The position numbers and the translations under genes were made by a program. A stretch of DNA of 64,000 nt from an uncultured Acidimicrobiales bacterium (GTDB taxonomy: Bacteria; Actinomycetota; Acidimicrobiia; Acidimicrobiales; SZUA-35). The notes beneath the pieces were generated by a model. That model ran no database searches. It worked only from the letters and a program-made list of their open reading frames with translations, and had not been told where the DNA came from. The stretch is taken from contig CAKZXA010000006.1 of the NCBI GenBank assembly GCA_937922045.1, positions 1 to 64,000 on the forward strand, written 5' to 3'. This document shows positions 1-64,000 of the stretch, one piece after another (the first letter of the stretch is position 1; each line of letters starts with the position of its first letter).

Positions 1-50
1 AAGGCGAGGTCGTAGGCGGCTTCGCTGATCACAAGGTTCTTGAACAACAT
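1..50 (-). CDS. Start of a truncated gene downstream of rep
   Basis: Only the first 16 codons lie inside the window (reads MLFKNLVISEAAYDLA), so no family can be assigned. The ATG at 50 is preceded by a good Shine-Dalgarno stretch (GAAGGAA) in the short gap behind rep. In AICEs the genes after rep are usually xis and int, so an element gene is likely; that is inference from position. Confidence 0.5.
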   Translation of the reverse strand, partial: MLFKNLVISEAAYDLA

Positions 51-96
51 GGGTGGTTCCTTCTTTCTGGTTTGGGTTTGGTTTGTTCGGCGGCGG

Positions 97-1422
97 TTAG
101 AGCCGTCGGGGTTCATCAGAGCCCCGCAATCGCGGTGGACCTGAAGATCTCTGCTCGACCACGACCAGGAGGCCGTGGGAGGCGAGTAGTTCGATTGCGT
201 CGTCGAGGTGGTCGCCCTCGTCGTCGAGGACTGAGAGGAATTGGGCTCGGAGCCCGATGCGAGTCATCACGATCTGTTTCCACAGACGAGGGGAGATGGT
301 GCAGACCCGCTCGATCGTTTCGTCGGTTTCGGCGGCGAGTTCTTCGTCGGTCTTCTCGTCGCCCAGGCCGAGCTTCTGACGCAGGCCTTGAGACCAGGAC
401 CACATGTGTCGGCCATGCGATCCTCGGACCCATTCACGGAACAGGCCGATGTCGGCGGTGTCGCCAGTATCCACCGCGTCATAAGCAATGGCGAACGGGT
501 GTCGGCTGGTGCGGGTGCGGCCTTCTTTGCCGTCGGCCATGGCGACTTCGTAACCGGCCTTTGTGCAGTACATGCCAACACCGTCGGCCCCGTCGTCTTT
601 GACCGGGCGGAGGTCGACGCCGTAGGACGATTTCACGTCTCGGCCGTGGTGTTCGACCATGCGCCGCACCCACAGATCGTGGAACGTCTTGGCTATCCGA
701 TCGAAGACCGGGGCGTCGTCGAACCGGTCGACCGCAACGTCGGTGAACAGCAGCACGTGGAGGTGTGGGTGCCAGCCGTTGTGGCCGTGCATGACCTCGA
801 TAGTGCGGACGAACCCCATCCCGAGTTCTTCCTTGAGCTTGCGATACCGGTAGTGCGAGGTGATGAAGGCCCACACGTCTTGCACGTCGGACCAGACCGA
901 GCCGAGCGCCTCGCCCCACGTGTGCTGAGTCGTGAGCGTGAGGAGGAAGACCGATCCGCCACGGCTGCGGTGGATAGCGATCGCAACGGCCAACTCGGTG
1001 GCTCGTTTCATGCGGACCTTGAACGAGCAGATCGGACACGCCCACACAGAGCCGCAAGTCTGCAACCCGGTTGTGTAGGCGTAGCCGTCAGGGTGGCGTT
1101 CCACCGCGACATCGTGGAGCCCGAATCGCAGATGTAGTCCGCAGTGGCGGAGCTTGACCGCTTCGGCCATGTCGCCGCACGTCTCGGCAATCAATGCTCT
1201 GGCCCGGTCGGCGATTAAGCGGCGCACCCTGCCCGTCAACTGGCCTTCCGAAACCGGTTCAGGGTCGTTCAGGTTGGGCCGTTCGGGGTGGGTCGCAGAG
1301 ACTGTACCCATTACTACCGAGAGAGGCTCCGGCCTTCGGCCTCCGCCTCCGCCTACCGCTGGACGCTCCCGGCTCCGGCTACGACCTACAGCCGTCGGAG
1401 ACGATGGTGATGGGCCGGTCAT
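97..1422 (-). CDS. HUH-type replication initiator (Rep) of an AICE-like element
   Basis: Predicted rolling-circle initiator of 441 residues that would nick the element's origin and stay covalently bound through a tyrosine. Seen directly: a zinc-ribbon-like cysteine cluster (C123, C129, C132), the metal-binding HUH motif as HNGWHPHLHVLL at about 214-225, and a YxxK catalytic motif (Y285, K288). This order of motifs is that of the RepSA/pSN22-like Rep proteins of actinomycete plasmids and AICEs. Its ATG overlaps the stop of the upstream gene (ATGA), which supports this start although the first 60 residues are low-complexity; M38 (1311) is an alternative. Last complete gene of a minus-strand operon starting at 3624. 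Confidence 0.85.
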   Translation of the reverse strand: MTGPSPSSPTAVGRSRSRERPAVGGGGGRRPEPLSVVMGTVSATHPERPNLNDPEPVSEGQLTGRVRRLIADRARALIAETCGDMAEAVKLRHCGLHLRFGLHDVAVERHPDGYAYTTGLQTCGSVWACPICSFKVRMKRATELAVAIAIHRSRGGSVFLLTLTTQHTWGEALGSVWSDVQDVWAFITSHYRYRKLKEELGMGFVRTIEVMHGHNGWHPHLHVLLFTDVAVDRFDDAPVFDRIAKTFHDLWVRRMVEHHGRDVKSSYGVDLRPVKDDGADGVGMYCTKAGYEVAMADGKEGRTRTSRHPFAIAYDAVDTGDTADIGLFREWVRGSHGRHMWSWSQGLRQKLGLGDEKTDEELAAETDETIERVCTISPRLWKQIVMTRIGLRAQFLSVLDDEGDHLDDAIELLASHGLLVVVEQRSSGPPRLRGSDEPRRL

Positions 1423-1982
1423 TGGTCGCTCCGGTCGGCCTGATCCGAATCTGAGGCGGCGTTGGCGTTGAAGTGGCGGGTATGGCTCGGAGATCCCTCC
1501 GAGCCGTTGGCAATTGTTTCGTTGACGGCGACGCCGGGCACGAGGCCGTCAAGGGTCGCTGCGGGACGCCGCTGCGCTCCGTGTCCTCGCTCAACTGCGT
1601 TGCCCCTTGACTGCCTCTCAAACGTGTTCAGATCGTCGCGGGCGTGATCGTCTCGGATCGTGATCAGCTGGGCGACCACCAGGAGCAGGCCACACATCGC
1701 AACGACACCGATCGTGAGAATGGCGAACGCTTCGTTGACGTCTGCGAGCTGGGTAGCAGCGGCCATCACCATGACCGAGACGGCGGCGATGGCGGTCGAG
1801 GCGACCGGGACTCGTGGCTTGCGGGGTGATGCTCCGGCCGCAGCGGTGAACGGCTCTTGGTGCCGTTCATACGGCGGGAGACTGAGGCCAGGTCGACGGA
1901 CCGGGAGGGGTAGGTTTGCGGCCGGTTCTCCGGTGGTGTCGATGATGTGGTTGGCGGTGTCGGGTGGGTTGTCGGCGGTCAT
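1419..1982 (-). CDS. Small two-helix membrane protein of the transfer operon
   Basis: 187-residue protein with two hydrophobic segments at about residues 67-85 and 92-113 and charged, probably cytoplasmic tails. The reading frame extends upstream, but the ATG at 1982 overlaps the TGA of the FtsK-like gene (ATGA), so that start is chosen. Its own stop overlaps the rep ATG in the same way. By position between the DNA pump and rep it resembles the small Spd-type (spread) membrane proteins of AICEs; no sequence family is recognised, so that is inference. Confidence 0.6.
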   Translation of the reverse strand: MTADNPPDTANHIIDTTGEPAANLPLPVRRPGLSLPPYERHQEPFTAAAGASPRKPRVPVASTAIAAVSVMVMAAATQLADVNEAFAILTIGVVAMCGLLLVVAQLITIRDDHARDDLNTFERQSRGNAVERGHGAQRRPAATLDGLVPGVAVNETIANGSEGSPSHTRHFNANAASDSDQADRSDQ

Positions 1983-2839
1983 TGGTCGGCACCTTGTGGT
2001 TCTTGGTTGGTGAGGTTGAAGAGGGCTTCGGGTGGGTAGGCGAGGTGGCGGGTTTGGTCGACTCGGGCGGCGATGGCCTGGTCGTCGACGTAGTGGGCTC
2101 GGCCTCGAACGGGTTCGGGGTTGTCGGGGTGGCCGGCTAGCCAGAGTCCGCCTCGTTGTTCGACGGGGATGGAGCGCACACCGATGCGTTTGCCGTAGCC
2201 CCGGCCGAGGCACACATCGATCTGTTCACCCGACGCCACCCGCAACATGATGCGAATCGTGAGCTGGGTGCGGATCTGTTGATCGATCACCTCAGCCGAC
2301 GGGTACTGGGTGGCGGCAACGATCGTGACACCACAGAACCGAGCAAGGCGGGCGAGCGACCCGAGTAGGGCGATGCGGACTTGGGCGGCGTTGCGACCGT
2401 TGCGCAGCACGTCTTTGTTGTCGCCGGTGAGAGCGGCTGCCATCAGAGCATCAGGGTCGAGGCCAGCGAGTTCGGCCAGCTCGTCGATCACCACGAGAAC
2501 CCACGGCCCGAATCGAGGTTCCCACATGCGCAGGCCGTGGCCTTGAAGGAACTCGGCCCGATCTCGGATGAGCTGGCGGAGGTAGACGAGAAGTAGGTCG
2601 GCCGTCTCGGTCGTGGTGGCGCAGGTGGTTAGTCGGTCACGCCACGGCCACTGCTCGACGAGCTTCAAGTCGATACCGCAAATGGCGGTGTCTGGATCAG
2701 CAGCCGCAGCGCCAATGATCATGTTGAGTGCGCCCGACTTGCCCGACCCGGTTTCGCCGGCCACGAGGATGTGCGGACAGCCAGGCCAGGGGAGCGTGAG
2801 CGGGCGGTTGTCGAACCGTCGACCGATCTCGATGGCCAT
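1979..2839 (-). CDS. FtsK/SpoIIIE-like DNA translocase (Tra) ATPase
   Basis: 286-residue ATPase core expected to pump double-stranded DNA between cells during conjugation, the hallmark of AICE transfer. Walker A is GETGSGKS at 28-35 and Walker B ends in the acidic pair D119-E120 of the string VVIDELAEL; a later segment (VAATQYPS) resembles the FtsK sensor region. It has no membrane part of its own: the upstream gene supplies one, and the two overlap by one base (TGATG). The start at 2839 is fixed by that overlap; the longer frame to 2950 would begin inside the upstream gene. The main chain is about the size of an FtsK gamma-less motor domain. Confidence 0.85.
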   Translation of the reverse strand: MAIEIGRRFDNRPLTLPWPGCPHILVAGETGSGKSGALNMIIGAAAADPDTAICGIDLKLVEQWPWRDRLTTCATTTETADLLLVYLRQLIRDRAEFLQGHGLRMWEPRFGPWVLVVIDELAELAGLDPDALMAAALTGDNKDVLRNGRNAAQVRIALLGSLARLARFCGVTIVAATQYPSAEVIDQQIRTQLTIRIMLRVASGEQIDVCLGRGYGKRIGVRSIPVEQRGGLWLAGHPDNPEPVRGRAHYVDDQAIAARVDQTRHLAYPPEALFNLTNQEPQGADQ

Positions 2840-3624
2840 CACGACACCTCCCGATCCGGTACTAGGCGCAGATGTGGGCCACGGTCGAAGCGGTCGAGTT
2901 CGCCTGCCAGGTCGGGCAGATCCGTTGGGTCCGGGCTGCGTGACGGCCAACCCGGTTGCGAGGATCGGCCAAGCGCTCGGGCGTAGGACACGACGAGCCG
3001 CCCATAGGAAACCGAGTCATCCGAGTAGTCGACCTCCACGGCAACGCACCGAGGCGTGTTGGCTGCAAGCACCGAGGTCATCTCATCGAGCGCCGAGAAC
3101 GAGCGGCCAGGCGGCGGACCCACCCACCACGACACGATCGGCCACTGCACCGTTGGGAGCCACGACATCTTCGGATGATCCGCAACCGGGCGAAGTAGGG
3201 CTGAAGCGATTGGCTCTTTCGAGGTGCCGACCTCAGCCTGGACACGAGCAGTCTTGGCCGCACCAACCGACCACTGAGAAGGGAACCGGCGACGGAACCG
3301 CCACGCCTCTCGCCATCCAACCAGAGCCATCAGCCACGCCGGCCCCCCACGAACAAGAGCGACCTGGTGAACTGCTTCAACGATGAGCCAAGCAAGAACA
3401 CAGCCGCCGGCAGCAAATCGGAACTCAGCGCCGACGACGAGTGCGACGATGCTCGACCACGCGATGAGCACCTGGACCGGGTTGCCAGCGAGTAGATGCA
3501 GGAGCGACCGGAAGCGGACGGCTTTGCTGGCCAGTCGGGGGAGACGTTCGGCCATGTAGCGCACGATCGGGCGGAGATCCATCAACGCCCGCCACCACCA
3601 TTCGTAGAAAGGGTTCATCTTCAT
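2839..3624 (-). CDS. Membrane partner of the FtsK-like translocase (split Tra N-half)
   Basis: 261-residue protein with hydrophobic segments at about residues 50-68 and 70-90, rich in tryptophan at the N terminus (EWWWRALMDLRP), followed by a soluble domain. In many actinobacterial elements the FtsK-like Tra protein is one chain with N-terminal membrane helices; here the membrane and motor parts appear to be encoded by two overlapping genes, this one first. First gene of the operon: GGAGG lies about 10 bases before the ATG, and the divergent promoter region is at 3625-3757. Function is inferred from context. Confidence 0.6.
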   Translation of the reverse strand: MKMNPFYEWWWRALMDLRPIVRYMAERLPRLASKAVRFRSLLHLLAGNPVQVLIAWSSIVALVVGAEFRFAAGGCVLAWLIVEAVHQVALVRGGPAWLMALVGWREAWRFRRRFPSQWSVGAAKTARVQAEVGTSKEPIASALLRPVADHPKMSWLPTVQWPIVSWWVGPPPGRSFSALDEMTSVLAANTPRCVAVEVDYSDDSVSYGRLVVSYARALGRSSQPGWPSRSPDPTDLPDLAGELDRFDRGPHLRLVPDREVS

Positions 3625-3656
3625 CGTCTGACCTCCACGTCCGCAATAAGACTGAT

Positions 3657-3692
3657 TAGTCTGATACAGGACAAACTAGTCAGATCAGACTA
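3657..3692. promoter_or_regulatory. Perfect 9-bp inverted repeat, candidate operator
   Basis: TAGTCTGAT (3657-3665) and its exact reverse complement ATCAGACTA (3684-3692) lie 18 bases apart in the divergent region between the transfer operon and the XRE regulator. Further overlapping AGTC/GACT half-palindromes surround them. This placement suggests the binding site of the XRE protein encoded next door; binding itself is inference. Confidence 0.5.
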
Positions 3693-3745
3693 AAACGTCA
3701 ACCTGCATGCCTGAAGAGTCTCTTTCTGTAGGTCTAGATAGTCCA

Positions 3746-3757
3746 TAGAATGACTAC
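3746..3757 (+). promoter_or_regulatory. -10 box for leaderless transcription of the XRE gene
   Basis: TAGAAT at 3746-3751 stands 6 bases before the ATG at 3758, with no Shine-Dalgarno sequence between. With a normal -10 to start-site distance the mRNA would begin at or next to the ATG. Confidence 0.45.
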
Positions 3758-4360
3758 ATGGACATGCCAGCAATCATCCGCAGGCGGCGCGGTGAACTAG
3801 GAATCTCACAAGCCGAACTAGCCGACCGGACGGGCATCACCTCCCGCCAAGTCGCCCGCTACGAAAGCGGCGAACAACAACCCGTTCTGAACGTGGCCGT
3901 GCGTATCGCTGAGGCGCTATCGATCTCCCTCGAGGAACTAGCCGGCCAACTCGACAACGACCTAGACCTCGCAGGCGAATGGTGGGCCGGGTGGGAAACG
4001 TTCAAAGACGGCCAAGTCCGCCACGCCATCCAGAAAGTAGAAGCCAACCACCACGGCCGCCACGTCAACCTGTCGGCCGAGCGAACGGTCGCTGTTGAAG
4101 AAGGCGGCTACAACTGGATCGGTGAACTCAGCCTCTGGGACGGCCAAGCACTCATGGGCTGGTACCGAGGCGTAGACGGCACCGTCCAATCCAAAGGCAC
4201 CATGTACTTCGCCCTCGACCGCAACGGCGACGTCACCGGGAGAGGCCGATGGGTCGGCATGAGCTACGACGGCGACGTCATCACCGGCAACTCATCCCTC
4301 GCCCGCACCGAAGACGAAGCCGCGGCCATCCTCAACAAACTCACCGGCTCGGCATCATGA
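3758..4360 (+). CDS. XRE-family transcriptional regulator
   Basis: 200 residues: an N-terminal helix-turn-helix domain of the HTH_3/Cro-C1 type at about 4-60 (IRRRRGELGISQAELADRTG followed by QVARYESGEQQP), then a 130-residue C-terminal domain of unknown type rich in aromatic residues and predicted beta strands. It is divergent from the transfer operon and faces the inverted repeat at 3657-3692, so it probably controls transfer and its own expression. Its stop codon overlaps the start of the CutA-like gene (ATGA), which couples the two. Confidence 0.8.
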   Translation: MDMPAIIRRRRGELGISQAELADRTGITSRQVARYESGEQQPVLNVAVRIAEALSISLEELAGQLDNDLDLAGEWWAGWETFKDGQVRHAIQKVEANHHGRHVNLSAERTVAVEEGGYNWIGELSLWDGQALMGWYRGVDGTVQSKGTMYFALDRNGDVTGRGRWVGMSYDGDVITGNSSLARTEDEAAAILNKLTGSAS

Positions 4361-4713
4361 GCAAAGACGACGCCCAGGCCGACGACGAGCCCCAGATCAT
4401 CGACGTCACCATCACCGCCCCCGACGCCGACTGGCTGCGTGAACATTGCGCCATGCTCATCGAAAAACGCCTAGCCGCCAGCGCCAACATCGTCCCCTCT
4501 GTCGATTCCATATACCGCTGGGAGGGTGAGATCCAGTACGCGACCGAGGCATACGCGACAATCCATACAAGTATGTCGTGTTTCGAGAGAATTGCTGAGC
4601 TGACGAAGGAGCGGCACCCGTACGCCGTCTCGCACATACTGGCGAAGGCGATTGTCGCCGGAAGCTACGACTACGTTGGTTGGATCCAGTCGTCGGCGTC
4701 AGGATCGACATGA
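4357..4713 (+). CDS. CutA-like protein
   Basis: 118 residues with the recognisable CutA core: EKRLAASANIVPSVDSIYRWEGEIQ at about 31-56 is split here only for description; key features are RLAA, NIVP and SIYRWEG, followed by a strand-helix ending in YAVSHIL. CutA proteins form very stable trimers and are historically linked to divalent-cation tolerance, though their real role is unsettled. The ATG overlaps the XRE stop (ATGA); the longer frame back to 4249 lies inside the XRE gene and is rejected. Its coupling to the AICE regulator suggests a regulatory or sensing partner role, which is inference. Confidence 0.75.
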   Translation: MSKDDAQADDEPQIIDVTITAPDADWLREHCAMLIEKRLAASANIVPSVDSIYRWEGEIQYATEAYATIHTSMSCFERIAELTKERHPYAVSHILAKAIVAGSYDYVGWIQSSASGST

Positions 4714-4809
4714 TCGAACTGCCCGGCTATGGCTATGTACCGGACTTACCAATCCCCTCTCGGTGCCTGTGGCAAAGAGGGTTGGAATTGGTAGTACTAT
4801 CTACTTTGC

Positions 4810-6003
4810 ATGACTAGCGGCACCGAAAGCCCAGAGGTACGGCACGAGATTGACGCGGAAGGTCGCGCCGCTGGTGTGGAAGCGGAGGAGATCGGAGACG
4901 GCTCGGAAATCAAGGAGCCGTTTGATCCCAGACTTATCGATGTGACGACCGAGGTCCGGACACTTGACTCGTTGTTGAAGCGACTCGCAGTTGGGCAGAT
5001 AGACCTCGATCCCGATTTCCAGAGATCGCGCGGTATATGGAGCGATCAGAAGAAGAGCCTGCTCATCGAGTCGTTATTGCTCCGGATTCCGCTACCAACA
5101 TTCTACGTCGCCGAAACCGATGGTTCCGACGAGCTCGGAGGAACGTCGTGGGCGGTGGTCGACGGCATCCAGCGTCTGTCGACGATTGCAGAGTTTGTCA
5201 AACCTGAGCTGCTTGGCTTGTCGCCATTGCACCTCAAGGGTCTCGAGTACCTTAAGTCTGAGGAAGGAAATAACTTCGAGTCTTTACCGCCTTCATTGCA
5301 ACTAAGAATACTCGAATCACAATTCACTATCCAGGTGATACGCAGGACTACACCCGAACCGGTAAAACTCAACATATTCGCTCGAATCAACACTGGAGGT
5401 GTGCCTTTAAGTCGCCAAGAACTGCGTCATGCTTTGATACCAGGACGAGCACGTAAGCTCCTCAAGGAGATGGCTGACTCGGACTCCTTCCAAAAGGCAG
5501 TTGCGTACAGTGTTAGCCCTAGCCGGATGGTGGACCGTGAGATGGCCTTGCGGTTTATTGCATTCGATCTCGTGGACGCCTCAGAATACTCGAACTCGAA
5601 CTTTGACGAGTTCTTGCGGGATAGTATGGTCTCAATCAACAGCTGGGACGAAGGCATGATCGCGGATGTGCGTCGTCGCTTTAGCATCTCGATGGAGGCA
5701 TGTGAGGAGATCTTCGGCGACGATGCGTTCCGAAAGCGATATCGAATAGAGGATCCGAGACGCCCGGTAAGTAAGGCACTGTTTGAAGCGGTCGCAGTCG
5801 GAGTCTCGGGAATTTACCGTGATGGTGGAATCTCGGCATTGCGCTCACTGACCCGCCAGTCCGGGCAGATAAGGCAAGAGTTTTTGGAGCTTATGAGGGA
5901 TCGTGAGTTCGATCGCTCCATATCGCAGGGAACTGGCGATCCGAGGAGAATACGGGTGCGGTTTACTAAGTTTCGGCAGCTACTTGACAGCTTAGCGGAA
6001 TAG
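4810..6003 (+). CDS. DUF262 domain protein, first gene of a three-gene cassette
   Basis: 397 residues. The N-terminal half is a DUF262 (ParB/Srx-like) domain: a start resembling TLDSLLKRLAVGQIDLDPDFQR (here described only by its key FQR at 70-72) followed by W77 and the signature DGIQR at 118-122, equivalent to the DGQQR motif. In GmrSD-type restriction enzymes and other defence proteins this fold binds or hydrolyses nucleotides and can support DNA cleavage. The C-terminal half is helical and unassigned; no HNH (DUF1524) motif is seen. TACTAT lies 9 bases before the ATG. Only 3 bases separate it from the ATPase gene. Codon use is visibly more AT-rich than in the flanking genes, a sign of transfer. 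Confidence 0.75.
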   Translation: MTSGTESPEVRHEIDAEGRAAGVEAEEIGDGSEIKEPFDPRLIDVTTEVRTLDSLLKRLAVGQIDLDPDFQRSRGIWSDQKKSLLIESLLLRIPLPTFYVAETDGSDELGGTSWAVVDGIQRLSTIAEFVKPELLGLSPLHLKGLEYLKSEEGNNFESLPPSLQLRILESQFTIQVIRRTTPEPVKLNIFARINTGGVPLSRQELRHALIPGRARKLLKEMADSDSFQKAVAYSVSPSRMVDREMALRFIAFDLVDASEYSNSNFDEFLRDSMVSINSWDEGMIADVRRRFSISMEACEEIFGDDAFRKRYRIEDPRRPVSKALFEAVAVGVSGIYRDGGISALRSLTRQSGQIRQEFLELMRDREFDRSISQGTGDPRRIRVRFTKFRQLLDSLAE

Positions 6004-6006
6004 CAA

Positions 6007-7122
6007 ATGATCTCTAGTATTCGGTTGACGAACTTTCTTTCGTTTCGAGATATTTCACTATCGCTCGAACCGTTGACTGTGTTAACTGGTACAAACTCAT
6101 CCGGCAAATCTTCTCTTCTTCATTCGGTTGCGATTCTTCGTCAATCATCTGACAGTAAGACGCTTCCCGATGCGCTTTTGCTCAACGGTGAACTTGTCGA
6201 GGTCGGAACTGGCAGAGATCTTTTGCACGCCGAACCTGCGCTCTTTGATCAGTATGACAAGGTCGTAATTGGGATAGAAATCACTAGTCGTGGCAGGCGT
6301 TCTAAGTGGATCTCAAACTACGTGCCTGAGGCTGATGTTCTCGACCTCCATGACCATTCCGGGCACTCCTCTCTGGATGATTTGAGTCTATTTTCTCCCG
6401 GGTTTCAGTATTTGGCAGCCGATCGGATAGTGCCAGCAGTAACGTTTCCGAAGTCTCACACAGCTACTGCTGTTAAACGTTGGTTGGGCCGCCATGGAGA
6501 ACACACTCCCAACTATTTGAGAGTTCACGGAGGTGCACCTTCGTCGTGTATCACTGCGAGACATGACTCGGCTGCATCCGACGGATTGTTGGACCAAACC
6601 AATGCTTGGTTGAGACAGCTCTCACCTGGTACCTCTTTGGGCGTCGATGATGTACCTGGAACCGACTATGTGCGCCTATCCTTTACGCGGTCGGGGCCCA
6701 CCATCTCGACTGAAGCGCATAGGTCGACAAACGTCGGATTCGGGTTGACCTATGCCTTACCTGTGCTGGTCGCCTGCCTGTCTGCGCCGCCTGGATCTCT
6801 GCTACTCGTCGAGAATCCCGAGGCTCATCTGCACCCGTCAGGTCAGGCGATCATGGGCAACCTTTGTGCTGCGGCCGCCGCAAGTGGGGTGCAGGTCGTC
6901 GTCGAGACGCATAGCGACCATGTTCTCAATGCGATAAGGCTCGCGATCAAACGCCAACAGTTGCCGCCTGAGTCCGCTGTGATTCATTTCTTTTCGAGAC
7001 GGGAAGGCGTTATCCAGCCGGATGTCGAGACCATTTCGGTCAGTGTCGACGGAATGTTGCCGCATTGGCCGACAGGATTCTTTGACCAATGGGACCAAGA
7101 CTTGGACAACCTTCTTGGTTGA
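6007..7122 (+). CDS. DUF3696-type AAA ATPase (OLD-like/SMC-like)
   Basis: 371 residues. Walker A GTNSSGKS at 28-35, Walker B region LLLVENPEAHLHPSG with E269, and the switch histidine in ETHSDHVLN about 30 residues later; this is the pattern of the AAA_15/AAA_21 ATPases found in many defence systems. The tail, with DGMLPHWPTGFFDQWD, matches the C-terminal DUF3696 signature. The coiled-coil insertion typical of true SMC proteins is absent. It follows the DUF262 gene after 3 bases and precedes the unknown gene by 6, so all three are probably translated from one mRNA and act as a complex. Confidence 0.8.
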   Translation: MISSIRLTNFLSFRDISLSLEPLTVLTGTNSSGKSSLLHSVAILRQSSDSKTLPDALLLNGELVEVGTGRDLLHAEPALFDQYDKVVIGIEITSRGRRSKWISNYVPEADVLDLHDHSGHSSLDDLSLFSPGFQYLAADRIVPAVTFPKSHTATAVKRWLGRHGEHTPNYLRVHGGAPSSCITARHDSAASDGLLDQTNAWLRQLSPGTSLGVDDVPGTDYVRLSFTRSGPTISTEAHRSTNVGFGLTYALPVLVACLSAPPGSLLLVENPEAHLHPSGQAIMGNLCAAAAASGVQVVVETHSDHVLNAIRLAIKRQQLPPESAVIHFFSRREGVIQPDVETISVSVDGMLPHWPTGFFDQWDQDLDNLLG

Positions 7123-7128
7123 GGTGCC

Positions 7129-8085
7129 ATGGCAACTAGGACTCCTTTTATCATTGTAAACGAACGATCCATGCCTCCGTATGAAACTACGGTGGATGAT
7201 GTTACAGGTTTGGCTATTCTCGACCAGTTTGTGAGCCTTGTGCGCTCTATCGTTTCACTTCGCTCTGACGTAGCCTTGGCGTCTGAGGCTAACCTCGGTG
7301 GGATTGTCATCACCGATTCGAATCTTTCGATTGCAGCGTTAGCAGCGAAAAGTGGAGGCAGGGCTAAAGAACAATGGCGATACGTGCAACAGCGGCGAAA
7401 CATCGCGCCGTTTTCCTCTGCCCCGGACCTGAACCTGCCCGGATTGCATGAAGAGTGTCTACATCGCGAGGTAGTGGCAATTGGGTTGGCGGTGGCGCTC
7501 GCTTCACGGCAACTCGCTGTTTCGTTTGCCTTCGATGAACAATGGTCGGTTGCTGAACTGGAGTTGGTCGTGAGGCAGATGGTCGAAAGCCCCGATGATG
7601 AATTGCGCATTGTGGATGCTGTCGAACGGATTCCTCATGCCTCGCACCATGACCATGTCCGTCTCCATTCGGAAGTCATAGCAAATCTCTCGCTTCCGTA
7701 CCCCTACTCCGGCCTGGACCTCTGGGCCGATCGTGTCCATCGTTACCCCGGACTGGACTTCTTGGAGCAGGTCGGCGACCAGCTTGTCGGATTCGGCCGT
7801 GATTGGCGATTGTTGAGTGCAATTGACAGCCGTCTCCTGGAGCTAAGCGAGACGTGTGCGGAGTGGCGCCGCTCGGGGGCTACGGGCCCCCTAGTCTGGC
7901 GATCGAAGGTAACACCTGAGTCCGACCGACGGAAGCCATTGTGCATCTTTGTCGATTCGGATGGAGTCCAACGGTGCTTTGACATGCATGCGCGGTATAC
8001 GCCGACCGCTGGGCGCATCCACTTTGTCGTGGATCGAGAGATCGGCAAACTGCGTGTGGCTTACATAGGAACGAAGTTGGTGTAA
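7129..8085 (+). CDS. Unknown third protein of the DUF262/ATPase cassette
   Basis: 318 residues, no family recognised, no signal peptide or membrane segment. A GAGG Shine-Dalgarno lies 5 bases before the ATG. The middle is alpha-helical (about 105-160). The last 60 residues look like a small beta-rich module (from CIFVDSDG to AYIGTKLV) that superficially recalls RelE-like toxins, but no catalytic residues can be named. As last gene of the cassette it is the natural candidate for effector or specificity subunit; that is inference. Confidence 0.6.
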   Translation: MATRTPFIIVNERSMPPYETTVDDVTGLAILDQFVSLVRSIVSLRSDVALASEANLGGIVITDSNLSIAALAAKSGGRAKEQWRYVQQRRNIAPFSSAPDLNLPGLHEECLHREVVAIGLAVALASRQLAVSFAFDEQWSVAELELVVRQMVESPDDELRIVDAVERIPHASHHDHVRLHSEVIANLSLPYPYSGLDLWADRVHRYPGLDFLEQVGDQLVGFGRDWRLLSAIDSRLLELSETCAEWRRSGATGPLVWRSKVTPESDRRKPLCIFVDSDGVQRCFDMHARYTPTAGRIHFVVDREIGKLRVAYIGTKLV

Positions 8086-8149
8086 CGTGGGAATCGCCGA
8101 CCAGCTAGAGTGTCGTCCGACCCGCTACAACTTCAACCGACCTCGCTCG

Positions 8150-8405
8150 CTGGGAGCCATTCTGGGAGCCATCGGCTACGAACCGCTATGGTCGAAGCCG
8201 AACCTGGACGATCTTTCGAAGCTCTGAAATGGCCCGCAGCGTTCGGCGTCGGACCCCTTTCCCAGCCTTTGAAGGCGGGGGAGCCCACCAGGCGCTCAGA
8301 CACCTCCGTGCTTGAATGTAGCGGGTTTCGAGTGCGGTCGGGTGCTCTGATTCGGCTGCTGGGAGCCTTTCTGGACGCCAAATGGGCTCCCAGAAAGGCA
8401 CCCAG
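8150..8405. repeat. Repeat element R1 (about 256 bp)
   Basis: Begins with two direct copies of CTGGGAGCCAT (8150-8172) and ends with a hairpin whose arms are related to them in inverted orientation (8359-8375 and 8383-8405). The conserved core at 8264-8330 recurs in R2, R3 and R4: a GCCTTTGAAGGC near-palindrome, GGCGGGGGAG, GCGCTCAGACACCTCC and TGTAGCGGGTTTC. It fills the otherwise empty 8086-8547 stretch between the cassette and vapBC; the minus-strand frame across it is not believed to be a gene. Confidence 0.8.
8213..8307 (-). ncRNA. tRNA-Ser-like 5' half inside R1
   Basis: On the minus strand the core begins GGAGGTGTCTGAGCGCC, which matches the acceptor and D-arm pattern of bacterial tRNA-Ser, with GAGC able to pair with GCTC around the D loop. 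A hairpin GCCTTCAAAGGC follows where an anticodon arm would be. No standard T arm or matching acceptor 3' strand is found in this copy, so it is not a normal tRNA. TACATT lies exactly 7 bases upstream, at -10 spacing, in all four repeats. The 3' end given is approximate. Confidence 0.35.
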
Positions 8406-8429
8406 TTTGTCTCCGGCGAACAATGGCGT

Positions 8430-8471
8430 ACCGCCCTGACCGGTCACGCATCGAGTGCCCGTGCAGATCAA
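8430..8471. repeat. 42-bp outer repeat, left copy
   Basis: Matches 13448-13489 with 2 mismatches, in the same orientation (begins ACCGCCCTGA, ends GTGCAGATCAA). The two copies lie at the edges of the repeat/toxin-antitoxin array. Confidence 0.7.
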
Positions 8472-8534
8472 GCGGGGGATCTCGTCTTGGCTGCCTGGAG
8501 GCGGCGCGCCCTATCAGGGCTGGATGGAAGCGAG

Positions 8535-8547
8535 TACACTGGACGCT
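8535..8547 (+). promoter_or_regulatory. -10 box for leaderless vapBC transcription
   Basis: TACACT at 8535-8540 is 7 bases before the vapB ATG at 8548 with no Shine-Dalgarno between, as for the other toxin-antitoxin modules in this array. Confidence 0.45.
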
Positions 8548-8775
8548 ATGAACGTTGCGTTGGATCTGCCTGAAAGAGTCGCTGAGCGGCTTCGGGCTGA
8601 GGCGCGCCGTCGCGGGATGACTGTCGAGGAGCTGATCGCTGAGTTGAGCGAGGACTTCCCTGCCGGCAACGGTGCTCGTGAGACTGAGCTCGGCTTCATC
8701 GGAATGGGAACGTCAACATCGGGAAAGACCTCGGACGACATCGACGAGATGCTTGCCGAAGGTTTTGGTACTTGA
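8548..8775 (+). CDS. VapB-like antitoxin
   Basis: 75 residues. A short N-terminal stretch (NVALDLPERVAERLRAEARR) looks like a ribbon-helix-helix or related dimeric DNA-binding domain, followed by a flexible acidic tail (DDIDEMLAEGFGT) expected to wrap the toxin. It is followed after 6 bases by a PIN-domain toxin gene, the usual antitoxin-first order. The frame is open to 8455, but the ATG at 8548 fits the -10 box at 8535 and the domain start. Confidence 0.75.
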   Translation: MNVALDLPERVAERLRAEARRRGMTVEELIAELSEDFPAGNGARETELGFIGMGTSTSGKTSDDIDEMLAEGFGT

Positions 8776-8781
8776 TCACGG

Positions 8782-9204
8782 ATGCTTATTGTCGACACTG
8801 GTGTATTGCTAGCTTCGATGGATACGGCCGACCCTCATCATGAGGTGTCAGCGGCTGTGTTGAGAAGTGCTTCGGGGCCATTGGTGACCACACCCCTAGT
8901 TGTCGCCGAGACCTCGTATCTTGTCGACCGTCAGCTCGGACCGAAGGCGGAGGCGGAGTTCTTTCGCCATATTGAGGCTGGCGCCATTTCGCTTGCTCCG
9001 ATTGCAGGATTGCTTGGTCGGATTGCGGTCCTTATAGACGAGTATGACGACCTGCCTCTTGGCGGTACCGATGCCAGTCTTGTCGCATTGGCCGAGCGGG
9101 CTCAGCAAAGCGTGATTGCGACACTTGACCAGCGGCACTTCAGTGTCGTTCGGCCCAAGCATTGTGAGGCGTTCGAAATCGTGCCCACGGTTACGCGGCG
9201 CTAG
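8782..9204 (+). CDS. VapC-like PIN-domain toxin (ribonuclease)
   Basis: 140 residues, full PIN-domain length. Conserved acidic residues of the metal site are present: D5 in LIVDTGVLL, E43 in VVAETSYL, D97 in GGTDASLVALAER and D115 in ATLDQRHF. VapC toxins cut tRNA or rRNA when the antitoxin is degraded. It lies 6 bases after the antitoxin gene and ends 5 bases before repeat R2, so the module is fitted closely between two repeats. Confidence 0.85.
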   Translation: MLIVDTGVLLASMDTADPHHEVSAAVLRSASGPLVTTPLVVAETSYLVDRQLGPKAEAEFFRHIEAGAISLAPIAGLLGRIAVLIDEYDDLPLGGTDASLVALAERAQQSVIATLDQRHFSVVRPKHCEAFEIVPTVTRR

Positions 9205-9208
9205 TTCA

Positions 9209-9463
9209 CTGGGAAGCCATTCTGGGAGCCATCGGGCACGAACTGGAGTGGTCGGAGCCGAACTTCGGCGGCCAGCGGAGGCTGCGACACGGCCTGCAAT
9301 GGTTCGCACCGAACCACCTGCGCAGCCCTTTGAAGGCGGGGGAGCCCACCAGGCGCTCAGACACCTCCGCCCAGTAATGTAGCGGGTTTCTCCGGTGGTC
9401 GGGTGCCCCGAATTGGCTACTGGGAGCCAAACTGGGCCCAAAAGTGGCTCCCAGAATGGCTCC
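9209..9463. repeat. Repeat element R2 (about 255 bp)
   Basis: Same plan as R1: left end with two copies of a CTGGGAGCCAT-like unit (9209-9233), conserved core at 9323-9390, right end with TGGGAGCCA (9421-9429) facing TGGCTCCCA (9445-9453). It occupies the gap 9205-9542 between vapC and the end of the unknown minus-strand gene; nothing else is seen there. Confidence 0.8.
9277..9368 (-). ncRNA. tRNA-Ser-like structure inside R2
   Basis: Minus-strand 5' end GGAGGTGTCTGAGCGCC at 9368, preceded by TACATT with a 7-base spacer. In this copy GGAGG can pair with CCTCC about 92 bases downstream, and a strong hairpin (GGTTCG loop CGAACC) lies where a T or variable arm could be. The size is that of a class II tRNA (Ser, Leu, Sec), but the arms do not fit a functional tRNA cleanly. 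Confidence 0.35.
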
Positions 9464-9542
9464 GTCGAGGTCTGGCCTGGCCGTTGTCGAACCGGGGTGA
9501 ACGTCTATGTTCGACGGCCGCTCGCTTCATCGGCGGGGGATC

Positions 9543-10379
9543 TCACCCTGCGGGGACCAGGGCATTGGTCCCCTGAGTTCGTCGCCAGCCCAGCTCGCTT
9601 GACCACCACAGGATTGCGCTGTCAGGATCTGCATGGGTCGTTGGAGCGAACCAAACGTCGCTGACGTTCGCGGGAAGCCGAAGAGTGTGTGAGGGCGTGG
9701 TGCCGCCAAACGCCAAGGGGTAGAACACTTCGAACGGGACGCCGTGAACGTGGACGTGTAGGAACAGGTGTTGCCTCTCGCAGCCGCTGCGCTCGAGCTT
9801 GGATAACTTGCGGGCGACCCGGTCGAGTGTGGTTTCGCTGTTGAACCAGGTGGGCAGGCCTTCAACATCATCTGGACTTGCTCCGCCGAACCCGGCACCT
9901 AGGAGCTTGATCTCACCAGGCTGACTCCAGCCCCAGCGGCGAAGCCGAAGTCCGCGCTGTTTGAAGTACCAATGGATGTCCTCCTGATGTTGCTCAACGA
10001 ACGCCGGCCCACCCGGCGGCCACATAGGAAAGGGTTCGATGTCGGCCTCTTCGCAAATCTTGGCAATCCTGATGAGCCGTTTCTCGAACGACTGATTGCG
10101 GAATCCGTCGCCTACGATCGCCATCCATCCCCATTGACCATCTGGAACCGTAATGCTGGACTTGTCGTAGATGTGACGTTCGGCTTCGATGCGGTGTTTA
10201 TTGGCGAGCCTCGTTACCTCGACGGCGGTGGTGCGCCCACATCGATCGAAACCGAGGGCGTCGACCATGCCGTTCTGGGAGTTGTCGTCGATCGTTCGGG
10301 CTTCGAACCCCATCTCGCGACCGATCACTTCGAGCGCGACGACCTCACTGGAATCGAGTTTGGTTGTCTCAGCCTGCAT
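9543..10379 (-). CDS. Unknown protein, possible PD-(D/E)xK-type nuclease
   Basis: 278 residues from the ATG at 10379; a TTG at 10418 would add 13 residues and overlap the upstream gene by 20 bases. No family is recognised. Near the N terminus, NGMVDALGFDRCGRTTAVEVT has the D-x(n)-E-x-T spacing seen in PD-(D/E)xK nucleases, with a preceding acidic helix (SSEVVALEVIG). The C-terminal half contains HLFLHVHVHG. It follows the DUF433/DUF5615 pair on the same strand and may be co-transcribed with it as module cargo. Confidence 0.55.
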   Translation of the reverse strand: MQAETTKLDSSEVVALEVIGREMGFEARTIDDNSQNGMVDALGFDRCGRTTAVEVTRLANKHRIEAERHIYDKSSITVPDGQWGWMAIVGDGFRNQSFEKRLIRIAKICEEADIEPFPMWPPGGPAFVEQHQEDIHWYFKQRGLRLRRWGWSQPGEIKLLGAGFGGASPDDVEGLPTWFNSETTLDRVARKLSKLERSGCERQHLFLHVHVHGVPFEVFYPLAFGGTTPSHTLRLPANVSDVWFAPTTHADPDSAILWWSSELGWRRTQGTNALVPAG

Positions 10380-10398
10380 TATGAGGGTCCCAACAGGC

Positions 10399-10779
10399 CT
10401 AGGTCTCGGTTTCGCCAATGGGAAGCGCTCGGATGCGCAACCGAGCTGGGCTGAGTGACACGATCGCGCCGGAGGCCAGTTCCGGTTCGATGGCGCCGAG
10501 GTTGGCTACGAGAAGCTTGGCGTGGACGGCCGGCGGCTGATCGGCGACGTCTCGTAGCAACATAACCGAAGGTGTCGACGCACGGCGTGTGGCTAAAAGC
10601 ATTGCGAAGTCAGAGTCTGCGGTGATGACGACCGCACCACTCTCGGCTGCCCAATCGAAGATCTCGTCATCTGATGCTGTCAGCAGCCCATGATCACCGA
10701 CATGGCTCGCGCTGTAACCTGCAGCTCCGAGTGCATCGACAACCTGGGGTGACGGGTTGGCGTCAAGAAGGTAGTTCAC
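10399..10779 (-). CDS. DUF5615 (PIN-like) toxin
   Basis: 126 residues. Starts MNYLLDANPSP, the Mut7-C/DUF5615 variant of the PIN fold, with further acidic positions in HGLLTASDDEIFDWA and ITADSDFAMLLATRR. These proteins are predicted RNases of toxin-antitoxin pairs. Its start overlaps the end of the DUF433 antitoxin gene by 4 bases, the standard arrangement. Paralogue of the plus-strand gene at 11696, which has the same order and spacing. Confidence 0.8.
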   Translation of the reverse strand: MNYLLDANPSPQVVDALGAAGYSASHVGDHGLLTASDDEIFDWAAESGAVVITADSDFAMLLATRRASTPSVMLLRDVADQPPAVHAKLLVANLGAIEPELASGAIVSLSPARLRIRALPIGETET

Positions 10780-11006
10780 GCGGTCTGCGCGAGCGGAAGA
10801 TCTCGTTCGTTGACTCGTGCCGCCCCGAAAGCCAGGGCGGCAGAGATGTCTTCGTTTTCAAGATACGGATAATCGGAGAGGATCTGCTGGCGGGTTTGGC
10901 CGGTAGCCAGTTGGCCAAGGACCATACCAACCGTCACCCTTAGGTCACGAATGCAGGGCAGGCCGACCATTCGGTTTGGGTCGACGGTGATCCGCTCAAG
11001 ACTCAT
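10776..11006 (-). CDS. DUF433 antitoxin
   Basis: 76 residues, DUF433 pattern: ERITVDPNRMVGLPCIRDLRVT near the N terminus (key PCIRDLR), then a helix-turn-helix-like region (LATGQTRQQILSDYPYLENEDISAAL). DUF433 proteins neutralise DUF5615 toxins and probably repress their operon. TACAAT lies 6 bases upstream of the ATG (11013-11018), so a leaderless transcript is likely. Same length as its paralogue at 11469. Confidence 0.8.
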   Translation of the reverse strand: MSLERITVDPNRMVGLPCIRDLRVTVGMVLGQLATGQTRQQILSDYPYLENEDISAALAFGAARVNERDLPLAQTA

Positions 11007-11063
11007 GCGAGTATTGTAATCGAGGGTCTGGGGGTGGTCGACGGATAACGACTTTGCCCTCCC

Positions 11064-11388
11064 CTGGTGGGTGCCAAGCTGGGAGCCATCCGCTGTGAAC
11101 CACGACGGTCACGGCCGAACCGGAACGGCCCAACAAAGGCTTGAATCGGCCTGCGATAGTCGGCAACGAACCGCTTTCCCAGCCTTTGAAGGCGGGGGAG
11201 GTCCACGGGCCGGGACGGCCTAGCCGCTCAGACATCTCCGTGCTTGAATGTAGCGGGTTTCGAAGGTTTCAGGAGTGTTGGATGGGAGCCCATCTGGGAG
11301 CCATTGTGTTTCTGACTGTTCGAACAGGCGGACGAAAGAGGATTGCTGTGAACTGGAACGGACGGCAAAGGCTCCCAGATGGCTCCCA
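11064..11388. repeat. Repeat element R3 (about 325 bp)
   Basis: Left end CTGGTGGGTGCCAAG followed by CTGGGAGCCATC (11064-11090), conserved core 11180-11262, and a right end in which TGGGAGCCCATCTGGGAGCC (11283-11302) faces AGGCTCCCAGATGGCTCCCA (11369-11388) across about 65 bases. The core is longer than in R1/R2 by an insertion in the D-loop position. It lies between the two oppositely oriented DUF433/DUF5615 modules. Confidence 0.75.
11145..11239 (-). ncRNA. tRNA-Ser-like 5' half inside R3
   Basis: Minus-strand start GGAGATGTCTGAGCGGC at 11239, with TACATT exactly 7 bases upstream (11247-11252) and the GCCTTCAAAGGC hairpin downstream. Compared with R1 the loop between the D arm and the hairpin is expanded by GC-rich sequence. 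The 3' boundary is approximate. Confidence 0.3.
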
Positions 11389-11456
11389 CTCCCGCCACGT
11401 GGGCGGGGGAGCGGTTCTCTCAGAGGTTTGACCGGTCGCTTAAGGGGATGATCTAC

Positions 11457-11468
11457 TACGATGGAGTT
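11457..11468 (+). promoter_or_regulatory. -10 box for leaderless DUF433 transcription
   Basis: TACGAT at 11457-11462 stands 6 bases before the GTG at 11469. This supports the GTG over the in-frame ATG at 11448, which would lie upstream of the predicted transcription start. Confidence 0.4.
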
Positions 11469-11699
11469 GTGACGTTCGAACGCATTTCCGTGGATCCTGC
11501 GAAGATGGCTGGTGTGCCGTGTATTCGTGATCTGAGGTTTCCGGTTGCGTCTGTTGTTGCGATGGTCGCTGACGGTATGTCGACTGAAGAGATCCTAAAT
11601 GAGCATCCTGATCTAGAGCCGGAGGATGTCGCTGAGGCCCTTCGGTACGCTGCGTTGGCTGTCCAAGAGCGTGAGTTGCCTCTCCGAATCCCAGCGTGA
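11469..11699 (+). CDS. DUF433 antitoxin (second copy)
   Basis: 76 residues from a GTG start: TFERISVDPAKMAGVPCIRD with the same PCIRDLR core as the copy at 10776, then a helical region ending EVQ-like RELPLRIPA. Choosing the GTG makes it exactly as long as its paralogue and places it 6 bases behind a -10 box; the ATG at 11448 is the alternative (83 residues). Its TGA overlaps the GTG of the toxin gene (GTGA). Confidence 0.8.
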   Translation: MTFERISVDPAKMAGVPCIRDLRFPVASVVAMVADGMSTEEILNEHPDLEPEDVAEALRYAALAVQERELPLRIPA

Positions 11700-12082
11700 G
11701 GTTTCTGCTCGATCAGAATCTGTCGCCGCTGCTCGTTGATCTGCTTGGCCATCGAGGTCACGACGTCGTCCACGTTCGAGATCTCGGTTTACACAAGGCC
11801 GATGATTCCGAGCTCGTTACCCTCGCCGTTGCTGAGGACAGAATCATTGTCTCGGCTGACACGGACTTTGGCGATTTGTTGGCGTCAAGTAACGCATCTC
11901 GGCCTTCGGTGTTGTTGCTAAGGAGGCAAGATCGACGTCGAGCCGCCGAGGTTGCTGCAATGATCCTCCTGAACCTAGACAGCGTGGCGGAAGATCTCGC
12001 AACAGGCGCAATCGTCGTTCTGGATCAGCGACGGATCAGAATCCGACGACTTCCAATTCGATCCGAAGGTCCCACTGAGTAG
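11696..12082 (+). CDS. DUF5615 (PIN-like) toxin (second copy)
   Basis: 128 residues with a GTG start coupled to the antitoxin stop. FLLDQNLSPLLVDLL carries the first catalytic Asp; HKADDSELVTLAVAED and IVSADTDFGDLLASS carry the others. Closely parallels the protein at 10399, including the ATGAIVVL-type segment near the end. Predicted RNase held in check by the DUF433 protein. Ends 30 bases before repeat R4. Confidence 0.8.
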   Translation: MRFLLDQNLSPLLVDLLGHRGHDVVHVRDLGLHKADDSELVTLAVAEDRIIVSADTDFGDLLASSNASRPSVLLLRRQDRRRAAEVAAMILLNLDSVAEDLATGAIVVLDQRRIRIRRLPIRSEGPTE

Positions 12083-12111
12083 GCGTTAACTCGGGTGCTG
12101 GAGGGCTACAC

Positions 12112-12300
12112 GGTGGGAGCCATTGGCTGCGAACCAGAATGGCTGAGGTCGAAACCGCAACGGCCTGCCCAAGGCCTGCGATGGCCTCGCACAACCGATT
12201 CCGAACAGGCTTTGCAGCCTTTGAAGGCGGGGGAGGCCCACGTGTGCGAGCACTAGGCGCTCAGACACCTCCGCCCAGTAATGTAGCCGGTTTCGTGGGC
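12112..12300. repeat. Repeat element R4 (about 190 bp, truncated right end)
   Basis: Left end GGTGGGAGCCATTGG (12112-12126), conserved core 12215-12292. The right-hand inverted TGGGAGCC arm seen in R1-R3 is missing, so this copy looks degraded or truncated. It fills the gap 12083-12511 before the hydrolase gene together with a purely GC-rich stretch in which no other feature is seen. Confidence 0.65.
12178..12272 (-). ncRNA. tRNA-Ser-like 5' half inside R4
   Basis: Minus-strand start GGAGGTGTCTGAGCGCC at 12272 with TACATT 7 bases upstream (12280-12285) and the GCCTTCAAAGGC hairpin. Retention of promoter box, spacer length and 5' end in a copy that has otherwise lost its right end suggests this part is what selection keeps; that is inference. 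Confidence 0.3.
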
Positions 12301-12511
12301 GGTGGGGTGGGGCCGATTGCGTTTCGAGAGCGAGAGTACCGGGCGTGTCCGACGAGTTTGCCGACGCAGGAGCGGCGTCGGCGTCGGCCCGTGCGATCGG
12401 GGCTCGCTAGCTGCCGGGTCAACCGCGAGACCGAGCCGTTCGGCCCGTCGTTGTCGAGCGCAACATCGATGCCGTTGCGGGATGGTGGAGTTCGTGTCAC
12501 ACTTGGCAGCC

Positions 12512-13297
12512 ATGGCAACCGTGAAGGCAGCAGATCAGACGACTATCAGCTTTGCCGATGGCGAGGGCCATGGCCCTCCCGTCCTCTTCGTCCACGGCAT
12601 TACGGAGAACAGCAGGTCGTGGGACCCAGTGATCGAGCGTCTCGGCGACCACCGTGTCGTCACGATGGACCTGAGGGGTCATGGTGCCTCAGAAAAAGCA
12701 GCCCGGTATGACCTGGAGGCCATGGCGGGAGATGTCGTTGCCGTCGTCGAGGAGTTGGATCTACTCGGCCAGGTCCACCTCGTCGGGCACTCACTTGGTG
12801 GCGCAGTGGTCAGCGCCGTGGGGGCAGCGGTACCGGTAGCGTCGGTCGTCAACGTCGACCAGAGTCTACGGCTCGGGGCGCTGAAGGCCCAGCTCGCCGA
12901 GGTCGAGCCGATGCTTCGGGATCGCGACACGTTTGGAACGGTGATCGATGGGCTGTTCGCCGAGTTAGCTGGGCCAAAGATCAGCATCGAGGCCATGGAT
13001 CGGGTCAATGGTCTCCGCCAGCCTGAGCAAGAGGTCGTGCTAGGCGTCTGGGATCTGATGTTCACGATGTCCGAAGATGACATCAATCAGGTGGTAGAGG
13101 CCGCCCTGAGAGGTTACGGCGACAAGTCGGTTCCTTATCTCTCATTGTTCGGCGTCGATCCGGGCGCCGACTATCAGTCGTGGCTCTCTGGCTTCATCCC
13201 AGACGTGCAGTTGGAGATCTGGTCCGACCACGGTCACTACCCGCATCTCGTCGACCCGGACCGCTTCACCGATCGCCTCCGCTCTTTCTGGCACTGA
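12512..13297 (+). CDS. Alpha/beta hydrolase
   Basis: 261 residues of the alpha/beta-hydrolase fold: oxyanion region VLFVHGITENSRSWD, nucleophile elbow GHSLGG, and a final catalytic His in WSDHGHYPHL. Close to esterase/haloperoxidase-type members; substrate unknown. The ATG at 12512 begins the domain; an in-frame ATG at 12482 is possible. Cytoplasmic (no signal peptide). It is the last gene between R4 and the right-hand 42-bp repeat, so it may be array cargo rather than part of the local chromosome. Confidence 0.8.
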   Translation: MATVKAADQTTISFADGEGHGPPVLFVHGITENSRSWDPVIERLGDHRVVTMDLRGHGASEKAARYDLEAMAGDVVAVVEELDLLGQVHLVGHSLGGAVVSAVGAAVPVASVVNVDQSLRLGALKAQLAEVEPMLRDRDTFGTVIDGLFAELAGPKISIEAMDRVNGLRQPEQEVVLGVWDLMFTMSEDDINQVVEAALRGYGDKSVPYLSLFGVDPGADYQSWLSGFIPDVQLEIWSDHGHYPHLVDPDRFTDRLRSFWH

Positions 13298-13915
13298 CCG
13301 AAGGCACCACGACTTCCGGCGTTGTAGAGCGGCTCGAGCGCTCGGAAATATCGGTGGTGATTGCCAGATTGATTGCCACACGGTCAAAGTAGCTGTCGGC
13401 GTTGGCTAGCGCTCCTCGGCATCGCGCGTAGCTTTGATAGCGGGCGAACCGCCCTGAACGGTCACGCATGGAGTGCCCGTGCAGATCAAACCATCAGCCG
13501 GAACGTCAGTCTGAGCCTCAGTCCGAGGGCCAGCTTGGCCGAAGTCGGTTGAACGGCCAAGAGCGAACGAGAACATCGGCGCCCACTCTTCTCGGTAACG
13601 ATCCCTTTGGCCTTCGGGTAGCAAGCTTAAAGAGAGCCGAACTGACGTCGACCACCTGGGCTGCGAGGCAATTCGATCACAGTGGCCTTAGCGACCGTTG
13701 TCCGTCTGGACGACCGAACCCTCAGACTGTGCTGTTTCCGATCCGCAACTGGCATCTCGTCACGCCCGACCAAGCCCGAAATGTTCAAACAATCCGGAAC
13801 CCCTTCGGGCTTCGTGGCGTTGGGTTAGTAACCAACGATGAGACAGCAGGGATCTCATCAATAGGTTGCTTTCAGCGTGCCTGTTTTAAGGCCCTTAAAC
13901 ACATAAGGCGAAGTC
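13298..13915. other. Gene-free stretch with the right 42-bp repeat
   Basis: Holds the 42-bp repeat at 13448-13489 and a leader region before the DUF1996 gene. The plus-strand frame at 13468-13932 has no family features and overlaps the real start, so it is not called. A 12-base string CGTGGCGTTGGG at 13813-13824 recurs at 15793-15804, upstream of the next secreted-protein gene. Confidence 0.4.
13448..13489. repeat. 42-bp outer repeat, right copy
   Basis: Differs from the copy at 8430-8471 at 2 positions. Marks the right edge of the R1-R4 array. Confidence 0.7.
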
Positions 13916-15649
13916 ATGTCAAAACTACTTAGACCACCTCAAAACCTATGCTCAGTTGGTTATCAGCGAATTATTGTCTTCCTGTGGCTGCTGACACTGG
14001 TGGTATTCACCGCGTTGTCGACCGGAACTGCCTCAGCTAACTCGGTGGACCCAAACTGTGACTACAGCCAGGCCCACCTCAACGAAGGCTGGGGCTGGAA
14101 CCCAGTCACAAATGAAAGCTGCGAACCGCTAAACGGCGGTACCGACACCGACACTGACACGGGAAGCGGCAGTGCCGACACCGGCGACACCGTCACCGGC
14201 AGTACCGGCACCACTGGAGTTGGTGGAGGCGACTACGGAATCGGCGTCTGTCCGCCTGGATGGCCGGAGGACACAACCGGAACCTGCACCTACCGGCTTG
14301 CTTATGACGGCGACGAGGAAGGCTCGTTCGAAAGCTCAGACCCGAATACGGCCATCACCTGCGAGAACGAGGCGAACTCGAGCACCTGTACCCGCGAAGC
14401 GATGACGGAACGACCCGATACCCGATCCGTCATCAATCCAGACACGAACGTGGTCTACCCAAACGACAACATGTTGAAGGTGAAGCCGAAGGAGACGTTC
14501 GAAGAAGGCATGCGAGACCGAGGAGGATTTCGCACTCGCTGCATGGTTTCTCACTTCTCCTACTCGGATCCCCTCGTCTACCGCAATCCTGTAACCGCCA
14601 TGGCCAACAACGCTCACCTGCACATGTACTTCGGGAACACGTCAACCGACGCCAACTCAACGGCTGAAAGTCTGTTGCTAGACGCGAACTCGCGCTCGAC
14701 CTGTGGCGACCTGGGTCAACACAACCGATCCGCCTACTGGACTCCCGCACTGCTGAACATACACGACCAAGTGGTGATTCCAGACCAGATCAGCGTCTAC
14801 TACAAAACGTTGAAAGATGGGAGCGCATACACCGATGCCAACAACGACGACTACGCCGACGAACTCGTCGACATGCGACCGATTCCCAATGGACTAGAGA
14901 TGATTTCCAGTGACGGCAAGGTGTCGATCGTTAAGCGTGACGAGGGGGGCGTTACCAACCGATACCTCGTGATGCGGGTTGAGTTCCTCAACTGCCTCAA
15001 GCTCAGTAACGGGTCGCCCATTGAGCAGACGTTCGGTGTCTCAGGTCAGGCGCAACACAAAGCTAACTTCGAGATGAACAAGCACACAGCGGTGACGGGG
15101 CAGAAAAGCTGCCGAGCCTCGCAGAACTACGCCCGTATCCCAACCTTGGAGTTCAATATCCAATGGCTTGTCGGACCCGACGATGGGAGAGGCGAATCGT
15201 CAAACGATCTGGCCGCCGGCGGGTGGAAGTTCTCCAACGGCATTACTTGGAACGATCTGGAAACGGTGGCCCGTGAGCAAAATAGGATCGGTCCCGAGGC
15301 GTCGCTGGAGACCAACGAGGCGTGGGGTTTCGAGCTTGCGCCCGAATCGCCTCGAATCCATGGCGACTACATCGCAGCCTGGGCCGGCAACAACGACACC
15401 TTCGACGCGAGCTGGACGCCGGGAACCGACGCGATGAGCCAACTCGTGAAGGCCAACCAGAAGCCTCACTCATGGACGTTCCACAATGAGTTCGAGCGAC
15501 TCAAGTTCATCAAGCGGAACAACGCAACCGGAACCACCCTCGCTGACAACGGTGGTAAACACGCGATCGACAAGGTCATGACAGCGCTCAACAACGCTCC
15601 GTGCATGATCGGTGGCACTTCCGACTGCCGCATGGGCCCGATGAGCTAG
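13916..15649 (+). CDS. Secreted DUF1996 domain protein
   Basis: 577 residues. Signal peptide: basic start, hydrophobic core about 19-35, cleavage near ASA at 40-42. A short cysteine module with EGWGWNPVTNESC follows, then a Thr/Asp/Gly linker and the DUF1996 domain (about 195-480), recognisable from FRTRCMVSHFSYSDPLVY, HLHMYFGNT and SAYWTPALL; DUF1996 proteins are extracellular and of uncertain activity. The Shine-Dalgarno-like AAGGCGAAG sits just before the ATG. A strong terminator follows at 15674. First gene of the secretome island. Confidence 0.8.
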   Translation: MSKLLRPPQNLCSVGYQRIIVFLWLLTLVVFTALSTGTASANSVDPNCDYSQAHLNEGWGWNPVTNESCEPLNGGTDTDTDTGSGSADTGDTVTGSTGTTGVGGGDYGIGVCPPGWPEDTTGTCTYRLAYDGDEEGSFESSDPNTAITCENEANSSTCTREAMTERPDTRSVINPDTNVVYPNDNMLKVKPKETFEEGMRDRGGFRTRCMVSHFSYSDPLVYRNPVTAMANNAHLHMYFGNTSTDANSTAESLLLDANSRSTCGDLGQHNRSAYWTPALLNIHDQVVIPDQISVYYKTLKDGSAYTDANNDDYADELVDMRPIPNGLEMISSDGKVSIVKRDEGGVTNRYLVMRVEFLNCLKLSNGSPIEQTFGVSGQAQHKANFEMNKHTAVTGQKSCRASQNYARIPTLEFNIQWLVGPDDGRGESSNDLAAGGWKFSNGITWNDLETVAREQNRIGPEASLETNEAWGFELAPESPRIHGDYIAAWAGNNDTFDASWTPGTDAMSQLVKANQKPHSWTFHNEFERLKFIKRNNATGTTLADNGGKHAIDKVMTALNNAPCMIGGTSDCRMGPMS

Positions 15650-15673
15650 CGAGTACGTAGCCCGGCGAAGCCA

Positions 15674-15712
15674 AGGCGTGGGTCACCCGATGTCTCGAGA
15701 TGACCCACGCCT
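15674..15712 (+). terminator. Hairpin terminator after the DUF1996 gene
   Basis: AGGCGTGGGTCA (15674-15685) pairs perfectly with TGACCCACGCCT (15701-15712) across a 15-base loop, 24 bases after the stop codon. No U-run follows, as is common in actinobacteria. Confidence 0.65.
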
Positions 15713-15877
15713 CTTGGAGCGCCCGGAGAGTAACGCAACAAGAAACCAACTCGGGGAAGAAGTTTCAGATTTCTTGGAACCTGCACCTGTGTCGTGGCGT
15801 TGGGGTGATATCGCTGACCACAAAGACCGGTATCTGCGGTGCCTATCTAGTCGTGAACAAAGAGAGAAAGAGGGAAG

Positions 15878-17932
15878 ATGTCTATAGAACTACGACCACA
15901 AAAGAGAGTCGCAAGACCCATGGTTTTGCTTGCTATCGTCACACTGCTCGGAACCTTATTGTCCGCGGTTCCAGCATCGGCGGCTGCGGGGGAGCGCTAT
16001 GAGCTCGTTGTTCAGGACGGGCAATATCGATATGTTATCGATCGCACCGAGAACAGCAAGACCTGGGCCGGTCACTGCTCCGACGAAGTGCTAGGCAGCA
16101 CACCAAACGCAGTCACCTGGAACGACATCAAAGATCTCACCCAGGAATCCACACCTGAATGCCCCGAACTCAAACGCCGACTCGGCACCAACACCGTTGG
16201 CCCCGGTTCGTCGGGGCCTGGCACCACGACCACAACGACCCCGACAACGCCAGCAACCCCGGCAACGCCCGCGGTGGAATCGGGCGACGGCTTCGAATGG
16301 CACACGCTGTCGGGCCCCGAGTACGACGCCGAGTTCGCGGAGATGCGGGAAGCGATGCGAGCCTACGTCGGCGACAGCGTCGACAAGATCGAACAGACCG
16401 GCCAAGTCGTAGCCATCACGAGCCTCAAAGGCCTTCGTGACGCCGGACTACCCTTAGCGCTCGTATCCGAAATCCTCGACGAAGACTTTGGCTACTCAGG
16501 ATGGTCGGCAGTCCCCGCCAGCCAACTGACAGCAGTTGTCGATTCGATCTCGGTCAACATGGACGCATACGCCCTCCGCAACGCGCCAGACACCACCGGT
16601 CGCCGCACGGTGAGAGGCTGGTGCGACAAAGAGTGGGTAGCCAAGGGCTTCGAGGACAGCCGGGTCATTAGCAAGTCGATCGACAAAACCTACGGAGGCC
16701 TCAGCTTCGGCGAGAACAGCGCTTCAGGCTATGCCAGCGCCAACCTGTCACTTAGCGGCAACCTCGACTACCGCATCAACTACTCCTACAAGCAGCGTAA
16801 ATGCCTGAAGATCCCCTACAAGGCCCGATTCGACAGCGCCGAGTTTGAGCTCTTCCTTAGGGCGACCGGTTCGATAGATGTTGCCGGACAACTCAGCGTG
16901 GCAACCGACCCGATCAAGCTGTTCGAAAAGCGACTCAACGTTTACCACTGGGAGAAGTCATTCACGGTCAAGATCTTCTACTTCAAGGTTGAAGCCGATA
17001 TCGACGTCGAGCTGGGTGCCGAACTCAAGGCCTCAACCAGTCACTATCTTGATTCGAATCTCTCGCTTACCGGAAGTGTTTTCTACAGCTCGGTTTGCGA
17101 TTCGAGAACGTGCGAGGAGCGGGCCAACCGGTCGGGTTTCAACCTTACCCCCCAAGGGTCCACTGACTACTCATCCCGTATGGCGGTGACCCTCACCCCC
17201 TACGCCGGGATCGAAGGCCGGTTGAAGCTAAAGCTCTACGGCGAACGATTGCTCGAGACCGGCGTTGGAGCCGTAGTTGCCGCCCCCATCTCAGCAGTTG
17301 CCGCCGTCTGCAGCCACGACGGCGAGTTCGACTCGATCTCCGCCTTCGACATCAGCGCCGAATACTACGCCTACTGGTTCTACGACGTCCCGGTTCTCAA
17401 TGAGTACGACATCCAAACGATGTCACTCGCCAAACGAAGCGAGTGGGTCGACGTAACCAGCAACGCTGAGGCCGACGGCTGGTACACCCGAGGGCCGCGC
17501 GGCAACGACACCAGAGAGTTGGATAAGAAGGTCAAGTCGATAAGCACACGACTTCTGAACAACACCGACGGTGCCTTGATCCCCAAAATCAATGTTGGCA
17601 CCCACCTCGAACGGCCGTGGGTGGTCGCCCAGGCCAAGGGATGCTGGCCGTTCGATTCGAATCCAATGTACGAGATCACCTTCGGCGACGGGTCCACGCA
17701 GATAGCGCGTAACCGGCACCGCATCTTCGTGCCCTTCGACGGCGTGAGTCAACAGTCGGCCACCATCCAGCTGATCGGTGACGACCATGGCCGCGAACTA
17801 TCCAGCCCGAAGGTGAACCTCGTCATCAACAAGGACGGCACCCTCGCAAACGGTATTTGCGGCCCCACAGCGGTCGATCCCGACGGCGACGGCTGGGGAT
17901 GGGAGGACGGTCGATCATGTCGGATGGTCTGA
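15878..17932 (+). CDS. Large secreted protein with a new N-terminal domain and a DGDGWGW tail
   Basis: 684 residues, no known family. Signal peptide about 12-36 (VLLAIVTLLGTLLSAVPASA). Residues about 38-108 form a domain shared with the next protein (key words RYELVVQDGQYRYV, WAGHC, VTWNDIK, QESTP, RRLGTN). A Thr/Pro linker (about 112-132) leads to a long beta-rich region with repeated aromatic/charged alternation, and the last 25 residues contain DPDGDGWGWEDGRSC, a short motif known from the ends of secreted carbohydrate-active proteins. GAGGGAAG precedes the ATG. Probable surface or extracellular binding protein. Confidence 0.7.
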   Translation: MSIELRPQKRVARPMVLLAIVTLLGTLLSAVPASAAAGERYELVVQDGQYRYVIDRTENSKTWAGHCSDEVLGSTPNAVTWNDIKDLTQESTPECPELKRRLGTNTVGPGSSGPGTTTTTTPTTPATPATPAVESGDGFEWHTLSGPEYDAEFAEMREAMRAYVGDSVDKIEQTGQVVAITSLKGLRDAGLPLALVSEILDEDFGYSGWSAVPASQLTAVVDSISVNMDAYALRNAPDTTGRRTVRGWCDKEWVAKGFEDSRVISKSIDKTYGGLSFGENSASGYASANLSLSGNLDYRINYSYKQRKCLKIPYKARFDSAEFELFLRATGSIDVAGQLSVATDPIKLFEKRLNVYHWEKSFTVKIFYFKVEADIDVELGAELKASTSHYLDSNLSLTGSVFYSSVCDSRTCEERANRSGFNLTPQGSTDYSSRMAVTLTPYAGIEGRLKLKLYGERLLETGVGAVVAAPISAVAAVCSHDGEFDSISAFDISAEYYAYWFYDVPVLNEYDIQTMSLAKRSEWVDVTSNAEADGWYTRGPRGNDTRELDKKVKSISTRLLNNTDGALIPKINVGTHLERPWVVAQAKGCWPFDSNPMYEITFGDGSTQIARNRHRIFVPFDGVSQQSATIQLIGDDHGRELSSPKVNLVINKDGTLANGICGPTAVDPDGDGWGWEDGRSCRMV

Positions 17933-18006
17933 CGGCATTCCCCACGCAGGACCGAAGCCCCAACCTGCTCGCACTTTCCACTCACGGCACAAGGACGACG
18001 AATCAT

Positions 18007-19740
18007 ATGATCAACATCATTCAGAACAAGAAGAGAAAGAGGAAGCGCACACTCACTAGGCGAAAGAGGAGGACGGCTGGCGTCGCCTTAGTTCTGGCCG
18101 GGCTGGCAGCCCTACTCGTGCCCGGACCCGCATCGGCGGTCACTGACAATCGGTATGAACTCGTCGTACAAGACGGCCAGTACCGATACGTGGTCGACCA
18201 CACCAACAACGCCAAGGCGTGGGCCGGGCACTGCACTGACCAACAACTCGGCGCCACGCCGACCAGCGTCACCTGGAACGACATCAAAACCCTCGCCCAG
18301 GAATCCACACCCGACTGCACCGAGCTAGAACGTCGACTCGGCACCAACTCAGCAACAAACATCGCCACGACTACAACAACGACAACGGGCAGCACCGGCA
18401 GCGTCGATGGCCGCCCGGTTTGCAGCTCGCAGTCAGCGGACCCCGACGGTGACGGCTGGGGCTGGGAGAACGGACGAACCTGTGTCGCCCCGCCACCTCA
18501 ACCTCCGGCAACCGTCGTTGGCCTGACGGTAAAGGGTGGCGTGCTCGTACGTTGGACCGGCATCCACAACGCCGCCGGGTACAACGTCTACCGAAATGGC
18601 GACTACGTCGCCACCGTCACGGGTGAGACCGAGTATCGCGACCTCGTCGTCCCCGGCGACTACACCTACGAGGTCGCGTCGTTCGGACCCGGCGGCCTTG
18701 TCGAGTCAAAAACTCGGCGCCGCAGTACCGGCAAATCCCTCCCGAGCGCGGTGATCTCGGTCGGTGACTCGTTTATTTCCGGCGACGGTGGACGATGGAT
18801 TGGCAACAAGGACGCCTTTCTCCGTCCCAACGCCTACGAGCCGGACACGTGGACCAACAAGTGTCGTCGAAGCGACGTGGCCCCAATTCGAAGCGCAGCG
18901 ATTCCTGGAGTCAAGACCTTCAACATCGCCTGCTCGGGAGCCGTCGCCGAAGCGATATACGACGTGGAACTGAACGACGAGGGTGAGTTGCCCGATTTCA
19001 AGGGAGAAGGCCCCCAGATCCTTCAGCTGCGCGAGCACGGCGAAACCCATCATCTCGACATGGTGGTGGTTTCCATCGGAGGTAACGACATGGGCTTCAA
19101 CCGCTTGGTCGAGAAGTGCATCAAAGACTACGAGAACCCGTTCCGAGACGAATGCAAGGAGCATCGACAAGCCGAGTTCGAGGGGAACCTCGACTCGAAG
19201 ATGATTCCCGAAGCGCGCAAGGCGATCAAGAGCGTCAAGGCGGAGCTCCACCGGCTTCGACAGCTCGAAGCTCGGGTCGTGCTGGTTTCCTATCCTTCGT
19301 CGGTTCCGTATGAAACCCGGTGGAGCGACCCCTTCACGAAGAATTCCCACGGCTGTCCGTTCCATAGCAAGGATCTGCGCTGGGTGAACGGCGACCTCGT
19401 GCCAAGAATCGACTCCGAGTACGAACAGCTGGCCAAGGAGCTCGATATCGAGTTCGTCTCAATGGACAGCGCCTTTCACGGCAAGGAGGTATGCGGCAAG
19501 CAGGTGACGGCCAACCAGAACACCTCAGACCCAGCTCGCTACGAATGGGTGGTCAACGTTGAGGTCTTCGACGGAGAGGTGCGAAAGTTGGAGAGCATAC
19601 ACCCCAACGCCTTCGGTCAGCAGGCGCTCGGTCGTTGCCTCAACTTGGCATGGCAAAGCCCGTCAGCGCAATATCACAAGTGCTTCAACAACAACGGCAT
19701 GCCTGAAGACATGAGGATGGTGCACCGCACAACCATCTGA
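18007..19740 (+). CDS. Secreted SGNH/GDSL hydrolase with FnIII-like linker
   Basis: 577 residues. Strongly basic signal peptide (hydrophobic about 28-44, cut near ASA). Residues about 46-117 repeat the N-terminal domain of the preceding protein; DPDGDGWGWENGRTC follows after a Thr linker, then one FnIII-like domain (about 163-245) and an SGNH hydrolase: block I GDSF with Ser255, block III GGND at 358-361, and a C-terminal SIHPNAFG with His532 (E529 three residues before, where Asp is usual). Likely lipase or carbohydrate esterase acting outside the cell. AAGGACG lies about 10 bases upstream of the ATG; the frame to 17857 lies inside the upstream gene. Confidence 0.8.
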   Translation: MINIIQNKKRKRKRTLTRRKRRTAGVALVLAGLAALLVPGPASAVTDNRYELVVQDGQYRYVVDHTNNAKAWAGHCTDQQLGATPTSVTWNDIKTLAQESTPDCTELERRLGTNSATNIATTTTTTTGSTGSVDGRPVCSSQSADPDGDGWGWENGRTCVAPPPQPPATVVGLTVKGGVLVRWTGIHNAAGYNVYRNGDYVATVTGETEYRDLVVPGDYTYEVASFGPGGLVESKTRRRSTGKSLPSAVISVGDSFISGDGGRWIGNKDAFLRPNAYEPDTWTNKCRRSDVAPIRSAAIPGVKTFNIACSGAVAEAIYDVELNDEGELPDFKGEGPQILQLREHGETHHLDMVVVSIGGNDMGFNRLVEKCIKDYENPFRDECKEHRQAEFEGNLDSKMIPEARKAIKSVKAELHRLRQLEARVVLVSYPSSVPYETRWSDPFTKNSHGCPFHSKDLRWVNGDLVPRIDSEYEQLAKELDIEFVSMDSAFHGKEVCGKQVTANQNTSDPARYEWVVNVEVFDGEVRKLESIHPNAFGQQALGRCLNLAWQSPSAQYHKCFNNNGMPEDMRMVHRTTI

Positions 19741-19749
19741 TCAAACAAA

Positions 19750-19774
19750 CCGGGCCCGGGACAACCGGGCCCGG
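19750..19774 (+). terminator. Terminator-like hairpin after the SGNH hydrolase gene
   Basis: Two copies of CCGGGCCCGG (19750-19759 and 19765-19774), each self-complementary, can pair across a GACAA loop into a very stable hairpin 9 bases after the stop. Confidence 0.55.
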
Positions 19775-20248
19775 GACGCTTCGGATCGGAAGCATCCCGG
19801 GCTTGATTTGGAAGTCGCCGACGTAGACGGTGCTCGGAGCTCTGGTCATATCAGGGCGCCACCGCGACCGACTTGGAGGAGGGATTCGCTATCAGGAACG
19901 AAATCGGGGACGACGCACTGGCCGAACGGTCCGAGCGGGCACTCGATGGCCTCGGCCCCGATAGCTCACTACCGACCTACGACGCCGAAGCCCTGAAGCG
20001 TTTTTGGTCACCAGTCGGCAGGATGGATGAACTCGGTTGCAGGGCATCCCAACCATTGCGTGACCTCCAACGCAACCTGTGGTCGGCGTCGCAACGTGGC
20101 AGGGCAGTGCGTCCGGGGTCGACTCTCGATCTTGGAATGAAGTCCTCCGGCGGCCGATCCAACCAACGGAACAAGAACAGTGCGTACTGACACGACGATG
20201 CGCCACGCGCCTCTAGGCGCGCCAAAGCTCACCTCAAATTGGAGGATC
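19775..20248. other. Stretch without a supported gene
   Basis: About 470 bases between the hydrolase terminator and the convergent SCO6745-like gene. Short frames exist (for example plus 19873-20190) but show no family features, signal peptide or convincing ribosome site. Nothing else is seen. Confidence 0.4.
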
Positions 20249-21163
20249 CTAGCCCGCTGCGCGCTTGCGCGGGTCAGGAGGAAATGTTTCGGCGTCGACG
20301 CAGGTTTGTCCCCACGCCGCTAGCTGATCGGCGACGGCATCGAGGTCGGCGCCGAGGGCGTCGACCACACCTTGCTCCATAGCGTCGGTTGTGGCCTCGA
20401 TGGCCTCACGGGCCGAGTGGCCCTCGGCGGTGAGCGTGTCGCCGTCGAGTAGGCCACGGTTCCGCAAATCATCCAGCGCCGCTGCTGTTGTCTCCTCCGG
20501 CCAGGCTCTGGTTCCGCTGTACTCACCCATCGGATAGCCGAGCCAGAGTTCGGTCAACACGTTCATCTGGATCGGGTCGAAACCGGCACCGATGTAGGCG
20601 GCCACATGAGCGTCGCCGCGGTGCTCGCGCAGCGCCAGGCAGGCCTGGTAAAGCTTGCCGTACGGATCCTCCGGCCAGTCGAGGGATGCCACCCCGGTGA
20701 ATAGCGGGCGGCCGGTGGGGTCAAGCCCGCCGACCACCTCGGCCAATCGGGCGCCGACCGACGCGACCGCATCGGCAGAGTCAGCTCCCAGTGTGGAACG
20801 CAGGCTTTCGGCTGTGGCATCGAAGGTGATTCGATGCACGTCGTCACGGCTCATCAAACCACGGGCTCGATCGTAGATACCGGCAATCAGGCCTGGTTCG
20901 AACGCTGCAAACGCCGAAGCCACGACGGCGCCACTTGGCTCACCCATCGGGAACGCCCGACCCCATACGTAGGCGTCGAAGAAGTCCATGCCGTGTTCGC
21001 CCAACCGTTCATGAACCAATGGACCCCAAACGGCGTGCATCGATACGGGTTCGAACGCATCGCGCAATCGGCGGGCCGGTCCCCCGGCGGCGACAGCGTT
21101 GGGACTGGAGGCGCCCTCTGGCGGTGCGCCAAAGAAGGCTGCCTTGGCTTCTTCATACTGCAT
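20249..21163 (-). CDS. SCO6745-family protein
   Basis: 304 residues, matching the actinobacterial SCO6745 family (alpha-helical, with LRDAFEPVSMHAVWGP near the N terminus, GRAFPMGEPSGAVVASAFAAF and RDRGL-type segments before a helical tail). Function unknown; the family is thought to be a fused or degenerate winged-helix pair and sits near tailoring genes in some gene clusters. GAGGAG stands 5 bases before the ATG. Confidence 0.75.
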   Translation of the reverse strand: MQYEEAKAAFFGAPPEGASSPNAVAAGGPARRLRDAFEPVSMHAVWGPLVHERLGEHGMDFFDAYVWGRAFPMGEPSGAVVASAFAAFEPGLIAGIYDRARGLMSRDDVHRITFDATAESLRSTLGADSADAVASVGARLAEVVGGLDPTGRPLFTGVASLDWPEDPYGKLYQACLALREHRGDAHVAAYIGAGFDPIQMNVLTELWLGYPMGEYSGTRAWPEETTAAALDDLRNRGLLDGDTLTAEGHSAREAIEATTDAMEQGVVDALGADLDAVADQLAAWGQTCVDAETFPPDPRKRAAG

Positions 21164-21437
21164 GGTTGCTCCTCGTGTGGGTAGACGGAAGCACTGTGGA
21201 ATAGGAGGTAGCGCTGCCGGTGCAGAAACGAATCGTCATGGTTGAACTATCACAGAGCAGCCGACGTTGGCAAGTTGATCATCACTCGAACACGCCTATG
21301 TACTCGAGCACGCCTGTGTAGTGGCACCAACGACAACCGGTGACCTACGCTCGTGGCCACGAATCGGGCGCAGCCGTCAAGCGATCACGCGGCTTCGACG
21401 GCAACGCCGATGTTAAACACATGAAGAGGAATCGAAC

Positions 21438-21932
21438 ATGAGTAGTCACGACGAAATGCTACGGACGGCGGCCGCCGATGCCGAAGCGGCGATAGCCAAT
21501 CTGGATGCGGTGCTCTCGGGCATAAGCGATGGTGATCTACATCTTGCCAACCCCGGAGGCGGTTGGACCGCGGCTCAATACCTCAGCCACGCCAACCTCG
21601 CCGCCATCTTGTGGTTGGGCGACCTGGAGCGTCTACGTCAGGATCCCGACCTGGCGTTCTTCCACCGTGAGGAGATCGGCCACGATGTGCTCGGCTATCC
21701 ACCGCCAACCGTGGAACGAGCGCGGGCCCAGCTGGCCAGCACCCGCCGCACGTTGGCCACCTGTCTGACGGCTACCGAATCGGCCGTGCTCGATCGAACC
21801 GTCGAGATCCCAGACCTTGGCACCCAGACGGTGGCCGAATGGACGCCGCTGATCGTTGGCCACTTTGTCAGCCACCTTCAGGACGTGATCGACACCCTCG
21901 AAAGCCGCGGCGCACTACCCGGCAGCTCGTAA
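21438..21932 (+). CDS. DinB-like metal-dependent protein
   Basis: 164 residues of four-helix DinB type. Candidate metal ligands: His in AQYLSHANLA (about 51) and His in GHFVSHLQDVID near the C terminus. DinB-superfamily proteins include thiol transferases and DNA-damage-induced proteins; the substrate is unknown. AGAGGA precedes the ATG by 7 bases. It converges with the alcohol dehydrogenase gene, 11 bases apart. Confidence 0.7.
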   Translation: MSSHDEMLRTAAADAEAAIANLDAVLSGISDGDLHLANPGGGWTAAQYLSHANLAAILWLGDLERLRQDPDLAFFHREEIGHDVLGYPPPTVERARAQLASTRRTLATCLTATESAVLDRTVEIPDLGTQTVAEWTPLIVGHFVSHLQDVIDTLESRGALPGSS

Positions 21933-21943
21933 AGGTCGGCGAA

Positions 21944-22993
21944 TCAGTCGAACGAGGTGAAGACACCTTTGCCCGTCTTGCCCTCATCAAAGAGCGAATA
22001 GGCCTCGGCCGCCTGATCAATATTCCAGTGGTGGGAGAAGATCTGGTCGAGGTCGATCTCGCGTTCGGCGATGAAGTTGGCACAGTCGGCCTGCACCGTC
22101 TTGGAAAACGTCCAGTGGCCGATGATGCTCAGTTGTCGAAAGATCACGTCCGGCATCACTTCCAGGCGAAGCTCACCCCCGACCCCGACCATGCACGACG
22201 TGCCCCAAATGCGAGTGGATTGCACCGCGGCTCGACGCGCTTCTTCTGAGGACGTACAGTCGACTGTCTTGTCGGCGCCCTCGCCTTTTGTCAGCGCCAT
22301 AATTGCTTCGACCGGATCGGTGGTGCTCGGATCAATCGCCACTTCGGCTCCCCAGTCGAGGGCCTCCTGACGCCGTTCGGGGGAGATTTCGACGGCAATG
22401 ACCCGCGAGCCCATCTCGGCCGCAAGCAGGGTGGCCGACAGGCCGACAGGACCCTGGCCGAAAATGGCAACGGTGTCGTCACCGGCTAGTCCGATGCGTT
22501 TCAATGCCCCGAACGCGGTCCCGGTGCCGCACGCCACCGCAGCACCGGCCTGGAACGAAAGCTGCTCGGGCAGGTGAACCAGCGAGTGAGCTGGCACCGC
22601 CATGTACTTAGCGTGGGCGCCGTGGCCCCCGTAACCGTAAGCGACGGCGCCTTCAAGACACATCTGCGTCCAACCGGTGCGGCAGTGGCGACAGGCACCG
22701 CAACCGTCGTAGTGGTGGTTCATCACCCGATCGCCGATAGCTACCTCGTCGTCGCCGACGGCCGAGCCGACGGCCACAACAATGCCGCAGGGCTCATGCC
22801 CGGCAATGATCGGACCGTCGATGCGGAACTCGCCAACCGGCACCCGCCCGGTCGGACTGCGATACGCGCCCAGGTCGGTGCCGCACATGCCTGACGCCTC
22901 GATCTTAAGGACCACGTCGCGTGGACCCGGTGTCGGGTCGGGAAACTCGGCGACCTCCAACACGCGATTGCCGGTAAAGGTGATTCCCTTCAT
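21944..22993 (-). CDS. Zinc-dependent alcohol dehydrogenase (MDR family)
   Basis: 349 residues. Catalytic zinc ligands: C in GMCGTDLG and HE in GHEPCG; structural-zinc loop CGACRHCRTGWTQMC (four cysteines). NAD(P)-binding Rossmann motif IFGQGPVGLSA. Resembles threonine/sorbitol-dehydrogenase-like MDR enzymes; the alcohol substrate is not identifiable. The ATG at 22993 has GAGG seven bases upstream and is preferred over the in-frame GTG at 22999. Confidence 0.9.
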   Translation of the reverse strand: MKGITFTGNRVLEVAEFPDPTPGPRDVVLKIEASGMCGTDLGAYRSPTGRVPVGEFRIDGPIIAGHEPCGIVVAVGSAVGDDEVAIGDRVMNHHYDGCGACRHCRTGWTQMCLEGAVAYGYGGHGAHAKYMAVPAHSLVHLPEQLSFQAGAAVACGTGTAFGALKRIGLAGDDTVAIFGQGPVGLSATLLAAEMGSRVIAVEISPERRQEALDWGAEVAIDPSTTDPVEAIMALTKGEGADKTVDCTSSEEARRAAVQSTRIWGTSCMVGVGGELRLEVMPDVIFRQLSIIGHWTFSKTVQADCANFIAEREIDLDQIFSHHWNIDQAAEAYSLFDEGKTGKGVFTSFD

Positions 22994-23144
22994 CTTCACG
23001 CCTCACTTTGCGTCGACGGATGCCGTAGTATCGCCCGTCCTCGGAGCACTCATCAAGTCATGCTCTTTGACGATCAAGAGTGGCAGGGTCCGGAACTCGA
23101 CGCCTCGGTACCGATGCTCTGTCAAGGGATGAAGCGCCAACTGC

Positions 23145-23159
23145 TACTATCGGCCGGGT
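23145..23159 (+). promoter_or_regulatory. -10 box upstream of the Cj0069-like gene
   Basis: TACTAT at 23145-23150, 9 bases before the ATG at 23160; short or no leader expected. Confidence 0.4.
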
Positions 23160-24176
23160 ATGGGAAACCGGGTTGGGCTGCTCTGGTATGCATCGGGTGA
23201 GGGCGAGAACGAACCCGCCGAGATCGGGCGCGGCGATCGGCTCGCTCCGCTCAGCGCTGCCATAGCAAGACAAGGGCTTGATCCCGCGCCGATTCCCTAT
23301 CGTCACGACCATCACGAGGCCGTGGCACAGTTACTTGAGGACTGTTCGGCGGTGATGGTTTGGGTCAACCCAGTCGAGGAAGGCCGCGACCGGCGCCGAC
23401 TCGACTCGCTCCTCCACGATCTCGAGCGCACGGGCATCGTGGTGAGCGCTAGCCACGCGGCCCGGCTTCGAATCGGCACCAAGGCGGTTATCCATACAAC
23501 CCGCCACATGTCGTGGGGCACCGACTCCTACCTCTACCGAAACCGCAACGAACTCACCGAGGCGTTCCCAAGCAGGCTCCGCAGCTCTGGCCCCCGCGTC
23601 CTCAAGCAGGAGCGCGGCCACTCCGGCAACGGCGTGTGGAAGGTCGAGGCAATCGAGCCGTCGCTGGTTCGGGTAACCAACGCTGGCACCGATGAGGTCG
23701 ACGAGCGATCGCTCCGGTCCTTCCTCGACGAGTGGACCGAGCACTTCACGGCCGAAGGAGTTGTGGTCGACCAACCGTTCCTCCCTCTCGTCAGCGAGGG
23801 CATGATCCGCTGTTATATGAGTGGAGCGCAGGTGCTCGGCCTTATCCACCAGCTCCCGAAAGCCGGTGGGCTCAACGTCTCGCGATCAGGATTGAAACGC
23901 ACCGACGGGCTCACCGGCGATTCCTACTATTACCCCGCCGAGTCGACCCCGCACCCCGCCTTGGTCGAGCAGCTCGACGTCTCGTGGATCGACGAGCTCT
24001 GCGAAGCCGTGAAGCTCGACAAGGCGGAGCTACCCGCGCTTTGGGACATCGACTTCATCGCCGCCGGGCAAGGCCGCTACGCCCTGTGCGAGATCAACGT
24101 CAACAGTGTCAGCCCACCGCCCGGCGGACCTGTTGACGTGATCGCCACCACTCTCGCCCGACGCCTCAAACGCTGA
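23160..24176 (+). CDS. Cj0069-like protein, probable ATP-grasp enzyme
   Basis: 338 residues resembling the Cj0069 family. Suggestive ATP-grasp features: VLKQERGHSGNGVWKVE (lysine plus Gly-rich loop near 143-157) and the C-terminal metal-binding-like strand LCEINVNSVSPPPGG. Such enzymes join a carboxylate to an amine or thiol using ATP; substrate unknown. A -10 box precedes the ATG at leaderless spacing. Confidence 0.7.
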   Translation: MGNRVGLLWYASGEGENEPAEIGRGDRLAPLSAAIARQGLDPAPIPYRHDHHEAVAQLLEDCSAVMVWVNPVEEGRDRRRLDSLLHDLERTGIVVSASHAARLRIGTKAVIHTTRHMSWGTDSYLYRNRNELTEAFPSRLRSSGPRVLKQERGHSGNGVWKVEAIEPSLVRVTNAGTDEVDERSLRSFLDEWTEHFTAEGVVVDQPFLPLVSEGMIRCYMSGAQVLGLIHQLPKAGGLNVSRSGLKRTDGLTGDSYYYPAESTPHPALVEQLDVSWIDELCEAVKLDKAELPALWDIDFIAAGQGRYALCEINVNSVSPPPGGPVDVIATTLARRLKR

Positions 24177-24336
24177 CAGCCGAGGGAGATTCTCCCCCAA
24201 ATCTCCACAGCCAAAGCCTGAGATCAGGCGTTCGTGCGAGTTTGGGAACGCTTCGTGCGGGTTCGGTGCGGGGCCAGTTCTACCTTCAGTGTGCATTGCA
24301 CCCCTGGCATCGGTCAGGGATTGAGGAACACGAATC

Positions 24337-27300
24337 GTGGGTAGAACAATGGAGTCACTTTCGTCGTCGAGCAGTGGGGACAAGGTCCGCAAATGCGGCC
24401 GGTTGGCCAAGCTCAGCGTCATCGTCGTCGTTGCGGTCGCTGTGCTCGCAACACTCGTATCACCAGCCAGTGCTCGGATAGTTCCTGGCACGCCAACAGG
24501 TGTTGAAGCCGTCTACAACGAGAAGACGGCCAGCTTCACCCTGCTGTGGACGGGCCCACAGCCGACGGCGGCAGGCCCCATCGCCGGCTACGAGGTGATT
24601 CGCGACGGAGAGCCCGTCGGTACCTCTTTCGGCTATCCCTTCTTCTCCGACTCCAGTGATCTCACGGCGGGCAAGACGTACGAATACGAGGTGCGGGCCT
24701 TCAGCGGGCCACGAAACCAGCGCCGTTACGGCGCCGCCACCGAGCCTGTAGCGGTGGCCGCCCGTACTCTTGTCGGCCCACCAGCCCTTGTAGCCCAAGC
24801 CGATTCAACACCGGGTCGGGTTGTTGATGGTCGCTGCATCGGAGGCCGGCGAAACACCGCAGAACTAGCCCAGACCGCCTACAACACTGACTGCAACGAC
24901 ACCTACAACCCCTCAAGCGGCGTGCACCGCTGCGAGTGGATCCCCCCGAATCTCGGTTACGAATGCTCCGGCCCCACCGGCGACGGTGGCGGCGTTACGC
25001 CACCTCCGAACGACCCGGGCACCGATGATCCGGGCACTGATGATCCGCTGCCGCCGGATCCAAATGTCGGAGGTCCGACCGGCAACGGCCCCCTTGTGCC
25101 CCGTGACGTGCGAGCCGTCGCCGTCACCAACGACACCGAGGCAGTCAACCCAGCCGGTATTCGACTGAGCTGGACCCCCGGCGGCGGACCTGAATCTCTT
25201 GGCTTCAATATCAGCCGGGCTGAAGTTGACGGTGCTCCCCGTGAGCATCTGATCTCGATCGTCGGCCGGTCGTGGTTCGTCGACTGCAACGTGGTGAAGG
25301 ACACGACATATCAGTACACCGTCTCGGCCTGGTCCGAGGGATCGGTGTATAGCTTCACGACCCTGCCCGTCGAGGCGAAAGCAACGGTTACCCCTGGGAA
25401 ATGCAGGCCGCTGACGCCACCGGGACCATCTGGCGAGAACGAACCGTCAACCGACCCGCTGTTCACCTCGAACACCCGCAACCTCAACAAAAGGCCGGCC
25501 ACACCAGAACAGGTGAAGATCACCGGTTCTGGCTCATCGGCGCGCCTGCAGTGGGAGATGCCACCGAGCGCCCGAATGGTGTTCCAGATCACTCGCAACG
25601 CTTTGCGAGAGGCCGAGAGCGAGGAGCTTTGGGGCCAGTTCCAAATCACACCCGGCCATCAGGACATGACGTTCAGCAACCGCGGTGATGGCGGTGCCCG
25701 TATGTCGATCCCCGTTGGCAAGTTCTCGCCCGGCGACAACTTTGTGATCCAAGCCTCTCACCCGTGGAGCATCGAAGAAGACGAGCTTGGCCCCGATGCT
25801 AGGTTCTCCAAGCAGTCGCGTTTCGCCACCATCGTCAAGCCCGGTAAAGGCAAGGAGATCCCGAACTTCTACGACTCGTTCGATGCTGACCCCGATACCA
25901 ACCTCAAGCCTGAAGGCTCATGGATCGGCTCGAAGGGCGACTGGAACCCGGTTCCACAGTTCGACGACCAGTTCGATGGATCGGGCAAGCTCGCCGATGC
26001 CAACGACAAGTGGTTCTTCGCTCGCAATGACGGGGAGCGAGAACTAACGCCGTCGTGGAGCCGAGACCAGACTCAGACCGACAAGAACGCGATTCTCAAA
26101 GACGGCAAGCTTGAGATGTCGGCCAAGATCTCCGACGGAAGCTACTCATACTTCGGCTCGGCCAACGACAGCGGCGACGGCTATCTCGTCGATCCAACCA
26201 ACGGTGTTTTTGTCGAAGCTTCGGTCCGACTCGATCACATGTCACCGGCCGACAACGCCTGGTGGGCGTTCTGGTTGATGGCGCCAGGGTCGAGCAACTG
26301 CGACGCCAACGGGAACCCGATCCCAGGTGGGTCGAATGCTTACGACGGCCACGCCGAAACCGGTGTTGAGCTCGACCTGTTCGAGTTCGTGCCCGACCTG
26401 AACAACGGCTACAACCAGGCCTTGTTCCGCTACGAAGGCGGCCAGGGCGATAACTGTGTGAAACCCGATGGGGTAAAGCTGGCCCCTGAGGGCCGGAACT
26501 TCACCTACGAAGGGGTCAACCCACCCCTCGATGTCGACATGCCCGACTACATGGACGGCGACTATCACCGTCTCGGCCTCTACTACGCACAGGACTGTTA
26601 CGTCGTCTACATGGACGACGAGTTGATGTGGAAGGTCACCGAGGAATCCCATCCCGGTTGGATCACCAAACGGGCCAAGGAGTCGATCCGACTCACGTGG
26701 GAGATTCAGAACCAGCGGACAACTGCCAACGGCGATGTCATCAAGAATCCGTGGACGTCGCGGGGCGGCGACTTCTCCAACACGGCGCTCGAGCGCGACC
26801 CGACCGTGTTCATTGACTATGTGAACGTGTGGGAGAAGAAGGAAGCTGCCAACGGGCTGTGCTCCGGTGGCGCCGACCCGGCCCCCGAGCCGGAGCCGGA
26901 ACCGGATCCCGAATTGGAAGCACCGGTAAACGTCGTAGCCGTCCCTGAGGGTGGCACGATTCAACTCAATTGGGAGGCAGGCGAGGGTCTCGCCCCCAGT
27001 GGCTATGACATTCTGCGAGATGAGCAGGTTGGTGAGCAGGCGGAGGAGCTGGTTGGAGAGGACCATGGCTACTGGAGCCTCACCGACGGTGAGACTGAAT
27101 TCCCCGACGAGATTGTCGACGCCGGGCAGACCTATGACTACCAGATTGTTCCGTGGACCGCGGGCGCGAACGGCGCCATAGCGCTTCGTACCTATGGCCC
27201 CAAGTCAGATGTTGTCTCGGCCACCGCTGAAGAGGGCTCACTCGTCAATGGCATGGGGGCACCGACTTCGGCGGTAGCTACCCGTGATGGTGGGGCGATC

Positions 27301-30300
27301 TGGGTCAACTGGACAGCCGGTGAGGGCACGCCTCCCGATGGTTACGACGTCAAACGCAATAGTGATATCCCTTGGAGCGTTGTTGGCGAGAATCGTTTCC
27401 TTGACACGGCGATCACTGATGGTCAGGTGTACACCTACATCGTCACGCCGTGGGTTGAGACCGATGGTGACCCTGCGAACCGGCTCTATGGTGCGGCATC
27501 GGCTGAAACGTCGGCCACGGGTGGTTCGGGTCCGATTCCTGACCTCGAACCGCCGCATGATCCCGATCCGAATGCCGGGCCGAACTACCGCCGGATCTTC
27601 CGTGATGATTTCGAAGGCGCCGACATTTCGTCGAACTTCGCCGTACCGAGCTGGACCGCCCCAAGCCGGGTGACGAAAAACTCGGCCGCCGGTTGCTCAC
27701 AGAAAGACGGCAAGCTTCACCTCGCCATCAAACAGGTCGGCGACGAACAGCTCGCCTGCTACCTGATCTCCAACGCCGGCAACTACGGCCCGGGCATCGA
27801 TTCGACCGTGAAGATTGAGTACCGGGCCAATGTGTCGAACGTCAAGGCGATGGGTGCCTGGTTCGCCGGTTGGGTTTACCCGCTCGGCGACACCTCTGGC
27901 CAGCCGAACGCCGCTGACGGTGTGGTAACCACCGGCAGCGAGTACGACGTGTTCGAATACATGCCGACCCGTCCGGGCGAGTTCCAGACCGCGGTCCACG
28001 ACAGTGATGCGATCAAGATGGAGAAGTGGGTTGATCCCCAGAGTCTGGGTATCGATCTGACCGCAGACGAGTTCCACACGTTTGGTGTTGAGTGGAACAA
28101 GAACTGTGTGGCGTTCTTCATCGACGGCACCAAGGTGTCGAGTAAGAACTCCGATATTTCGGCGGCCAAGAAGCACAGCCTCATGCTGTCGATGGAAGCC
28201 CAAACCGGAACCCAATGGGACACCTGGGACGTTGGCGACTTTGCCGAGAACCTGGCCTCAAACCCGGCTGAAGGCATCATCGACTGGGTCGAGGTCCAGA
28301 AAAAGAAGTCACTCGACCCCGAGCTCTGCGACGGTTCCGACGACCCGGGAACCGATGATCCTGGTACCGACGACCCCGGTACCGATCCACGAGGCCCATC
28401 GGCGGTGAGGGATCTCAAACGGGCCCGTGGCTTGATCAATGTCTTGGCATTGGTCTGGGCTCCACCGGCTGAGCCGGACGGAGTCGTTGACGGCTACGAA
28501 ATCTATCGAGATGGAGAGTTCCACGACCGAAAGGCGAACGAAGCTTTCACCGGCCATCCCGACGGTTACAAGGAGTGGACCGACCACTCACCTAATGGTG
28601 CGACTCGACAACACGTCTACACCATCTATGCCTATACCGAGCTACCGGGCGGCGAGATTATTCTGGGTGAAGAGGCGTCCATCTACACATCCCCGGACAA
28701 CGATGGCGGCTACGGCGATGGGCCCCCGCCCGTCGACTCGTTCTCACTACTGACGAGAGGCCTTGAGGCCGTTGAGACCGGTCGGCTGGTCTTCGAATTC
28801 GTACCACAGTTCGGCGCTAGGGTAACCGGCTACAAGCTCAGAGTAGATGGCAAGCGTTGGAAGGAAACCGGGGCCGGAGAGCCCGAAAGCGACCCCGACG
28901 CCGATCGATCGATCGAGTTCTATTGGTCAAACTCCGGCCCAATACCGGATCCAGGCGAACACGACGTCACGATCTACTCCTTCAACCGGGACGAAAACGG
29001 CAATGATGTGCTTAGTGCCGGACGCACGATTTCGTATTTCGTCGCTGACAACGGGTTCGTCCAGACCTTCGAGAAACCGCTGTTGGCGCCGGTAGAAGAT
29101 CTCGTGGCGACGCAGACTCGCTTCAAGCCTGAGATTGTGTTGAAGTGGCGCCCGCAGGAGTTTGCGGGCTATGCCGCTGGCGACATTACCGAACCTTCTG
29201 GCTACAACGTCGAACGCAACGGCACGTTCTACAAGTCGGTCGTCGGCTCACCGCTCTATGACCCTGACGTCGTTCCTGGTGAGGAGTACTGGTACAAGGT
29301 CACCCCGTACTTCAACCAGAGCTCAGGTGATGCGCTTGCGGGCCCGTCGAACTCGACGTCACCGTTGCTGGTCAAAGAGACACCGACCGTCATCGATCCC
29401 GATGCGCCAACCGATCTCACTGCAATCCAGGTTGATCGCGCTGGACGCAGCGTCGAGCTGACCTGGATCGCGCCCGAAGGCTGGGAGCAAGGCCTCATCA
29501 AGTATTACACGGTCACGCGAAACGGCTTCGTGGTCGCTCAGCTGCCCGAGAACACGTTCGACGACTTCGAGACGACCGCCTACAGGACATTCACCGACTC
29601 GCAAGCGTCGGCGGGTGTGACGACCAGCTATTCGGTGGTCGCGTACAGCACCGAAGGTTCCGATTCCGAGGGAGCCAGGTCGGAGCCGGTGATTATCACC
29701 CCAACGAGGCTCTCCGATGAAGAGGACCCTGGTAGCGAACCCAGCACAGAGGAAATTCCTGGTCGGTACGTACGAGCCGTAGAGATTGTCTTTGGTGTTT
29801 CGGGCTCCGAAGCCAGCCGTCTTGGAGCAGAGTTCTACACCCTGCACCAGTACGTCGACCGGGGCGTCTCAACCCTCGACTACTCAAGACTGCTGCAATC
29901 GTTCAATTTCTCGGCGATCGGGTCCGGCTATGACACGGGCCTTACCCCCGGGGAGGCAGCACTCGCCAGAATAAGTGACGGGGAAGATCTGCTTACCAGG
30001 ATTGCAACCCAGTCCGGCGGGCCAAACGGCCACCTGTTGGGCATCATTCCAGAACTGTACAGCCCCCCCGGATACGACGGCCTCCAATACTTGGGCAATT
30101 GGGCCGGAGACCGAGGTCTAGAGCCTAAAGAACAGAAGGAAGGAATTGAAAAGCACCTCGAGTTGCTCCGGAAGCGGTTGGACGAGGTCGACGACGGCGT
30201 AGACAGCAAGTTGCAATGGAAACATGTTCGGTTCGAAGCGACCGAAGTTGTCTGGCACACGCTGAACTTCACGAACGCCTACCAAGATCACACCCATGAT

Positions 30301-33300
30301 GCCTGGTATCGAGGGGTCCGTAGCGGGCTCATGCCGAACCACCCCATATACGAAACTGGCTCGGTCGCTGCGGGACTTTTCTACCAAGCCACAGAGCAAG
30401 AGCGGGTCGAGTTCTATGAGGTAGATCAGTTCGCCTGGCAGTTCGTACAGCCGTACATCGACATTCAGTTGATGGCTCAGGACACTCTCGACGACAAGAG
30501 GCGGCAAGCACTCAGGAAGTATGTCGCTGGCGCCATAACCCTTATCGCAACGGTCGCCACGTTTGGCAAGGCAATCACGCTGAAGTCAGCATTCTTCACG
30601 GCGTTCGCCGGCTTTGCCTCCACGCTTGCGCTCACTAGCGACCTAAGGGAGGCAGGGAAAGCCTTCGTTCAGTCACTGGTTACCAGCGGCCTCGCGTCGT
30701 TTGGGGAAGGTACTGCGCTGACAGAGAAGTTGGGCGGATGGGATGTCGTTGCCTATAGCAGTCTCAGAGCAATCGACAAATACCTGAAAACCGGCAAATG
30801 GGAGGATGCAGCAATAGCCTTTACTGACGCCGTACTAGAAAAATACGGCCAAAACTACTTCGACGCCGATCTGTGGACCAAGATCCAGCCGTTTGTCGAG
30901 ATCAGTATGGACATCCTCTGGCAGGCGATCCTCACCGGTGGTGTCGATTGGGATCAAGCCCAGGATCAGTACCTGAACGGGCTGTTTAGCCTGATGGGCC
31001 AGGAATTCGGCGAGTTCGTGGCCGACAGCCTCCCGCAGAGTTGGGGAGGATTCCGCGGCCCTATTGCCGACCTTGCCCAGACCGCAGTTGTGACAGGCGG
31101 CGACAAAGCGAAGATCCGCCAACACTTCGACCAAAAGACGCTGCCGGCGATGGCCAACCTGATCGGATCCAACATCACCGACAGGATCGGTAAGGACAAG
31201 TTGCTGGGCCAGATCACCGGCCCCCTGGTCGAGTTGGGCCTCAACTACGCCAACCCTGAATTCAGCAACGCCGAGGCCACGAGGATGTTCGAAGAGGTCA
31301 TCCACGGCATCGTTGGCAAGTACGTGGAGGACGAGTTGAAGTTCGGCTTGCGCGGACTCAACACGAGCGGTAACCAGAACATCAACGTAGTGATCGATAA
31401 GGCCGCCGAACTGGCCGGTGTCTACATCACCTACTCCTACGACTCGAGCCTCCGCGACGAAAAGGTGCTCGAATTTGGGACCGACACGATCGTCGAAGTT
31501 CTACTCGGCGTGATGCCTAACTGCGTCGCCGACAGCCCGGCAGTACAGACAATCACAGGCGAGCTGGTAGCCGCGGCCACCACCGGCGGCGGTATCGAAG
31601 ACGAAGATCTGGTTTCGTTGGCCGAGTCCGGGGTATGGGCGGGCAAGGAAATCGCCGAGAACTGCGGAGGATCAGACGACGACGTCCCGGGTGACGCGTC
31701 GAAATTTACTCAGTGGGTCCTCGACCTCGCCCCAGGCGAGATCAGTTTCACCAACGTCGGTGAAGATCGCGTCTTGGTCGTGCCAGCGGAGTACTCGAAC
31801 AATCGCCTCACGCTCAGCTCGGAACGAAGCGTCATCAATAGTGAAACAGCCATCGCTGAGATCTTCAGCCGAGAGACCAGCGGTGAAGCGTGGGGCAACG
31901 TGGCCGCCACGGTGGTTGCGAAATATGGGAGCAGTACTGACGACACCGTGGTCGATTTCTTGCCAGACTCCGTCTGCCCTCAACCCGAGACTTCGGCTCA
32001 GGTCACGGCCTCGTCCGGAGCATCTACTGCCGGCAGGTCTGGCAACGTCTTTGGTGGCAGCGGCGTCGGTTTGCTGCTCCCTACCCCCACGCTCGCTTCG
32101 GCTCCGCTGTTGCAAATCAACGAGTGCCCGCTCTACCCCGACACCGCCAAGGGGTTCCGAGACCTGCTTATCAATACACAGAGGTTGGATATTGCGAGCG
32201 AGCTCAACGTAGAGATAGGCAATCTTGCCTCCGGTGCAAAGCACTGGATTGTGACAACGAAACAAGGACACCAACGGTTCCGGCTGATTGCGCCCTACCA
32301 GAACACTGGCGAGATTCAGGGAAAGATTCAGACGATTGAGTTCAGCAGCGGCAACTGGAACAACGTGCGGCAGGCGCCTCCGGTGGTGGTCTTTGCCGAG
32401 AACAACCAGCTCGTGGACTTCAAAGAATCCGCTACCGGCAAGCTGGATGCAGAGCTCCTCATAGGTATGGAGCCGTCTGAGATCGATGCCCTCGTCAAGA
32501 CCCCCGACAATGTTAATGGTGTGGTGTTCGAGAGCTATTCCCTTGCAGGCCAGCCCGACATTCGAGTTCGTATCACTGACGACCTCGGTGTGTTGGAGAC
32601 ACGGAGCCGTAGCATGCCGAATCGTTGGCTTTCGGCCAACGGCTTCGTAGAGGTAGAACGTAGCGGCAACACCATTGTCAATTTCAAAGCGGTTGATGAT
32701 GGCCGGGCAGATCTCATGATCGACGCCCTTTTCAAACTCGCTGCGTCGCTCTTGACTGTTCCGACGAGTAGCGAGGAACTTTTCTTAGTAACTCAACAGT
32801 TCAAGGGTTGCGCTTCAGCGTTCGGTGACACGATCGCCGGGCTTTGGAACCTTCTCAGAGACGTCTTTAAGGATATTCCTGGAGCCATTGAGCGACTCAA
32901 GATTGTGGTTCCTGAACTCTTAGCCGTCTTTGCGGCCAACCCTGATGGGTTCATCGAAGAGGTCCTCGTGAACTTCCTCAATGTGGACGAACTGGCAGCG
33001 GCACGTGCAGCTGACAGTCCCGCAGCCGAAGCAGTCTGGCAAGGAAGACTTCGATGCGAGGTAGCTATCTCCCTCGCTGCTACTGGTCGTACCCCCCGGG
33101 TGTTCAAACCCGGCACTCACGAAGACTTTGTTCGGAAGGCTGAGAACGGTGAGTTCGACCAGTACAAGACGCCACGCGTCGGCTGCAACAGCTTTCCCAC
33201 GGGAACGTTGGTTCGTATGGCCGACGGTTCGCTCCGCCCAATCGATGCTATTCGTCCCGGTGATCGGGTGCTCGCCGCAAACGAGGTAACCGGGAAGTGG

Positions 33301-34140
33301 TCGCCACGGGCTGTCATTGATCAGTGGTCTCACAACGACACCGGTCGGATGGCGACGGTTACCTTAACTGACGGAAGCCACGTTTCGGCAACCGACCATC
33401 ATCTGTTCTGGGTGACCAACGATGGAGCCTGGGTCGAACTCGAAGACGTTCAACCTGGCGACTATCTGCTCACCCCAGACGGGATCACTGAAGTTGCCTC
33501 GGTCGATCTAAGCGACAACCAAGAAACTCTCGTTTGGGAACTCGATGTGGCCACCGACGACACCTTCGCCGTCTACACCGGCACCAGCGACGTACTCGTG
33601 CACAATGCGAAGTGTCCGATTACCCAGGAAGAGATCGACGTCATCACGGAAAACTTCCCGCCGGCGAGGGTTGGGGTTGTCGACGTCTCTAACGCTCCCA
33701 AGTTCCTCGGGAAAGACAAACCACCCGAGTCCAAAGACAGCAACGGAAACTGGGTTGGTGGCTGGCGGGAAGCGCCAAACCCCGAGAACTGGGTTGGCGA
33801 GATCTACATAATTGAGGGCAAAGGATACGCCTACGAAATCAACGGCTACGTCGTGCTCTACAACCTGGACGGCTACCCGGACTTCACGCCGTATGCCATC
33901 GCTTCTGTTGACATCGGACCGTTCACCGGCTCGAGGAAAGGAGACTTCAAAGCCGCCAACGGGAAGATCGAGCGAAAAGACTTCGGTAACGAAGCACCGC
34001 AGGGATTCACCTGGCATCACGTTGAGGCAAAACATATCGAGGGCACACCGATGACCGATGGCGGCGGCCTCATGGAGTTGGTCGACGAGAAAGCCCATGA
34101 CCTCTTCAAGCATTCCGGTGGTTTCTCCACCACCAAATAG
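24337..34140 (+). CDS. Giant secreted polymorphic toxin: FnIII, two GH16, HINT, WHH nuclease
   Basis: 3,267 residues from a GTG (GAGGA 9 bases upstream). Order: signal peptide to about 46; FnIII-like domain; four-Cys module about 160-215; Asp/Pro/Thr linker; FnIII-like domains; GH16 about 510-838 with ELDLFE (E678, D680, E683); FnIII pair; GH16 about 1085-1325 with EYDVFE (E1202, D1204, E1207); four FnIII-like domains; about 1,100 mostly helical residues with an Ala/Gly-rich hydrophobic hairpin; HINT (pretoxin) domain from C2950 to VHN at 3088-3090; and a C-terminal domain with WHH at 3226-3228 and HSGG, the WHH-type HNH/endonuclease VII fold. Inference: the GH16 parts bind or cut glycans of a target wall, HINT releases the DNase tip. 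No RHS repeats. Confidence 0.85.
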   Translation: MGRTMESLSSSSSGDKVRKCGRLAKLSVIVVVAVAVLATLVSPASARIVPGTPTGVEAVYNEKTASFTLLWTGPQPTAAGPIAGYEVIRDGEPVGTSFGYPFFSDSSDLTAGKTYEYEVRAFSGPRNQRRYGAATEPVAVAARTLVGPPALVAQADSTPGRVVDGRCIGGRRNTAELAQTAYNTDCNDTYNPSSGVHRCEWIPPNLGYECSGPTGDGGGVTPPPNDPGTDDPGTDDPLPPDPNVGGPTGNGPLVPRDVRAVAVTNDTEAVNPAGIRLSWTPGGGPESLGFNISRAEVDGAPREHLISIVGRSWFVDCNVVKDTTYQYTVSAWSEGSVYSFTTLPVEAKATVTPGKCRPLTPPGPSGENEPSTDPLFTSNTRNLNKRPATPEQVKITGSGSSARLQWEMPPSARMVFQITRNALREAESEELWGQFQITPGHQDMTFSNRGDGGARMSIPVGKFSPGDNFVIQASHPWSIEEDELGPDARFSKQSRFATIVKPGKGKEIPNFYDSFDADPDTNLKPEGSWIGSKGDWNPVPQFDDQFDGSGKLADANDKWFFARNDGERELTPSWSRDQTQTDKNAILKDGKLEMSAKISDGSYSYFGSANDSGDGYLVDPTNGVFVEASVRLDHMSPADNAWWAFWLMAPGSSNCDANGNPIPGGSNAYDGHAETGVELDLFEFVPDLNNGYNQALFRYEGGQGDNCVKPDGVKLAPEGRNFTYEGVNPPLDVDMPDYMDGDYHRLGLYYAQDCYVVYMDDELMWKVTEESHPGWITKRAKESIRLTWEIQNQRTTANGDVIKNPWTSRGGDFSNTALERDPTVFIDYVNVWEKKEAANGLCSGGADPAPEPEPEPDPELEAPVNVVAVPEGGTIQLNWEAGEGLAPSGYDILRDEQVGEQAEELVGEDHGYWSLTDGETEFPDEIVDAGQTYDYQIVPWTAGANGAIALRTYGPKSDVVSATAEEGSLVNGMGAPTSAVATRDGGAIWVNWTAGEGTPPDGYDVKRNSDIPWSVVGENRFLDTAITDGQVYTYIVTPWVETDGDPANRLYGAASAETSATGGSGPIPDLEPPHDPDPNAGPNYRRIFRDDFEGADISSNFAVPSWTAPSRVTKNSAAGCSQKDGKLHLAIKQVGDEQLACYLISNAGNYGPGIDSTVKIEYRANVSNVKAMGAWFAGWVYPLGDTSGQPNAADGVVTTGSEYDVFEYMPTRPGEFQTAVHDSDAIKMEKWVDPQSLGIDLTADEFHTFGVEWNKNCVAFFIDGTKVSSKNSDISAAKKHSLMLSMEAQTGTQWDTWDVGDFAENLASNPAEGIIDWVEVQKKKSLDPELCDGSDDPGTDDPGTDDPGTDPRGPSAVRDLKRARGLINVLALVWAPPAEPDGVVDGYEIYRDGEFHDRKANEAFTGHPDGYKEWTDHSPNGATRQHVYTIYAYTELPGGEIILGEEASIYTSPDNDGGYGDGPPPVDSFSLLTRGLEAVETGRLVFEFVPQFGARVTGYKLRVDGKRWKETGAGEPESDPDADRSIEFYWSNSGPIPDPGEHDVTIYSFNRDENGNDVLSAGRTISYFVADNGFVQTFEKPLLAPVEDLVATQTRFKPEIVLKWRPQEFAGYAAGDITEPSGYNVERNGTFYKSVVGSPLYDPDVVPGEEYWYKVTPYFNQSSGDALAGPSNSTSPLLVKETPTVIDPDAPTDLTAIQVDRAGRSVELTWIAPEGWEQGLIKYYTVTRNGFVVAQLPENTFDDFETTAYRTFTDSQASAGVTTSYSVVAYSTEGSDSEGARSEPVIITPTRLSDEEDPGSEPSTEEIPGRYVRAVEIVFGVSGSEASRLGAEFYTLHQYVDRGVSTLDYSRLLQSFNFSAIGSGYDTGLTPGEAALARISDGEDLLTRIATQSGGPNGHLLGIIPELYSPPGYDGLQYLGNWAGDRGLEPKEQKEGIEKHLELLRKRLDEVDDGVDSKLQWKHVRFEATEVVWHTLNFTNAYQDHTHDAWYRGVRSGLMPNHPIYETGSVAAGLFYQATEQERVEFYEVDQFAWQFVQPYIDIQLMAQDTLDDKRRQALRKYVAGAITLIATVATFGKAITLKSAFFTAFAGFASTLALTSDLREAGKAFVQSLVTSGLASFGEGTALTEKLGGWDVVAYSSLRAIDKYLKTGKWEDAAIAFTDAVLEKYGQNYFDADLWTKIQPFVEISMDILWQAILTGGVDWDQAQDQYLNGLFSLMGQEFGEFVADSLPQSWGGFRGPIADLAQTAVVTGGDKAKIRQHFDQKTLPAMANLIGSNITDRIGKDKLLGQITGPLVELGLNYANPEFSNAEATRMFEEVIHGIVGKYVEDELKFGLRGLNTSGNQNINVVIDKAAELAGVYITYSYDSSLRDEKVLEFGTDTIVEVLLGVMPNCVADSPAVQTITGELVAAATTGGGIEDEDLVSLAESGVWAGKEIAENCGGSDDDVPGDASKFTQWVLDLAPGEISFTNVGEDRVLVVPAEYSNNRLTLSSERSVINSETAIAEIFSRETSGEAWGNVAATVVAKYGSSTDDTVVDFLPDSVCPQPETSAQVTASSGASTAGRSGNVFGGSGVGLLLPTPTLASAPLLQINECPLYPDTAKGFRDLLINTQRLDIASELNVEIGNLASGAKHWIVTTKQGHQRFRLIAPYQNTGEIQGKIQTIEFSSGNWNNVRQAPPVVVFAENNQLVDFKESATGKLDAELLIGMEPSEIDALVKTPDNVNGVVFESYSLAGQPDIRVRITDDLGVLETRSRSMPNRWLSANGFVEVERSGNTIVNFKAVDDGRADLMIDALFKLAASLLTVPTSSEELFLVTQQFKGCASAFGDTIAGLWNLLRDVFKDIPGAIERLKIVVPELLAVFAANPDGFIEEVLVNFLNVDELAAARAADSPAAEAVWQGRLRCEVAISLAATGRTPRVFKPGTHEDFVRKAENGEFDQYKTPRVGCNSFPTGTLVRMADGSLRPIDAIRPGDRVLAANEVTGKWSPRAVIDQWSHNDTGRMATVTLTDGSHVSATDHHLFWVTNDGAWVELEDVQPGDYLLTPDGITEVASVDLSDNQETLVWELDVATDDTFAVYTGTSDVLVHNAKCPITQEEIDVITENFPPARVGVVDVSNAPKFLGKDKPPESKDSNGNWVGGWREAPNPENWVGEIYIIEGKGYAYEINGYVVLYNLDGYPDFTPYAIASVDIGPFTGSRKGDFKAANGKIERKDFGNEAPQGFTWHHVEAKHIEGTPMTDGGGLMELVDEKAHDLFKHSGGFSTTK

Positions 34141-34566
34141 TCTGCAGCCGCCCTGAGTCTCTATCAACGGGGCGCCCTGGAGGAAGGGCGCACAACACTG
34201 GCCCTACGCGGCGTCGGACGCACATCTGAGGGATGCGTCCAACGCCGCAATCGATACCCGGTCGACCGACCCGACGACGTTGATGGCCAACCGCAACGCC
34301 GGTCTCGTCCACATTGTGAGCACCTCCAGCCCTCGAACAGATCCACCCTCGGCTGACCGAGCGTCCGAGTTTGAGCTGCTGAGCGCTTTGGCCGGGGGTC
34401 TTCCGAGCCCGTTCGCGAATGGCTCTGCTCTCTGAGGGTCCGGTCGTGTCGCCGAGGACCGCCTCGCTCAGCCATGTCCGTGCGACTGCCGTGCGACCCT
34501 CGTGCGGCCAGCGGAATAGTGTTCGACCCCTGTAGTGCTCTAACACATACAACGAAGGATATGAAA
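34141..34566. other. Gap after the toxin; no immunity gene found
   Basis: 426 bases. A hairpin sits at 34172-34191. Minus-strand frames here lack family features and read like the complement of GC-rich intergenic DNA. An immunity gene would be expected in this position; none is evident. Confidence 0.45.
34172..34191 (+). terminator. Hairpin after the toxin gene
   Basis: GCGCCCT (34172-34178) and AGGGCGC (34185-34191) form a perfect 7-bp stem with a 6-base loop, about 30 bases after the stop codon. Confidence 0.5.
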
Positions 34567-34989
34567 ATGAATAAGCTCAGAAAGTTCCTACTAGTTGCTG
34601 TGGCCTTGACCATGACATTGGTGACTGGGCCAGGATTATTGGCACCAGCCGATGCCGCCGACAATCCCCTCATCAAGGTATCGATTCCGCTCGTTAGTGC
34701 CGAGAAGGCCGGCGTTACTGGCGGTGATGTTTCGATCCACATCCACGATTGGAACAACAGAGATGTCTATCGATTCAACATCTACCGAGGAAGCAAATAC
34801 ATCGGAACCGCCACTCCAGGTCCGAATGGGCATCCCAATCCGAACAGCGTTTTCCGGACAGCGAAGTTTGTAGATACCGATGGAGTCGCGAGTAGCCAGA
34901 CCGTTTACAAGGTCCAAGCGGTTCGCCTCGACCCCTCTTCCCCGGATGGCCGGGAATGGGGGCCCTTCACCTACCGAAAGGTTGGTTAG
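34567..34989 (+). CDS. Small secreted beta-sandwich (FnIII-like) protein
   Basis: 140 residues: signal peptide (hydrophobic about 8-24, cut near ADA) then a single domain whose strands (VYRFNIYRGSKYIGTA and TVYKVQAVRLD) resemble the FnIII-like units of the preceding toxin. GAAGG lies 8 bases before the ATG at 34567; the ATG two codons earlier (34561) is too close to it. Its exported nature argues against a cytoplasmic immunity role, though a periplasmic or surface one cannot be excluded. Confidence 0.65.
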   Translation: MNKLRKFLLVAVALTMTLVTGPGLLAPADAADNPLIKVSIPLVSAEKAGVTGGDVSIHIHDWNNRDVYRFNIYRGSKYIGTATPGPNGHPNPNSVFRTAKFVDTDGVASSQTVYKVQAVRLDPSSPDGREWGPFTYRKVG

Positions 34990-35142
34990 CTAGATCCACT
35001 TCCCTGGGAGCGACCCGCATCTTCTGTGTGCACTGGTCGGCTTAGTAGGCAGCGCACTCCGGTGCCGAACCGTTCTAGCTAGTCACCTACGTATGCGGGC
35101 GCTCCCGGCGCTTTCCATTCGAACTAGACGTAAGGAATAGGC

Positions 35143-36792
35143 ATGAAGAAGTATTTGATCATCTTGTTGAGTGTGACTCTTTGGGCGACCGCACTCTTTA
35201 CGCCATCTTCGGCGAGCGCCCAAACCTCTTTTTCGACGGACTGTCGAGACCTTGGGTCCTTCCTTGTTGGCTGCGAAAGTTCGGGCGGGCGTTGGTCGTC
35301 TGCTTTCATCGAATACGCCGAGGCGAACGGGATCGCGCCCAACACGAGGGTTGGAGCACGCGTCCAATTCTTCCCTCAAGGAAACCGGCCGCTCGAAGAA
35401 GTGATGTACATCATCGGTCCGTACCTCCCCGCCGAGGATGCGGGAACCGATTCGGAAACCATCGTCGACGAGCGGGAGCTCTTGGCCAACTGGGATCCAG
35501 ACGACCTAGTGCCAGCGATGAATGACGTGCGCGTTCGCCTCCGCGATCTCGATGTGTCGATTGTCTACATCGGCTTTGGTCACGTTGATGACTCCCAGCA
35601 GCCGGTAGCGCAGCGAGTCGTAGCCACCAAAAGAGCCATTCGAGAGTTCGAAAAACAGCGCCGAGTTGCTCTTGGCCACAGAGGACATGCGACGGCGTTG
35701 ACCGGGCTAAGTCTCGGTGGAGTTGTCGGCAAGATAGCGCTCACCGAGCTCGAAAGCGAAGGTTTCGATCATGGGGTCGAGACCTACGTCTCGTTCGACG
35801 CACCGCACTGGGGGGCTTACACGCCCATAGGGCTTCAGACGACGCCGTTGTACCTAGCTAGCTCCTTCCGGTGGATCGAACGGAACTTGAGCTGGGCCGA
35901 GAGAATAGGTTCAGGCCAGATCGATCAGGCCCGGGACGGGGCGATGCGGGCCGCCAACCTGACTGTCCGCAATCCAGTCGCCCAGGATGTTTTGATGCTC
36001 AACGTCGCCTACGAAGGCTGGAAAGCCCCGAACGCCGACTACATCCGAAACCGTAAGAGCCGGTTGCCCAAGGCGACGAAACGCAATGTTGCGATCGCCA
36101 GCGGTGCTATCGATGGCACCAGACCTCAGCTGGGAGAATTCTACTTCGATCTCGACACTGGTCGTGCGGTGCCACAAAGAGCTCAGGCCCGCCTACATCT
36201 CGAAGCGAAGGTGCCGACCCTTGCGAACCGAGCTACCTTCTGGGGCCACCTGAGCCACGCCGGCCTCTTTGACAGACCGAAGAGCGAATGGGGACCGCAG
36301 AACGCGCCAGCAGCTTGGGTTGACATCGAAACTGGGTCATGCGCTCACATGACAACTCTTGTCGATGGTCCCATTGCAAAGGCCAACGTCGAGCTCCCAA
36401 AGATATGGAGAAACTACAGAGCTGCCGCGCTTGAGAATAGGGCATGTTTCGTACCAACGTTTAGCGCTATTGCCGGCTTCCGCAATCAGCTCGACTCTTC
36501 GCCCTTCGACGTCGTAATCGGCGATAGCGAGAACAAGCAGCATCTAACGGTGTCCCCCCAGATGCGCAACGAGCTCCTGAGCGAACTCGATCGTGTCTTT
36601 CGCACAGCTCCAACGTCAACGCCAACTTCGACGCCGCCCCCACCGACGACCAGGAAGTGTGAGTTCTCGTCAGGCACACACAACCTGGCCGATACTCGGG
36701 CGATGTTCCCAGACAAGTGTGGCACCGCATGGAACGACCAACGCCACAAATGCGACTACGACAGCAACGGCTGGCACTGCCGAGATATCTAA
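35143..36792 (+). CDS. Secreted alpha/beta hydrolase with C-terminal cysteine module
   Basis: 549 residues. Signal peptide about 4-26. An alpha/beta-hydrolase domain: strand TALTGLSLGG carries the Gly-x-Ser-x-Gly nucleophile elbow (about 188-194), FDAPHWG the following acid-region turn, and GHLSHAGLF or SCAHMTT candidate His positions. After a Thr/Pro linker (TSTPTSTPPPPTT) comes a 45-residue four-Cys module that resembles one in the giant toxin. Probably an extracellular esterase or lipase. AAGGAA precedes the ATG by 5 bases. Confidence 0.7.
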   Translation: MKKYLIILLSVTLWATALFTPSSASAQTSFSTDCRDLGSFLVGCESSGGRWSSAFIEYAEANGIAPNTRVGARVQFFPQGNRPLEEVMYIIGPYLPAEDAGTDSETIVDERELLANWDPDDLVPAMNDVRVRLRDLDVSIVYIGFGHVDDSQQPVAQRVVATKRAIREFEKQRRVALGHRGHATALTGLSLGGVVGKIALTELESEGFDHGVETYVSFDAPHWGAYTPIGLQTTPLYLASSFRWIERNLSWAERIGSGQIDQARDGAMRAANLTVRNPVAQDVLMLNVAYEGWKAPNADYIRNRKSRLPKATKRNVAIASGAIDGTRPQLGEFYFDLDTGRAVPQRAQARLHLEAKVPTLANRATFWGHLSHAGLFDRPKSEWGPQNAPAAWVDIETGSCAHMTTLVDGPIAKANVELPKIWRNYRAAALENRACFVPTFSAIAGFRNQLDSSPFDVVIGDSENKQHLTVSPQMRNELLSELDRVFRTAPTSTPTSTPPPPTTRKCEFSSGTHNLADTRAMFPDKCGTAWNDQRHKCDYDSNGWHCRDI

Positions 36793-36878
36793 GGGCCTGA
36801 GAAGTGATGAAACGGCTACTGAACTCAACGACAAGCGCACTCTGGCATCGGTCGGAGGCACTGACGAAAGGCAATCTG

Positions 36879-38003
36879 ATGAAACGAGTCTCTACCGAAG
36901 TGGCGGACAAGCCAGGAGGCGATGCCTCACGGGACCGCCCGCCGAGACTTTGGAATCGACTCCGATCGACCGCCATCGTCACCTGTCTCGCATTTGCTGC
37001 GACCACCTTTACATACGCCTCAGCCACTGAGGCGGCGGCGCTCGAACCGTCGTTGCCATCAGACACAGCAGCGTTGGCTGACTCCGGTGGAGGCGACCTC
37101 GAAGAAGATGAGATTCTTCGTCAAAAAGCCGTAGACCATGTGGTCAAGGCGTTCGAGTCTTACGGCAAAACCAACGGCACCTACCTCGTCGAGGGCGCTG
37201 GCCGATGGGGTGGCACTGGCGGCGACGGCTGGGTCTTCTACGAAACAGGGCCAAGCCGCTATCCCAGTCCCTACCCGACCTCGATCGCCAGCGTGCTGAT
37301 CGATGAGGGCCATTTCACCGACGGTGTGTTTTATGACCCGCTATGGCGGAGCAAGACCTGGACGTTCGGGGACATGCAGGCGTATCGGTGCGAAGATCGA
37401 GTTGGGGTATTCACGGTGCACGGTGACGGTAAGGCAGCGGCCGAGGACCGAGCGTGGTGGGTAGACAACAACTGCACCCAGTACCCCGCCGACAAGCTCG
37501 ACCTCGGCTATTTCAAGCTCTCCTACCCAATCCCTAGGCTTCCCGATCCGCCGTTGCCTCGAGACCCTGAAGACCTTCGAATCATGGCGGTGTGGGAGAT
37601 GCTCGAGGCGCTCGAATCCTATGGCGACGCCAACGGCACATACCTTGTTGACGGCAGCGGATTCCGCGGCCGAGGCTCCGGATGGGCCTTCTATGAAAAA
37701 GCAGGCAGCAACTACCCGGCCTCGATCGCCAACGCGTTGATCGAAACCGGCCACCTGCCAGCCGATGCACGGCATGATCCGCTGTGGGAAAACCCGCTGT
37801 CAATCGCCGGTGATGTGCTGGTCTACCGATGCCAGGACCGAGTGGCTGTGTTCACCCGCGAAGGCATCAGCAAGCCCTCAACCGAAGACAGCGACTGGTG
37901 GGCGGACAACGGCTGCACCCGCTATCCGATCGACAGGCTCAACACCACCTACTTCAAGCTCTCCAGTCCTGTCGATGAGGCGCAAACGAACGACGCAGGC
38001 TAG
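36879..38003 (+). CDS. Secreted protein with an internal tandem duplication
   Basis: 374 residues from the ATG at 36879 (AAAGG 8 bases upstream); an ATG at 36804 adds 25 residues. Hydrophobic export segment about 28-46. Two copies of a domain of about 120 residues follow, each with SYG-x-NGTYLV, GWxFYE, YPxSIAxxLI, DPLW, YRC-x-DRV-x-VFT, WW-x-DN-x-CT-x-YP and YFKLS. The blocks recall the C-terminal beta domain of type II pseudopilins, but no N-terminal prepilin motif is present, so that likeness may be only a shared fold. No family recognised. Ends at a strong terminator shared with the convergent gene. Confidence 0.65.
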   Translation: MKRVSTEVADKPGGDASRDRPPRLWNRLRSTAIVTCLAFAATTFTYASATEAAALEPSLPSDTAALADSGGGDLEEDEILRQKAVDHVVKAFESYGKTNGTYLVEGAGRWGGTGGDGWVFYETGPSRYPSPYPTSIASVLIDEGHFTDGVFYDPLWRSKTWTFGDMQAYRCEDRVGVFTVHGDGKAAAEDRAWWVDNNCTQYPADKLDLGYFKLSYPIPRLPDPPLPRDPEDLRIMAVWEMLEALESYGDANGTYLVDGSGFRGRGSGWAFYEKAGSNYPASIANALIETGHLPADARHDPLWENPLSIAGDVLVYRCQDRVAVFTREGISKPSTEDSDWWADNGCTRYPIDRLNTTYFKLSSPVDEAQTNDAG

Positions 38004-38022
38004 TCAGTAGCAACCGAAAGAG

Positions 38023-38066
38023 GATGCCGGTGAGGTCGGAGCTGAGAGCGAACCCTCACCGGCATC
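38023..38066. terminator. Bidirectional hairpin terminator
   Basis: GATGCCGGTGAGG (38023-38035) pairs perfectly with CCTCACCGGCATC (38054-38066). It lies between convergent genes ending at 38003 and 38135 and can serve both. Confidence 0.65.
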
Positions 38067-38134
38067 GGCCCGCTACCGCCGGCTCGCTGCTCAGCGGTCT
38101 GTTGCACGTCGAAGATGGTGGTGTATTTCGCGGG

Positions 38135-39280
38135 CTAGCGGCTTGTGGTGAAGCGCACGTCCGGCAGGTTCGCCTCGGTCGGGTCCGGGGGGCGAAGGTC
38201 ATAGGGCCCGATAAGAGTGGGCGGAGAACCCGGTGTAACGTCAGCGACCATGCCGGTATCGGTAGCGAGGAACCTGCCGTCCGGCGACCACATCGGTGGT
38301 TCGTGGACAATGGCGCAACACATATTCACCAGATCGGACACCTCACGTGTGGCCACGTCGAGCACGCGTACATGGCCGGAGAGATTTGCTAATGCGACCA
38401 TTGTTCCGTCGGGAGACACAGCTGCTTTCACGCCGTCGTCTTGTCGCGTATCGGCCTCGGCCAGGGTGAGAGCAGAGCCCGACGCAACATCGACTTCGAC
38501 TATGAACGTCCTCCGAACCGGCTTGCTGCCGTCGTCATCTTTATGCATCCGGGCAACGATGATCGTTGAGTCGTCCTCGGAGAATCCCATGCTGGTGATG
38601 TGAGGGAGGTAGACGAAATCTGGGTCGTCGGTCAGGAGAACCCAGCGCTCCTCTTGTCGGTCATAGAGCCACAGCTCAGGAGACAGGTTCTCGAAGATCA
38701 CGGCGAGCTTCGACCCATCGTTGCTCAAAGTCCAGCTTGCCCAGAAGCGTTCGTTCGCTTCCGAGTCGTGCCCTGGCGGAGGAGGAATCGATTCGACCAG
38801 TTTGGCCTCGACCGTTCGAAGTTCTACCGAACCATCGGGTGTACGCGTCGCTAGAAGGTCTTCGGCACCAAACCAGAACCCTTCTGATGTCCCAACCTTT
38901 GTGGCATCACGCGCGAGTATGGCATCGCCGACCTTCAGATAGCTGCCCGTGTCTGACGCTCTGACCGAGTTCTGAGGCGGCGTGTATTCGTCGGAGAGGC
39001 TCGTCCAATGCTCATTGCTGGGGGTTCGTAGGCACACATGCAGTGTCACGTCTACCCAACAAGAGGCTGTCATCAGGGCCCCACAATCCGGCAGATTGCT
39101 AGAGCGGCAGCGTTCTGCCAGCCCGGTGGACGTCAAACCGACTACTTGTGTGTCGCCGAGTTCTTCGAAGAAGTGGACGCTTGCCGGCTCGGATTCGCCG
39201 ATCACGAAACGAGTGCCGACCACCGCTAGGGCGATGAGGGAAAGGCAAGTGACACCCGCCAAGATATGCCGCCATGTCAT
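38135..39280 (-). CDS. Exported TolB/WD40-like beta-propeller protein
   Basis: 381 residues: one N-terminal hydrophobic segment (about 6-27; uncleaved anchor or signal peptide), then repeating propeller strands such as TLSNDGSKLAVIFE, GFSEDDSTIIVAR, AAVSPDGTMVALANL and MWSPDGRFLATD. The D-G-x-x-hydrophobic turns are typical of TolB/PD40 blades. Likely an extracytoplasmic lipoprotein-like sensor or scaffold; no lipobox is clear. GAAGG abuts the ATG. Confidence 0.65.
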   Translation of the reverse strand: MTWRHILAGVTCLSLIALAVVGTRFVIGESEPASVHFFEELGDTQVVGLTSTGLAERCRSSNLPDCGALMTASCWVDVTLHVCLRTPSNEHWTSLSDEYTPPQNSVRASDTGSYLKVGDAILARDATKVGTSEGFWFGAEDLLATRTPDGSVELRTVEAKLVESIPPPPGHDSEANERFWASWTLSNDGSKLAVIFENLSPELWLYDRQEERWVLLTDDPDFVYLPHITSMGFSEDDSTIIVARMHKDDDGSKPVRRTFIVEVDVASGSALTLAEADTRQDDGVKAAVSPDGTMVALANLSGHVRVLDVATREVSDLVNMCCAIVHEPPMWSPDGRFLATDTGMVADVTPGSPPTLIGPYDLRPPDPTEANLPDVRFTTSR

Positions 39281-39425
39281 CCTTCGATCCTAGATGAAGT
39301 TTCGCTAAGGCAGTCTCGCGAAGCTTGTTAGCCTCGACGACAATCCGGATCGCCATAACAGCTAGCTAAGGCATGTTGAAAATGGAGCCGCTCACCTAGA
39401 ATGAGGACTTCATGATCGGGCGGCA

Positions 39426-40547
39426 ATGGTCAATATCTTCGACGATGTAGCGCGGGACGCCGCGGTCTCATTGGGCGTCCCAGCGGCATCCGGGAGCGCT
39501 CTGATCCAAGCACTCTCGGTCGACGGGTTTGCCGTCTTGGCCGACCATGGCGTCGACACGTCGATAGTGGAGGCGGCGCATCAGGAAGCCGAAAAGTTCT
39601 TTGCCCTGCCAATGTCGGAGAAGTTGGCGTGCGACATTCGGCGTTCGGTCAGTCATCGTGGCTACGTGCCGGTCGACGAAGCGGGATCCTACGCCGATGA
39701 AGGCATACGACGTTATGAGGCCTACGACATCGGCCTCGATCTGGCGCCCGACCACCCGGCTGTCGCCAGCCGCACACCGCTTATGGGTCCGAACGTTTGG
39801 CCGGTTGATGGAAGCCTTCGCATCGTCGCCCAGCGCTGTTTCGACAGTCTGCAAATGGCGGCGGACGGCTTGCTGGAAATGGTGGCGTCGTCGGTTGGTA
39901 TAGACGTGGCTGCCTTGGCAAAACTCCGACAGCAACCCTTATCCCAGATGCGATTCCTGAAGTATCACGAGGCCGCGACGCCAACCAACGACGCGGCCAT
40001 GGGCGCTCACACCGACTACGAGTTCCTGACCTTGATCTATCAGTGGGGTGGCGGACTCGAGGTTAAGAACCGGGCCGGGGCTTGGATGCCGGTCGAGGCC
40101 CCAAACGGCAGCCTGATCCTCCTCGCCGGCGACTTGCTGGAAGTTGCTACCGGCGGCCAGGTCCGATCATCGCTCCATCGGATCGGGGCGGCGACCGCTT
40201 CCCGCTTCTCGACGGTGTTCTTCGCCGGCGCTGACTACCACTCGGTGATCAGGCCGATGCTGCACCCCGCCACCGAAACGGTGATCGATCTCCGTGAAGA
40301 CCGGCAACCAGAACAGGCGGAGTCGACAGCGGGTCTGGTCAGAGAATCGGTCGCAGCTGGCCCTCATCTGCTAAGCCAACTGCGGCGCGACTTCCCCTAC
40401 CTCCGCGCCAGATATCCTGTCGAAATCCTCCACGACGAACATCACCAGAACACAGATCACAAGACCGCAGCTAGCCCGAATGCGATCATCGATCCAGCCA
40501 ACGTTTGGCGTAGCAGTTTTGAACGCCGACACTTCGATGACGCCTAA
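39426..40547 (+). CDS. Isopenicillin-N-synthase-like 2-oxoglutarate/Fe(II) oxygenase
   Basis: 373 residues. N-terminal DIOX_N-like region (QALSVDGFAVLADHGVD, QEAEKFFALPMSEK) and catalytic core with the iron triad: HTD at about 195-197 and His in SSLHRIG at about 253, followed by the 2-oxoglutarate-binding R-x-S in ASRFSTVFF. Substrate unknown; family members oxidise small molecules such as amino acids and secondary metabolites. Adjacent LysE-type exporter may move the product or substrate. Confidence 0.85.
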   Translation: MVNIFDDVARDAAVSLGVPAASGSALIQALSVDGFAVLADHGVDTSIVEAAHQEAEKFFALPMSEKLACDIRRSVSHRGYVPVDEAGSYADEGIRRYEAYDIGLDLAPDHPAVASRTPLMGPNVWPVDGSLRIVAQRCFDSLQMAADGLLEMVASSVGIDVAALAKLRQQPLSQMRFLKYHEAATPTNDAAMGAHTDYEFLTLIYQWGGGLEVKNRAGAWMPVEAPNGSLILLAGDLLEVATGGQVRSSLHRIGAATASRFSTVFFAGADYHSVIRPMLHPATETVIDLREDRQPEQAESTAGLVRESVAAGPHLLSQLRRDFPYLRARYPVEILHDEHHQNTDHKTAASPNAIIDPANVWRSSFERRHFDDA

Positions 40548-40569
40548 AACCGGTCGAGATCGCTAACCG

Positions 40570-41202
40570 ATGCCTACGTGGGGAGTGATGGCGCTCGTAG
40601 CCACCGCTGGATTCGGGTTCGGTCTGAGCCCCGGTCCTTCGATGCTCTATGTCTTGTCTCGCAGTCTTACGCAGGGAAGGGCAGCCGGGTTTGCCTCTGC
40701 GGTGGGGCTGGCGTTGGGAGGCATGGCGCTGGCCGCGCTTACGGCGCTCGGCGCTGGGGTGGTATTGGCCGGCACGAACTCGCTCTTTACCGCCATCAAA
40801 CTGTTGGGAGGCATCTACCTCCTCTACCTCGCCGCCCGCTCGCTTTACGATCTACGTAGTTTCGAAAACCGGCTCGAACGGCCGGCTCTTGAGCCCTCGT
40901 CACTCACACGCATCGCTCATCAGGGCTTCTGGGTTGAAGCTCTAAACCCGAAGACGGTGCTCTTCTTTGCTGCATTCCTCCCAGGGTTTGTCGACGAGAA
41001 CGCTGGTTCGGTTGGGGTGCAGATGCTGATTCTGGGATTATTGATCCCGCTGACAGCCGTCCCCTCAGACCTGACGGTGGCTGTAACAGCCTCAGCGTTT
41101 GCTCATCGCATTCAGGAGAACCCAAGGTTCGGGATCTGGCTTGAGGTTCTCAGCATCGGGATTCTTCTGGCCCTTGGAATTCGCGTGTTGATCAGCCTCT
41201 AG
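40570..41202 (+). CDS. LysE/RhtB-family exporter
   Basis: 210 residues, about six hydrophobic helices. N-terminal family signature SPGPSMLYVLSRSLTQGRAAG, then ALNPKTVLFFAAFLPGFV in the second half, both typical of LysE/RhtB amino-acid exporters. Starts 22 bases after the oxygenase gene, so probably co-transcribed. Confidence 0.85.
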   Translation: MPTWGVMALVATAGFGFGLSPGPSMLYVLSRSLTQGRAAGFASAVGLALGGMALAALTALGAGVVLAGTNSLFTAIKLLGGIYLLYLAARSLYDLRSFENRLERPALEPSSLTRIAHQGFWVEALNPKTVLFFAAFLPGFVDENAGSVGVQMLILGLLIPLTAVPSDLTVAVTASAFAHRIQENPRFGIWLEVLSIGILLALGIRVLISL

Positions 41203-41288
41203 ATCACTTCAGGTCTTGGGAAAAGCTTGCGTCTAGACTTCGGCACGCTGCCTATTCAGTCATAAGCCGTTTCCGTCGATAGACAGCC

Positions 41289-43160
41289 GTGGGCGACAGT
41301 TCAACCAGTGACGGATCACGGCCCGGCTCCCGCGCCGAGATGTCGGCCGAACGCCAACTTGAAACGCTTCGCCAGATGGTGATCGAACTCGCTCAAGCTG
41401 GCGATATTCGGTCGGTGCTCCAGGTGATCGCCCGGTCGACCATGACAGCTCTCGGCTACGAAGACTGCGTGATCTATCTCGTGGAGTCGAGACCTGAGAG
41501 GGTGCTCGTTCAACGGGCTGCCCATGGTCCGAAAAGCCCCAACGGATTGACGGTTGTGGACCCGATCGAACTCGATTTTGGTGCCGGCATCGTGGGCACC
41601 TGCGCCGCCAACGCTCTTCCGCTCAGAGTGGACGACACATCGATCGACCCTCGCTACGTCGTCGACGATGCCGCTCGCGGGAGCGAACTCGCTGTTCCCA
41701 TCATCGACAACGGCGAAGTGATCGGCGTGATCGACTCCGAACACTCGTTGAAGGCTTTCTACACGCCGCTCGATGAGCAGGCGGTGAACGATATTGCCAG
41801 CTTGGCCGCGGCGCGCCTTCGCACGGCGATGACGATCGAACAACTTGAACGCAACGTCGACGAGCTAGAACAAACGCGAGCGGAGCTGGATGATCTAGCC
41901 CGCACCGATGGCCTAACCGGGCTGCTGAACAGACGAGGCTTCGAGGAGGCGGTTGGCCGCTTCGGCAAGCGCAAGAAGCTGGTTGGTGCCATCCTCGACA
42001 TCGATCGATTCAAAATTCTGAACGACACTCACGGACACCCGTGTGGTGACACGATCCTTCGAAAGCTGGCGCAGATCGTTTCCGCCGAGTCGATGAGTCG
42101 CAATCTCACCGCATCAAGACTTGGCGGTGATGAATTCATGGTGATTGGCGAACACGTCGACGATGTTCACGATGCCATGCTCGCCATCCTCCAGAAGGTG
42201 AGATCCGAACGTTGGGTCTACGGCCTCACGGTGCTGGACGTGACCGTTAGCATCGGCATGGCGGAGAGCGCGAGGGACCAGACGTGGGCCCTAGCCGACG
42301 AGGCCCTCTACCTGGCCAAAGCCGAAGGCCGTGACCAGCTCATCGTGTACGCCGACGACGACCCAAGGGTGCAAGCCAATCGGCTCGACCGGTATTGGGC
42401 GGATGAAGTTCACCGCGCTATCTCCTCTGATGCTTTCCTCCTTTTTGCGCAACCGATCATCGACCTCGCCAAAGTAGGCGAGCCATCGCCCGCCTACTAC
42501 GAGGTACTGCTTCGGCGCCGAATGCCCAACGGACAGCCAGCCAGCCCCAGCCGACTCCTAGGAGCTGCCGAACGTTTTGGACTGAGCGAGCGTCTGGACA
42601 CCTGGGTTCTGCAAAGTACTCTGTCGTGGCTGGTCAACCAGGAGTCGAAGCCCAACATTGCGATCAATGTCGGCGCCCCCTTCGTCGGCTCGGTAAGGGC
42701 ATTGGCAAACCTTGAGAAGATGATGGTGCGAACCGGTGCCGATCCCAGCCAGCTGTGTTTCGAGATCACCGAGACGATGGGAATCGAAGACCTTGACCGA
42801 ACCGTTAGCTTTGTCCGCACCATCCAGCGATGGGGATGCAAGGTTGCGATTGACGACTTTGGAAGTGGATGGACGAGTCTGCCCCTCGTCCAAGATCTTG
42901 GCGTTGACATCCTCAAGATCGACGGGTCGTGGATCAAGAAGGCAAGCACTGACCTCCTGGCGTGTTCGGTGGTCAACTCGACGGTGGAGGCCGCAAGAAT
43001 CCTCGGCGTCGACGTGGTCGCCGAATGGGTTGAGGATCGCCAAACCCTCGACTTCGTCACGAGCCTCGGTATCCGATACGTGCAAGGATTTCTTTTTGGT
43101 ATGCCGCACCCATTGCACGAGATCACGGCGAGCAACGTCGAGCCGTATACCACCGGCTGA
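41289..43160 (+). CDS. GAF-GGDEF-EAL cyclic-di-GMP enzyme
   Basis: 623 residues from GTG. GAF domain about 20-175, a short coiled linker (about 180-205), GGDEF domain with intact GGDEF at 279-283 and no obvious upstream RxxD inhibition site, and an EAL domain whose signature reads EVL at 405-407 (the Glu is kept) with DDFGSG, LKIDG and EWVE motifs. Both making and breaking cyclic-di-GMP are possible. Soluble; the GAF domain probably senses a small ligand. Confidence 0.85.
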   Translation: MGDSSTSDGSRPGSRAEMSAERQLETLRQMVIELAQAGDIRSVLQVIARSTMTALGYEDCVIYLVESRPERVLVQRAAHGPKSPNGLTVVDPIELDFGAGIVGTCAANALPLRVDDTSIDPRYVVDDAARGSELAVPIIDNGEVIGVIDSEHSLKAFYTPLDEQAVNDIASLAAARLRTAMTIEQLERNVDELEQTRAELDDLARTDGLTGLLNRRGFEEAVGRFGKRKKLVGAILDIDRFKILNDTHGHPCGDTILRKLAQIVSAESMSRNLTASRLGGDEFMVIGEHVDDVHDAMLAILQKVRSERWVYGLTVLDVTVSIGMAESARDQTWALADEALYLAKAEGRDQLIVYADDDPRVQANRLDRYWADEVHRAISSDAFLLFAQPIIDLAKVGEPSPAYYEVLLRRRMPNGQPASPSRLLGAAERFGLSERLDTWVLQSTLSWLVNQESKPNIAINVGAPFVGSVRALANLEKMMVRTGADPSQLCFEITETMGIEDLDRTVSFVRTIQRWGCKVAIDDFGSGWTSLPLVQDLGVDILKIDGSWIKKASTDLLACSVVNSTVEAARILGVDVVAEWVEDRQTLDFVTSLGIRYVQGFLFGMPHPLHEITASNVEPYTTG

Positions 43161-43268
43161 GAGTAATAGAGCCTCGATCCGATACGGTTAGATGTTGAAG
43201 GTTTGGCAAATGCTGGGCCGTAAAGGCCTGCTGCAGTAAAGATGCGGCGCATTGAGGAGCCAAACCGA

Positions 43269-45056
43269 ATGATGAACGACGCTGTCCAACCGGATGAACG
43301 CGCCGACGCGCACGAGCCTGAAGTCACGGCTGAAGAGCCTGAAGTCACGGCTGAAGAATCGAATGGTTTCGCCGACCTAGGGCTTCGGTCCGAGCTATTG
43401 GGATCCCTGGCCGATGTTGGCTATACAACGCCGACCCCGATCCAGGCCGAAACCATCCCGCACCTCCTCCAAGGGGTCGACGTGCTCGGCCAGGCCGCAA
43501 CCGGCACAGGAAAGACCGCAGCCTTCACCCTCCCCATCGTGAACATGATCGAGCCCGGCCATCCCAGTGCACCGGTAGCTCTCGTCATCGTGCCGACGAG
43601 AGAACTAGCCGTGCAGGTTTGTGAGGCCGTCAATGGCTACGGCAAGCGTCAACGGGTGAAGGCGATCGCCGTTTACGGTGGCGCATCTATACGCGATCAA
43701 ATCGGCGGGCTTCGCCGAGGCGTACACGTTGTCGTCGGGACCCCAGGCCGCACCATCGACCTGATCAAGCGCAAGTCGCTCAACCTCACCGACATCGCCA
43801 CCGTGGTGCTCGACGAGGCCGACGAGATCCTCGACATGGGCTTCGCCGAAGACATCGAAACGATCCTTGAGGCAACGCCGCCCAACCGTCAAACCGTGTT
43901 GTTCTCGGCCACGATGCCGCCGCGTATCAAGTCGATCGCCTCTCGCCATCAGCGCGATCCAGTGCAGATCAGTGTTGGTCTTGGCAAGGATGCCCCGACC
44001 AACGACCTCGTTCGCCAGACGGTCTATACGGTCCTTCCCAAGCACAGGGCAGCCGCACTCGGTCGCATCATCGATATCGAGTCCCCCGAATCAGCCCTTG
44101 TGTTCTGCCGCACCCGTCGCGACGTCGACGACCTAACGTCGGCGATGAACGCCCGCGGCTATCGAGCCGAAGCCCTACACGGTGGCATGGATCAGCAACA
44201 GCGCGACCGGGTGATGGGCCGTCTACGCGACGGCACCGCCAACCTGCTGGTTGCCACCGACGTTGCGGCCCGAGGACTCGACGTCGACACGCTGACCCAC
44301 GTCGTCAACTACGACGTGCCGGCCCAGCCTGAAAGCTATGTGCACCGCATCGGTCGCGTGGGGCGCGCTGGCCGAGAAGGCGTTGCTATCACCCTGGCCG
44401 AACCGAAGAATCGCCACCAGCTCAAGCGCATCGAACGTCTCGTAGGCCGCAAGCTAGAGATGGCAAAAGTGCCGAGCGTCGAAGCCCTTCGCGCTCGTCA
44501 ACTCGAAAGCACTCTCGAAGTGATCCGGGCCGAAGTCGGCGCCGAAGACCTAGAGGTCTACGCCGATGTGATGCATCAGCTCACCGATGTGGCCGAGCTC
44601 CGCGACCTCGCTCTCGCCGCTATCAAACTTGTGCACGAAGGCCGGAACCCGGTGTTCAACGAAACCTTCATCCCCGAGGTGGCGGAATCCAAGAACAAGT
44701 TTGATCGCGACCGCTCCAAGCGGGGCGACCGAAAGGGCCGCTCCGACCATCGAGGCTCCAAGTCGCACTCGGGCCAAGGCTCAAAGGGTCGAAGCTCCGA
44801 CGGCATCGACGGTGATACCTCGTTTGTCTACATCGGGGTTGGGCGTCGTGGCCAGGTTCGACCGGGCGACTTTGTTGGTGCCATCGCCAACGAAACCCGG
44901 CTTTCAGGCCGAGACATTGGCCCGATCAAGATTGCCGAGCACTACTCGGTTGTTGGCGTTCCCAGCTCAACGGTCAATGAGGTCATTAGCGCCATCAATG
45001 GATCGAGCATCCGGGGTAAGCGGGCCAAGGCCCGCCGCTACGTCGACAAGTCCTAG
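43269..45056 (+). CDS. DEAD-box RNA helicase (DeaD/CsdA type)
   Basis: 595 residues. Q motif YTTPTPIQAETIP, Walker A AATGTGKT, DEAD as LDEADEILDMGF, SATMPP, and helicase C motifs VFCRTRRDVDDL and HRIGRVGRAGREG. Basic, Ser/Gly-rich stretch then a C-terminal DbpA-type RNA-binding domain (about 517-590). GAGGAG lies 9 bases before the ATG at 43269, so this start is preferred over the ATG at 43242. A 21-bp tandem repeat near the start encodes two copies of PEVTAEE. Likely acts in ribosome assembly or mRNA decay at low temperature. Confidence 0.9.
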   Translation: MMNDAVQPDERADAHEPEVTAEEPEVTAEESNGFADLGLRSELLGSLADVGYTTPTPIQAETIPHLLQGVDVLGQAATGTGKTAAFTLPIVNMIEPGHPSAPVALVIVPTRELAVQVCEAVNGYGKRQRVKAIAVYGGASIRDQIGGLRRGVHVVVGTPGRTIDLIKRKSLNLTDIATVVLDEADEILDMGFAEDIETILEATPPNRQTVLFSATMPPRIKSIASRHQRDPVQISVGLGKDAPTNDLVRQTVYTVLPKHRAAALGRIIDIESPESALVFCRTRRDVDDLTSAMNARGYRAEALHGGMDQQQRDRVMGRLRDGTANLLVATDVAARGLDVDTLTHVVNYDVPAQPESYVHRIGRVGRAGREGVAITLAEPKNRHQLKRIERLVGRKLEMAKVPSVEALRARQLESTLEVIRAEVGAEDLEVYADVMHQLTDVAELRDLALAAIKLVHEGRNPVFNETFIPEVAESKNKFDRDRSKRGDRKGRSDHRGSKSHSGQGSKGRSSDGIDGDTSFVYIGVGRRGQVRPGDFVGAIANETRLSGRDIGPIKIAEHYSVVGVPSSTVNEVISAINGSSIRGKRAKARRYVDKS

Positions 45057-45203
45057 GGCGAACATTCACGGCCCGACCGAGGCCCGCGACCGAGACTAGA
45101 GCCGAGACCTACTCGCCGACGCGTCACCAGCGCTGGGGCGACGGTAGGGTTTCGGCCCAGCATCGGTATGAGGCTCGAACCTCACCGTTGAAAGACGTTC
45201 CCG

Positions 45204-45494
45204 TCATCGCTGACGCCGTCCGGCGAACAACACGTTGCGGTACACGAAATCGAGGAACTCCCGGTTTGTCTTGTCGCCCAGACGAGAGAACTCCGAACCG
45301 TCGGCGAACCATTGGCTGATCTGGGCCAACGTTGCTCCCTTGGCGTAGACCTTGTTCCAGTAGTCCCAACCCTCAGCGTCTAGCGCCCGGTCATAGTAGG
45401 CGCGGTAGAGACGAGCGATCTGAAACCGATGCCACCGTTCCGGCTTGTCTGGATCGAGCGCAGGTTCGATGATGGCGCCACCACAACCCGGCAA
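45204..45494 (-). CDS. Single DUF4214 repeat, probable gene remnant
   Basis: 96 residues containing one DUF4214 unit (LYRAYYDRALDAEGWDYW, then SQWFADGSEFSR and FLDFVYRNVLF). DUF4214 normally occurs as several repeats in large secreted or surface proteins, so this isolated unit without a signal peptide is probably a decayed fragment. No clear ribosome site. Confidence 0.5.
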   Translation of the reverse strand: MPGCGGAIIEPALDPDKPERWHRFQIARLYRAYYDRALDAEGWDYWNKVYAKGATLAQISQWFADGSEFSRLGDKTNREFLDFVYRNVLFAGRRQR

Positions 45495-45614
45495 ACGACC
45501 TGAAGCCGCGGCGGCCTCGTGGCCCTCGCTTCTAGAGAGGTCCTACCACCTCAAGATTGAGAGAGGCTAGGTCGGAAGAACTACGTGGCCTCGTGGAAAG
45601 GGTGCCCTCAAAAC

Positions 45615-45652
45615 GGAAAATGCCGCCAACCCGAAGGTCGACGGCATTTCCC
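45615..45652 (-). terminator. Rho-independent terminator of the cold-shock gene
   Basis: GGAAAATGCCG (45615-45625) pairs with CGGCATTTCC (45642-45651); read on the minus strand the stem is followed by GTTTTG. It lies about 18 bases beyond the stop of the minus-strand cold-shock gene. Confidence 0.7.
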
Positions 45653-45669
45653 TACTTATGAGATCTTGG

Positions 45670-45867
45670 TTAGATCGCTCGAACGTTCTTTGCTTCGTCT
45701 CCCTTGCGACCTGGAGCCACGTCGAATTCTACGACCTGACCCTCATCCAACGACTTGTAGCCATCGCCGTCGATGTTGGAATAATGAACAAAGACGTCCT
45801 CACCCTGCTCGCGCGAGATGAAGCCGAAGCCTTTTTCACTGTTAAAAAATTTTACTGTGCCTTGCAT
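45670..45867 (-). CDS. Cold-shock protein (CspA family)
   Basis: 65 residues, complete cold-shock domain with RNA-binding motifs KGFGFI (RNP1) and VFVHYS (RNP2). Nucleic-acid chaperone. AGAAGAG precedes the ATG. The roughly 200 bases upstream are gene-free and could form the long structured leader typical of cold-inducible csp mRNAs. Confidence 0.95.
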
Positions 45868-46305
45868 TGAATTCTCTTCTCCATACGTCTCGCCTTCTTG
45901 CGAGTTACGCCCAACCTAGGCTCTCCACGGCCACAATCCTCCTTCTGGGTACAAACTCCTCCCGACCCGCTGGCACCGCCTCCTCTACCGAAACCGTCGA
46001 GACAGCACCTAGAACGCCTGTTAACAGCTTGTTTACGCCCATAGGTCATGCTGAGATCCGTGGCCTTAGGAGCCTCAAATAATCCACCAACATCCCCAGG
46101 AGGAACCTCCGATGTCTACGTTGTGGAGTGCCAGCCATGCCAGCTAGAACGCGGGATCGAGGATTGCGTCCTGCCCGCCGGTCAAGGCGACGATCGGCCT
46201 CCATGTCGGTGCGAGGGGTTCGTTGCATGGTTGCCGTTCCGGTACGGCCGAGGACACGCCCGACAACGGGTACCTTAGAAGGAGGTAAAGGGAGGTAAGG
46301 GAGCA
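45868..46305. other. Gene-free leader region of the cold-shock gene and promoter of the phosphatase
   Basis: No gene recognised. The part next to the cold-shock gene is a likely 5' leader on the minus strand. Near 46281-46303 the plus strand has a duplicated purine-rich Shine-Dalgarno stretch (GGAGGTAAAGGGAGGTAAGG). Confidence 0.4.
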
Positions 46306-46347
46306 ATGACAACGTGCTGGACGCATACGGCGAAGCAGTCGAGATGA
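46306..46347 (+). CDS. Possible 13-residue leader peptide
   Basis: ATG at 46306 follows AAGGGAG at good spacing and encodes MTTCWTHTAKQSR; its TGA overlaps the ATG of the phosphatase frame (ATGA at 46344). Whether it is translated is unknown. Confidence 0.3.
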   Translation: MTTCWTHTAKQSR

Positions 46348-46796
46348 CCGCCGAAGACGGTAGGCATACGCACAACGATCCGGTCACGCTTCCGGGCGAT
46401 CTGGTCGTGTGGGCCTGCTCGCACACCGATCCCGAATACGGCCGGGGCCAGCCGCCTGCCTTCGGGCTGTACTTCGATGAGCGGTGGGATCCGCCGTGGC
46501 CCTCTGCCCTCGTCGACTGGCCCGATTTCGGTCTCCCCGTCGACGAAGAAGCGTTCGACGCAGCTCTCGACGACCTTATCGCCCGGGCCCGAGCCGGTGA
46601 TCGCGTCGCGATCGGCTGCCTCGGCGGCCACGGGAGGACCGGAACCTTTCTCGGTTGCATGGCGTTGCGTCTCGGGCTTGCCGATGATCCTGTCGACTGG
46701 GTTCGTTCGGTCTACTGTCCTGATGCCATCGAAACCGAGGCCCAGGCGGCGTTCGTGCGTCAACGCTCGACCGATCAACCTGCGTCGGGCTCCTAG
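46344..46796 (+). CDS. Dual-specificity-type protein phosphatase
   Basis: 150 residues from the ATG at 46344 coupled to the short upstream frame; a GTG at 46314 would add 10 residues. The P-loop CLGGHGRTG carries the Cys-x5-Arg active site of Cys-dependent phosphatases, and the upstream acidic region (VDWPDFGLPVDEE) may carry the general acid. The rest is rich in Trp and Asp. Probably dephosphorylates proteins; substrate unknown. Confidence 0.7.
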   Translation: MTAEDGRHTHNDPVTLPGDLVVWACSHTDPEYGRGQPPAFGLYFDERWDPPWPSALVDWPDFGLPVDEEAFDAALDDLIARARAGDRVAIGCLGGHGRTGTFLGCMALRLGLADDPVDWVRSVYCPDAIETEAQAAFVRQRSTDQPASGS

Positions 46797-47150
46797 CGGT
46801 CGACCTCCTTCGCCATTGGGGCTAGGCCGCCAGCTTGGGATCCAGCGGCGTTGGGGATCGGGGCCGGCTCGAATCGGTCGGTTCGTCGAATCGAACGGCC
46901 AGGGGGTTCCCTCGGCGAGACGAAACTCGGCCAGAGCGATGACGGACGGAAGCGATGCCACCCCGACGGCCCCGACCGCAAGCCCCGCCCAGATCGGGGG
47001 AATCCTCAGGCGTTGAAGCAGGATGCCGGGCAAGGCGACGACTCCTATCGCAGTAGGGAGTCGTCGTCGGGCGAGAGTTCTGCGAGTTGTAGCCTCCGGG
47101 TCGGCAGTGATCGATCGACCGCGACACGCTTGGCCACACATGTCAATCAA
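46797..47150 (-). other. Unassigned stretch, possible small membrane protein
   Basis: A minus-strand frame starting at 47150 reads two hydrophobic segments (LPTAIGVVALPGILL and IWAGLAVGAVGVASLPSVIALAE) but then runs antisense through the phosphatase gene, so as it stands it is not convincing. It may be a small membrane protein with a broken end, or chance. Confidence 0.25.
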
Positions 47151-47222
47151 TGTCGTTGTTTTTCAGGGAATTGAAACCTAAAAGATCCGGTCCATTGCGT
47201 TAAACAGAAGAAATTGAGCGGC

Positions 47223-47234
47223 TAGTATTTGGCA
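47223..47234 (+). promoter_or_regulatory. -10 box for leaderless transcription
   Basis: TAGTAT at 47223-47228, 6 bases before the ATG at 47235. Confidence 0.4.
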
Positions 47235-47696
47235 ATGGATGAGCTGTCTTCAGGGAGTCAAGTCGCAGACCCTAGTGTCGAACGGCGAAAGGGTTTGCCT
47301 GGCTCGGTCGAGCAGCTTTCGCACCTCGAAACCGCCGCCTTCGACTCGGCCGACGCCGACCGGTACGGCTCGAACGATCGGCTTCTCGTCGATAGCGGTC
47401 CCGGCCTTTCGGCTGGTCCGCAGGATGCACCCGGCTCTGACCAACGACGCCACGAACTCGACCTAGCCCTGCTACAGCTGTATGCCGCCACCGACCAAAT
47501 TCGGGGGGCAGAAGCCGAGCGAGCCGCTGCCCTAGGACGGATCGCTGAGGTTGAATATCACCTGCATCTCCGAGAAGTCGAAGTGGCATCTCTGCGAGAG
47601 GAACTCGACGCGGCCCGAACTGAAGCCTCCTCGCTTCGACTCCTGGCCGCTCGCCGTGCCCGCGAAACCTTGAAGCGGTCATTGGGCGGGAAGTAG
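47235..47696 (+). CDS. Small coiled-coil protein before a glycosyltransferase
   Basis: 153 residues, no family recognised. The second half (about 75-150) is a long charged helix likely to form a coiled coil (HELDLALLQLYAATDQIRGA onwards). It ends 3 bases before the glycosyltransferase start, so they are an operon; a role in organising surface-glycan synthesis is inference. The ATG at 47235 fits the -10 box better than a TTG at 47229. Confidence 0.6.
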   Translation: MDELSSGSQVADPSVERRKGLPGSVEQLSHLETAAFDSADADRYGSNDRLLVDSGPGLSAGPQDAPGSDQRRHELDLALLQLYAATDQIRGAEAERAAALGRIAEVEYHLHLREVEVASLREELDAARTEASSLRLLAARRARETLKRSLGGK

Positions 47697-47699
47697 CTG

Positions 47700-49466
47700 A
47701 TGGTTGCCACCAGCCAACCCGACTCGGCTGCAACCGAAAACGATGCACCCTTTTTCTCGGTAATCGTGCCGGTATGGAACCCATCGGTTGATCATTTCCA
47801 AGAGTGCGTGGATTCGGTCATGGAACAGACCTTCGACGATTGGGAACTGCTCCTCATCGCCGACGGTCCACAGGTAGGCCCTGTCGATCGCCGCCTCGAT
47901 GACTACGAGCGCAGTGGTGATCCTCGGATTCGTGTACTCCGGCTGGCAGAGAACGGCGGTATTAGCGCAGCCAGCCAGGCCGGTTTGGAAGCAGCACGCG
48001 GTGGCTTTATCGCCATGCTCGACAACGACGATCGCTACGCTCCTGGGGCCCTCGGTGCCTTTGCCGCTGAGATCCTTCGTAATCCCGACATCGACCTCGG
48101 CTACAGCGACGAAGACCGGCTCGATGCCGCAGATGGTCATCGCAAGGAAGGCTTCTACAAGCCCGCCTTCTCGATGGAGCGTTTGCGGGCGCAAAATTAT
48201 GTCTGCCATCTGCTCGTGGTCCGCCGATCTGTGGCTCTGGACGTTGGCGGTTTCCGCAGCGCATTCGATGGAGCTCAGGATCACGACCTGGCCTTGAGGG
48301 TCGCCGAGCAGGCCCGCCGCGTGCTGCACATCCCTCGCCTGCTCTACCACTGGCGCGAGTCGCCAACCTCGACAGCGATGACGGCAGATGCCAAACCGTG
48401 GGCCTTTGAAGCCGGCACCCGAGCGGTCGCTGATCATCTGGAGCGAACCGGTTTTCCAGCCACCGCGGTGGCCAACAGTTCATACCTCGGTGTGACGAAC
48501 CTGGTCCCCCAACTCACGAGCTACCCGAAGGTAAGCATCGTTATCCCCACAGGCGGCGCGAAGGGAATCGTTGGCGGCGTGCAAACCCAGCTGGTGACCC
48601 AGGCCATTCGTTCCACGCTCTCGACGTCGACCTATCCAAACTATGAATTCGTCGTCGTGTTCGATGCAGCATCCGAGGCCAAACTCATGTCGGAGGTCGC
48701 TGAAGCTCTAGGCGATCACGAAGCCACACTGGTGCAGAACCCCCGGTCGTTCAACTTCGCTGAAGCCTGCAATATCGGCGCAATGCGAGCTGAAGGCGAG
48801 ATCTTTATCTTTCTTAACGACGACACCGAGGCGGTTCAGCCCGATTGGATCGAGCGTCTGGTTATGTACGCCACCCAGCCGGAAATCGGCGCCGTTGGAG
48901 CCAAACTCTTCTATGGCGACGGACGGGTGCAACACGCGGGGGTTTGGAGTCGCCCGACTCCCGGGCACCGGTACGCCGGCTTTGACGGCAACCATCCGGG
49001 ACGCAACGCGGCCCTTTATCTCCCTCAAAACTGTCTGGCCGTGACCGGCGCTTGTCTCGCCGTCGAACGCAGCAAGTTCGATCACGTCGGCGCCTTCCCG
49101 ATGCATCTACCGCTGTGCTTCAACGACGTCGACCTGTGCCTCAAGCTGGTACACGCTGGCTACCGCAACGTCGTCGACTGCGCCACCACGTTGATACACC
49201 ATGAGTCGCAGAGCCGAGACCCGTCGGTGCAGGAGTGGGAGATCGAGCAGATGCTCGAACGGTGGGGCCCGTTGCTGATGGCGGATCCCTACGACAACCC
49301 TTGCCACCGGGCCTACGGGGTCAACGAGTACCCGGCAACACCGGTCGACCTCGTCGAACGGGAGACCGGTCGCGGCCTGATCGACACAACGGGCAGGGTC
49401 TGGCCAAACGATGCCGGTCCCTACGTGCTCGGCCGCCCGAACGCAGGTGTTTCCGCGGTGAGATAG
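47700..49466 (+). CDS. Glycosyltransferase with two GT2 domains
   Basis: 588 residues. Two GT-A domains in tandem: the first (about 18-240) starts FSVIVPVWNPSVDHFQECVDS and has the LDNDD metal-binding motif; the second (about 277-530) starts VSIVIPTGG and has FLNDDTEAVQPDWIERLV. This layout is typical of rhamnosyl- and other surface-polysaccharide transferases. No membrane helices. Followed 90 bases later by an aminotransferase gene. Confidence 0.85.
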   Translation: MVATSQPDSAATENDAPFFSVIVPVWNPSVDHFQECVDSVMEQTFDDWELLLIADGPQVGPVDRRLDDYERSGDPRIRVLRLAENGGISAASQAGLEAARGGFIAMLDNDDRYAPGALGAFAAEILRNPDIDLGYSDEDRLDAADGHRKEGFYKPAFSMERLRAQNYVCHLLVVRRSVALDVGGFRSAFDGAQDHDLALRVAEQARRVLHIPRLLYHWRESPTSTAMTADAKPWAFEAGTRAVADHLERTGFPATAVANSSYLGVTNLVPQLTSYPKVSIVIPTGGAKGIVGGVQTQLVTQAIRSTLSTSTYPNYEFVVVFDAASEAKLMSEVAEALGDHEATLVQNPRSFNFAEACNIGAMRAEGEIFIFLNDDTEAVQPDWIERLVMYATQPEIGAVGAKLFYGDGRVQHAGVWSRPTPGHRYAGFDGNHPGRNAALYLPQNCLAVTGACLAVERSKFDHVGAFPMHLPLCFNDVDLCLKLVHAGYRNVVDCATTLIHHESQSRDPSVQEWEIEQMLERWGPLLMADPYDNPCHRAYGVNEYPATPVDLVERETGRGLIDTTGRVWPNDAGPYVLGRPNAGVSAVR

Positions 49467-49556
49467 GTGAGGATAAGAACGACAGAGCACGGTCATGTCG
49501 ATTACATTGGCGGCGGTCGCGACGTCCGCAACAATCTTCGACCGATCGAGCCCACG

Positions 49557-50828
49557 ATGCCTGCAAACCTCGACACCTCGCCCCCGCCGCCCATCGATGA
49601 TGAGCCGATGGAACTGGAACGCATCACCAAGTCCCGCAAGCTCGAAGAGGTTTGCTACGACATCAGGGGCCCCGTGTTGGAAGAGGCGGTTCGGTTAGAA
49701 ACCGATGGCCACAAGATCCTGAAACTGAACATCGGCAATCCTGCACCGTTCGGTTTTGAAGCGCCGGCCAAGGTGCTCGAAGATGTGCGTACCAACCTGG
49801 TTCACTCCCAGGGGTACTGCGAATCACGGGGGCTGCTCCCGGCTCGCACCGCCGTGGTCGACTACTGCGACCAGTTGGGGATCGATGATGTCGGGGTTGA
49901 CGACGTCATCATCGGCAACGGCGTCTCGGAGCTGATCGTGATGGCGCTGCAAGGGCTCCTCAACAATGGTGACGAGGTGCTCATACCCGCTCCCGACTAT
50001 CCCCTGTGGACCGCGGCGGCGAACCTGGCTGGCGGCAAGCCCGTGCACTACCGATGCGACGAGGGCGCCGATTGGTTTCCTGACATAGACGACATCAAGG
50101 CCAAGATCACGTCTCGGACCGTCGCCATCGTGCTCATCAACCCCAACAACCCGACCGGGGCGGTGTATAGCCGCGAACTCCTGCAGGAGGTCGTCAAGGT
50201 GGCACGCCGTCATCAGCTGGTGGTCTTCGCCGACGAGATCTACGACAAGATTCTCTACGGTGACGCCCGCCATCACGCGGTTGCATCGATGGCCGACGAC
50301 TTGCTCTTCGTTACCTTCAACGGCCTTTCGAAGACCTATCGCGCCGCTGGCCTGAGGTCGGGGTGGATGGTGATCAGCGGGGCCAAGCACCGCGCCGCCG
50401 ACTACATCGAAGGACTAAACATCTTGGCTTCGATGCGGCTGTGTGCCAACGTGCCGTCTCAACACGCCATCCCCACCGCGCTAAGCGGCTATCAAAGTAT
50501 CAATGAGTACCTCGTGCCCGGTGGCAGACTCTACGATCAACGAGAGGCAGCCCACGCCGCCCTAACCGCTATCGACGGCGTTGACTGTGTCAAGCCCGAC
50601 GGCGCCCTCTACTTCTTCCCGCGGCTCGACATCGCAAAGTACAGCATCAGCAACGATGAGCAGTTTGTGCTCGACCTGCTCAAACAGGAACGGATTCTGG
50701 TGGTGCAGGGCACGGCATTCAACTGGTCCGAGCCTGACCACTTCCGCATCGTGTTCCTACCGGAGCAGGACGACTTGATCGAGGCCATCGAAGGTCTTGA
50801 GCGCTTCCTCGGGGGCTACCGGCAGTAA
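49557..50828 (+). CDS. AlaA-like class I aminotransferase
   Basis: 423 residues from the ATG at 49557 (GTG at 49467 and ATG at 49608 are alternatives; no clear ribosome site decides). PLP-enzyme landmarks: IGNPAPFGFEAP, NPNNPTGAVYS, FADEIYDKILY and the PLP lysine in NGLSKTYRAAGLRSGW. Closest in pattern to the alanine/valine-pyruvate type aminotransferase AlaA. Probably makes or degrades alanine. Confidence 0.85.
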   Translation: MPANLDTSPPPPIDDEPMELERITKSRKLEEVCYDIRGPVLEEAVRLETDGHKILKLNIGNPAPFGFEAPAKVLEDVRTNLVHSQGYCESRGLLPARTAVVDYCDQLGIDDVGVDDVIIGNGVSELIVMALQGLLNNGDEVLIPAPDYPLWTAAANLAGGKPVHYRCDEGADWFPDIDDIKAKITSRTVAIVLINPNNPTGAVYSRELLQEVVKVARRHQLVVFADEIYDKILYGDARHHAVASMADDLLFVTFNGLSKTYRAAGLRSGWMVISGAKHRAADYIEGLNILASMRLCANVPSQHAIPTALSGYQSINEYLVPGGRLYDQREAAHAALTAIDGVDCVKPDGALYFFPRLDIAKYSISNDEQFVLDLLKQERILVVQGTAFNWSEPDHFRIVFLPEQDDLIEAIEGLERFLGGYRQ

Positions 50829-50914
50829 GGATCGGTCAGTACTGCCGAAGACTCAATGATCTCCAGGTTCGTGCCGATTGGACTACGAGCGACGGCGCAG
50901 GCCAGGAGTATCTC

Positions 50915-51496
50915 ATGTACGGAATCGTGAATCGAGCCATCAGAGATCTTGTCCTTTCTCAGGCCGGGCCGGAACACTGGTCGCAGATCTGTGACCAGGC
51001 TGGCCTTATTGAAACCGACTTCAGCGACACGGCCCGCTACGACGACGAGCTGAGCTTCGAGCTTGTTGCAGCCGCATCTGCGGTTCTTGGCCTTACTTCC
51101 GAAGAGATCCTGATCCGCTTCGGGCGGCATTGGATCCTCTACACCGGCAAGGACGGTTGGGGTCCGTTGCTCGACATGGCTGGTGATGACCTCCGGTCGA
51201 CGGTGGCCGGTCTCGACGCTCTACATAGCCGAGTCCAGGCTTCGATGCCAGGTTCTCGTATGCCCTCGTTCACCAGCATCGATCGGGGTGACGGTGCTCT
51301 CGAAGTTGAGTACCGATCCGACCGCGAAGGTTTGATTCCGATGGTTCAGGGCCTTTTCGAAGGGCTGGCCGAACGCTTCGGTGAAACCTGGCATGTTGAG
51401 CACCTCGGTCCTCGACCGGATAGAACAGCCGAGGTGTTCGTGTTGACGCCGTCGACGGTTGTGGCTTCAGAAGGTGAATGGGTTGGAGCCGTTTAG
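50915..51496 (+). CDS. H-NOX haem nitric-oxide/oxygen sensor
   Basis: 193 residues, full H-NOX length, starting MYGIVNRAIRDLVLS. Haem contacts: proximal His104 in DALHSRV, and the YxSxR motif Y133-S135-R137 that holds the propionates. Binds NO (and in some members O2). The next gene, overlapping by about 23 bases, encodes its signalling partner, so haem-ligand state probably controls cyclic-di-GMP turnover. Confidence 0.9.
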   Translation: MYGIVNRAIRDLVLSQAGPEHWSQICDQAGLIETDFSDTARYDDELSFELVAAASAVLGLTSEEILIRFGRHWILYTGKDGWGPLLDMAGDDLRSTVAGLDALHSRVQASMPGSRMPSFTSIDRGDGALEVEYRSDREGLIPMVQGLFEGLAERFGETWHVEHLGPRPDRTAEVFVLTPSTVVASEGEWVGAV

Positions 51497-53276
51497 GCTC
51501 GACGCCTCAGCCCGCGGTCTCATCGGCCACCTCTTCCCGTTTCATCTAGTACTCGACGTCAGATGCGACCAGAAGGTCGTCAATGCAGGGGCTGCGCTCA
51601 CTCGCTGGCTTGGCTGCGAGCTTGTTGGAACGAACGCGTCCGATCACTTTCAGATCACACGCCCGACCGGTGTGGAATGGGTGAAGGAACAGATTCTTCT
51701 TCATCAACATGATGTTGTCTTTCTGACAAGCGTCGCCGACGGCAAGCAGTTGCGGGGACAGTTCACACCTCTCGCCAACGATCAGCTGTTGTACGTTGGT
51801 TCGCCGGTTGTGGGGGCCCTAGACAGCTTCGCCGATCTTGGCCTGTCGTTCAGCGATTTCTCGCCTCACGACGCCACGGCCGACATCGTGGTTCTTACCC
51901 AGTTCAGCTCCATGCAGGTTCGTGATATGGAGCGCAAGAACAAGGAGCTTGGTGATGCGATCGCGGCTCGTGACATCTTTAGCCAGCGGGCTCTCACCGA
52001 CCCTTTGAGCGGCCTGGTCAATCGGCGCGGCTTCTGGGAGGGGTGGGCGGAACTTTCCGGACGAGACAGTGCGGCACCTCTCCTGGTCTATCTCGACATG
52101 GACAACTTCAAGGCCATCAACGATGACTACGGCCATCTCGTAGGCGACGATGTGCTGCGAGCCTTGAGCTCGCGGCTGGCGGCAATGGTGCGCGGCGATG
52201 ATCTCGCGGCCCGCCTCGGTGGCGATGAATTTGCGGTTGTGCTCACCGAGGTCGAGCACGAGAAGGCGCCGGCTCGGGTGGAGGAGCTGATCGAGCGGTT
52301 GGCCCAACCCGTTGACACCGCCGATGGTCGAATTGAAATCTCGCTAAGCGCCGGCATCGCTTGGGCCCAGAAAGATCGCGCCCTAGATCAGCTCCTTCGC
52401 GATGCCGACACGGCGATGTACCAGGGCAGAGCTCGAGGAACCGGCCGGATCACCTGGTTCGACGACGAGATGGGGGTCGATCGTGAACGGCGACGATTGC
52501 TCACCAACGATCTTCGGGTTGCCCTCTCGCTCGGCCAACTCGACGTCGCCTACCAGCCAATCGTTCTGATGGATTCAGGGGAGGTCTCCGCGTTTGAGGC
52601 CTTGGCTCGTTGGAAGCACCCCTACCTGGGAGCCATAGGCCCGGACACGTTCGTCGAGTTGGCCGAACGGGCTGATCTCATCGCTGATCTCGACTTCGCG
52701 GTCCTCGCCCAGGCGATGACCAAGTTGGCGGAGTGGCGTCGGGAGAAGCCGCGGCTACAGATGCACGCCAACCTCTCCGGCCTCTCGATTAGCGAAGACT
52801 TACCCAGCCGTATCTCCACACTCCTCGACTATCTGGCGATCCCTCCCGATGCCTTGGTCCTAGAGATCACCGAGAGCCGAAGCATCACACGTAATCAGCT
52901 GGCCTTGGTCGGCGAGTTGGCCGCGGCTGGATTCGGCCTGCACCTGGATGACTTCGGTACGGGCTTCTCGTCGATGAGCCACCTTCAGGCTCTACCCCTC
53001 GATGGGCTCAAGGTCGACCGTTCATTCATCGCTCGCATACGAGAGTCGGAGAAGGACCGCCAGCTCGTCTCAGCCACAATCAGTATGGCCAGGTCTCTCG
53101 AACTCGACGTCGTGGCCGAAGGGGTTGAAGACGCGGAGACCGAGTCGATTTTGGTCGACCTCGGCTGCCGGTTGGCTCAGGGCTACTTTTACTCGCGCCC
53201 TGTCGAAGAATTGGCCGTGCCTCAACTTTTCACCGAGGGTATCTCACAGCGTTCTCTTGACCAGTCTTCGTCCTAG
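51474..53276 (+). CDS. H-NOX-associated (HNOBA) GGDEF-EAL protein
   Basis: 600 residues from GTG 51474 (TTG at 51459 is an alternative). The N-terminal about 170 residues fit the HNOBA/PAS-like partner domain (FPFHLVLDVRCDQKVVNAG), followed by a helix, GGDEF with GGDEF at 249-253 and EAL at 375-377 with ITESRS, DDFGTGFSS and LKVDRSFI motifs all intact. The two output domains may be alternately active under control of the H-NOX protein. Confidence 0.9.
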   Translation: MNGLEPFRLDASARGLIGHLFPFHLVLDVRCDQKVVNAGAALTRWLGCELVGTNASDHFQITRPTGVEWVKEQILLHQHDVVFLTSVADGKQLRGQFTPLANDQLLYVGSPVVGALDSFADLGLSFSDFSPHDATADIVVLTQFSSMQVRDMERKNKELGDAIAARDIFSQRALTDPLSGLVNRRGFWEGWAELSGRDSAAPLLVYLDMDNFKAINDDYGHLVGDDVLRALSSRLAAMVRGDDLAARLGGDEFAVVLTEVEHEKAPARVEELIERLAQPVDTADGRIEISLSAGIAWAQKDRALDQLLRDADTAMYQGRARGTGRITWFDDEMGVDRERRRLLTNDLRVALSLGQLDVAYQPIVLMDSGEVSAFEALARWKHPYLGAIGPDTFVELAERADLIADLDFAVLAQAMTKLAEWRREKPRLQMHANLSGLSISEDLPSRISTLLDYLAIPPDALVLEITESRSITRNQLALVGELAAAGFGLHLDDFGTGFSSMSHLQALPLDGLKVDRSFIARIRESEKDRQLVSATISMARSLELDVVAEGVEDAETESILVDLGCRLAQGYFYSRPVEELAVPQLFTEGISQRSLDQSSS

Positions 53277-53486
53277 ACGATTATCTGCAGACGATTCCCC
53301 TAGGTAAGTGCCCAAGGTGCATTACCCATTGGCTGCACACGCCAGGTCCAGGGCAAGACCAACGGCTGGTTGGGCGGACGAGGCGTCGACGGTGGCAGCA
53401 GACCAGATCTGCGCTACCGTCGACGCTGAGCTGTTCGTGGCCGTTCTTGAGCCACCACAAATGAGGACTCCGCAAAGGAGAAACCC

Positions 53487-54182
53487 ATGTGGTGCTTTTG
53501 GAGTGTTAAAGGGGGCGTCGGCTGTTCGGTTGTCGCCGCATCGGTCGCCCTACGCCTAGCTAGAACGACCCCGGTCCTTCTGGTCGATCTGGCTGGCGAT
53601 CTCGCCGCCTTGCTCGGCTGGGATGAGCCCGATCAAACCCTTGTCGATTGGCTCGACGCCGCCGCGGTTCCACCCGACGCTCTCGCCCGATTAGAGCTGG
53701 GCATCGACGATCGCCTTTCGCTGGTGACCTGGAACGCTCTCGAACCGGACGCGGCCTGGGGCCAGCACGAGCGGTTCGACGCTGCCCGTGGTGGGCTTCT
53801 GGCTCAACTCCTGGCCCGCGACGAACGCAGGGTGATCGTCGACTTGGGGCGCCGGCCGCCACCGTCGAACCGGGCTGACCCAGCGCTGGCCGATCGCGTC
53901 TTGCGGCTGGCAGGGCGTTCAACGCTGGTCACCCGGTCTTGTTTCCTTGGACTGCGTCACATCGAGCGCTGGCCCCGTCCCGATTCGATCGCGATGGTGA
54001 CCGAGTCCGGCCGGTCTTTGAGCGCCACCGACGTGCAGCGAGCGGTCGAGGCTCCTGTTGTTGAGCTGCGATGGGACCCGGCTGTGGCCCGCGCGGTCGA
54101 CGCGGGCCTAGGCCAGGTCCGCCTGCCCCGCTCGCTCGGAGCGGTTGCAGACCAGCTGAGCAGAAGCGGCCGATCGACATGA
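53487..54182 (+). CDS. TadZ/CpaE-like MinD-family protein with a defective P-loop
   Basis: 231 residues. The deviant Walker A should read KGGxGKS; here it is KGGVGCS (residues 8-14), so the phosphate-binding Lys is Cys13 while the signature Lys8 is kept. LLVDLAGDLAALLGW and VIVDLGRRPPP are the switch/Walker B strands. In Tad systems such proteins place the pilus at the pole. First gene of the Tad cluster; AAAGGAG is 7 bases before the ATG. Confidence 0.75.
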   Translation: MWCFWSVKGGVGCSVVAASVALRLARTTPVLLVDLAGDLAALLGWDEPDQTLVDWLDAAAVPPDALARLELGIDDRLSLVTWNALEPDAAWGQHERFDAARGGLLAQLLARDERRVIVDLGRRPPPSNRADPALADRVLRLAGRSTLVTRSCFLGLRHIERWPRPDSIAMVTESGRSLSATDVQRAVEAPVVELRWDPAVARAVDAGLGQVRLPRSLGAVADQLSRSGRST

Positions 54183-55231
54183 CCGCTCCTTCTGAAAGCA
54201 CTGCCCTTTTTGAAGATATTGCACATCTGCGAGCCGTTGAACGGTTGCGTTGTCTGCGCCCGATCGACGATCCGGCCGCTGTGTCCGATGCCGCGTTGGC
54301 GACAACATCGTTGGCTCAGGGCGGGCTTGGTCGGCTCGATGACCTTCTCGCCGACCCGGCGATCGGCGAGATCATGATCAACGGCCCCGGCCCGGTCTGG
54401 GTCGAGCGCTCAGGCCGGCTGAGCCCGAGCGAGGTCGACCTCGACCAGCACCACATCGAGGTGCTCATAGAACGGATTCTGACCCCGCTCGGCCTGCGGG
54501 CCGACCGCACCGCCCCTATCGTCGACGCTCGCCTTGACGACGGATCGCGAGTCTCGATCGTCTTGCCTCCGTTGTCGTTGGGCGGCCCAACCCTCACGGT
54601 TCGCAAGTTCTCCTCGCGATGCCTGACGCTGGCCGACTTCGGCCCTCCCCCGGTTGTCTCCCTACTCACACAGCTGGTGGACGAGCGAGCCACGGTACTC
54701 GTGGTCGGGCCCACGTCGTCGGGCAAGACCAGCTTGCTGGCTGCGATGATCGCCCGTTGTGCATCTTCAGAGCGGATTCTCTGCATCGAGGACACAGCCG
54801 AACTGGCCATCGAAGGGCCGAACCGCGTGCGGCTCGAAGCGAGGCCTGCGAATAGTGAAGGTGTAGGTGAGGTAACCCTTCGTCAGCTCGTCCTTGCCGC
54901 CCTGCGCATGCGCCCTGACCGGCTGGTGATCGGCGAGGTGAGAGGGGCGGAAGCCTTCGACTTGATCCTTGCGCTCAGCAGTGGTCACACAGGGTCCTTC
55001 GCCACCTGCCATGCCGTGGGAGCGCTTGGTGCGCTCGACCGGTTGGAAGCCTTGGCCGCTCTGGCTGGAGTGCCCCTGTCATCGGATGTCGCCGCTCGTT
55101 TCGTCCGCCAGTCGCTCGACGTTGTTGTCGTGGTTGGCCGAGTTGGAGCCAGCGGTCGCCGAGTAGAGCAGATCGCCCAGGTGCCCACCGATACGACCAA
55201 ACCCCTTCTTTCCCTCTGGCCGCCATGCTGA
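54179..55231 (+). CDS. TadA/CpaF secretion ATPase
   Basis: 350 residues. Walker A GPTSSGKT at 177-184, Asp box region CIEDTAEL, Walker B around MRPDRLVIGEVRG and His box SSGHTGSFATCHA, the set found in type II/IV secretion ATPases. Powers Tad pilus extension. ATG overlaps the TadZ stop (ATGA). Confidence 0.9.
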   Translation: MTAPSESTALFEDIAHLRAVERLRCLRPIDDPAAVSDAALATTSLAQGGLGRLDDLLADPAIGEIMINGPGPVWVERSGRLSPSEVDLDQHHIEVLIERILTPLGLRADRTAPIVDARLDDGSRVSIVLPPLSLGGPTLTVRKFSSRCLTLADFGPPPVVSLLTQLVDERATVLVVGPTSSGKTSLLAAMIARCASSERILCIEDTAELAIEGPNRVRLEARPANSEGVGEVTLRQLVLAALRMRPDRLVIGEVRGAEAFDLILALSSGHTGSFATCHAVGALGALDRLEALAALAGVPLSSDVAARFVRQSLDVVVVVGRVGASGRRVEQIAQVPTDTTKPLLSLWPPC

Positions 55232-56406
55232 TCGCAGGTGTGGTGTTCGTCGGGGGCTGCGGGGTATGGCTCGGCTGGGAGCGACGAGCATCGGTCGTGG
55301 TCGCCACCACCGCCTTGCTGTTCGGGGCCACCCTTCTGGCTACTCGAAGCCTGACGGTCCTTGTGCTCGGGCCCGTGCTGATCATGATGGTTGAGCGGGA
55401 ACGTCAACGCCTTGGCCGGCTTCATGCCGCTCGCAGCGACCTCGAGCGTCTTCCCGGCGTTGTCGATGAGCTACTCCAACGACTTCGATCCGGGGCCACG
55501 CTGAGATCCGTCTGGGCTCCGTTGGCCGACGAGGTAGAGGGCCTGTGCGATAGGGCGGCCGACACGGCGGTGGCGTTGGCCGCCGGGTTGATCCGCGCCT
55601 CCGTCGAATCGTCGCTCGAGGCCGGTGGGCCAGCCACCGACGGGTTGCAACGGCTGCGCTACACACTGGCCGGTTCGGTGCAGGCCGAACGGCTGGCTCG
55701 CAGCGCAGCGGCCCAAGCGCTGGCGTCGGCCGCTCTGCTGTGCGCTGCGCCCGGGGTCTTCGCCGTTGTGGTCGCCAGCGTTCATCCGGAACTGCGAGCG
55801 TTCTACCTGCACCGCGGAGCCGGGCTGGTCTGCTTGTTGATCTCGATCGGGCTTGTGTACGGCGGCTGGTGGTGGATGCAGCGGCTGATCGCAAGCCTGG
55901 GCGCCCCCGGCCGCCGCCTGCTGTTGACGCCAGCGTCGAGGCGGCTCGCTCTCCACGAGGAAGCTCGACGATGCCTGGCTCAAACCGTCGATCTGCTCGC
56001 GGTCTGCCTCGGGTCGGGCAAGACGCTGCCGGCGGCCCTTGAGCTCGTGGCGAGCAGGGGACCCGCCGTCGTCCGAGACGGCTTTGCTTCGGTGCTCGCC
56101 CGTTGCCGGGAGGGTTCGACCTTGGCCGACGCCCTACCTGTTTTGGTCGATCAACTCGGACCGGCCTACCAGCCCTTGGCTGGCGCGCTCGTTGTGAACG
56201 AACAGGGAGGGGCATCGCTTGGGCTGCTGCTGGGACGCTTGGCCGACGACGCCGAATCGGCCCGACGATTCCACCACGAACTGCTCGCCCGACGTCTTCC
56301 TATCGCCTTGCTGCCGCCACTTACGGTTTGCATGCTGCCCGCCATTGTCGTTGGAACCCTCGTGCCGCTCGTCGTCGTTTCGTTCGGCGATCTCGGCCTC
56401 GGGTAG
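55225..56406 (+). CDS. TadB-TadC fusion, Tad pilus platform protein
   Basis: 393 residues with membrane helices near 1-20, 30-55, about 172-220 and about 350-390. Two T2SSF-like halves: one starting LERLPGVVDELLQRLRSG and one starting LAQTVDLLAVCLGSGKTLPAAL, each followed by a helix-rich segment. TadB and TadC are normally two genes of about 300 residues; here both seem to be in one compact chain. Overlaps the tadA stop. Confidence 0.75.
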   Translation: MLIAGVVFVGGCGVWLGWERRASVVVATTALLFGATLLATRSLTVLVLGPVLIMMVERERQRLGRLHAARSDLERLPGVVDELLQRLRSGATLRSVWAPLADEVEGLCDRAADTAVALAAGLIRASVESSLEAGGPATDGLQRLRYTLAGSVQAERLARSAAAQALASAALLCAAPGVFAVVVASVHPELRAFYLHRGAGLVCLLISIGLVYGGWWWMQRLIASLGAPGRRLLLTPASRRLALHEEARRCLAQTVDLLAVCLGSGKTLPAALELVASRGPAVVRDGFASVLARCREGSTLADALPVLVDQLGPAYQPLAGALVVNEQGGASLGLLLGRLADDAESARRFHHELLARRLPIALLPPLTVCMLPAIVVGTLVPLVVVSFGDLGLG

Positions 56407-56450
56407 CTCCATCGAGGCGCTAGGGCCATCGGCTCCGCTCCAAAGACCAT

Positions 56451-56486
56451 TTATCTAGGTCATACAGATTATCTAGGTCATACAGA
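56451..56486. repeat. 18-bp perfect tandem repeat upstream of the pilin gene
   Basis: TTATCTAGGTCATACAGA occurs twice head to tail (56451-56468, 56469-56486), 43 bases before the first pilin start. It could be a regulator site; each unit holds TAGGTCATA but no clear -10 spacing. Confidence 0.6.
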
Positions 56487-56520
56487 CTGCCTCACGATGG
56501 GGCACCTCAAAGGAACGGTG

Positions 56521-56565
56521 AAGGAACGATGCTTGAAGGAACGATGCCTGAAGGAACGATGCTTG
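56521..56565 (+). repeat. Three in-frame copies of a Shine-Dalgarno plus start codon
   Basis: AAGGAACGATGCTTG is repeated three times with one base change (56521-56535, 56536-56550, 56551-56565). Each 15-base unit contains AAGGA followed by an ATG (56529, 56544, 56559), all in the same frame as the pilin. A fourth partial unit with GTG at 56518 is out of frame. Confidence 0.8.
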
Positions 56566-56741
56566 AACGACAACGATTGCGGATACGCCGTGATGATGGT
56601 CAGGCCACGGCCGAATATGCGCTTGTGATGTTGGCGGCAGCTGCCTTGGCTGGCCTCCTGATCGCTTGGGCAGTAGGTACCGACGGGATCGATCGGCTCA
56701 TGAATGCTGTGCTCGATTCGTTGATTTCATCAACAACGTGA
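56529..56741 (+). CDS. Flp-type pilin (DUF4244-like)
   Basis: 70 residues from the first ATG (65 or 60 from the others). The cytoplasmic leader is followed by DGQATAEYALVMLAAAALAGLL: Gly before the processing site, Glu at +5 relative to it and one transmembrane helix, as in Flp pilins. It is the likely main subunit of the Tad pilus encoded here. Confidence 0.8.
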   Translation: MLEGTMPEGTMLERQRLRIRRDDGQATAEYALVMLAAAALAGLLIAWAVGTDGIDRLMNAVLDSLISSTT

Positions 56742-56751
56742 GCACGACACC

Positions 56752-57126
56752 ATGAGCACGAACGAAGCTGATGGAGGTCACAGCACGGCCGAGTTTGCCT
56801 TGGTGTTGCCGGTGATCGTCACCGTACTGCTCGGTCTCGTTCAGGTTGGTGTGTTAGCGCGAGACCAGGTGCTGGTTTGGAACGCCGCCCGCGAGGCAGG
56901 GCGACAGGCCGCGATCGCCAACGACGAGACCGAAGTCGTTGCTGCGGCGCGCCGTGCAGCCCCGGGTCTCGCTCCCGACCGATTGGAGGTGATGCTACGG
57001 GGCGGTGGCCAGACCGGTGAGCTGGTCACGGTTGAGATTCGCTACCGGTCGGCGCAGGTCGTACCGCTAGCGCCGCTTGATGATGTCCTCGTTCACGATG
57101 CCACCGCTACCTTCCGCTCAGAGTGA
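56752..57126 (+). CDS. TadE-like minor pilin
   Basis: 124 residues. DGGHSTAEFALVLPVIVTVLLG is a TadE-type prepilin N terminus (Glu five residues after the cleavage region, then a membrane helix); the rest is a small beta domain (VTVEIRYRSAQVVPLAP). Starts 10 bases after the pilin stop. Confidence 0.85.
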   Translation: MSTNEADGGHSTAEFALVLPVIVTVLLGLVQVGVLARDQVLVWNAAREAGRQAAIANDETEVVAAARRAAPGLAPDRLEVMLRGGGQTGELVTVEIRYRSAQVVPLAPLDDVLVHDATATFRSE

Positions 57127-57156
57127 ATTGGGGGCCGAGCCGAGTAAGGCGCTGGA

Positions 57157-59511
57157 CTAGAACGGTTCGGCTTCACCCAACGTGTTGCGGAGTAGGGCCA
57201 GGGCCGCCATTTTGTCGAGGGGCTCGTTGCCGTTGCCACATTTCGGTGATTGCACGCACGAGGGGCAGCCGGTGATGCAGGCACAGTGATCGAGTACCTC
57301 GGCGGTGGCAGCCAGATGACGATCGGCGGCCTCATAAGCCAGCTCGGCGATTCCGGCGCCGCCCGGATAGCCGTCGTAGATGAAAATGGAGGGCAGCCCG
57401 CTCTCGGGAGCAGCCGCGGTCGACACCCCGCCAACGTCCCAGCGGTCGCAAATAGTGAAGAGGGGAAGGATACCGATAGCGCCATGTTCGGCCGCGTGCA
57501 AGGCGCCGGGAAGGACGAAATCCTGAATGCCGCAGCGACGGATTGTCGACGGCTCCCACTCGTACCAGATCGCCCGGGTCTGCAGCTGCTGAGGCGGCAG
57601 GTCGAGATCGAATCGTTCACGAACACCGCGTGAGCCAACATCGGAGACCTGATACCCGACGACGGTGGTGGTGACGGCCACCCGCCCAAGATGAAGGGTG
57701 GAGTCGCCCACCGTTTTATGGCGCTCACTGCCGAGCACCTCTATATCTATTTCCGAGCGAGCCTGTGTCCAGGTGGAACCATCATCTCGGCCCACGATGG
57801 CAGTGCGTAGATCGAAATCGAGATCGAGTACCTTCCACGGCTGACCTCGATGGAGATAGATGGCGCCCGGATGGATCATGCTGGCGGCGCGGGCCATCTC
57901 CACCGTTCCGATGAGCTCATCCTCTTCGTCGACGATTCGAACTTCCCCGCCCGATGCCGACCGCAAACTGATGCCGTGAAACGGTGTTCCTCTGCCATCC
58001 CAAACCGCTCGTGGCATGCGTTGCCGGTCGGGGCGGATCCTCATCTCGTCGGCAAGCACACAGCGATGAACAGCTTCATCCAGTTCGGGCCACCAGCTAT
58101 CGTCGCTGTGGCGCAGCGGCTGTTCGTAGGCGGCGCAGGCCAGGTGGGGATCGAGAATATTTGGATTGTCGACGTTGATAACCGCTGGCTCAGGCGGTCG
58201 TTCGAACAGATCTCGTGGGTGCGACACGTACCACTGGTCGAGCTGATCGTCGCCGGCGACGAGTACGGCAACAGACTCCTGGGTACCACGGCCTGCCCGG
58301 CCGATCTGCTGCCACATCGATGCGACCGTGCCAGGGAAGCCGCACAGGACGGTGGCATCGAGCCCCCCGATGTCGACGCCAAGCTCAAGTGCGCTCGTTG
58401 TTACCACCGCTCGTAATGCGCCAGAGGCCAGCTCGTCCTCGATCTCTCGCCGCTCTGCGCTGAGATAGCCGCTTCGATACGACCGCACCGTGTCGGTTAG
58501 CTCGGGAGGCAATGCTCGTTGGACGCCTGCCGCAACTCGTTCGGTCAGAATTCGTGAACCACAGAAGGCAATGGTTCGGCGGCCGGAAAGCACCAGATCG
58601 GTGACAACCCTGATGGTCTCGGTGGCCGGTGACTGGCGCAGCCCGCGCTCGGCATCGATCGTTGCTGGTTGCAGGAGAGCGATTCGGCGACGACCTCGAG
58701 GCGAGCCGTCGGCGGTAATTGCCGTGACCGGTTTGCCGCAGAGCTCGGCGGCCAGCTTGTCGGGGCTGCCGATAGTGGCCGAGCAGAAGACGAAGGTCGG
58801 GTCGGCGCCGTAGAGGGCGCAGAGACGCCGGAGGCGGCGGAGCACATGCGAGACATGGCTGCCGAAGATGCCTCGTAGCACGTGGAGTTCGTCGATGACC
58901 ACGAAGTCGAGACGCTTGAGGAAGGTGGCCCATTTGGCGTGGTTCGGCAAGATGCCGTAGTGCAGCATCTCGGGATTGGTCAGCAGAACATTGGCGTTGT
59001 TTCGAGCCCAGGTGCGCTCATTGCGAGAAGCATCGCCGTCGTAGGTCACGGCCTTCATGCCGGGCACATCGAGATCGCCGAAGCTGCGTAGCTGATCGTG
59101 GGCGAGGGCCTTGGTTGGATAGAGCAGCAGGGAGGTTCCGGATCGCAGCCCGCTCACCACCGATTCGGCTATGGGCAGCTGGTAACACAGCGACTTTCCC
59201 GATGCGGTACCGGTTGCTATGACCACCGACTCGCCGTCGCGAATGAGGTCGATGGCCTGGCTTTGGTGAGAGAACAGGCCATCGCGGGGAACGGCGAGAT
59301 CGATCGATGCTGGGAGGGGGCGAGCCAGTGGTGTATAGCTGGCTTGCCGTGCTTCGAGAACCTCAAGGTGGACCGGGTTGCCCGAGAAACCCAGCCCGTC
59401 GCGAAGGTCGAGGCAGGCGGAGGCGGCCAGCGGGTCAGGCGCTGTGTCGATCACCGCTTCCATGCCGCCGAGGACTACCACATGCTCAAGACTAGTCGCA
59501 GACCGTGACAT
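57157..59511 (-). CDS. MrfA-like superfamily 2 DNA helicase (DUF1998)
   Basis: 784 residues from the ATG at 59511, which has GGAGG 8 bases upstream. Walker A ATGTASGKS, DEVH-type box VIDELHVLRG, SATIGSP, helicase C SALELGVDIGG and QQIGRAGRGTQE, and a C-terminal four-Cys zinc site (CACITGCPSC...C). MrfA/YprA-type helicases remove mitomycin adducts. The gene order Tad genes, this helicase, topA is conserved in actinobacteria. Confidence 0.85.
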   Translation of the reverse strand: MSRSATSLEHVVVLGGMEAVIDTAPDPLAASACLDLRDGLGFSGNPVHLEVLEARQASYTPLARPLPASIDLAVPRDGLFSHQSQAIDLIRDGESVVIATGTASGKSLCYQLPIAESVVSGLRSGTSLLLYPTKALAHDQLRSFGDLDVPGMKAVTYDGDASRNERTWARNNANVLLTNPEMLHYGILPNHAKWATFLKRLDFVVIDELHVLRGIFGSHVSHVLRRLRRLCALYGADPTFVFCSATIGSPDKLAAELCGKPVTAITADGSPRGRRRIALLQPATIDAERGLRQSPATETIRVVTDLVLSGRRTIAFCGSRILTERVAAGVQRALPPELTDTVRSYRSGYLSAERREIEDELASGALRAVVTTSALELGVDIGGLDATVLCGFPGTVASMWQQIGRAGRGTQESVAVLVAGDDQLDQWYVSHPRDLFERPPEPAVINVDNPNILDPHLACAAYEQPLRHSDDSWWPELDEAVHRCVLADEMRIRPDRQRMPRAVWDGRGTPFHGISLRSASGGEVRIVDEEDELIGTVEMARAASMIHPGAIYLHRGQPWKVLDLDFDLRTAIVGRDDGSTWTQARSEIDIEVLGSERHKTVGDSTLHLGRVAVTTTVVGYQVSDVGSRGVRERFDLDLPPQQLQTRAIWYEWEPSTIRRCGIQDFVLPGALHAAEHGAIGILPLFTICDRWDVGGVSTAAAPESGLPSIFIYDGYPGGAGIAELAYEAADRHLAATAEVLDHCACITGCPSCVQSPKCGNGNEPLDKMAALALLRNTLGEAEPF

Positions 59512-59631
59512 CCTCTGACCTCCTCGCACCTCCACCCGGCCTCCACCTCTGGCCGCGACTCGACGATCGCTCGCGCTCGAAGACCGGCAGCGAGCACTCA
59601 CAGGCGGCCTAGAAATGTCGACGTAGAGCAT

Positions 59632-60951
59632 ATGGCCTCGATGACGCTGCCGATTCCCGATCCGGGACGAGCCTCGGCGGAGCGCTATGTCACCGAGCAC
59701 ATGGGAGGTCTCTACGCTGAATCGGGATCGGACGCCGTTGGCTCCGCCCGATTTCGAGGCGGGCAACGTGAAGCCGACCGACGCCTCAAGGCGCTAGGCC
59801 TCGTTGGCTACAGCCGCAATCGCAACAATGCGTACCCCGAGAAGCTCCGTTCGGCCAGTACGCTCTCGCCCTACGTGCGCCACGGGCTGATCCAGCTTCC
59901 CCACCTGCTCGATCGAATCGGTGCCACCGACGCTGAGCAGGCTGAGCGCGACCGTTTCCAGACCGAGATCTATCACCAGGAGTACGCCCGTCACTGGTAT
60001 GCCCGGCTTGGCACGAAGACGAGGCGTCCGCTTCGCTATCGACAGGTTGACGCGGTTCAACGGTCGAGCGACGAGGCCGCAGCCGCATGGCCCCGGGCCA
60101 TGGGATGCGTTGAATTGCCGCTCGATGAACTCGAAGAAGACGGCTATCTCGTCGGTCAGACCCGCCTGTGGTTGGCCAGTGAATGGGCGGTTCGTCAAGG
60201 CCTGTCGTGGCGTGTCGGTGAAGACTATATGTTCCGCCACTTGTTGGATGGATCTCGTGCCGCCAACCGGCTTGGATGGCAGAGAACCTCCGGTGTCGGC
60301 GCCGATCGTTCCTACGGGTTCAGCCGTTGGCAGGTTGAACGGCGAGCGCCAGGTCTTTGTGCCAGTTGCGACATGGCCGCCGCTTGCCCGGTCATGCACT
60401 GGCCATCCGAGGCCGAACGTCTTCCGGTGACGCCACCTACCGAACTACACCACGATGACAACCCAGATCGGACCGGTGGCCCCACCGAGCCGACGGCGCT
60501 CCATGTTCCCGACGCCGTCTGGCTTACCGCCGAATCGCTCGGCATGGCCGACCCAGCCCTGAGCGCTCACCCCGAGCTTCCCGTCGTGTTTGTGTTCGAT
60601 CGGCCCTTGCTCGAACGTCTCCAGCTCTCGTCGAAACGTCTGGTCTTTCTCGTCGAGACCTTGGCCGAGATCGCCCTCTCCCGGTCGCTCTCGGTGTTCC
60701 TCGCCGACCCGCTCGACGTTCTCGGTGGCATGTCGCTTGCCGCTACCTTTGCGCCGGTGCCTGGATGGCGGAGCCTGAACACCTCGCTCGATGTGGTCGA
60801 CGTCCATCCGTGGCCGTGGATCTTTCGACCCGGCCGCGGTTCGATTGCGAGCTTCGACGAATGGTTGAACGACGTTGAGTCGAGTCAAAGATTTGGTTCT
60901 TCGCCTCCGCCTATGCCGGTTGGCGTTGATCGAGGTGCATCCTTGCTATGA
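59632..60951 (+). CDS. Photolyase/cryptochrome-like protein with apparent domain swap
   Basis: 439 residues, divergent from the helicase. The first about 240 residues match the FAD-binding domain of photolyases (SRNRNNAYPEKL, STLSPYVRHGLIQ, EYARHWYARLG, and GYLVGQTRLWLASEWAVRQG followed by YMFRHLLDGSRAANRLGWQ). Cysteines C243, C246 and C252 come next. The C-terminal part (about 290-400) has the look of the alpha/beta antenna domain, which is N-terminal in standard photolyases (PVVFVFDRPLLERL, KRLVFLVETLAEIA, FAPVPGW). DNA repair or light sensing; unclear whether FAD binding is kept. Confidence 0.7.
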   Translation: MASMTLPIPDPGRASAERYVTEHMGGLYAESGSDAVGSARFRGGQREADRRLKALGLVGYSRNRNNAYPEKLRSASTLSPYVRHGLIQLPHLLDRIGATDAEQAERDRFQTEIYHQEYARHWYARLGTKTRRPLRYRQVDAVQRSSDEAAAAWPRAMGCVELPLDELEEDGYLVGQTRLWLASEWAVRQGLSWRVGEDYMFRHLLDGSRAANRLGWQRTSGVGADRSYGFSRWQVERRAPGLCASCDMAAACPVMHWPSEAERLPVTPPTELHHDDNPDRTGGPTEPTALHVPDAVWLTAESLGMADPALSAHPELPVVFVFDRPLLERLQLSSKRLVFLVETLAEIALSRSLSVFLADPLDVLGGMSLAATFAPVPGWRSLNTSLDVVDVHPWPWIFRPGRGSIASFDEWLNDVESSQRFGSSPPPMPVGVDRGASLL

Positions 60952-61019
60952 GAACATTTCATGGAATGAGCTACCTGCGATCTGCTGAAAGCGAACAGTG
61001 TGAGCTAATCTAGGGGTAA

Positions 61020-61460
61020 GTGGTGAGCCAACGCGACGAATACGACATCGGTGGAACGGTAGAGATCAACATTCCTTCGCGCGTCGACTTCGTTGCCGTG
61101 GTTCGCATGGTGGTCGCGGCCGCAACCAACGCCGTCGAGGCGCTCCATGGAGATCGCCTCGACGATCTTCGCTGGGTCACATCCGAAGCCACGACCAATG
61201 CCATCGAAGCCAACCTGGCCAACGACCCATCCGGCCGGGTGCTCGTGCGCTGCCTGGTGGACGAAGGTCTGGTCCAGCTGATCGTGAGCGACCAGGGTCC
61301 AGGCATGCCACAGAAACAGGATGTGCCTGATATCACCCACCCGGAACGATTGCATATTGAGGGAGGCTTCGGAATTCCTCTCATGCAACGCCTAAGCTCA
61401 GCGGTGAACTTCGTAGCCGCCGACACCGGCACCACCGTCGAGATGAAGCTTTACCAGTAG
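61020..61460 (+). CDS. RsbW/SpoIIAB-like anti-sigma factor kinase (HATPase)
   Basis: 146 residues. GHKL ATPase boxes: N box SEATTNAIEAN, G1 DQGPGMP, G2 GGFGIPLM. Such small serine kinases bind sigma factors and phosphorylate anti-anti-sigma factors; the partner is not in view. GTG at 61020 or 61023; TAATCT 8 bases upstream suggests a leaderless mRNA. Confidence 0.85.
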   Translation: MVSQRDEYDIGGTVEINIPSRVDFVAVVRMVVAAATNAVEALHGDRLDDLRWVTSEATTNAIEANLANDPSGRVLVRCLVDEGLVQLIVSDQGPGMPQKQDVPDITHPERLHIEGGFGIPLMQRLSSAVNFVAADTGTTVEMKLYQ

Positions 61461-61593
61461 GGCAGGCTGCCCTGTAGAGTTGCACCCGGCGGAGGGATGC
61501 GAAGCCTTTCGATCCTTTGAGTTCAAATATTCGAGTTTCCCGTGTTCGAGTTGCACACCATCTTGAACACGCCGCACGACACAGGGTTTTAGT

Positions 61594-62976
61594 TTGAGCG
61601 AGTCATCGATCCAGGTCCGACCAGAAGCGTGGAGCGGAGGCGACACAGCGCTAGCGAAAGTCGTCGCTCGCCCCATGGTCCGCTTCCTGGCCCAGGAGGC
61701 GGCGTCCGGTCTGCTGCTTCTCTTGGCCACGGCTGTCGCCCTCATCTGGGCCAATCTGCCGGGAGAACTCGGCGAGAGCTACCACCACTTCTGGGAGACT
61801 CACCTCCATATCCAGATCGGCGGCTGGGACTTTTTCGATCACAGCCTCGAATCGGTCGTCAACGATGCGCTGATGGTGATCTTCTTCTTTGTCGTCGGGT
61901 TGGAGATAAAGTCCGAACTCGTCGTTGGAGACCTGAGCGACCGGCGCGTGGCCGCCCTGCCCGCTATTGCCGCCCTTGGCGGCATGGTCGTTCCCGCCCT
62001 CCTCTACGTCGCCGTCACCTTCGGCACCGACGCTGTCGGCGGTTGGGGTGTACCGATGGCGACCGACATCGCTTTCGCGGTTGGCGTGCTTGCGATCCTT
62101 GGCCCGATCGTGCCCCACCGCCTGAAACTCTTTCTTCTCACTCTGGCCATTGTCGATGACATCGGCGCCATTCTTGTCATCGCCGTTTTCTATACCCAAA
62201 ATCTTCGCTTCGACTGGCTGGCGTTGGCGCTCGCTGGCCTCATTCTGGTCATGTTGCTCAAGCGATTTACGGTTTGGTACCTACCGGTTTATGTCGTCAT
62301 CGGCATTGTGATCTGGTACGCCACCCTCGAGTCGGGTGTCCATGCGACGATCGCCGGTGTCGCCCTCGGCCTGCTCACCCCAGCTCGACCGTTGCTCCGA
62401 GCCCGCACCTTTGAATCTGTCGAAGACATTCTTTCAGGAGACACTGCGGTCGACCCAGCCGCGGCCCGCGATACGAACTGGCGCATCAAGGAATCAGTGG
62501 CGGTCACCAACCGCCTGACCGGCATGGTGAGCCCCTGGTCCAGCTTCCTGATCATCCCGGTCTTCGCCTTGGCTAACGCTGGCATCAAGCTCACGGGAGA
62601 ATCGATTTCGGCAGCGGTGTCGTCTCGGGCCACCCTCGGAATCGTGGTCGGTCTCGTTATCGGAAAGCCATTGGGCGTCTATCTTTTCAGCCGGCTCGCT
62701 CTGGCCGCCGACGTCGCCAGTTTGCCTGAAGGCATCAACCATCGACATATTCTCGGCGGGGGTGCGGTGGCTGGTATCGGGTTCACCGTCGCCCTCTTTA
62801 TCTCCAAGTTGGCCTTCCGCGAAGCCGATGGGAGCCCATCGGCTTTCTTGGAAGAAGCGATCCTCGGTGTGCTCATAGCCTCACTATTGTCGGCGCTTCT
62901 TGGCTGGTTCCTGCTACGGTCGGCCTCATCCCTCGACGACAGATCGGGTGAGCTGCCGGTTCAAGAAACCGTGTAG
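61594..62976 (+). CDS. nhaA: Na+/H+ antiporter NhaA
   Basis: 460 residues, about 11-12 membrane helices. NhaA landmarks: VVGLEIKSELVVGDL, MATDIAFAVGVLAILG with the first of the transport Asps, and AIVDDIGAILVIAVFY with the Asp pair, plus LGGGAVAGIGFTVALFI near the end. TTG start. Exports Na+ in exchange for protons. The 130-base gap before it shows a short GGGCA/TGCCC hairpin just after the kinase gene. Confidence 0.95.
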   Translation: MSESSIQVRPEAWSGGDTALAKVVARPMVRFLAQEAASGLLLLLATAVALIWANLPGELGESYHHFWETHLHIQIGGWDFFDHSLESVVNDALMVIFFFVVGLEIKSELVVGDLSDRRVAALPAIAALGGMVVPALLYVAVTFGTDAVGGWGVPMATDIAFAVGVLAILGPIVPHRLKLFLLTLAIVDDIGAILVIAVFYTQNLRFDWLALALAGLILVMLLKRFTVWYLPVYVVIGIVIWYATLESGVHATIAGVALGLLTPARPLLRARTFESVEDILSGDTAVDPAAARDTNWRIKESVAVTNRLTGMVSPWSSFLIIPVFALANAGIKLTGESISAAVSSRATLGIVVGLVIGKPLGVYLFSRLALAADVASLPEGINHRHILGGGAVAGIGFTVALFISKLAFREADGSPSAFLEEAILGVLIASLLSALLGWFLLRSASSLDDRSGELPVQETV

Positions 62977-63095
62977 AAACCGTGCTGCCATGAGCGGCGA
63001 ATCAACCTCCTCGCCGTCAAGGGAGCCACATGCTCCAACAAACTTTTTCGCCCTCTTTTTGGGAAAACTGCTAAACCCTTCGTAACCTTCGCACC

Positions 63096-64000
63096 GTGCC
63101 ACAACCCCTCGTAATCGTCGAATCTCCCGCCAAAGCCAAGACCATCGCCGGCTATCTCGGTGATGATTACGTCGTCGAGTCATCGATTGGGCACGTGCGC
63201 GATCTCCCTGCCCGGGCGGCCGAAGTTCCTGCCGCCTATAAGAAGGAGAAGTGGGCATCGATGGGGATCGATGTCGACAATGATTTCAAGCCGCTCTACG
63301 TCGTTTCGGACCGCAAGAAGGACCACGTCCGCAAGCTCCGCAAGCTGATGAAGGAGGCGAGCGAGCTGCTGCTCGCAACCGATGAGGATCGCGAAGGGGA
63401 AGCGATTGCCTGGCATCTCCTTGAGGTCCTGAACCCCAAAGTTCCCGTCAAGCGCATGGTTTTCCACGAGGTAACGCCTGAGGCCATCCGCCGGGCGATC
63501 GATAACCCTCGTGATGTCGACCGTAAGAAGGTTGATGCTCAGGAAGCTCGGCGCCTCCTCGACCGCCTCTACGGATATGAGGTATCGCCCGTTCTGTGGA
63601 AGAAGGTACGGCCTCGCCTGTCGGCTGGCCGGGTTCAGTCGGTAGCGACTCGGATCGTGGTGGAGCGCGAACGTGAGCGTATGGCGTTCCGTTCGGCGAA
63701 CTACTGGGACCTGACCGCCACCTTTGCCGCCACCGACGACAAGCACGCTGCTGAGAAACCGTTCAACGCGGTGCTCCAAGAGTTGGACGGGCGACGCGTG
63801 GCCACCGGCCGCGATTTCGCCCAGGACTCCTCCTTGAAGCGAGACGATGTTGTGCATCTCGACGAGACTGCGGCCGTTGTGCTCGCTGCTCGCCTCGATG
63901 CCCGCCCCGCCGAGGTCAAGAGCCGTGAAGCCAAGCCGTACCGGCGTTCGCCATCGGCCCCGTTCATCACCTCGACCTACCAGCAGGACGCTGGGCGCAA
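63096..64000 (+). CDS. topA: DNA topoisomerase I, N-terminal part (cut by window)
   Basis: About 301 codons from GTG. TOPRIM start LVIVESPAKAKTIAGYLG with the catalytic Glu, DEDREGEAIAWHL with the metal-binding Asp set, then VRPRLSAGRVQSVATRIVVERE. The active-site tyrosine region (PFITSTYQQDA) begins just before the window edge. Relaxes negative supercoils. Open at its 3' end. Confidence 0.97.
   Translation, partial: MPQPLVIVESPAKAKTIAGYLGDDYVVESSIGHVRDLPARAAEVPAAYKKEKWASMGIDVDNDFKPLYVVSDRKKDHVRKLRKLMKEASELLLATDEDREGEAIAWHLLEVLNPKVPVKRMVFHEVTPEAIRRAIDNPRDVDRKKVDAQEARRLLDRLYGYEVSPVLWKKVRPRLSAGRVQSVATRIVVERERERMAFRSANYWDLTATFAATDDKHAAEKPFNAVLQELDGRRVATGRDFAQDSSLKRDDVVHLDETAAVVLAARLDARPAEVKSREAKPYRRSPSAPFITSTYQQDAGR

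What the first reader, a model, noticed from the sequence alone, without database searches (positions are those of the whole stretch)
24337..34140. GH16-armed polymorphic toxin ending in HINT and WHH nuclease
A 3.3-kilo-residue exported protein combines two GH16 domains with intact ExDxxE motifs, about ten FnIII-like units, a HINT release domain and a WHH DNase tip. Wall- or glucan-degrading domains fused to a releasable DNase, without RHS repeats, would be an unusual delivery strategy.
Basis: partly seen in the sequence, partly recalled or inferred. Interest (0 to 1): 0.7.

Follow-up and report, generated by a model that had tools for sequence, protein, structure and literature searches.

The report
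Sugar-cutting secreted toxin with DNase tip
A very large, probably secreted protein from an uncultured Acidimicrobiales bacterium carries two sugar-chain-cutting domains at the front and a self-releasing DNA-cutting tip at the back, apparently without the usual antidote gene beside it.

Summary
ORF 24337-34140 (3267 aa, GTG) has an export signal by eye, seven clear FnIII units, two GH16 domains (ELDLFE 678, EYDVFE 1202), a PT-HINT domain and a WHH DNase tip (WHH 3226-3228); Pfam reports no RHS repeats. GH16 #1 is missed by Pfam but recovered with a profile of this genome's GH16s. The tip matches Rhs-family toxin tips.

(1) Between FnIII and HINT lies a rare, predicted all-alpha body with ~52-residue repeats, found in 3 of 397 genomes of the order. 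(2) Two relatives (contig C12; a genome of another family) share this body and a ~70% identical HINT but carry different tips and no detected GH16: the variable-tip hallmark of polymorphic toxins, with GH16 as an add-on. (3) None of these three has an immunity-like ORF directly downstream, whereas 24 of 28 other HINT genes of the order do (controls 29-31%; post hoc test).

Best reading: an exported polymorphic-toxin-like weapon. Its head engages or cuts a glycan, HINT frees the DNase, and the target is probably not close kin. GH16 was found in 1 of 82 HINT frames. A new variant of a known kind; no activity is shown.

The parts
24337..34140 (+). Whole ORF, 3267 aa, GTG start with GAGGAA 8 nt upstream
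24337..24477 (+). N-terminal basic region plus hydrophobic segment ending in A-S-A: Sec-type signal peptide (by eye, no predictor run)
   Evidence: relatives C12 and G079 begin alike by eye
24520..24735 (+). FnIII unit 1 (res 62-133)
24814..24972 (+). Cys-rich stretch (Cys 167, 186, 199, 210) resembling, by eye, the tail of the protein at 35143-36792
25144..25344 (+). FnIII unit 2 (res 270-336)
26053..26838 (+). GH16 domain 1 (res 573-834), motif ELDLFE 678-683 (nt 26368-26385)
   Evidence: no Pfam hit
26932..27201 (+). FnIII unit 3 (res 866-955)
27274..27492 (+). FnIII unit 4 (res 980-1052)
27622..28305 (+). GH16 domain 2 (res 1096-1323), motif EYDVFE 1202-1207 (nt 27940-27957)
28444..28641 (+). 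FnIII unit 5 (res 1370-1435)
29110..29325 (+). FnIII unit 6 (res 1592-1663)
29425..29664 (+). FnIII unit 7 (res 1697-1776)
29704..31638 (+). Rare body, predicted all-alpha, shared with C12, G079 and three G007 proteins (res 1790-2434)
30628..31638 (+). Degenerate ~52-residue repeats inside the body (res 2098-2434, about six units)
32722..33183 (+). Pre-HINT linker, conserved in C12 and G079
33190..33606 (+). HINT domain, Ser2952 as likely first nucleophile, T3019-H3022 (TxxH), H3089-N3090 end
33607..34137 (+). Releasable tip, WHH/HNH-type nuclease (res 3091-3267; WHH 3226-3228 at nt 34012-34020)
34561..34989 (+). Next plausible gene on the same strand: small exported (by eye) FnIII-like protein, not an evident immunity protein

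Best explanation
An exported, polymorphic-toxin-like weapon of an uncultured Acidimicrobiales bacterium. Steps inferred from the sequence: (1) Sec exports the protein, which stays at the cell surface, in the matrix or free. (2) The FnIII/GH16 head binds a beta-linked glycan and probably cuts it, bringing the protein to or through a glycan coat. (3) The alpha-helical repeat body carries the C-terminus, and its Gly-rich hydrophobic helices may help to cross a membrane (weakest step). (4) HINT cuts after Asn3090 by asparagine cyclisation, and residue +1 is Ala, so cleavage rather than splicing is expected. (5) The freed 177-residue WHH tip cuts DNA in the target. Shown by sequence: the domain anatomy, the conserved HINT and GH16 motifs, different tips on a common body, and the lack of an adjacent immunity-like ORF. 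Not shown: export, cleavage, either enzyme activity, entry, or the target. The lack of immunity suggests a target other than close kin.
For: Domain hits over curated cut-offs. HINT columns S, T..H and H-N are invariant in all 14 aligned HINT domains, the window's and 13 others. The tip matches Rhs-family chains 8bd1, 8h8a and 8h8b (E 2.6e-4, 8e-4, 0.007); a review names RhsP a WHH nuclease effector (PMC12724144, passages), and that 8h8a/8h8b are RhsP is recalled. Common body and HINT with different tips: C12 (71% HINT identity) and G079 (70%). The tip was found in 1 of 198 relative genomes, its own, so it looks like an imported cassette. Other proteins of the same window share head modules (FnIII, CBM_10-like), so the head seems built from this genome's secreted glycan-handling kit. 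A Tox-AHH/Imm11 pair occurs in a relative (L097) with a 51% identical HINT, which ties this HINT lineage to classical toxins with immunity.
Against: No immunity-like ORF directly downstream in the three body-bearing toxins and no SMI1/KNR4 (SUKH-1) match at E<=0.1 in the genome, which is 96.87% complete; most classical systems have an immunity gene there. Three body-bearing relatives in G007 have no detected HINT or tip, so the body may serve something other than toxin delivery. No delivery route is visible. No enzyme activity was tested. GH16 #1 is too divergent for Pfam. One of the four solved-structure hits of the tip, 6xi1 (a flagellin-hook protein, E 0.0012 over 42 residues), is not a nuclease and probably chance.
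Confidence: 0.58

Rival explanations
1. A toxin aimed at eukaryotes (fungi, algae, protists) sharing the habitat: the GH16 pair digests wall beta-glucan and the HINT-released DNase kills, so no kin immunity is needed.
For: No adjacent immunity-like ORF in 3 of 3 body-bearing toxins. GH16 #2 finds beta-glucanases and laminarinases among its sequence relatives with solved structures, with carrageenases further down. Both GH16 copies keep the catalytic motif.
Against: A HINT relative of the order carries AHH/Imm11, as in antibacterial systems. The two closest body-bearing toxins have no detected GH16. Nothing shows a eukaryotic target.
Confidence: 0.2
2. A secreted scavenger or matrix-remodelling enzyme: GH16 cuts exopolysaccharide and the released nuclease cuts extracellular DNA; not a weapon.
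For: Head modules shared with other proteins of the window (a GDSL esterase with CBM_10-like and FnIII parts). No immunity-like ORF. Body-bearing proteins without a detected tip exist.
Against: The tip differs between relatives and sits behind a self-cleaving HINT, which suits conflict better than housekeeping. The tip belongs to a toxin family and resembles Rhs tips.
Confidence: 0.15
3. A classical kin-discrimination toxin whose immunity gene lies elsewhere or belongs to an unknown family.
For: HINT and tip architecture as in classical systems. Unknown immunity families are likely here: of 9 adjacent candidate ORFs of relatives, 5 gave no Pfam hit at E<=0.5, 2 only hits below the curated cut-off (SMI1_KNR4, HEAT_2), and 2 hits over it (Cys_rich_CPCC, Imm11).
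Against: In C12 the neighbouring gene is convergent and its 3' end abuts the toxin's stop, leaving no room; in G079 the next same-strand ORF is 138 nt away and looks like an oxygenase (that name by eye).
Confidence: 0.07

Closest known systems
Sec-dependent ('T2SS') polymorphic toxins with HINT and Tox-WHH (Zhang et al. 2012, PMC3482391; passages seen)
   Same: Export signal, long stalk, HINT just before a swappable C-terminal WHH tip
   Different: GH16 pair in the head (the passages seen list LysM, laminin-G, RicinB and similar adhesion domains), a rare repeat body in place of RHS/FilH/ALF, no downstream immunity-like ORF
Streptomyces umbrella toxins (UmbC; PMC11062931 and PMC13274773, passages seen)
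   Same: Actinobacterial exported polymorphic toxins; the best solved-structure sequence match of this HINT is chain 8w20_A, an entry code counted once in PMC11062931 (that passage was not shown, and the paper says the UmbC1 C-terminal domains were not resolved); alpha-helical repeats; glycan recognition decides the target
   Different: ALF repeats not detected here; UmbC uses separate lectin partners and a TAT signal; here GH16 is in the same chain
RhsP (VP1517), a T6SS2 effector of Vibrio parahaemolyticus (review PMC12724144, passages seen)
   Same: WHH nuclease tip; RhsP undergoes autoproteolysis; the tip here aligns with Rhs tips over the D-F-T-P-Y to WHH stretch
   Different: RHS domain and T6SS delivery; here no RHS, and HINT in place of the RHS self-cleavage
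Bacterial teneurin-like proteins (PMC13018210, passages seen)
   Same: Large proteins, many with predicted Sec signals, with polymorphic C-terminal toxins, surface-anchoring N-termini and no obvious delivery machinery
   Different: They have a YD shell and a further gene immediately downstream of almost all; here neither

Membership tests
Polymorphic toxin system | N-terminal trafficking signal | tested here: met
   Signal peptide by inspection only; no predictor was run
Polymorphic toxin system | Constant body with variable C-terminal toxin | tested here: met
   Body and HINT shared with C12 and G079, tips unlike each other
Polymorphic toxin system | Releasing peptidase before the toxin domain | tested here: met
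   PT-HINT over cut-off, catalytic columns conserved; cleavage itself not tested
Polymorphic toxin system | Cognate immunity gene directly 3' of the toxin | tested here: not met
   0 of 3 body-bearing toxins versus 53 of 79 others (24 of 28 in the order); controls 326 of 1062 and 544 of 1900. Hence 'works like', not filed as a classical toxin-immunity pair
Tox-WHH (PF14414) | WHH plus downstream His and H-x-G pattern, score over cut-off | tested here: met
   43.2 bits against cut-off 25.1; motif
GH16 (domain 2) | Pfam score over cut-off and E-x-D-x-x-E | tested here: met
   30.6 and 36.9 bits against 22; EYDVFE
GH16 (domain 1) | Pfam score over cut-off | tested here: not met
   No hit at E<=0.1
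GH16 (domain 1) | Homology to GH16, catalytic motif and fold | tested here: met
   Foldseek top hits GH16 but on a pLDDT 38 model; no GH16 among solved structures by sequence
GH16 (both domains) | Glycosidase activity | not testable with these tools
   Needs an assay
RHS/teneurin toxins | RHS/YD repeats | tested here: not met
   None reported; positive controls
Umbrella toxin (UmbC) | ALF repeats | tested here: not met
   No Pfam hit in the body at E<=0.1
Umbrella toxin (UmbC) | UmbA and UmbB partners | not tested
   No search made

The most novel reading that the evidence does not exclude
A two-stage enzymatic weapon: a pair of active GH16 glucanases breaches a beta-glucan coat or wall (fungal, algal or bacterial exopolysaccharide), a new type of alpha-repeat body carries the tip across, and HINT frees a DNase. 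It would be directed at non-kin and so freed of the toxin-immunity rule, on a body family that also exists without toxins as a surface or matrix protein.
Probability: 0.2. Interest if true: 0.78.

Novelty: new variant of a known kind. Interest (0 to 1): 0.52.

Why it matters
How large exported toxins without an injector pass a target's polysaccharide layer is an open question, and a toxin that carries its own glycosidase pair would make it directly testable. The body-bearing group also departs from the usual rule that a polymorphic toxin gene is followed by its immunity gene, which points to targets other than kin or to latency as self-protection.

Tried and rejected
Loose immunity test: an ORF of at least 70 aa starting -30 to +100 nt from the stop was found for 71 of 82 HINT genes, but also for 442 of 636 control frames and 647 of 950 random positions. 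It does not discriminate and was replaced by a stricter one (-20 to +15 nt, ATG/GTG, at least 80 aa). The stricter criterion was chosen after seeing the first. With n = 3 the Fisher p is 0.041 against all 79 others and 0.008 against the 28 of the order. The 82 frames are what is left of 92 with a HINT match of 90 residues or more, after 10 were dropped as duplicates, open at the 3' end or with under 450 nt of 3' room.

Body fold: AlphaFold on six rows gave pLDDT 53, all helices. Foldseek gave no hit at E<=0.001, so no fold is claimed. GH16 #1 model: pLDDT 38; its Foldseek hits are only supportive. GH16 #1 found no GH16 among solved structures by sequence.

First GH16 profile used three wrongly oriented stretches; it was rebuilt, with 7 of 7 recovered on leave-one-out.

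ALF repeats: considered because of the helical repeats; no Pfam hit. Downstream 171-aa ORF as an immunity gene: no Pfam hit at E<=0.5, exported by eye and weakly FnIII-like (i-E 0.0055), 334-421 nt away; rejected. Cys2950 as the HINT nucleophile: that position varies among relatives while the Ser two residues on is invariant; rejected in favour of Ser2952. Plasmid origin: no blastn match for 24337-30300 in the plasmid collection.

Named close relatives of the body by pattern scan: none confirmed of 15 stretches. A second scan with the HINT alignment gave 65 loci, the first 12 from Acidimicrobiales MAGs and the rest mostly Streptomyces, Kitasatospora and other actinomycetes.

Full report
Observation. 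The ORF at 24337-34140 encodes 3267 residues without a break in contig C6 (70.7 kb) of a 4.88 Mb, 96.9% complete genome. The order is inferred: a genome of the same family, G027, has contigs of 98483 and 14681 bases, the lengths of two records titled Acidimicrobiales bacterium MAG-125, and the 12 closest named HINT loci are Acidimicrobiales MAGs. Pfam places fn3, GH16, PT-HINT and WHH over their cut-offs. When the pieces are searched alone, the tip also passes Colicin-DNase and GH16 #2 rises to 36.9 bits. GH16 #1 is below Pfam's sight. It is recovered by similarity to #2 (E 3e-11) and by a profile built from six other GH16 stretches of the genome plus #2 (best domain E 3.8e-6 with Z=1000); that profile recovers 7 of 7 of its own members when each is left out. 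The motifs ELDLFE and EYDVFE align to each other and are the only E.D..E hexamers in the protein.

FnIII units.

HINT. Across 14 aligned domains, the window's included, the invariant columns include Ser (position 3 of the alignment), T..H, and the final H-N. By comparison with inteins (recalled), these are the first nucleophile, the block B TxxH and the C-terminal His-Asn. The position of Cys2950 varies, so the nucleophile is taken to be Ser2952. Residue +1 is Ala. The best solved-structure sequence match is 8w20_A (E 6.5e-19); that entry code is counted once in PMC11062931, the umbrella-toxin paper (passage not shown).

Tip. Sequence search against solved structures gives four hits: 8bd1, 8h8a and 8h8b, all named Rhs-family proteins (E 2.6e-4, 8e-4, 0.007), and 6xi1, a flagellin-hook protein (E 0.0012 over 42 residues), probably chance. 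A review of V. parahaemolyticus T6SS states that RhsP (VP1517) has a WHH nuclease motif responsible for DNA-targeting activity (PMC12724144, passages); that 8h8a and 8h8b are RhsP is recalled. The tip was found in 1 of 198 relative genomes, its own.

Relatives and the body. The genome has four PT-HINT matches. The one on C12 (1525 aa) shares the body (24-26% identity) and the pre-HINT and HINT part (44% over 315 positions; HINT alone 71%) but has a different tip, weakly like non-specific endonucleases below the Pfam cut-off. A protein of another family of the order (G079, 2910-residue frame) has ten FnIII units, the same body, 70% identical HINT, and a third, unassigned tip. Neither has a detected GH16. 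The body profile rings in 3 of 397 genomes of the order, 1 of 395 in a different draw from the class and 2 of 39 of the family: six copies in all. Three of them (G007) have CBM_10-like motifs and the body but neither HINT nor tip detected; one of these three frames stops at position 540 of the 641-position body model, so it may be cut short. Profile self-alignment shows repeats offset by about 52 residues (off-diagonal E 2.1e-6); the best of 25 column shuffles reached 0.45. The predicted structure is all helix at low confidence, with no match in the PDB at E<=0.001.

GH16 and HINT together. Among 82 distinct HINT frames with a closed 3' end, the GH16 profile found clear GH16 in one, the window's. 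One other HINT frame, the RHS protein L099, gave a weak 46-residue match (8.4 bits, E 0.086) that I do not count. Twelve of the 82 frames begin at a locus edge, so their heads were not fully seen. In 39 genomes of the family, the 874-aa GH16 part matched strongly only itself; 6 other genomes gave partial matches of at most 24.3 bits. No paper in the library holds both 'polymorphic toxin' and 'GH16'. A broader search was swamped by glucanase papers, and none of the 15 listed of 7,690 holds 'polymorphic toxin'. None of the 8 papers listed of 176 joins Acidimicrobiia and polymorphic toxins. Zhang et al. 2012 was read by passages only: adhesion domains in heads are described, GH16 was not met.

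Immunity. Zhang et al. call the toxin-then-immunity gene order the one pervasive feature across most gene neighbourhoods. With a strict adjacency test, 53 of 79 HINT genes without the body have a candidate ORF, 24 of 28 in the order, against 326 of 1062 control frames and 544 of 1900 random positions; the body-bearing genes have 0 of 3 (Fisher p 0.041; 0.008 within the order). The looser first test did not discriminate, so this is a post hoc result on three cases. In the window the next sizeable same-strand ORF begins 334 nt on (its likely ATG 421 nt on) and is an exported FnIII-like protein by eye; a 51-aa ORF at +140 was not pursued. In C12 the 3' end of a convergent gene abuts the stop. In G079 the next same-strand ORF is 138 nt away. 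No SMI1/KNR4 (SUKH-1) match was found in the genome at E<=0.1; other immunity families were not searched genome-wide. Relatives do carry recognisable immunity: AHH tip with Imm11 at L097, both over cut-off, a pairing listed by Zhang et al..

Setting. Other proteins of the window reuse the same modules. The ORF at 17857-19740 has a CBM_10-like motif, an FnIII unit and a GDSL esterase, and the ORF at 15878-17932 ends in a CBM_10-like motif. The toxin's head therefore looks like the secreted glycan-handling kit of this organism with a toxin tail added. GC falls from 0.635 in the head to 0.563 in the tip, which is compatible with an imported tail but weak.

Judgement. The protein works like a Sec-exported polymorphic toxin, made by tip exchange on a rare repeat body, but it fails the immunity-gene test, so it is not filed as a classical toxin-immunity pair. 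GH16 is an optional head module, seen in this one protein; whether it breaches a glycan layer, merely binds, or is unrelated to killing is open. A new variant of a known kind, of moderate to good interest.

Noticed in passing
L056 (2244-7454 and 7714-13089, minus) and L057 (3019-6012): Three G007 proteins with the same rare body and CBM_10-like heads but no HINT or toxin tip detected: the body seems to exist apart from toxins.
   Followed up: partly
L064 (4387-4827 and 6042-6680, minus); L095 (3174-3488): Short HINT or HINT-plus-tip fragments that could be orphan toxin cassettes; in L064 one is cut by the contig end and the other is interrupted by a stop codon.
   Followed up: no
L097:3643-5392 (minus): HINT with an AHH nuclease tip followed by an Imm11 gene: a textbook toxin-immunity pair in a genome of the same order.
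   Followed up: partly
L006:4585-6702: Paralogue in the same genome with a HINT and a DUF4160 domain as its tip (23.7 bits against a cut-off of 23), an unusual toxin tip.
   Followed up: no
window 13916-19740: Run of proteins with DUF1996, a CBM_10-like tail, and a GDSL esterase with CBM_10-like and FnIII parts.
   Followed up: partly
window 35143-36792: Protein with a signal-like N-terminus and a GLSLGG lipase-like motif (both by eye) and a four-Cys tail resembling residues 160-212 of the toxin; no Pfam hit.
   Followed up: no
window 36804-38003: Protein with two similar halves and a hydrophobic N-terminal segment (by eye); no Pfam hit.
   Followed up: no
A1 against A3: HINT domains are about 70% identical between proteins whose bodies are only about 24% identical, suggesting that HINT plus tip travel as a unit or that HINT is homogenised by recombination.
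   Followed up: no
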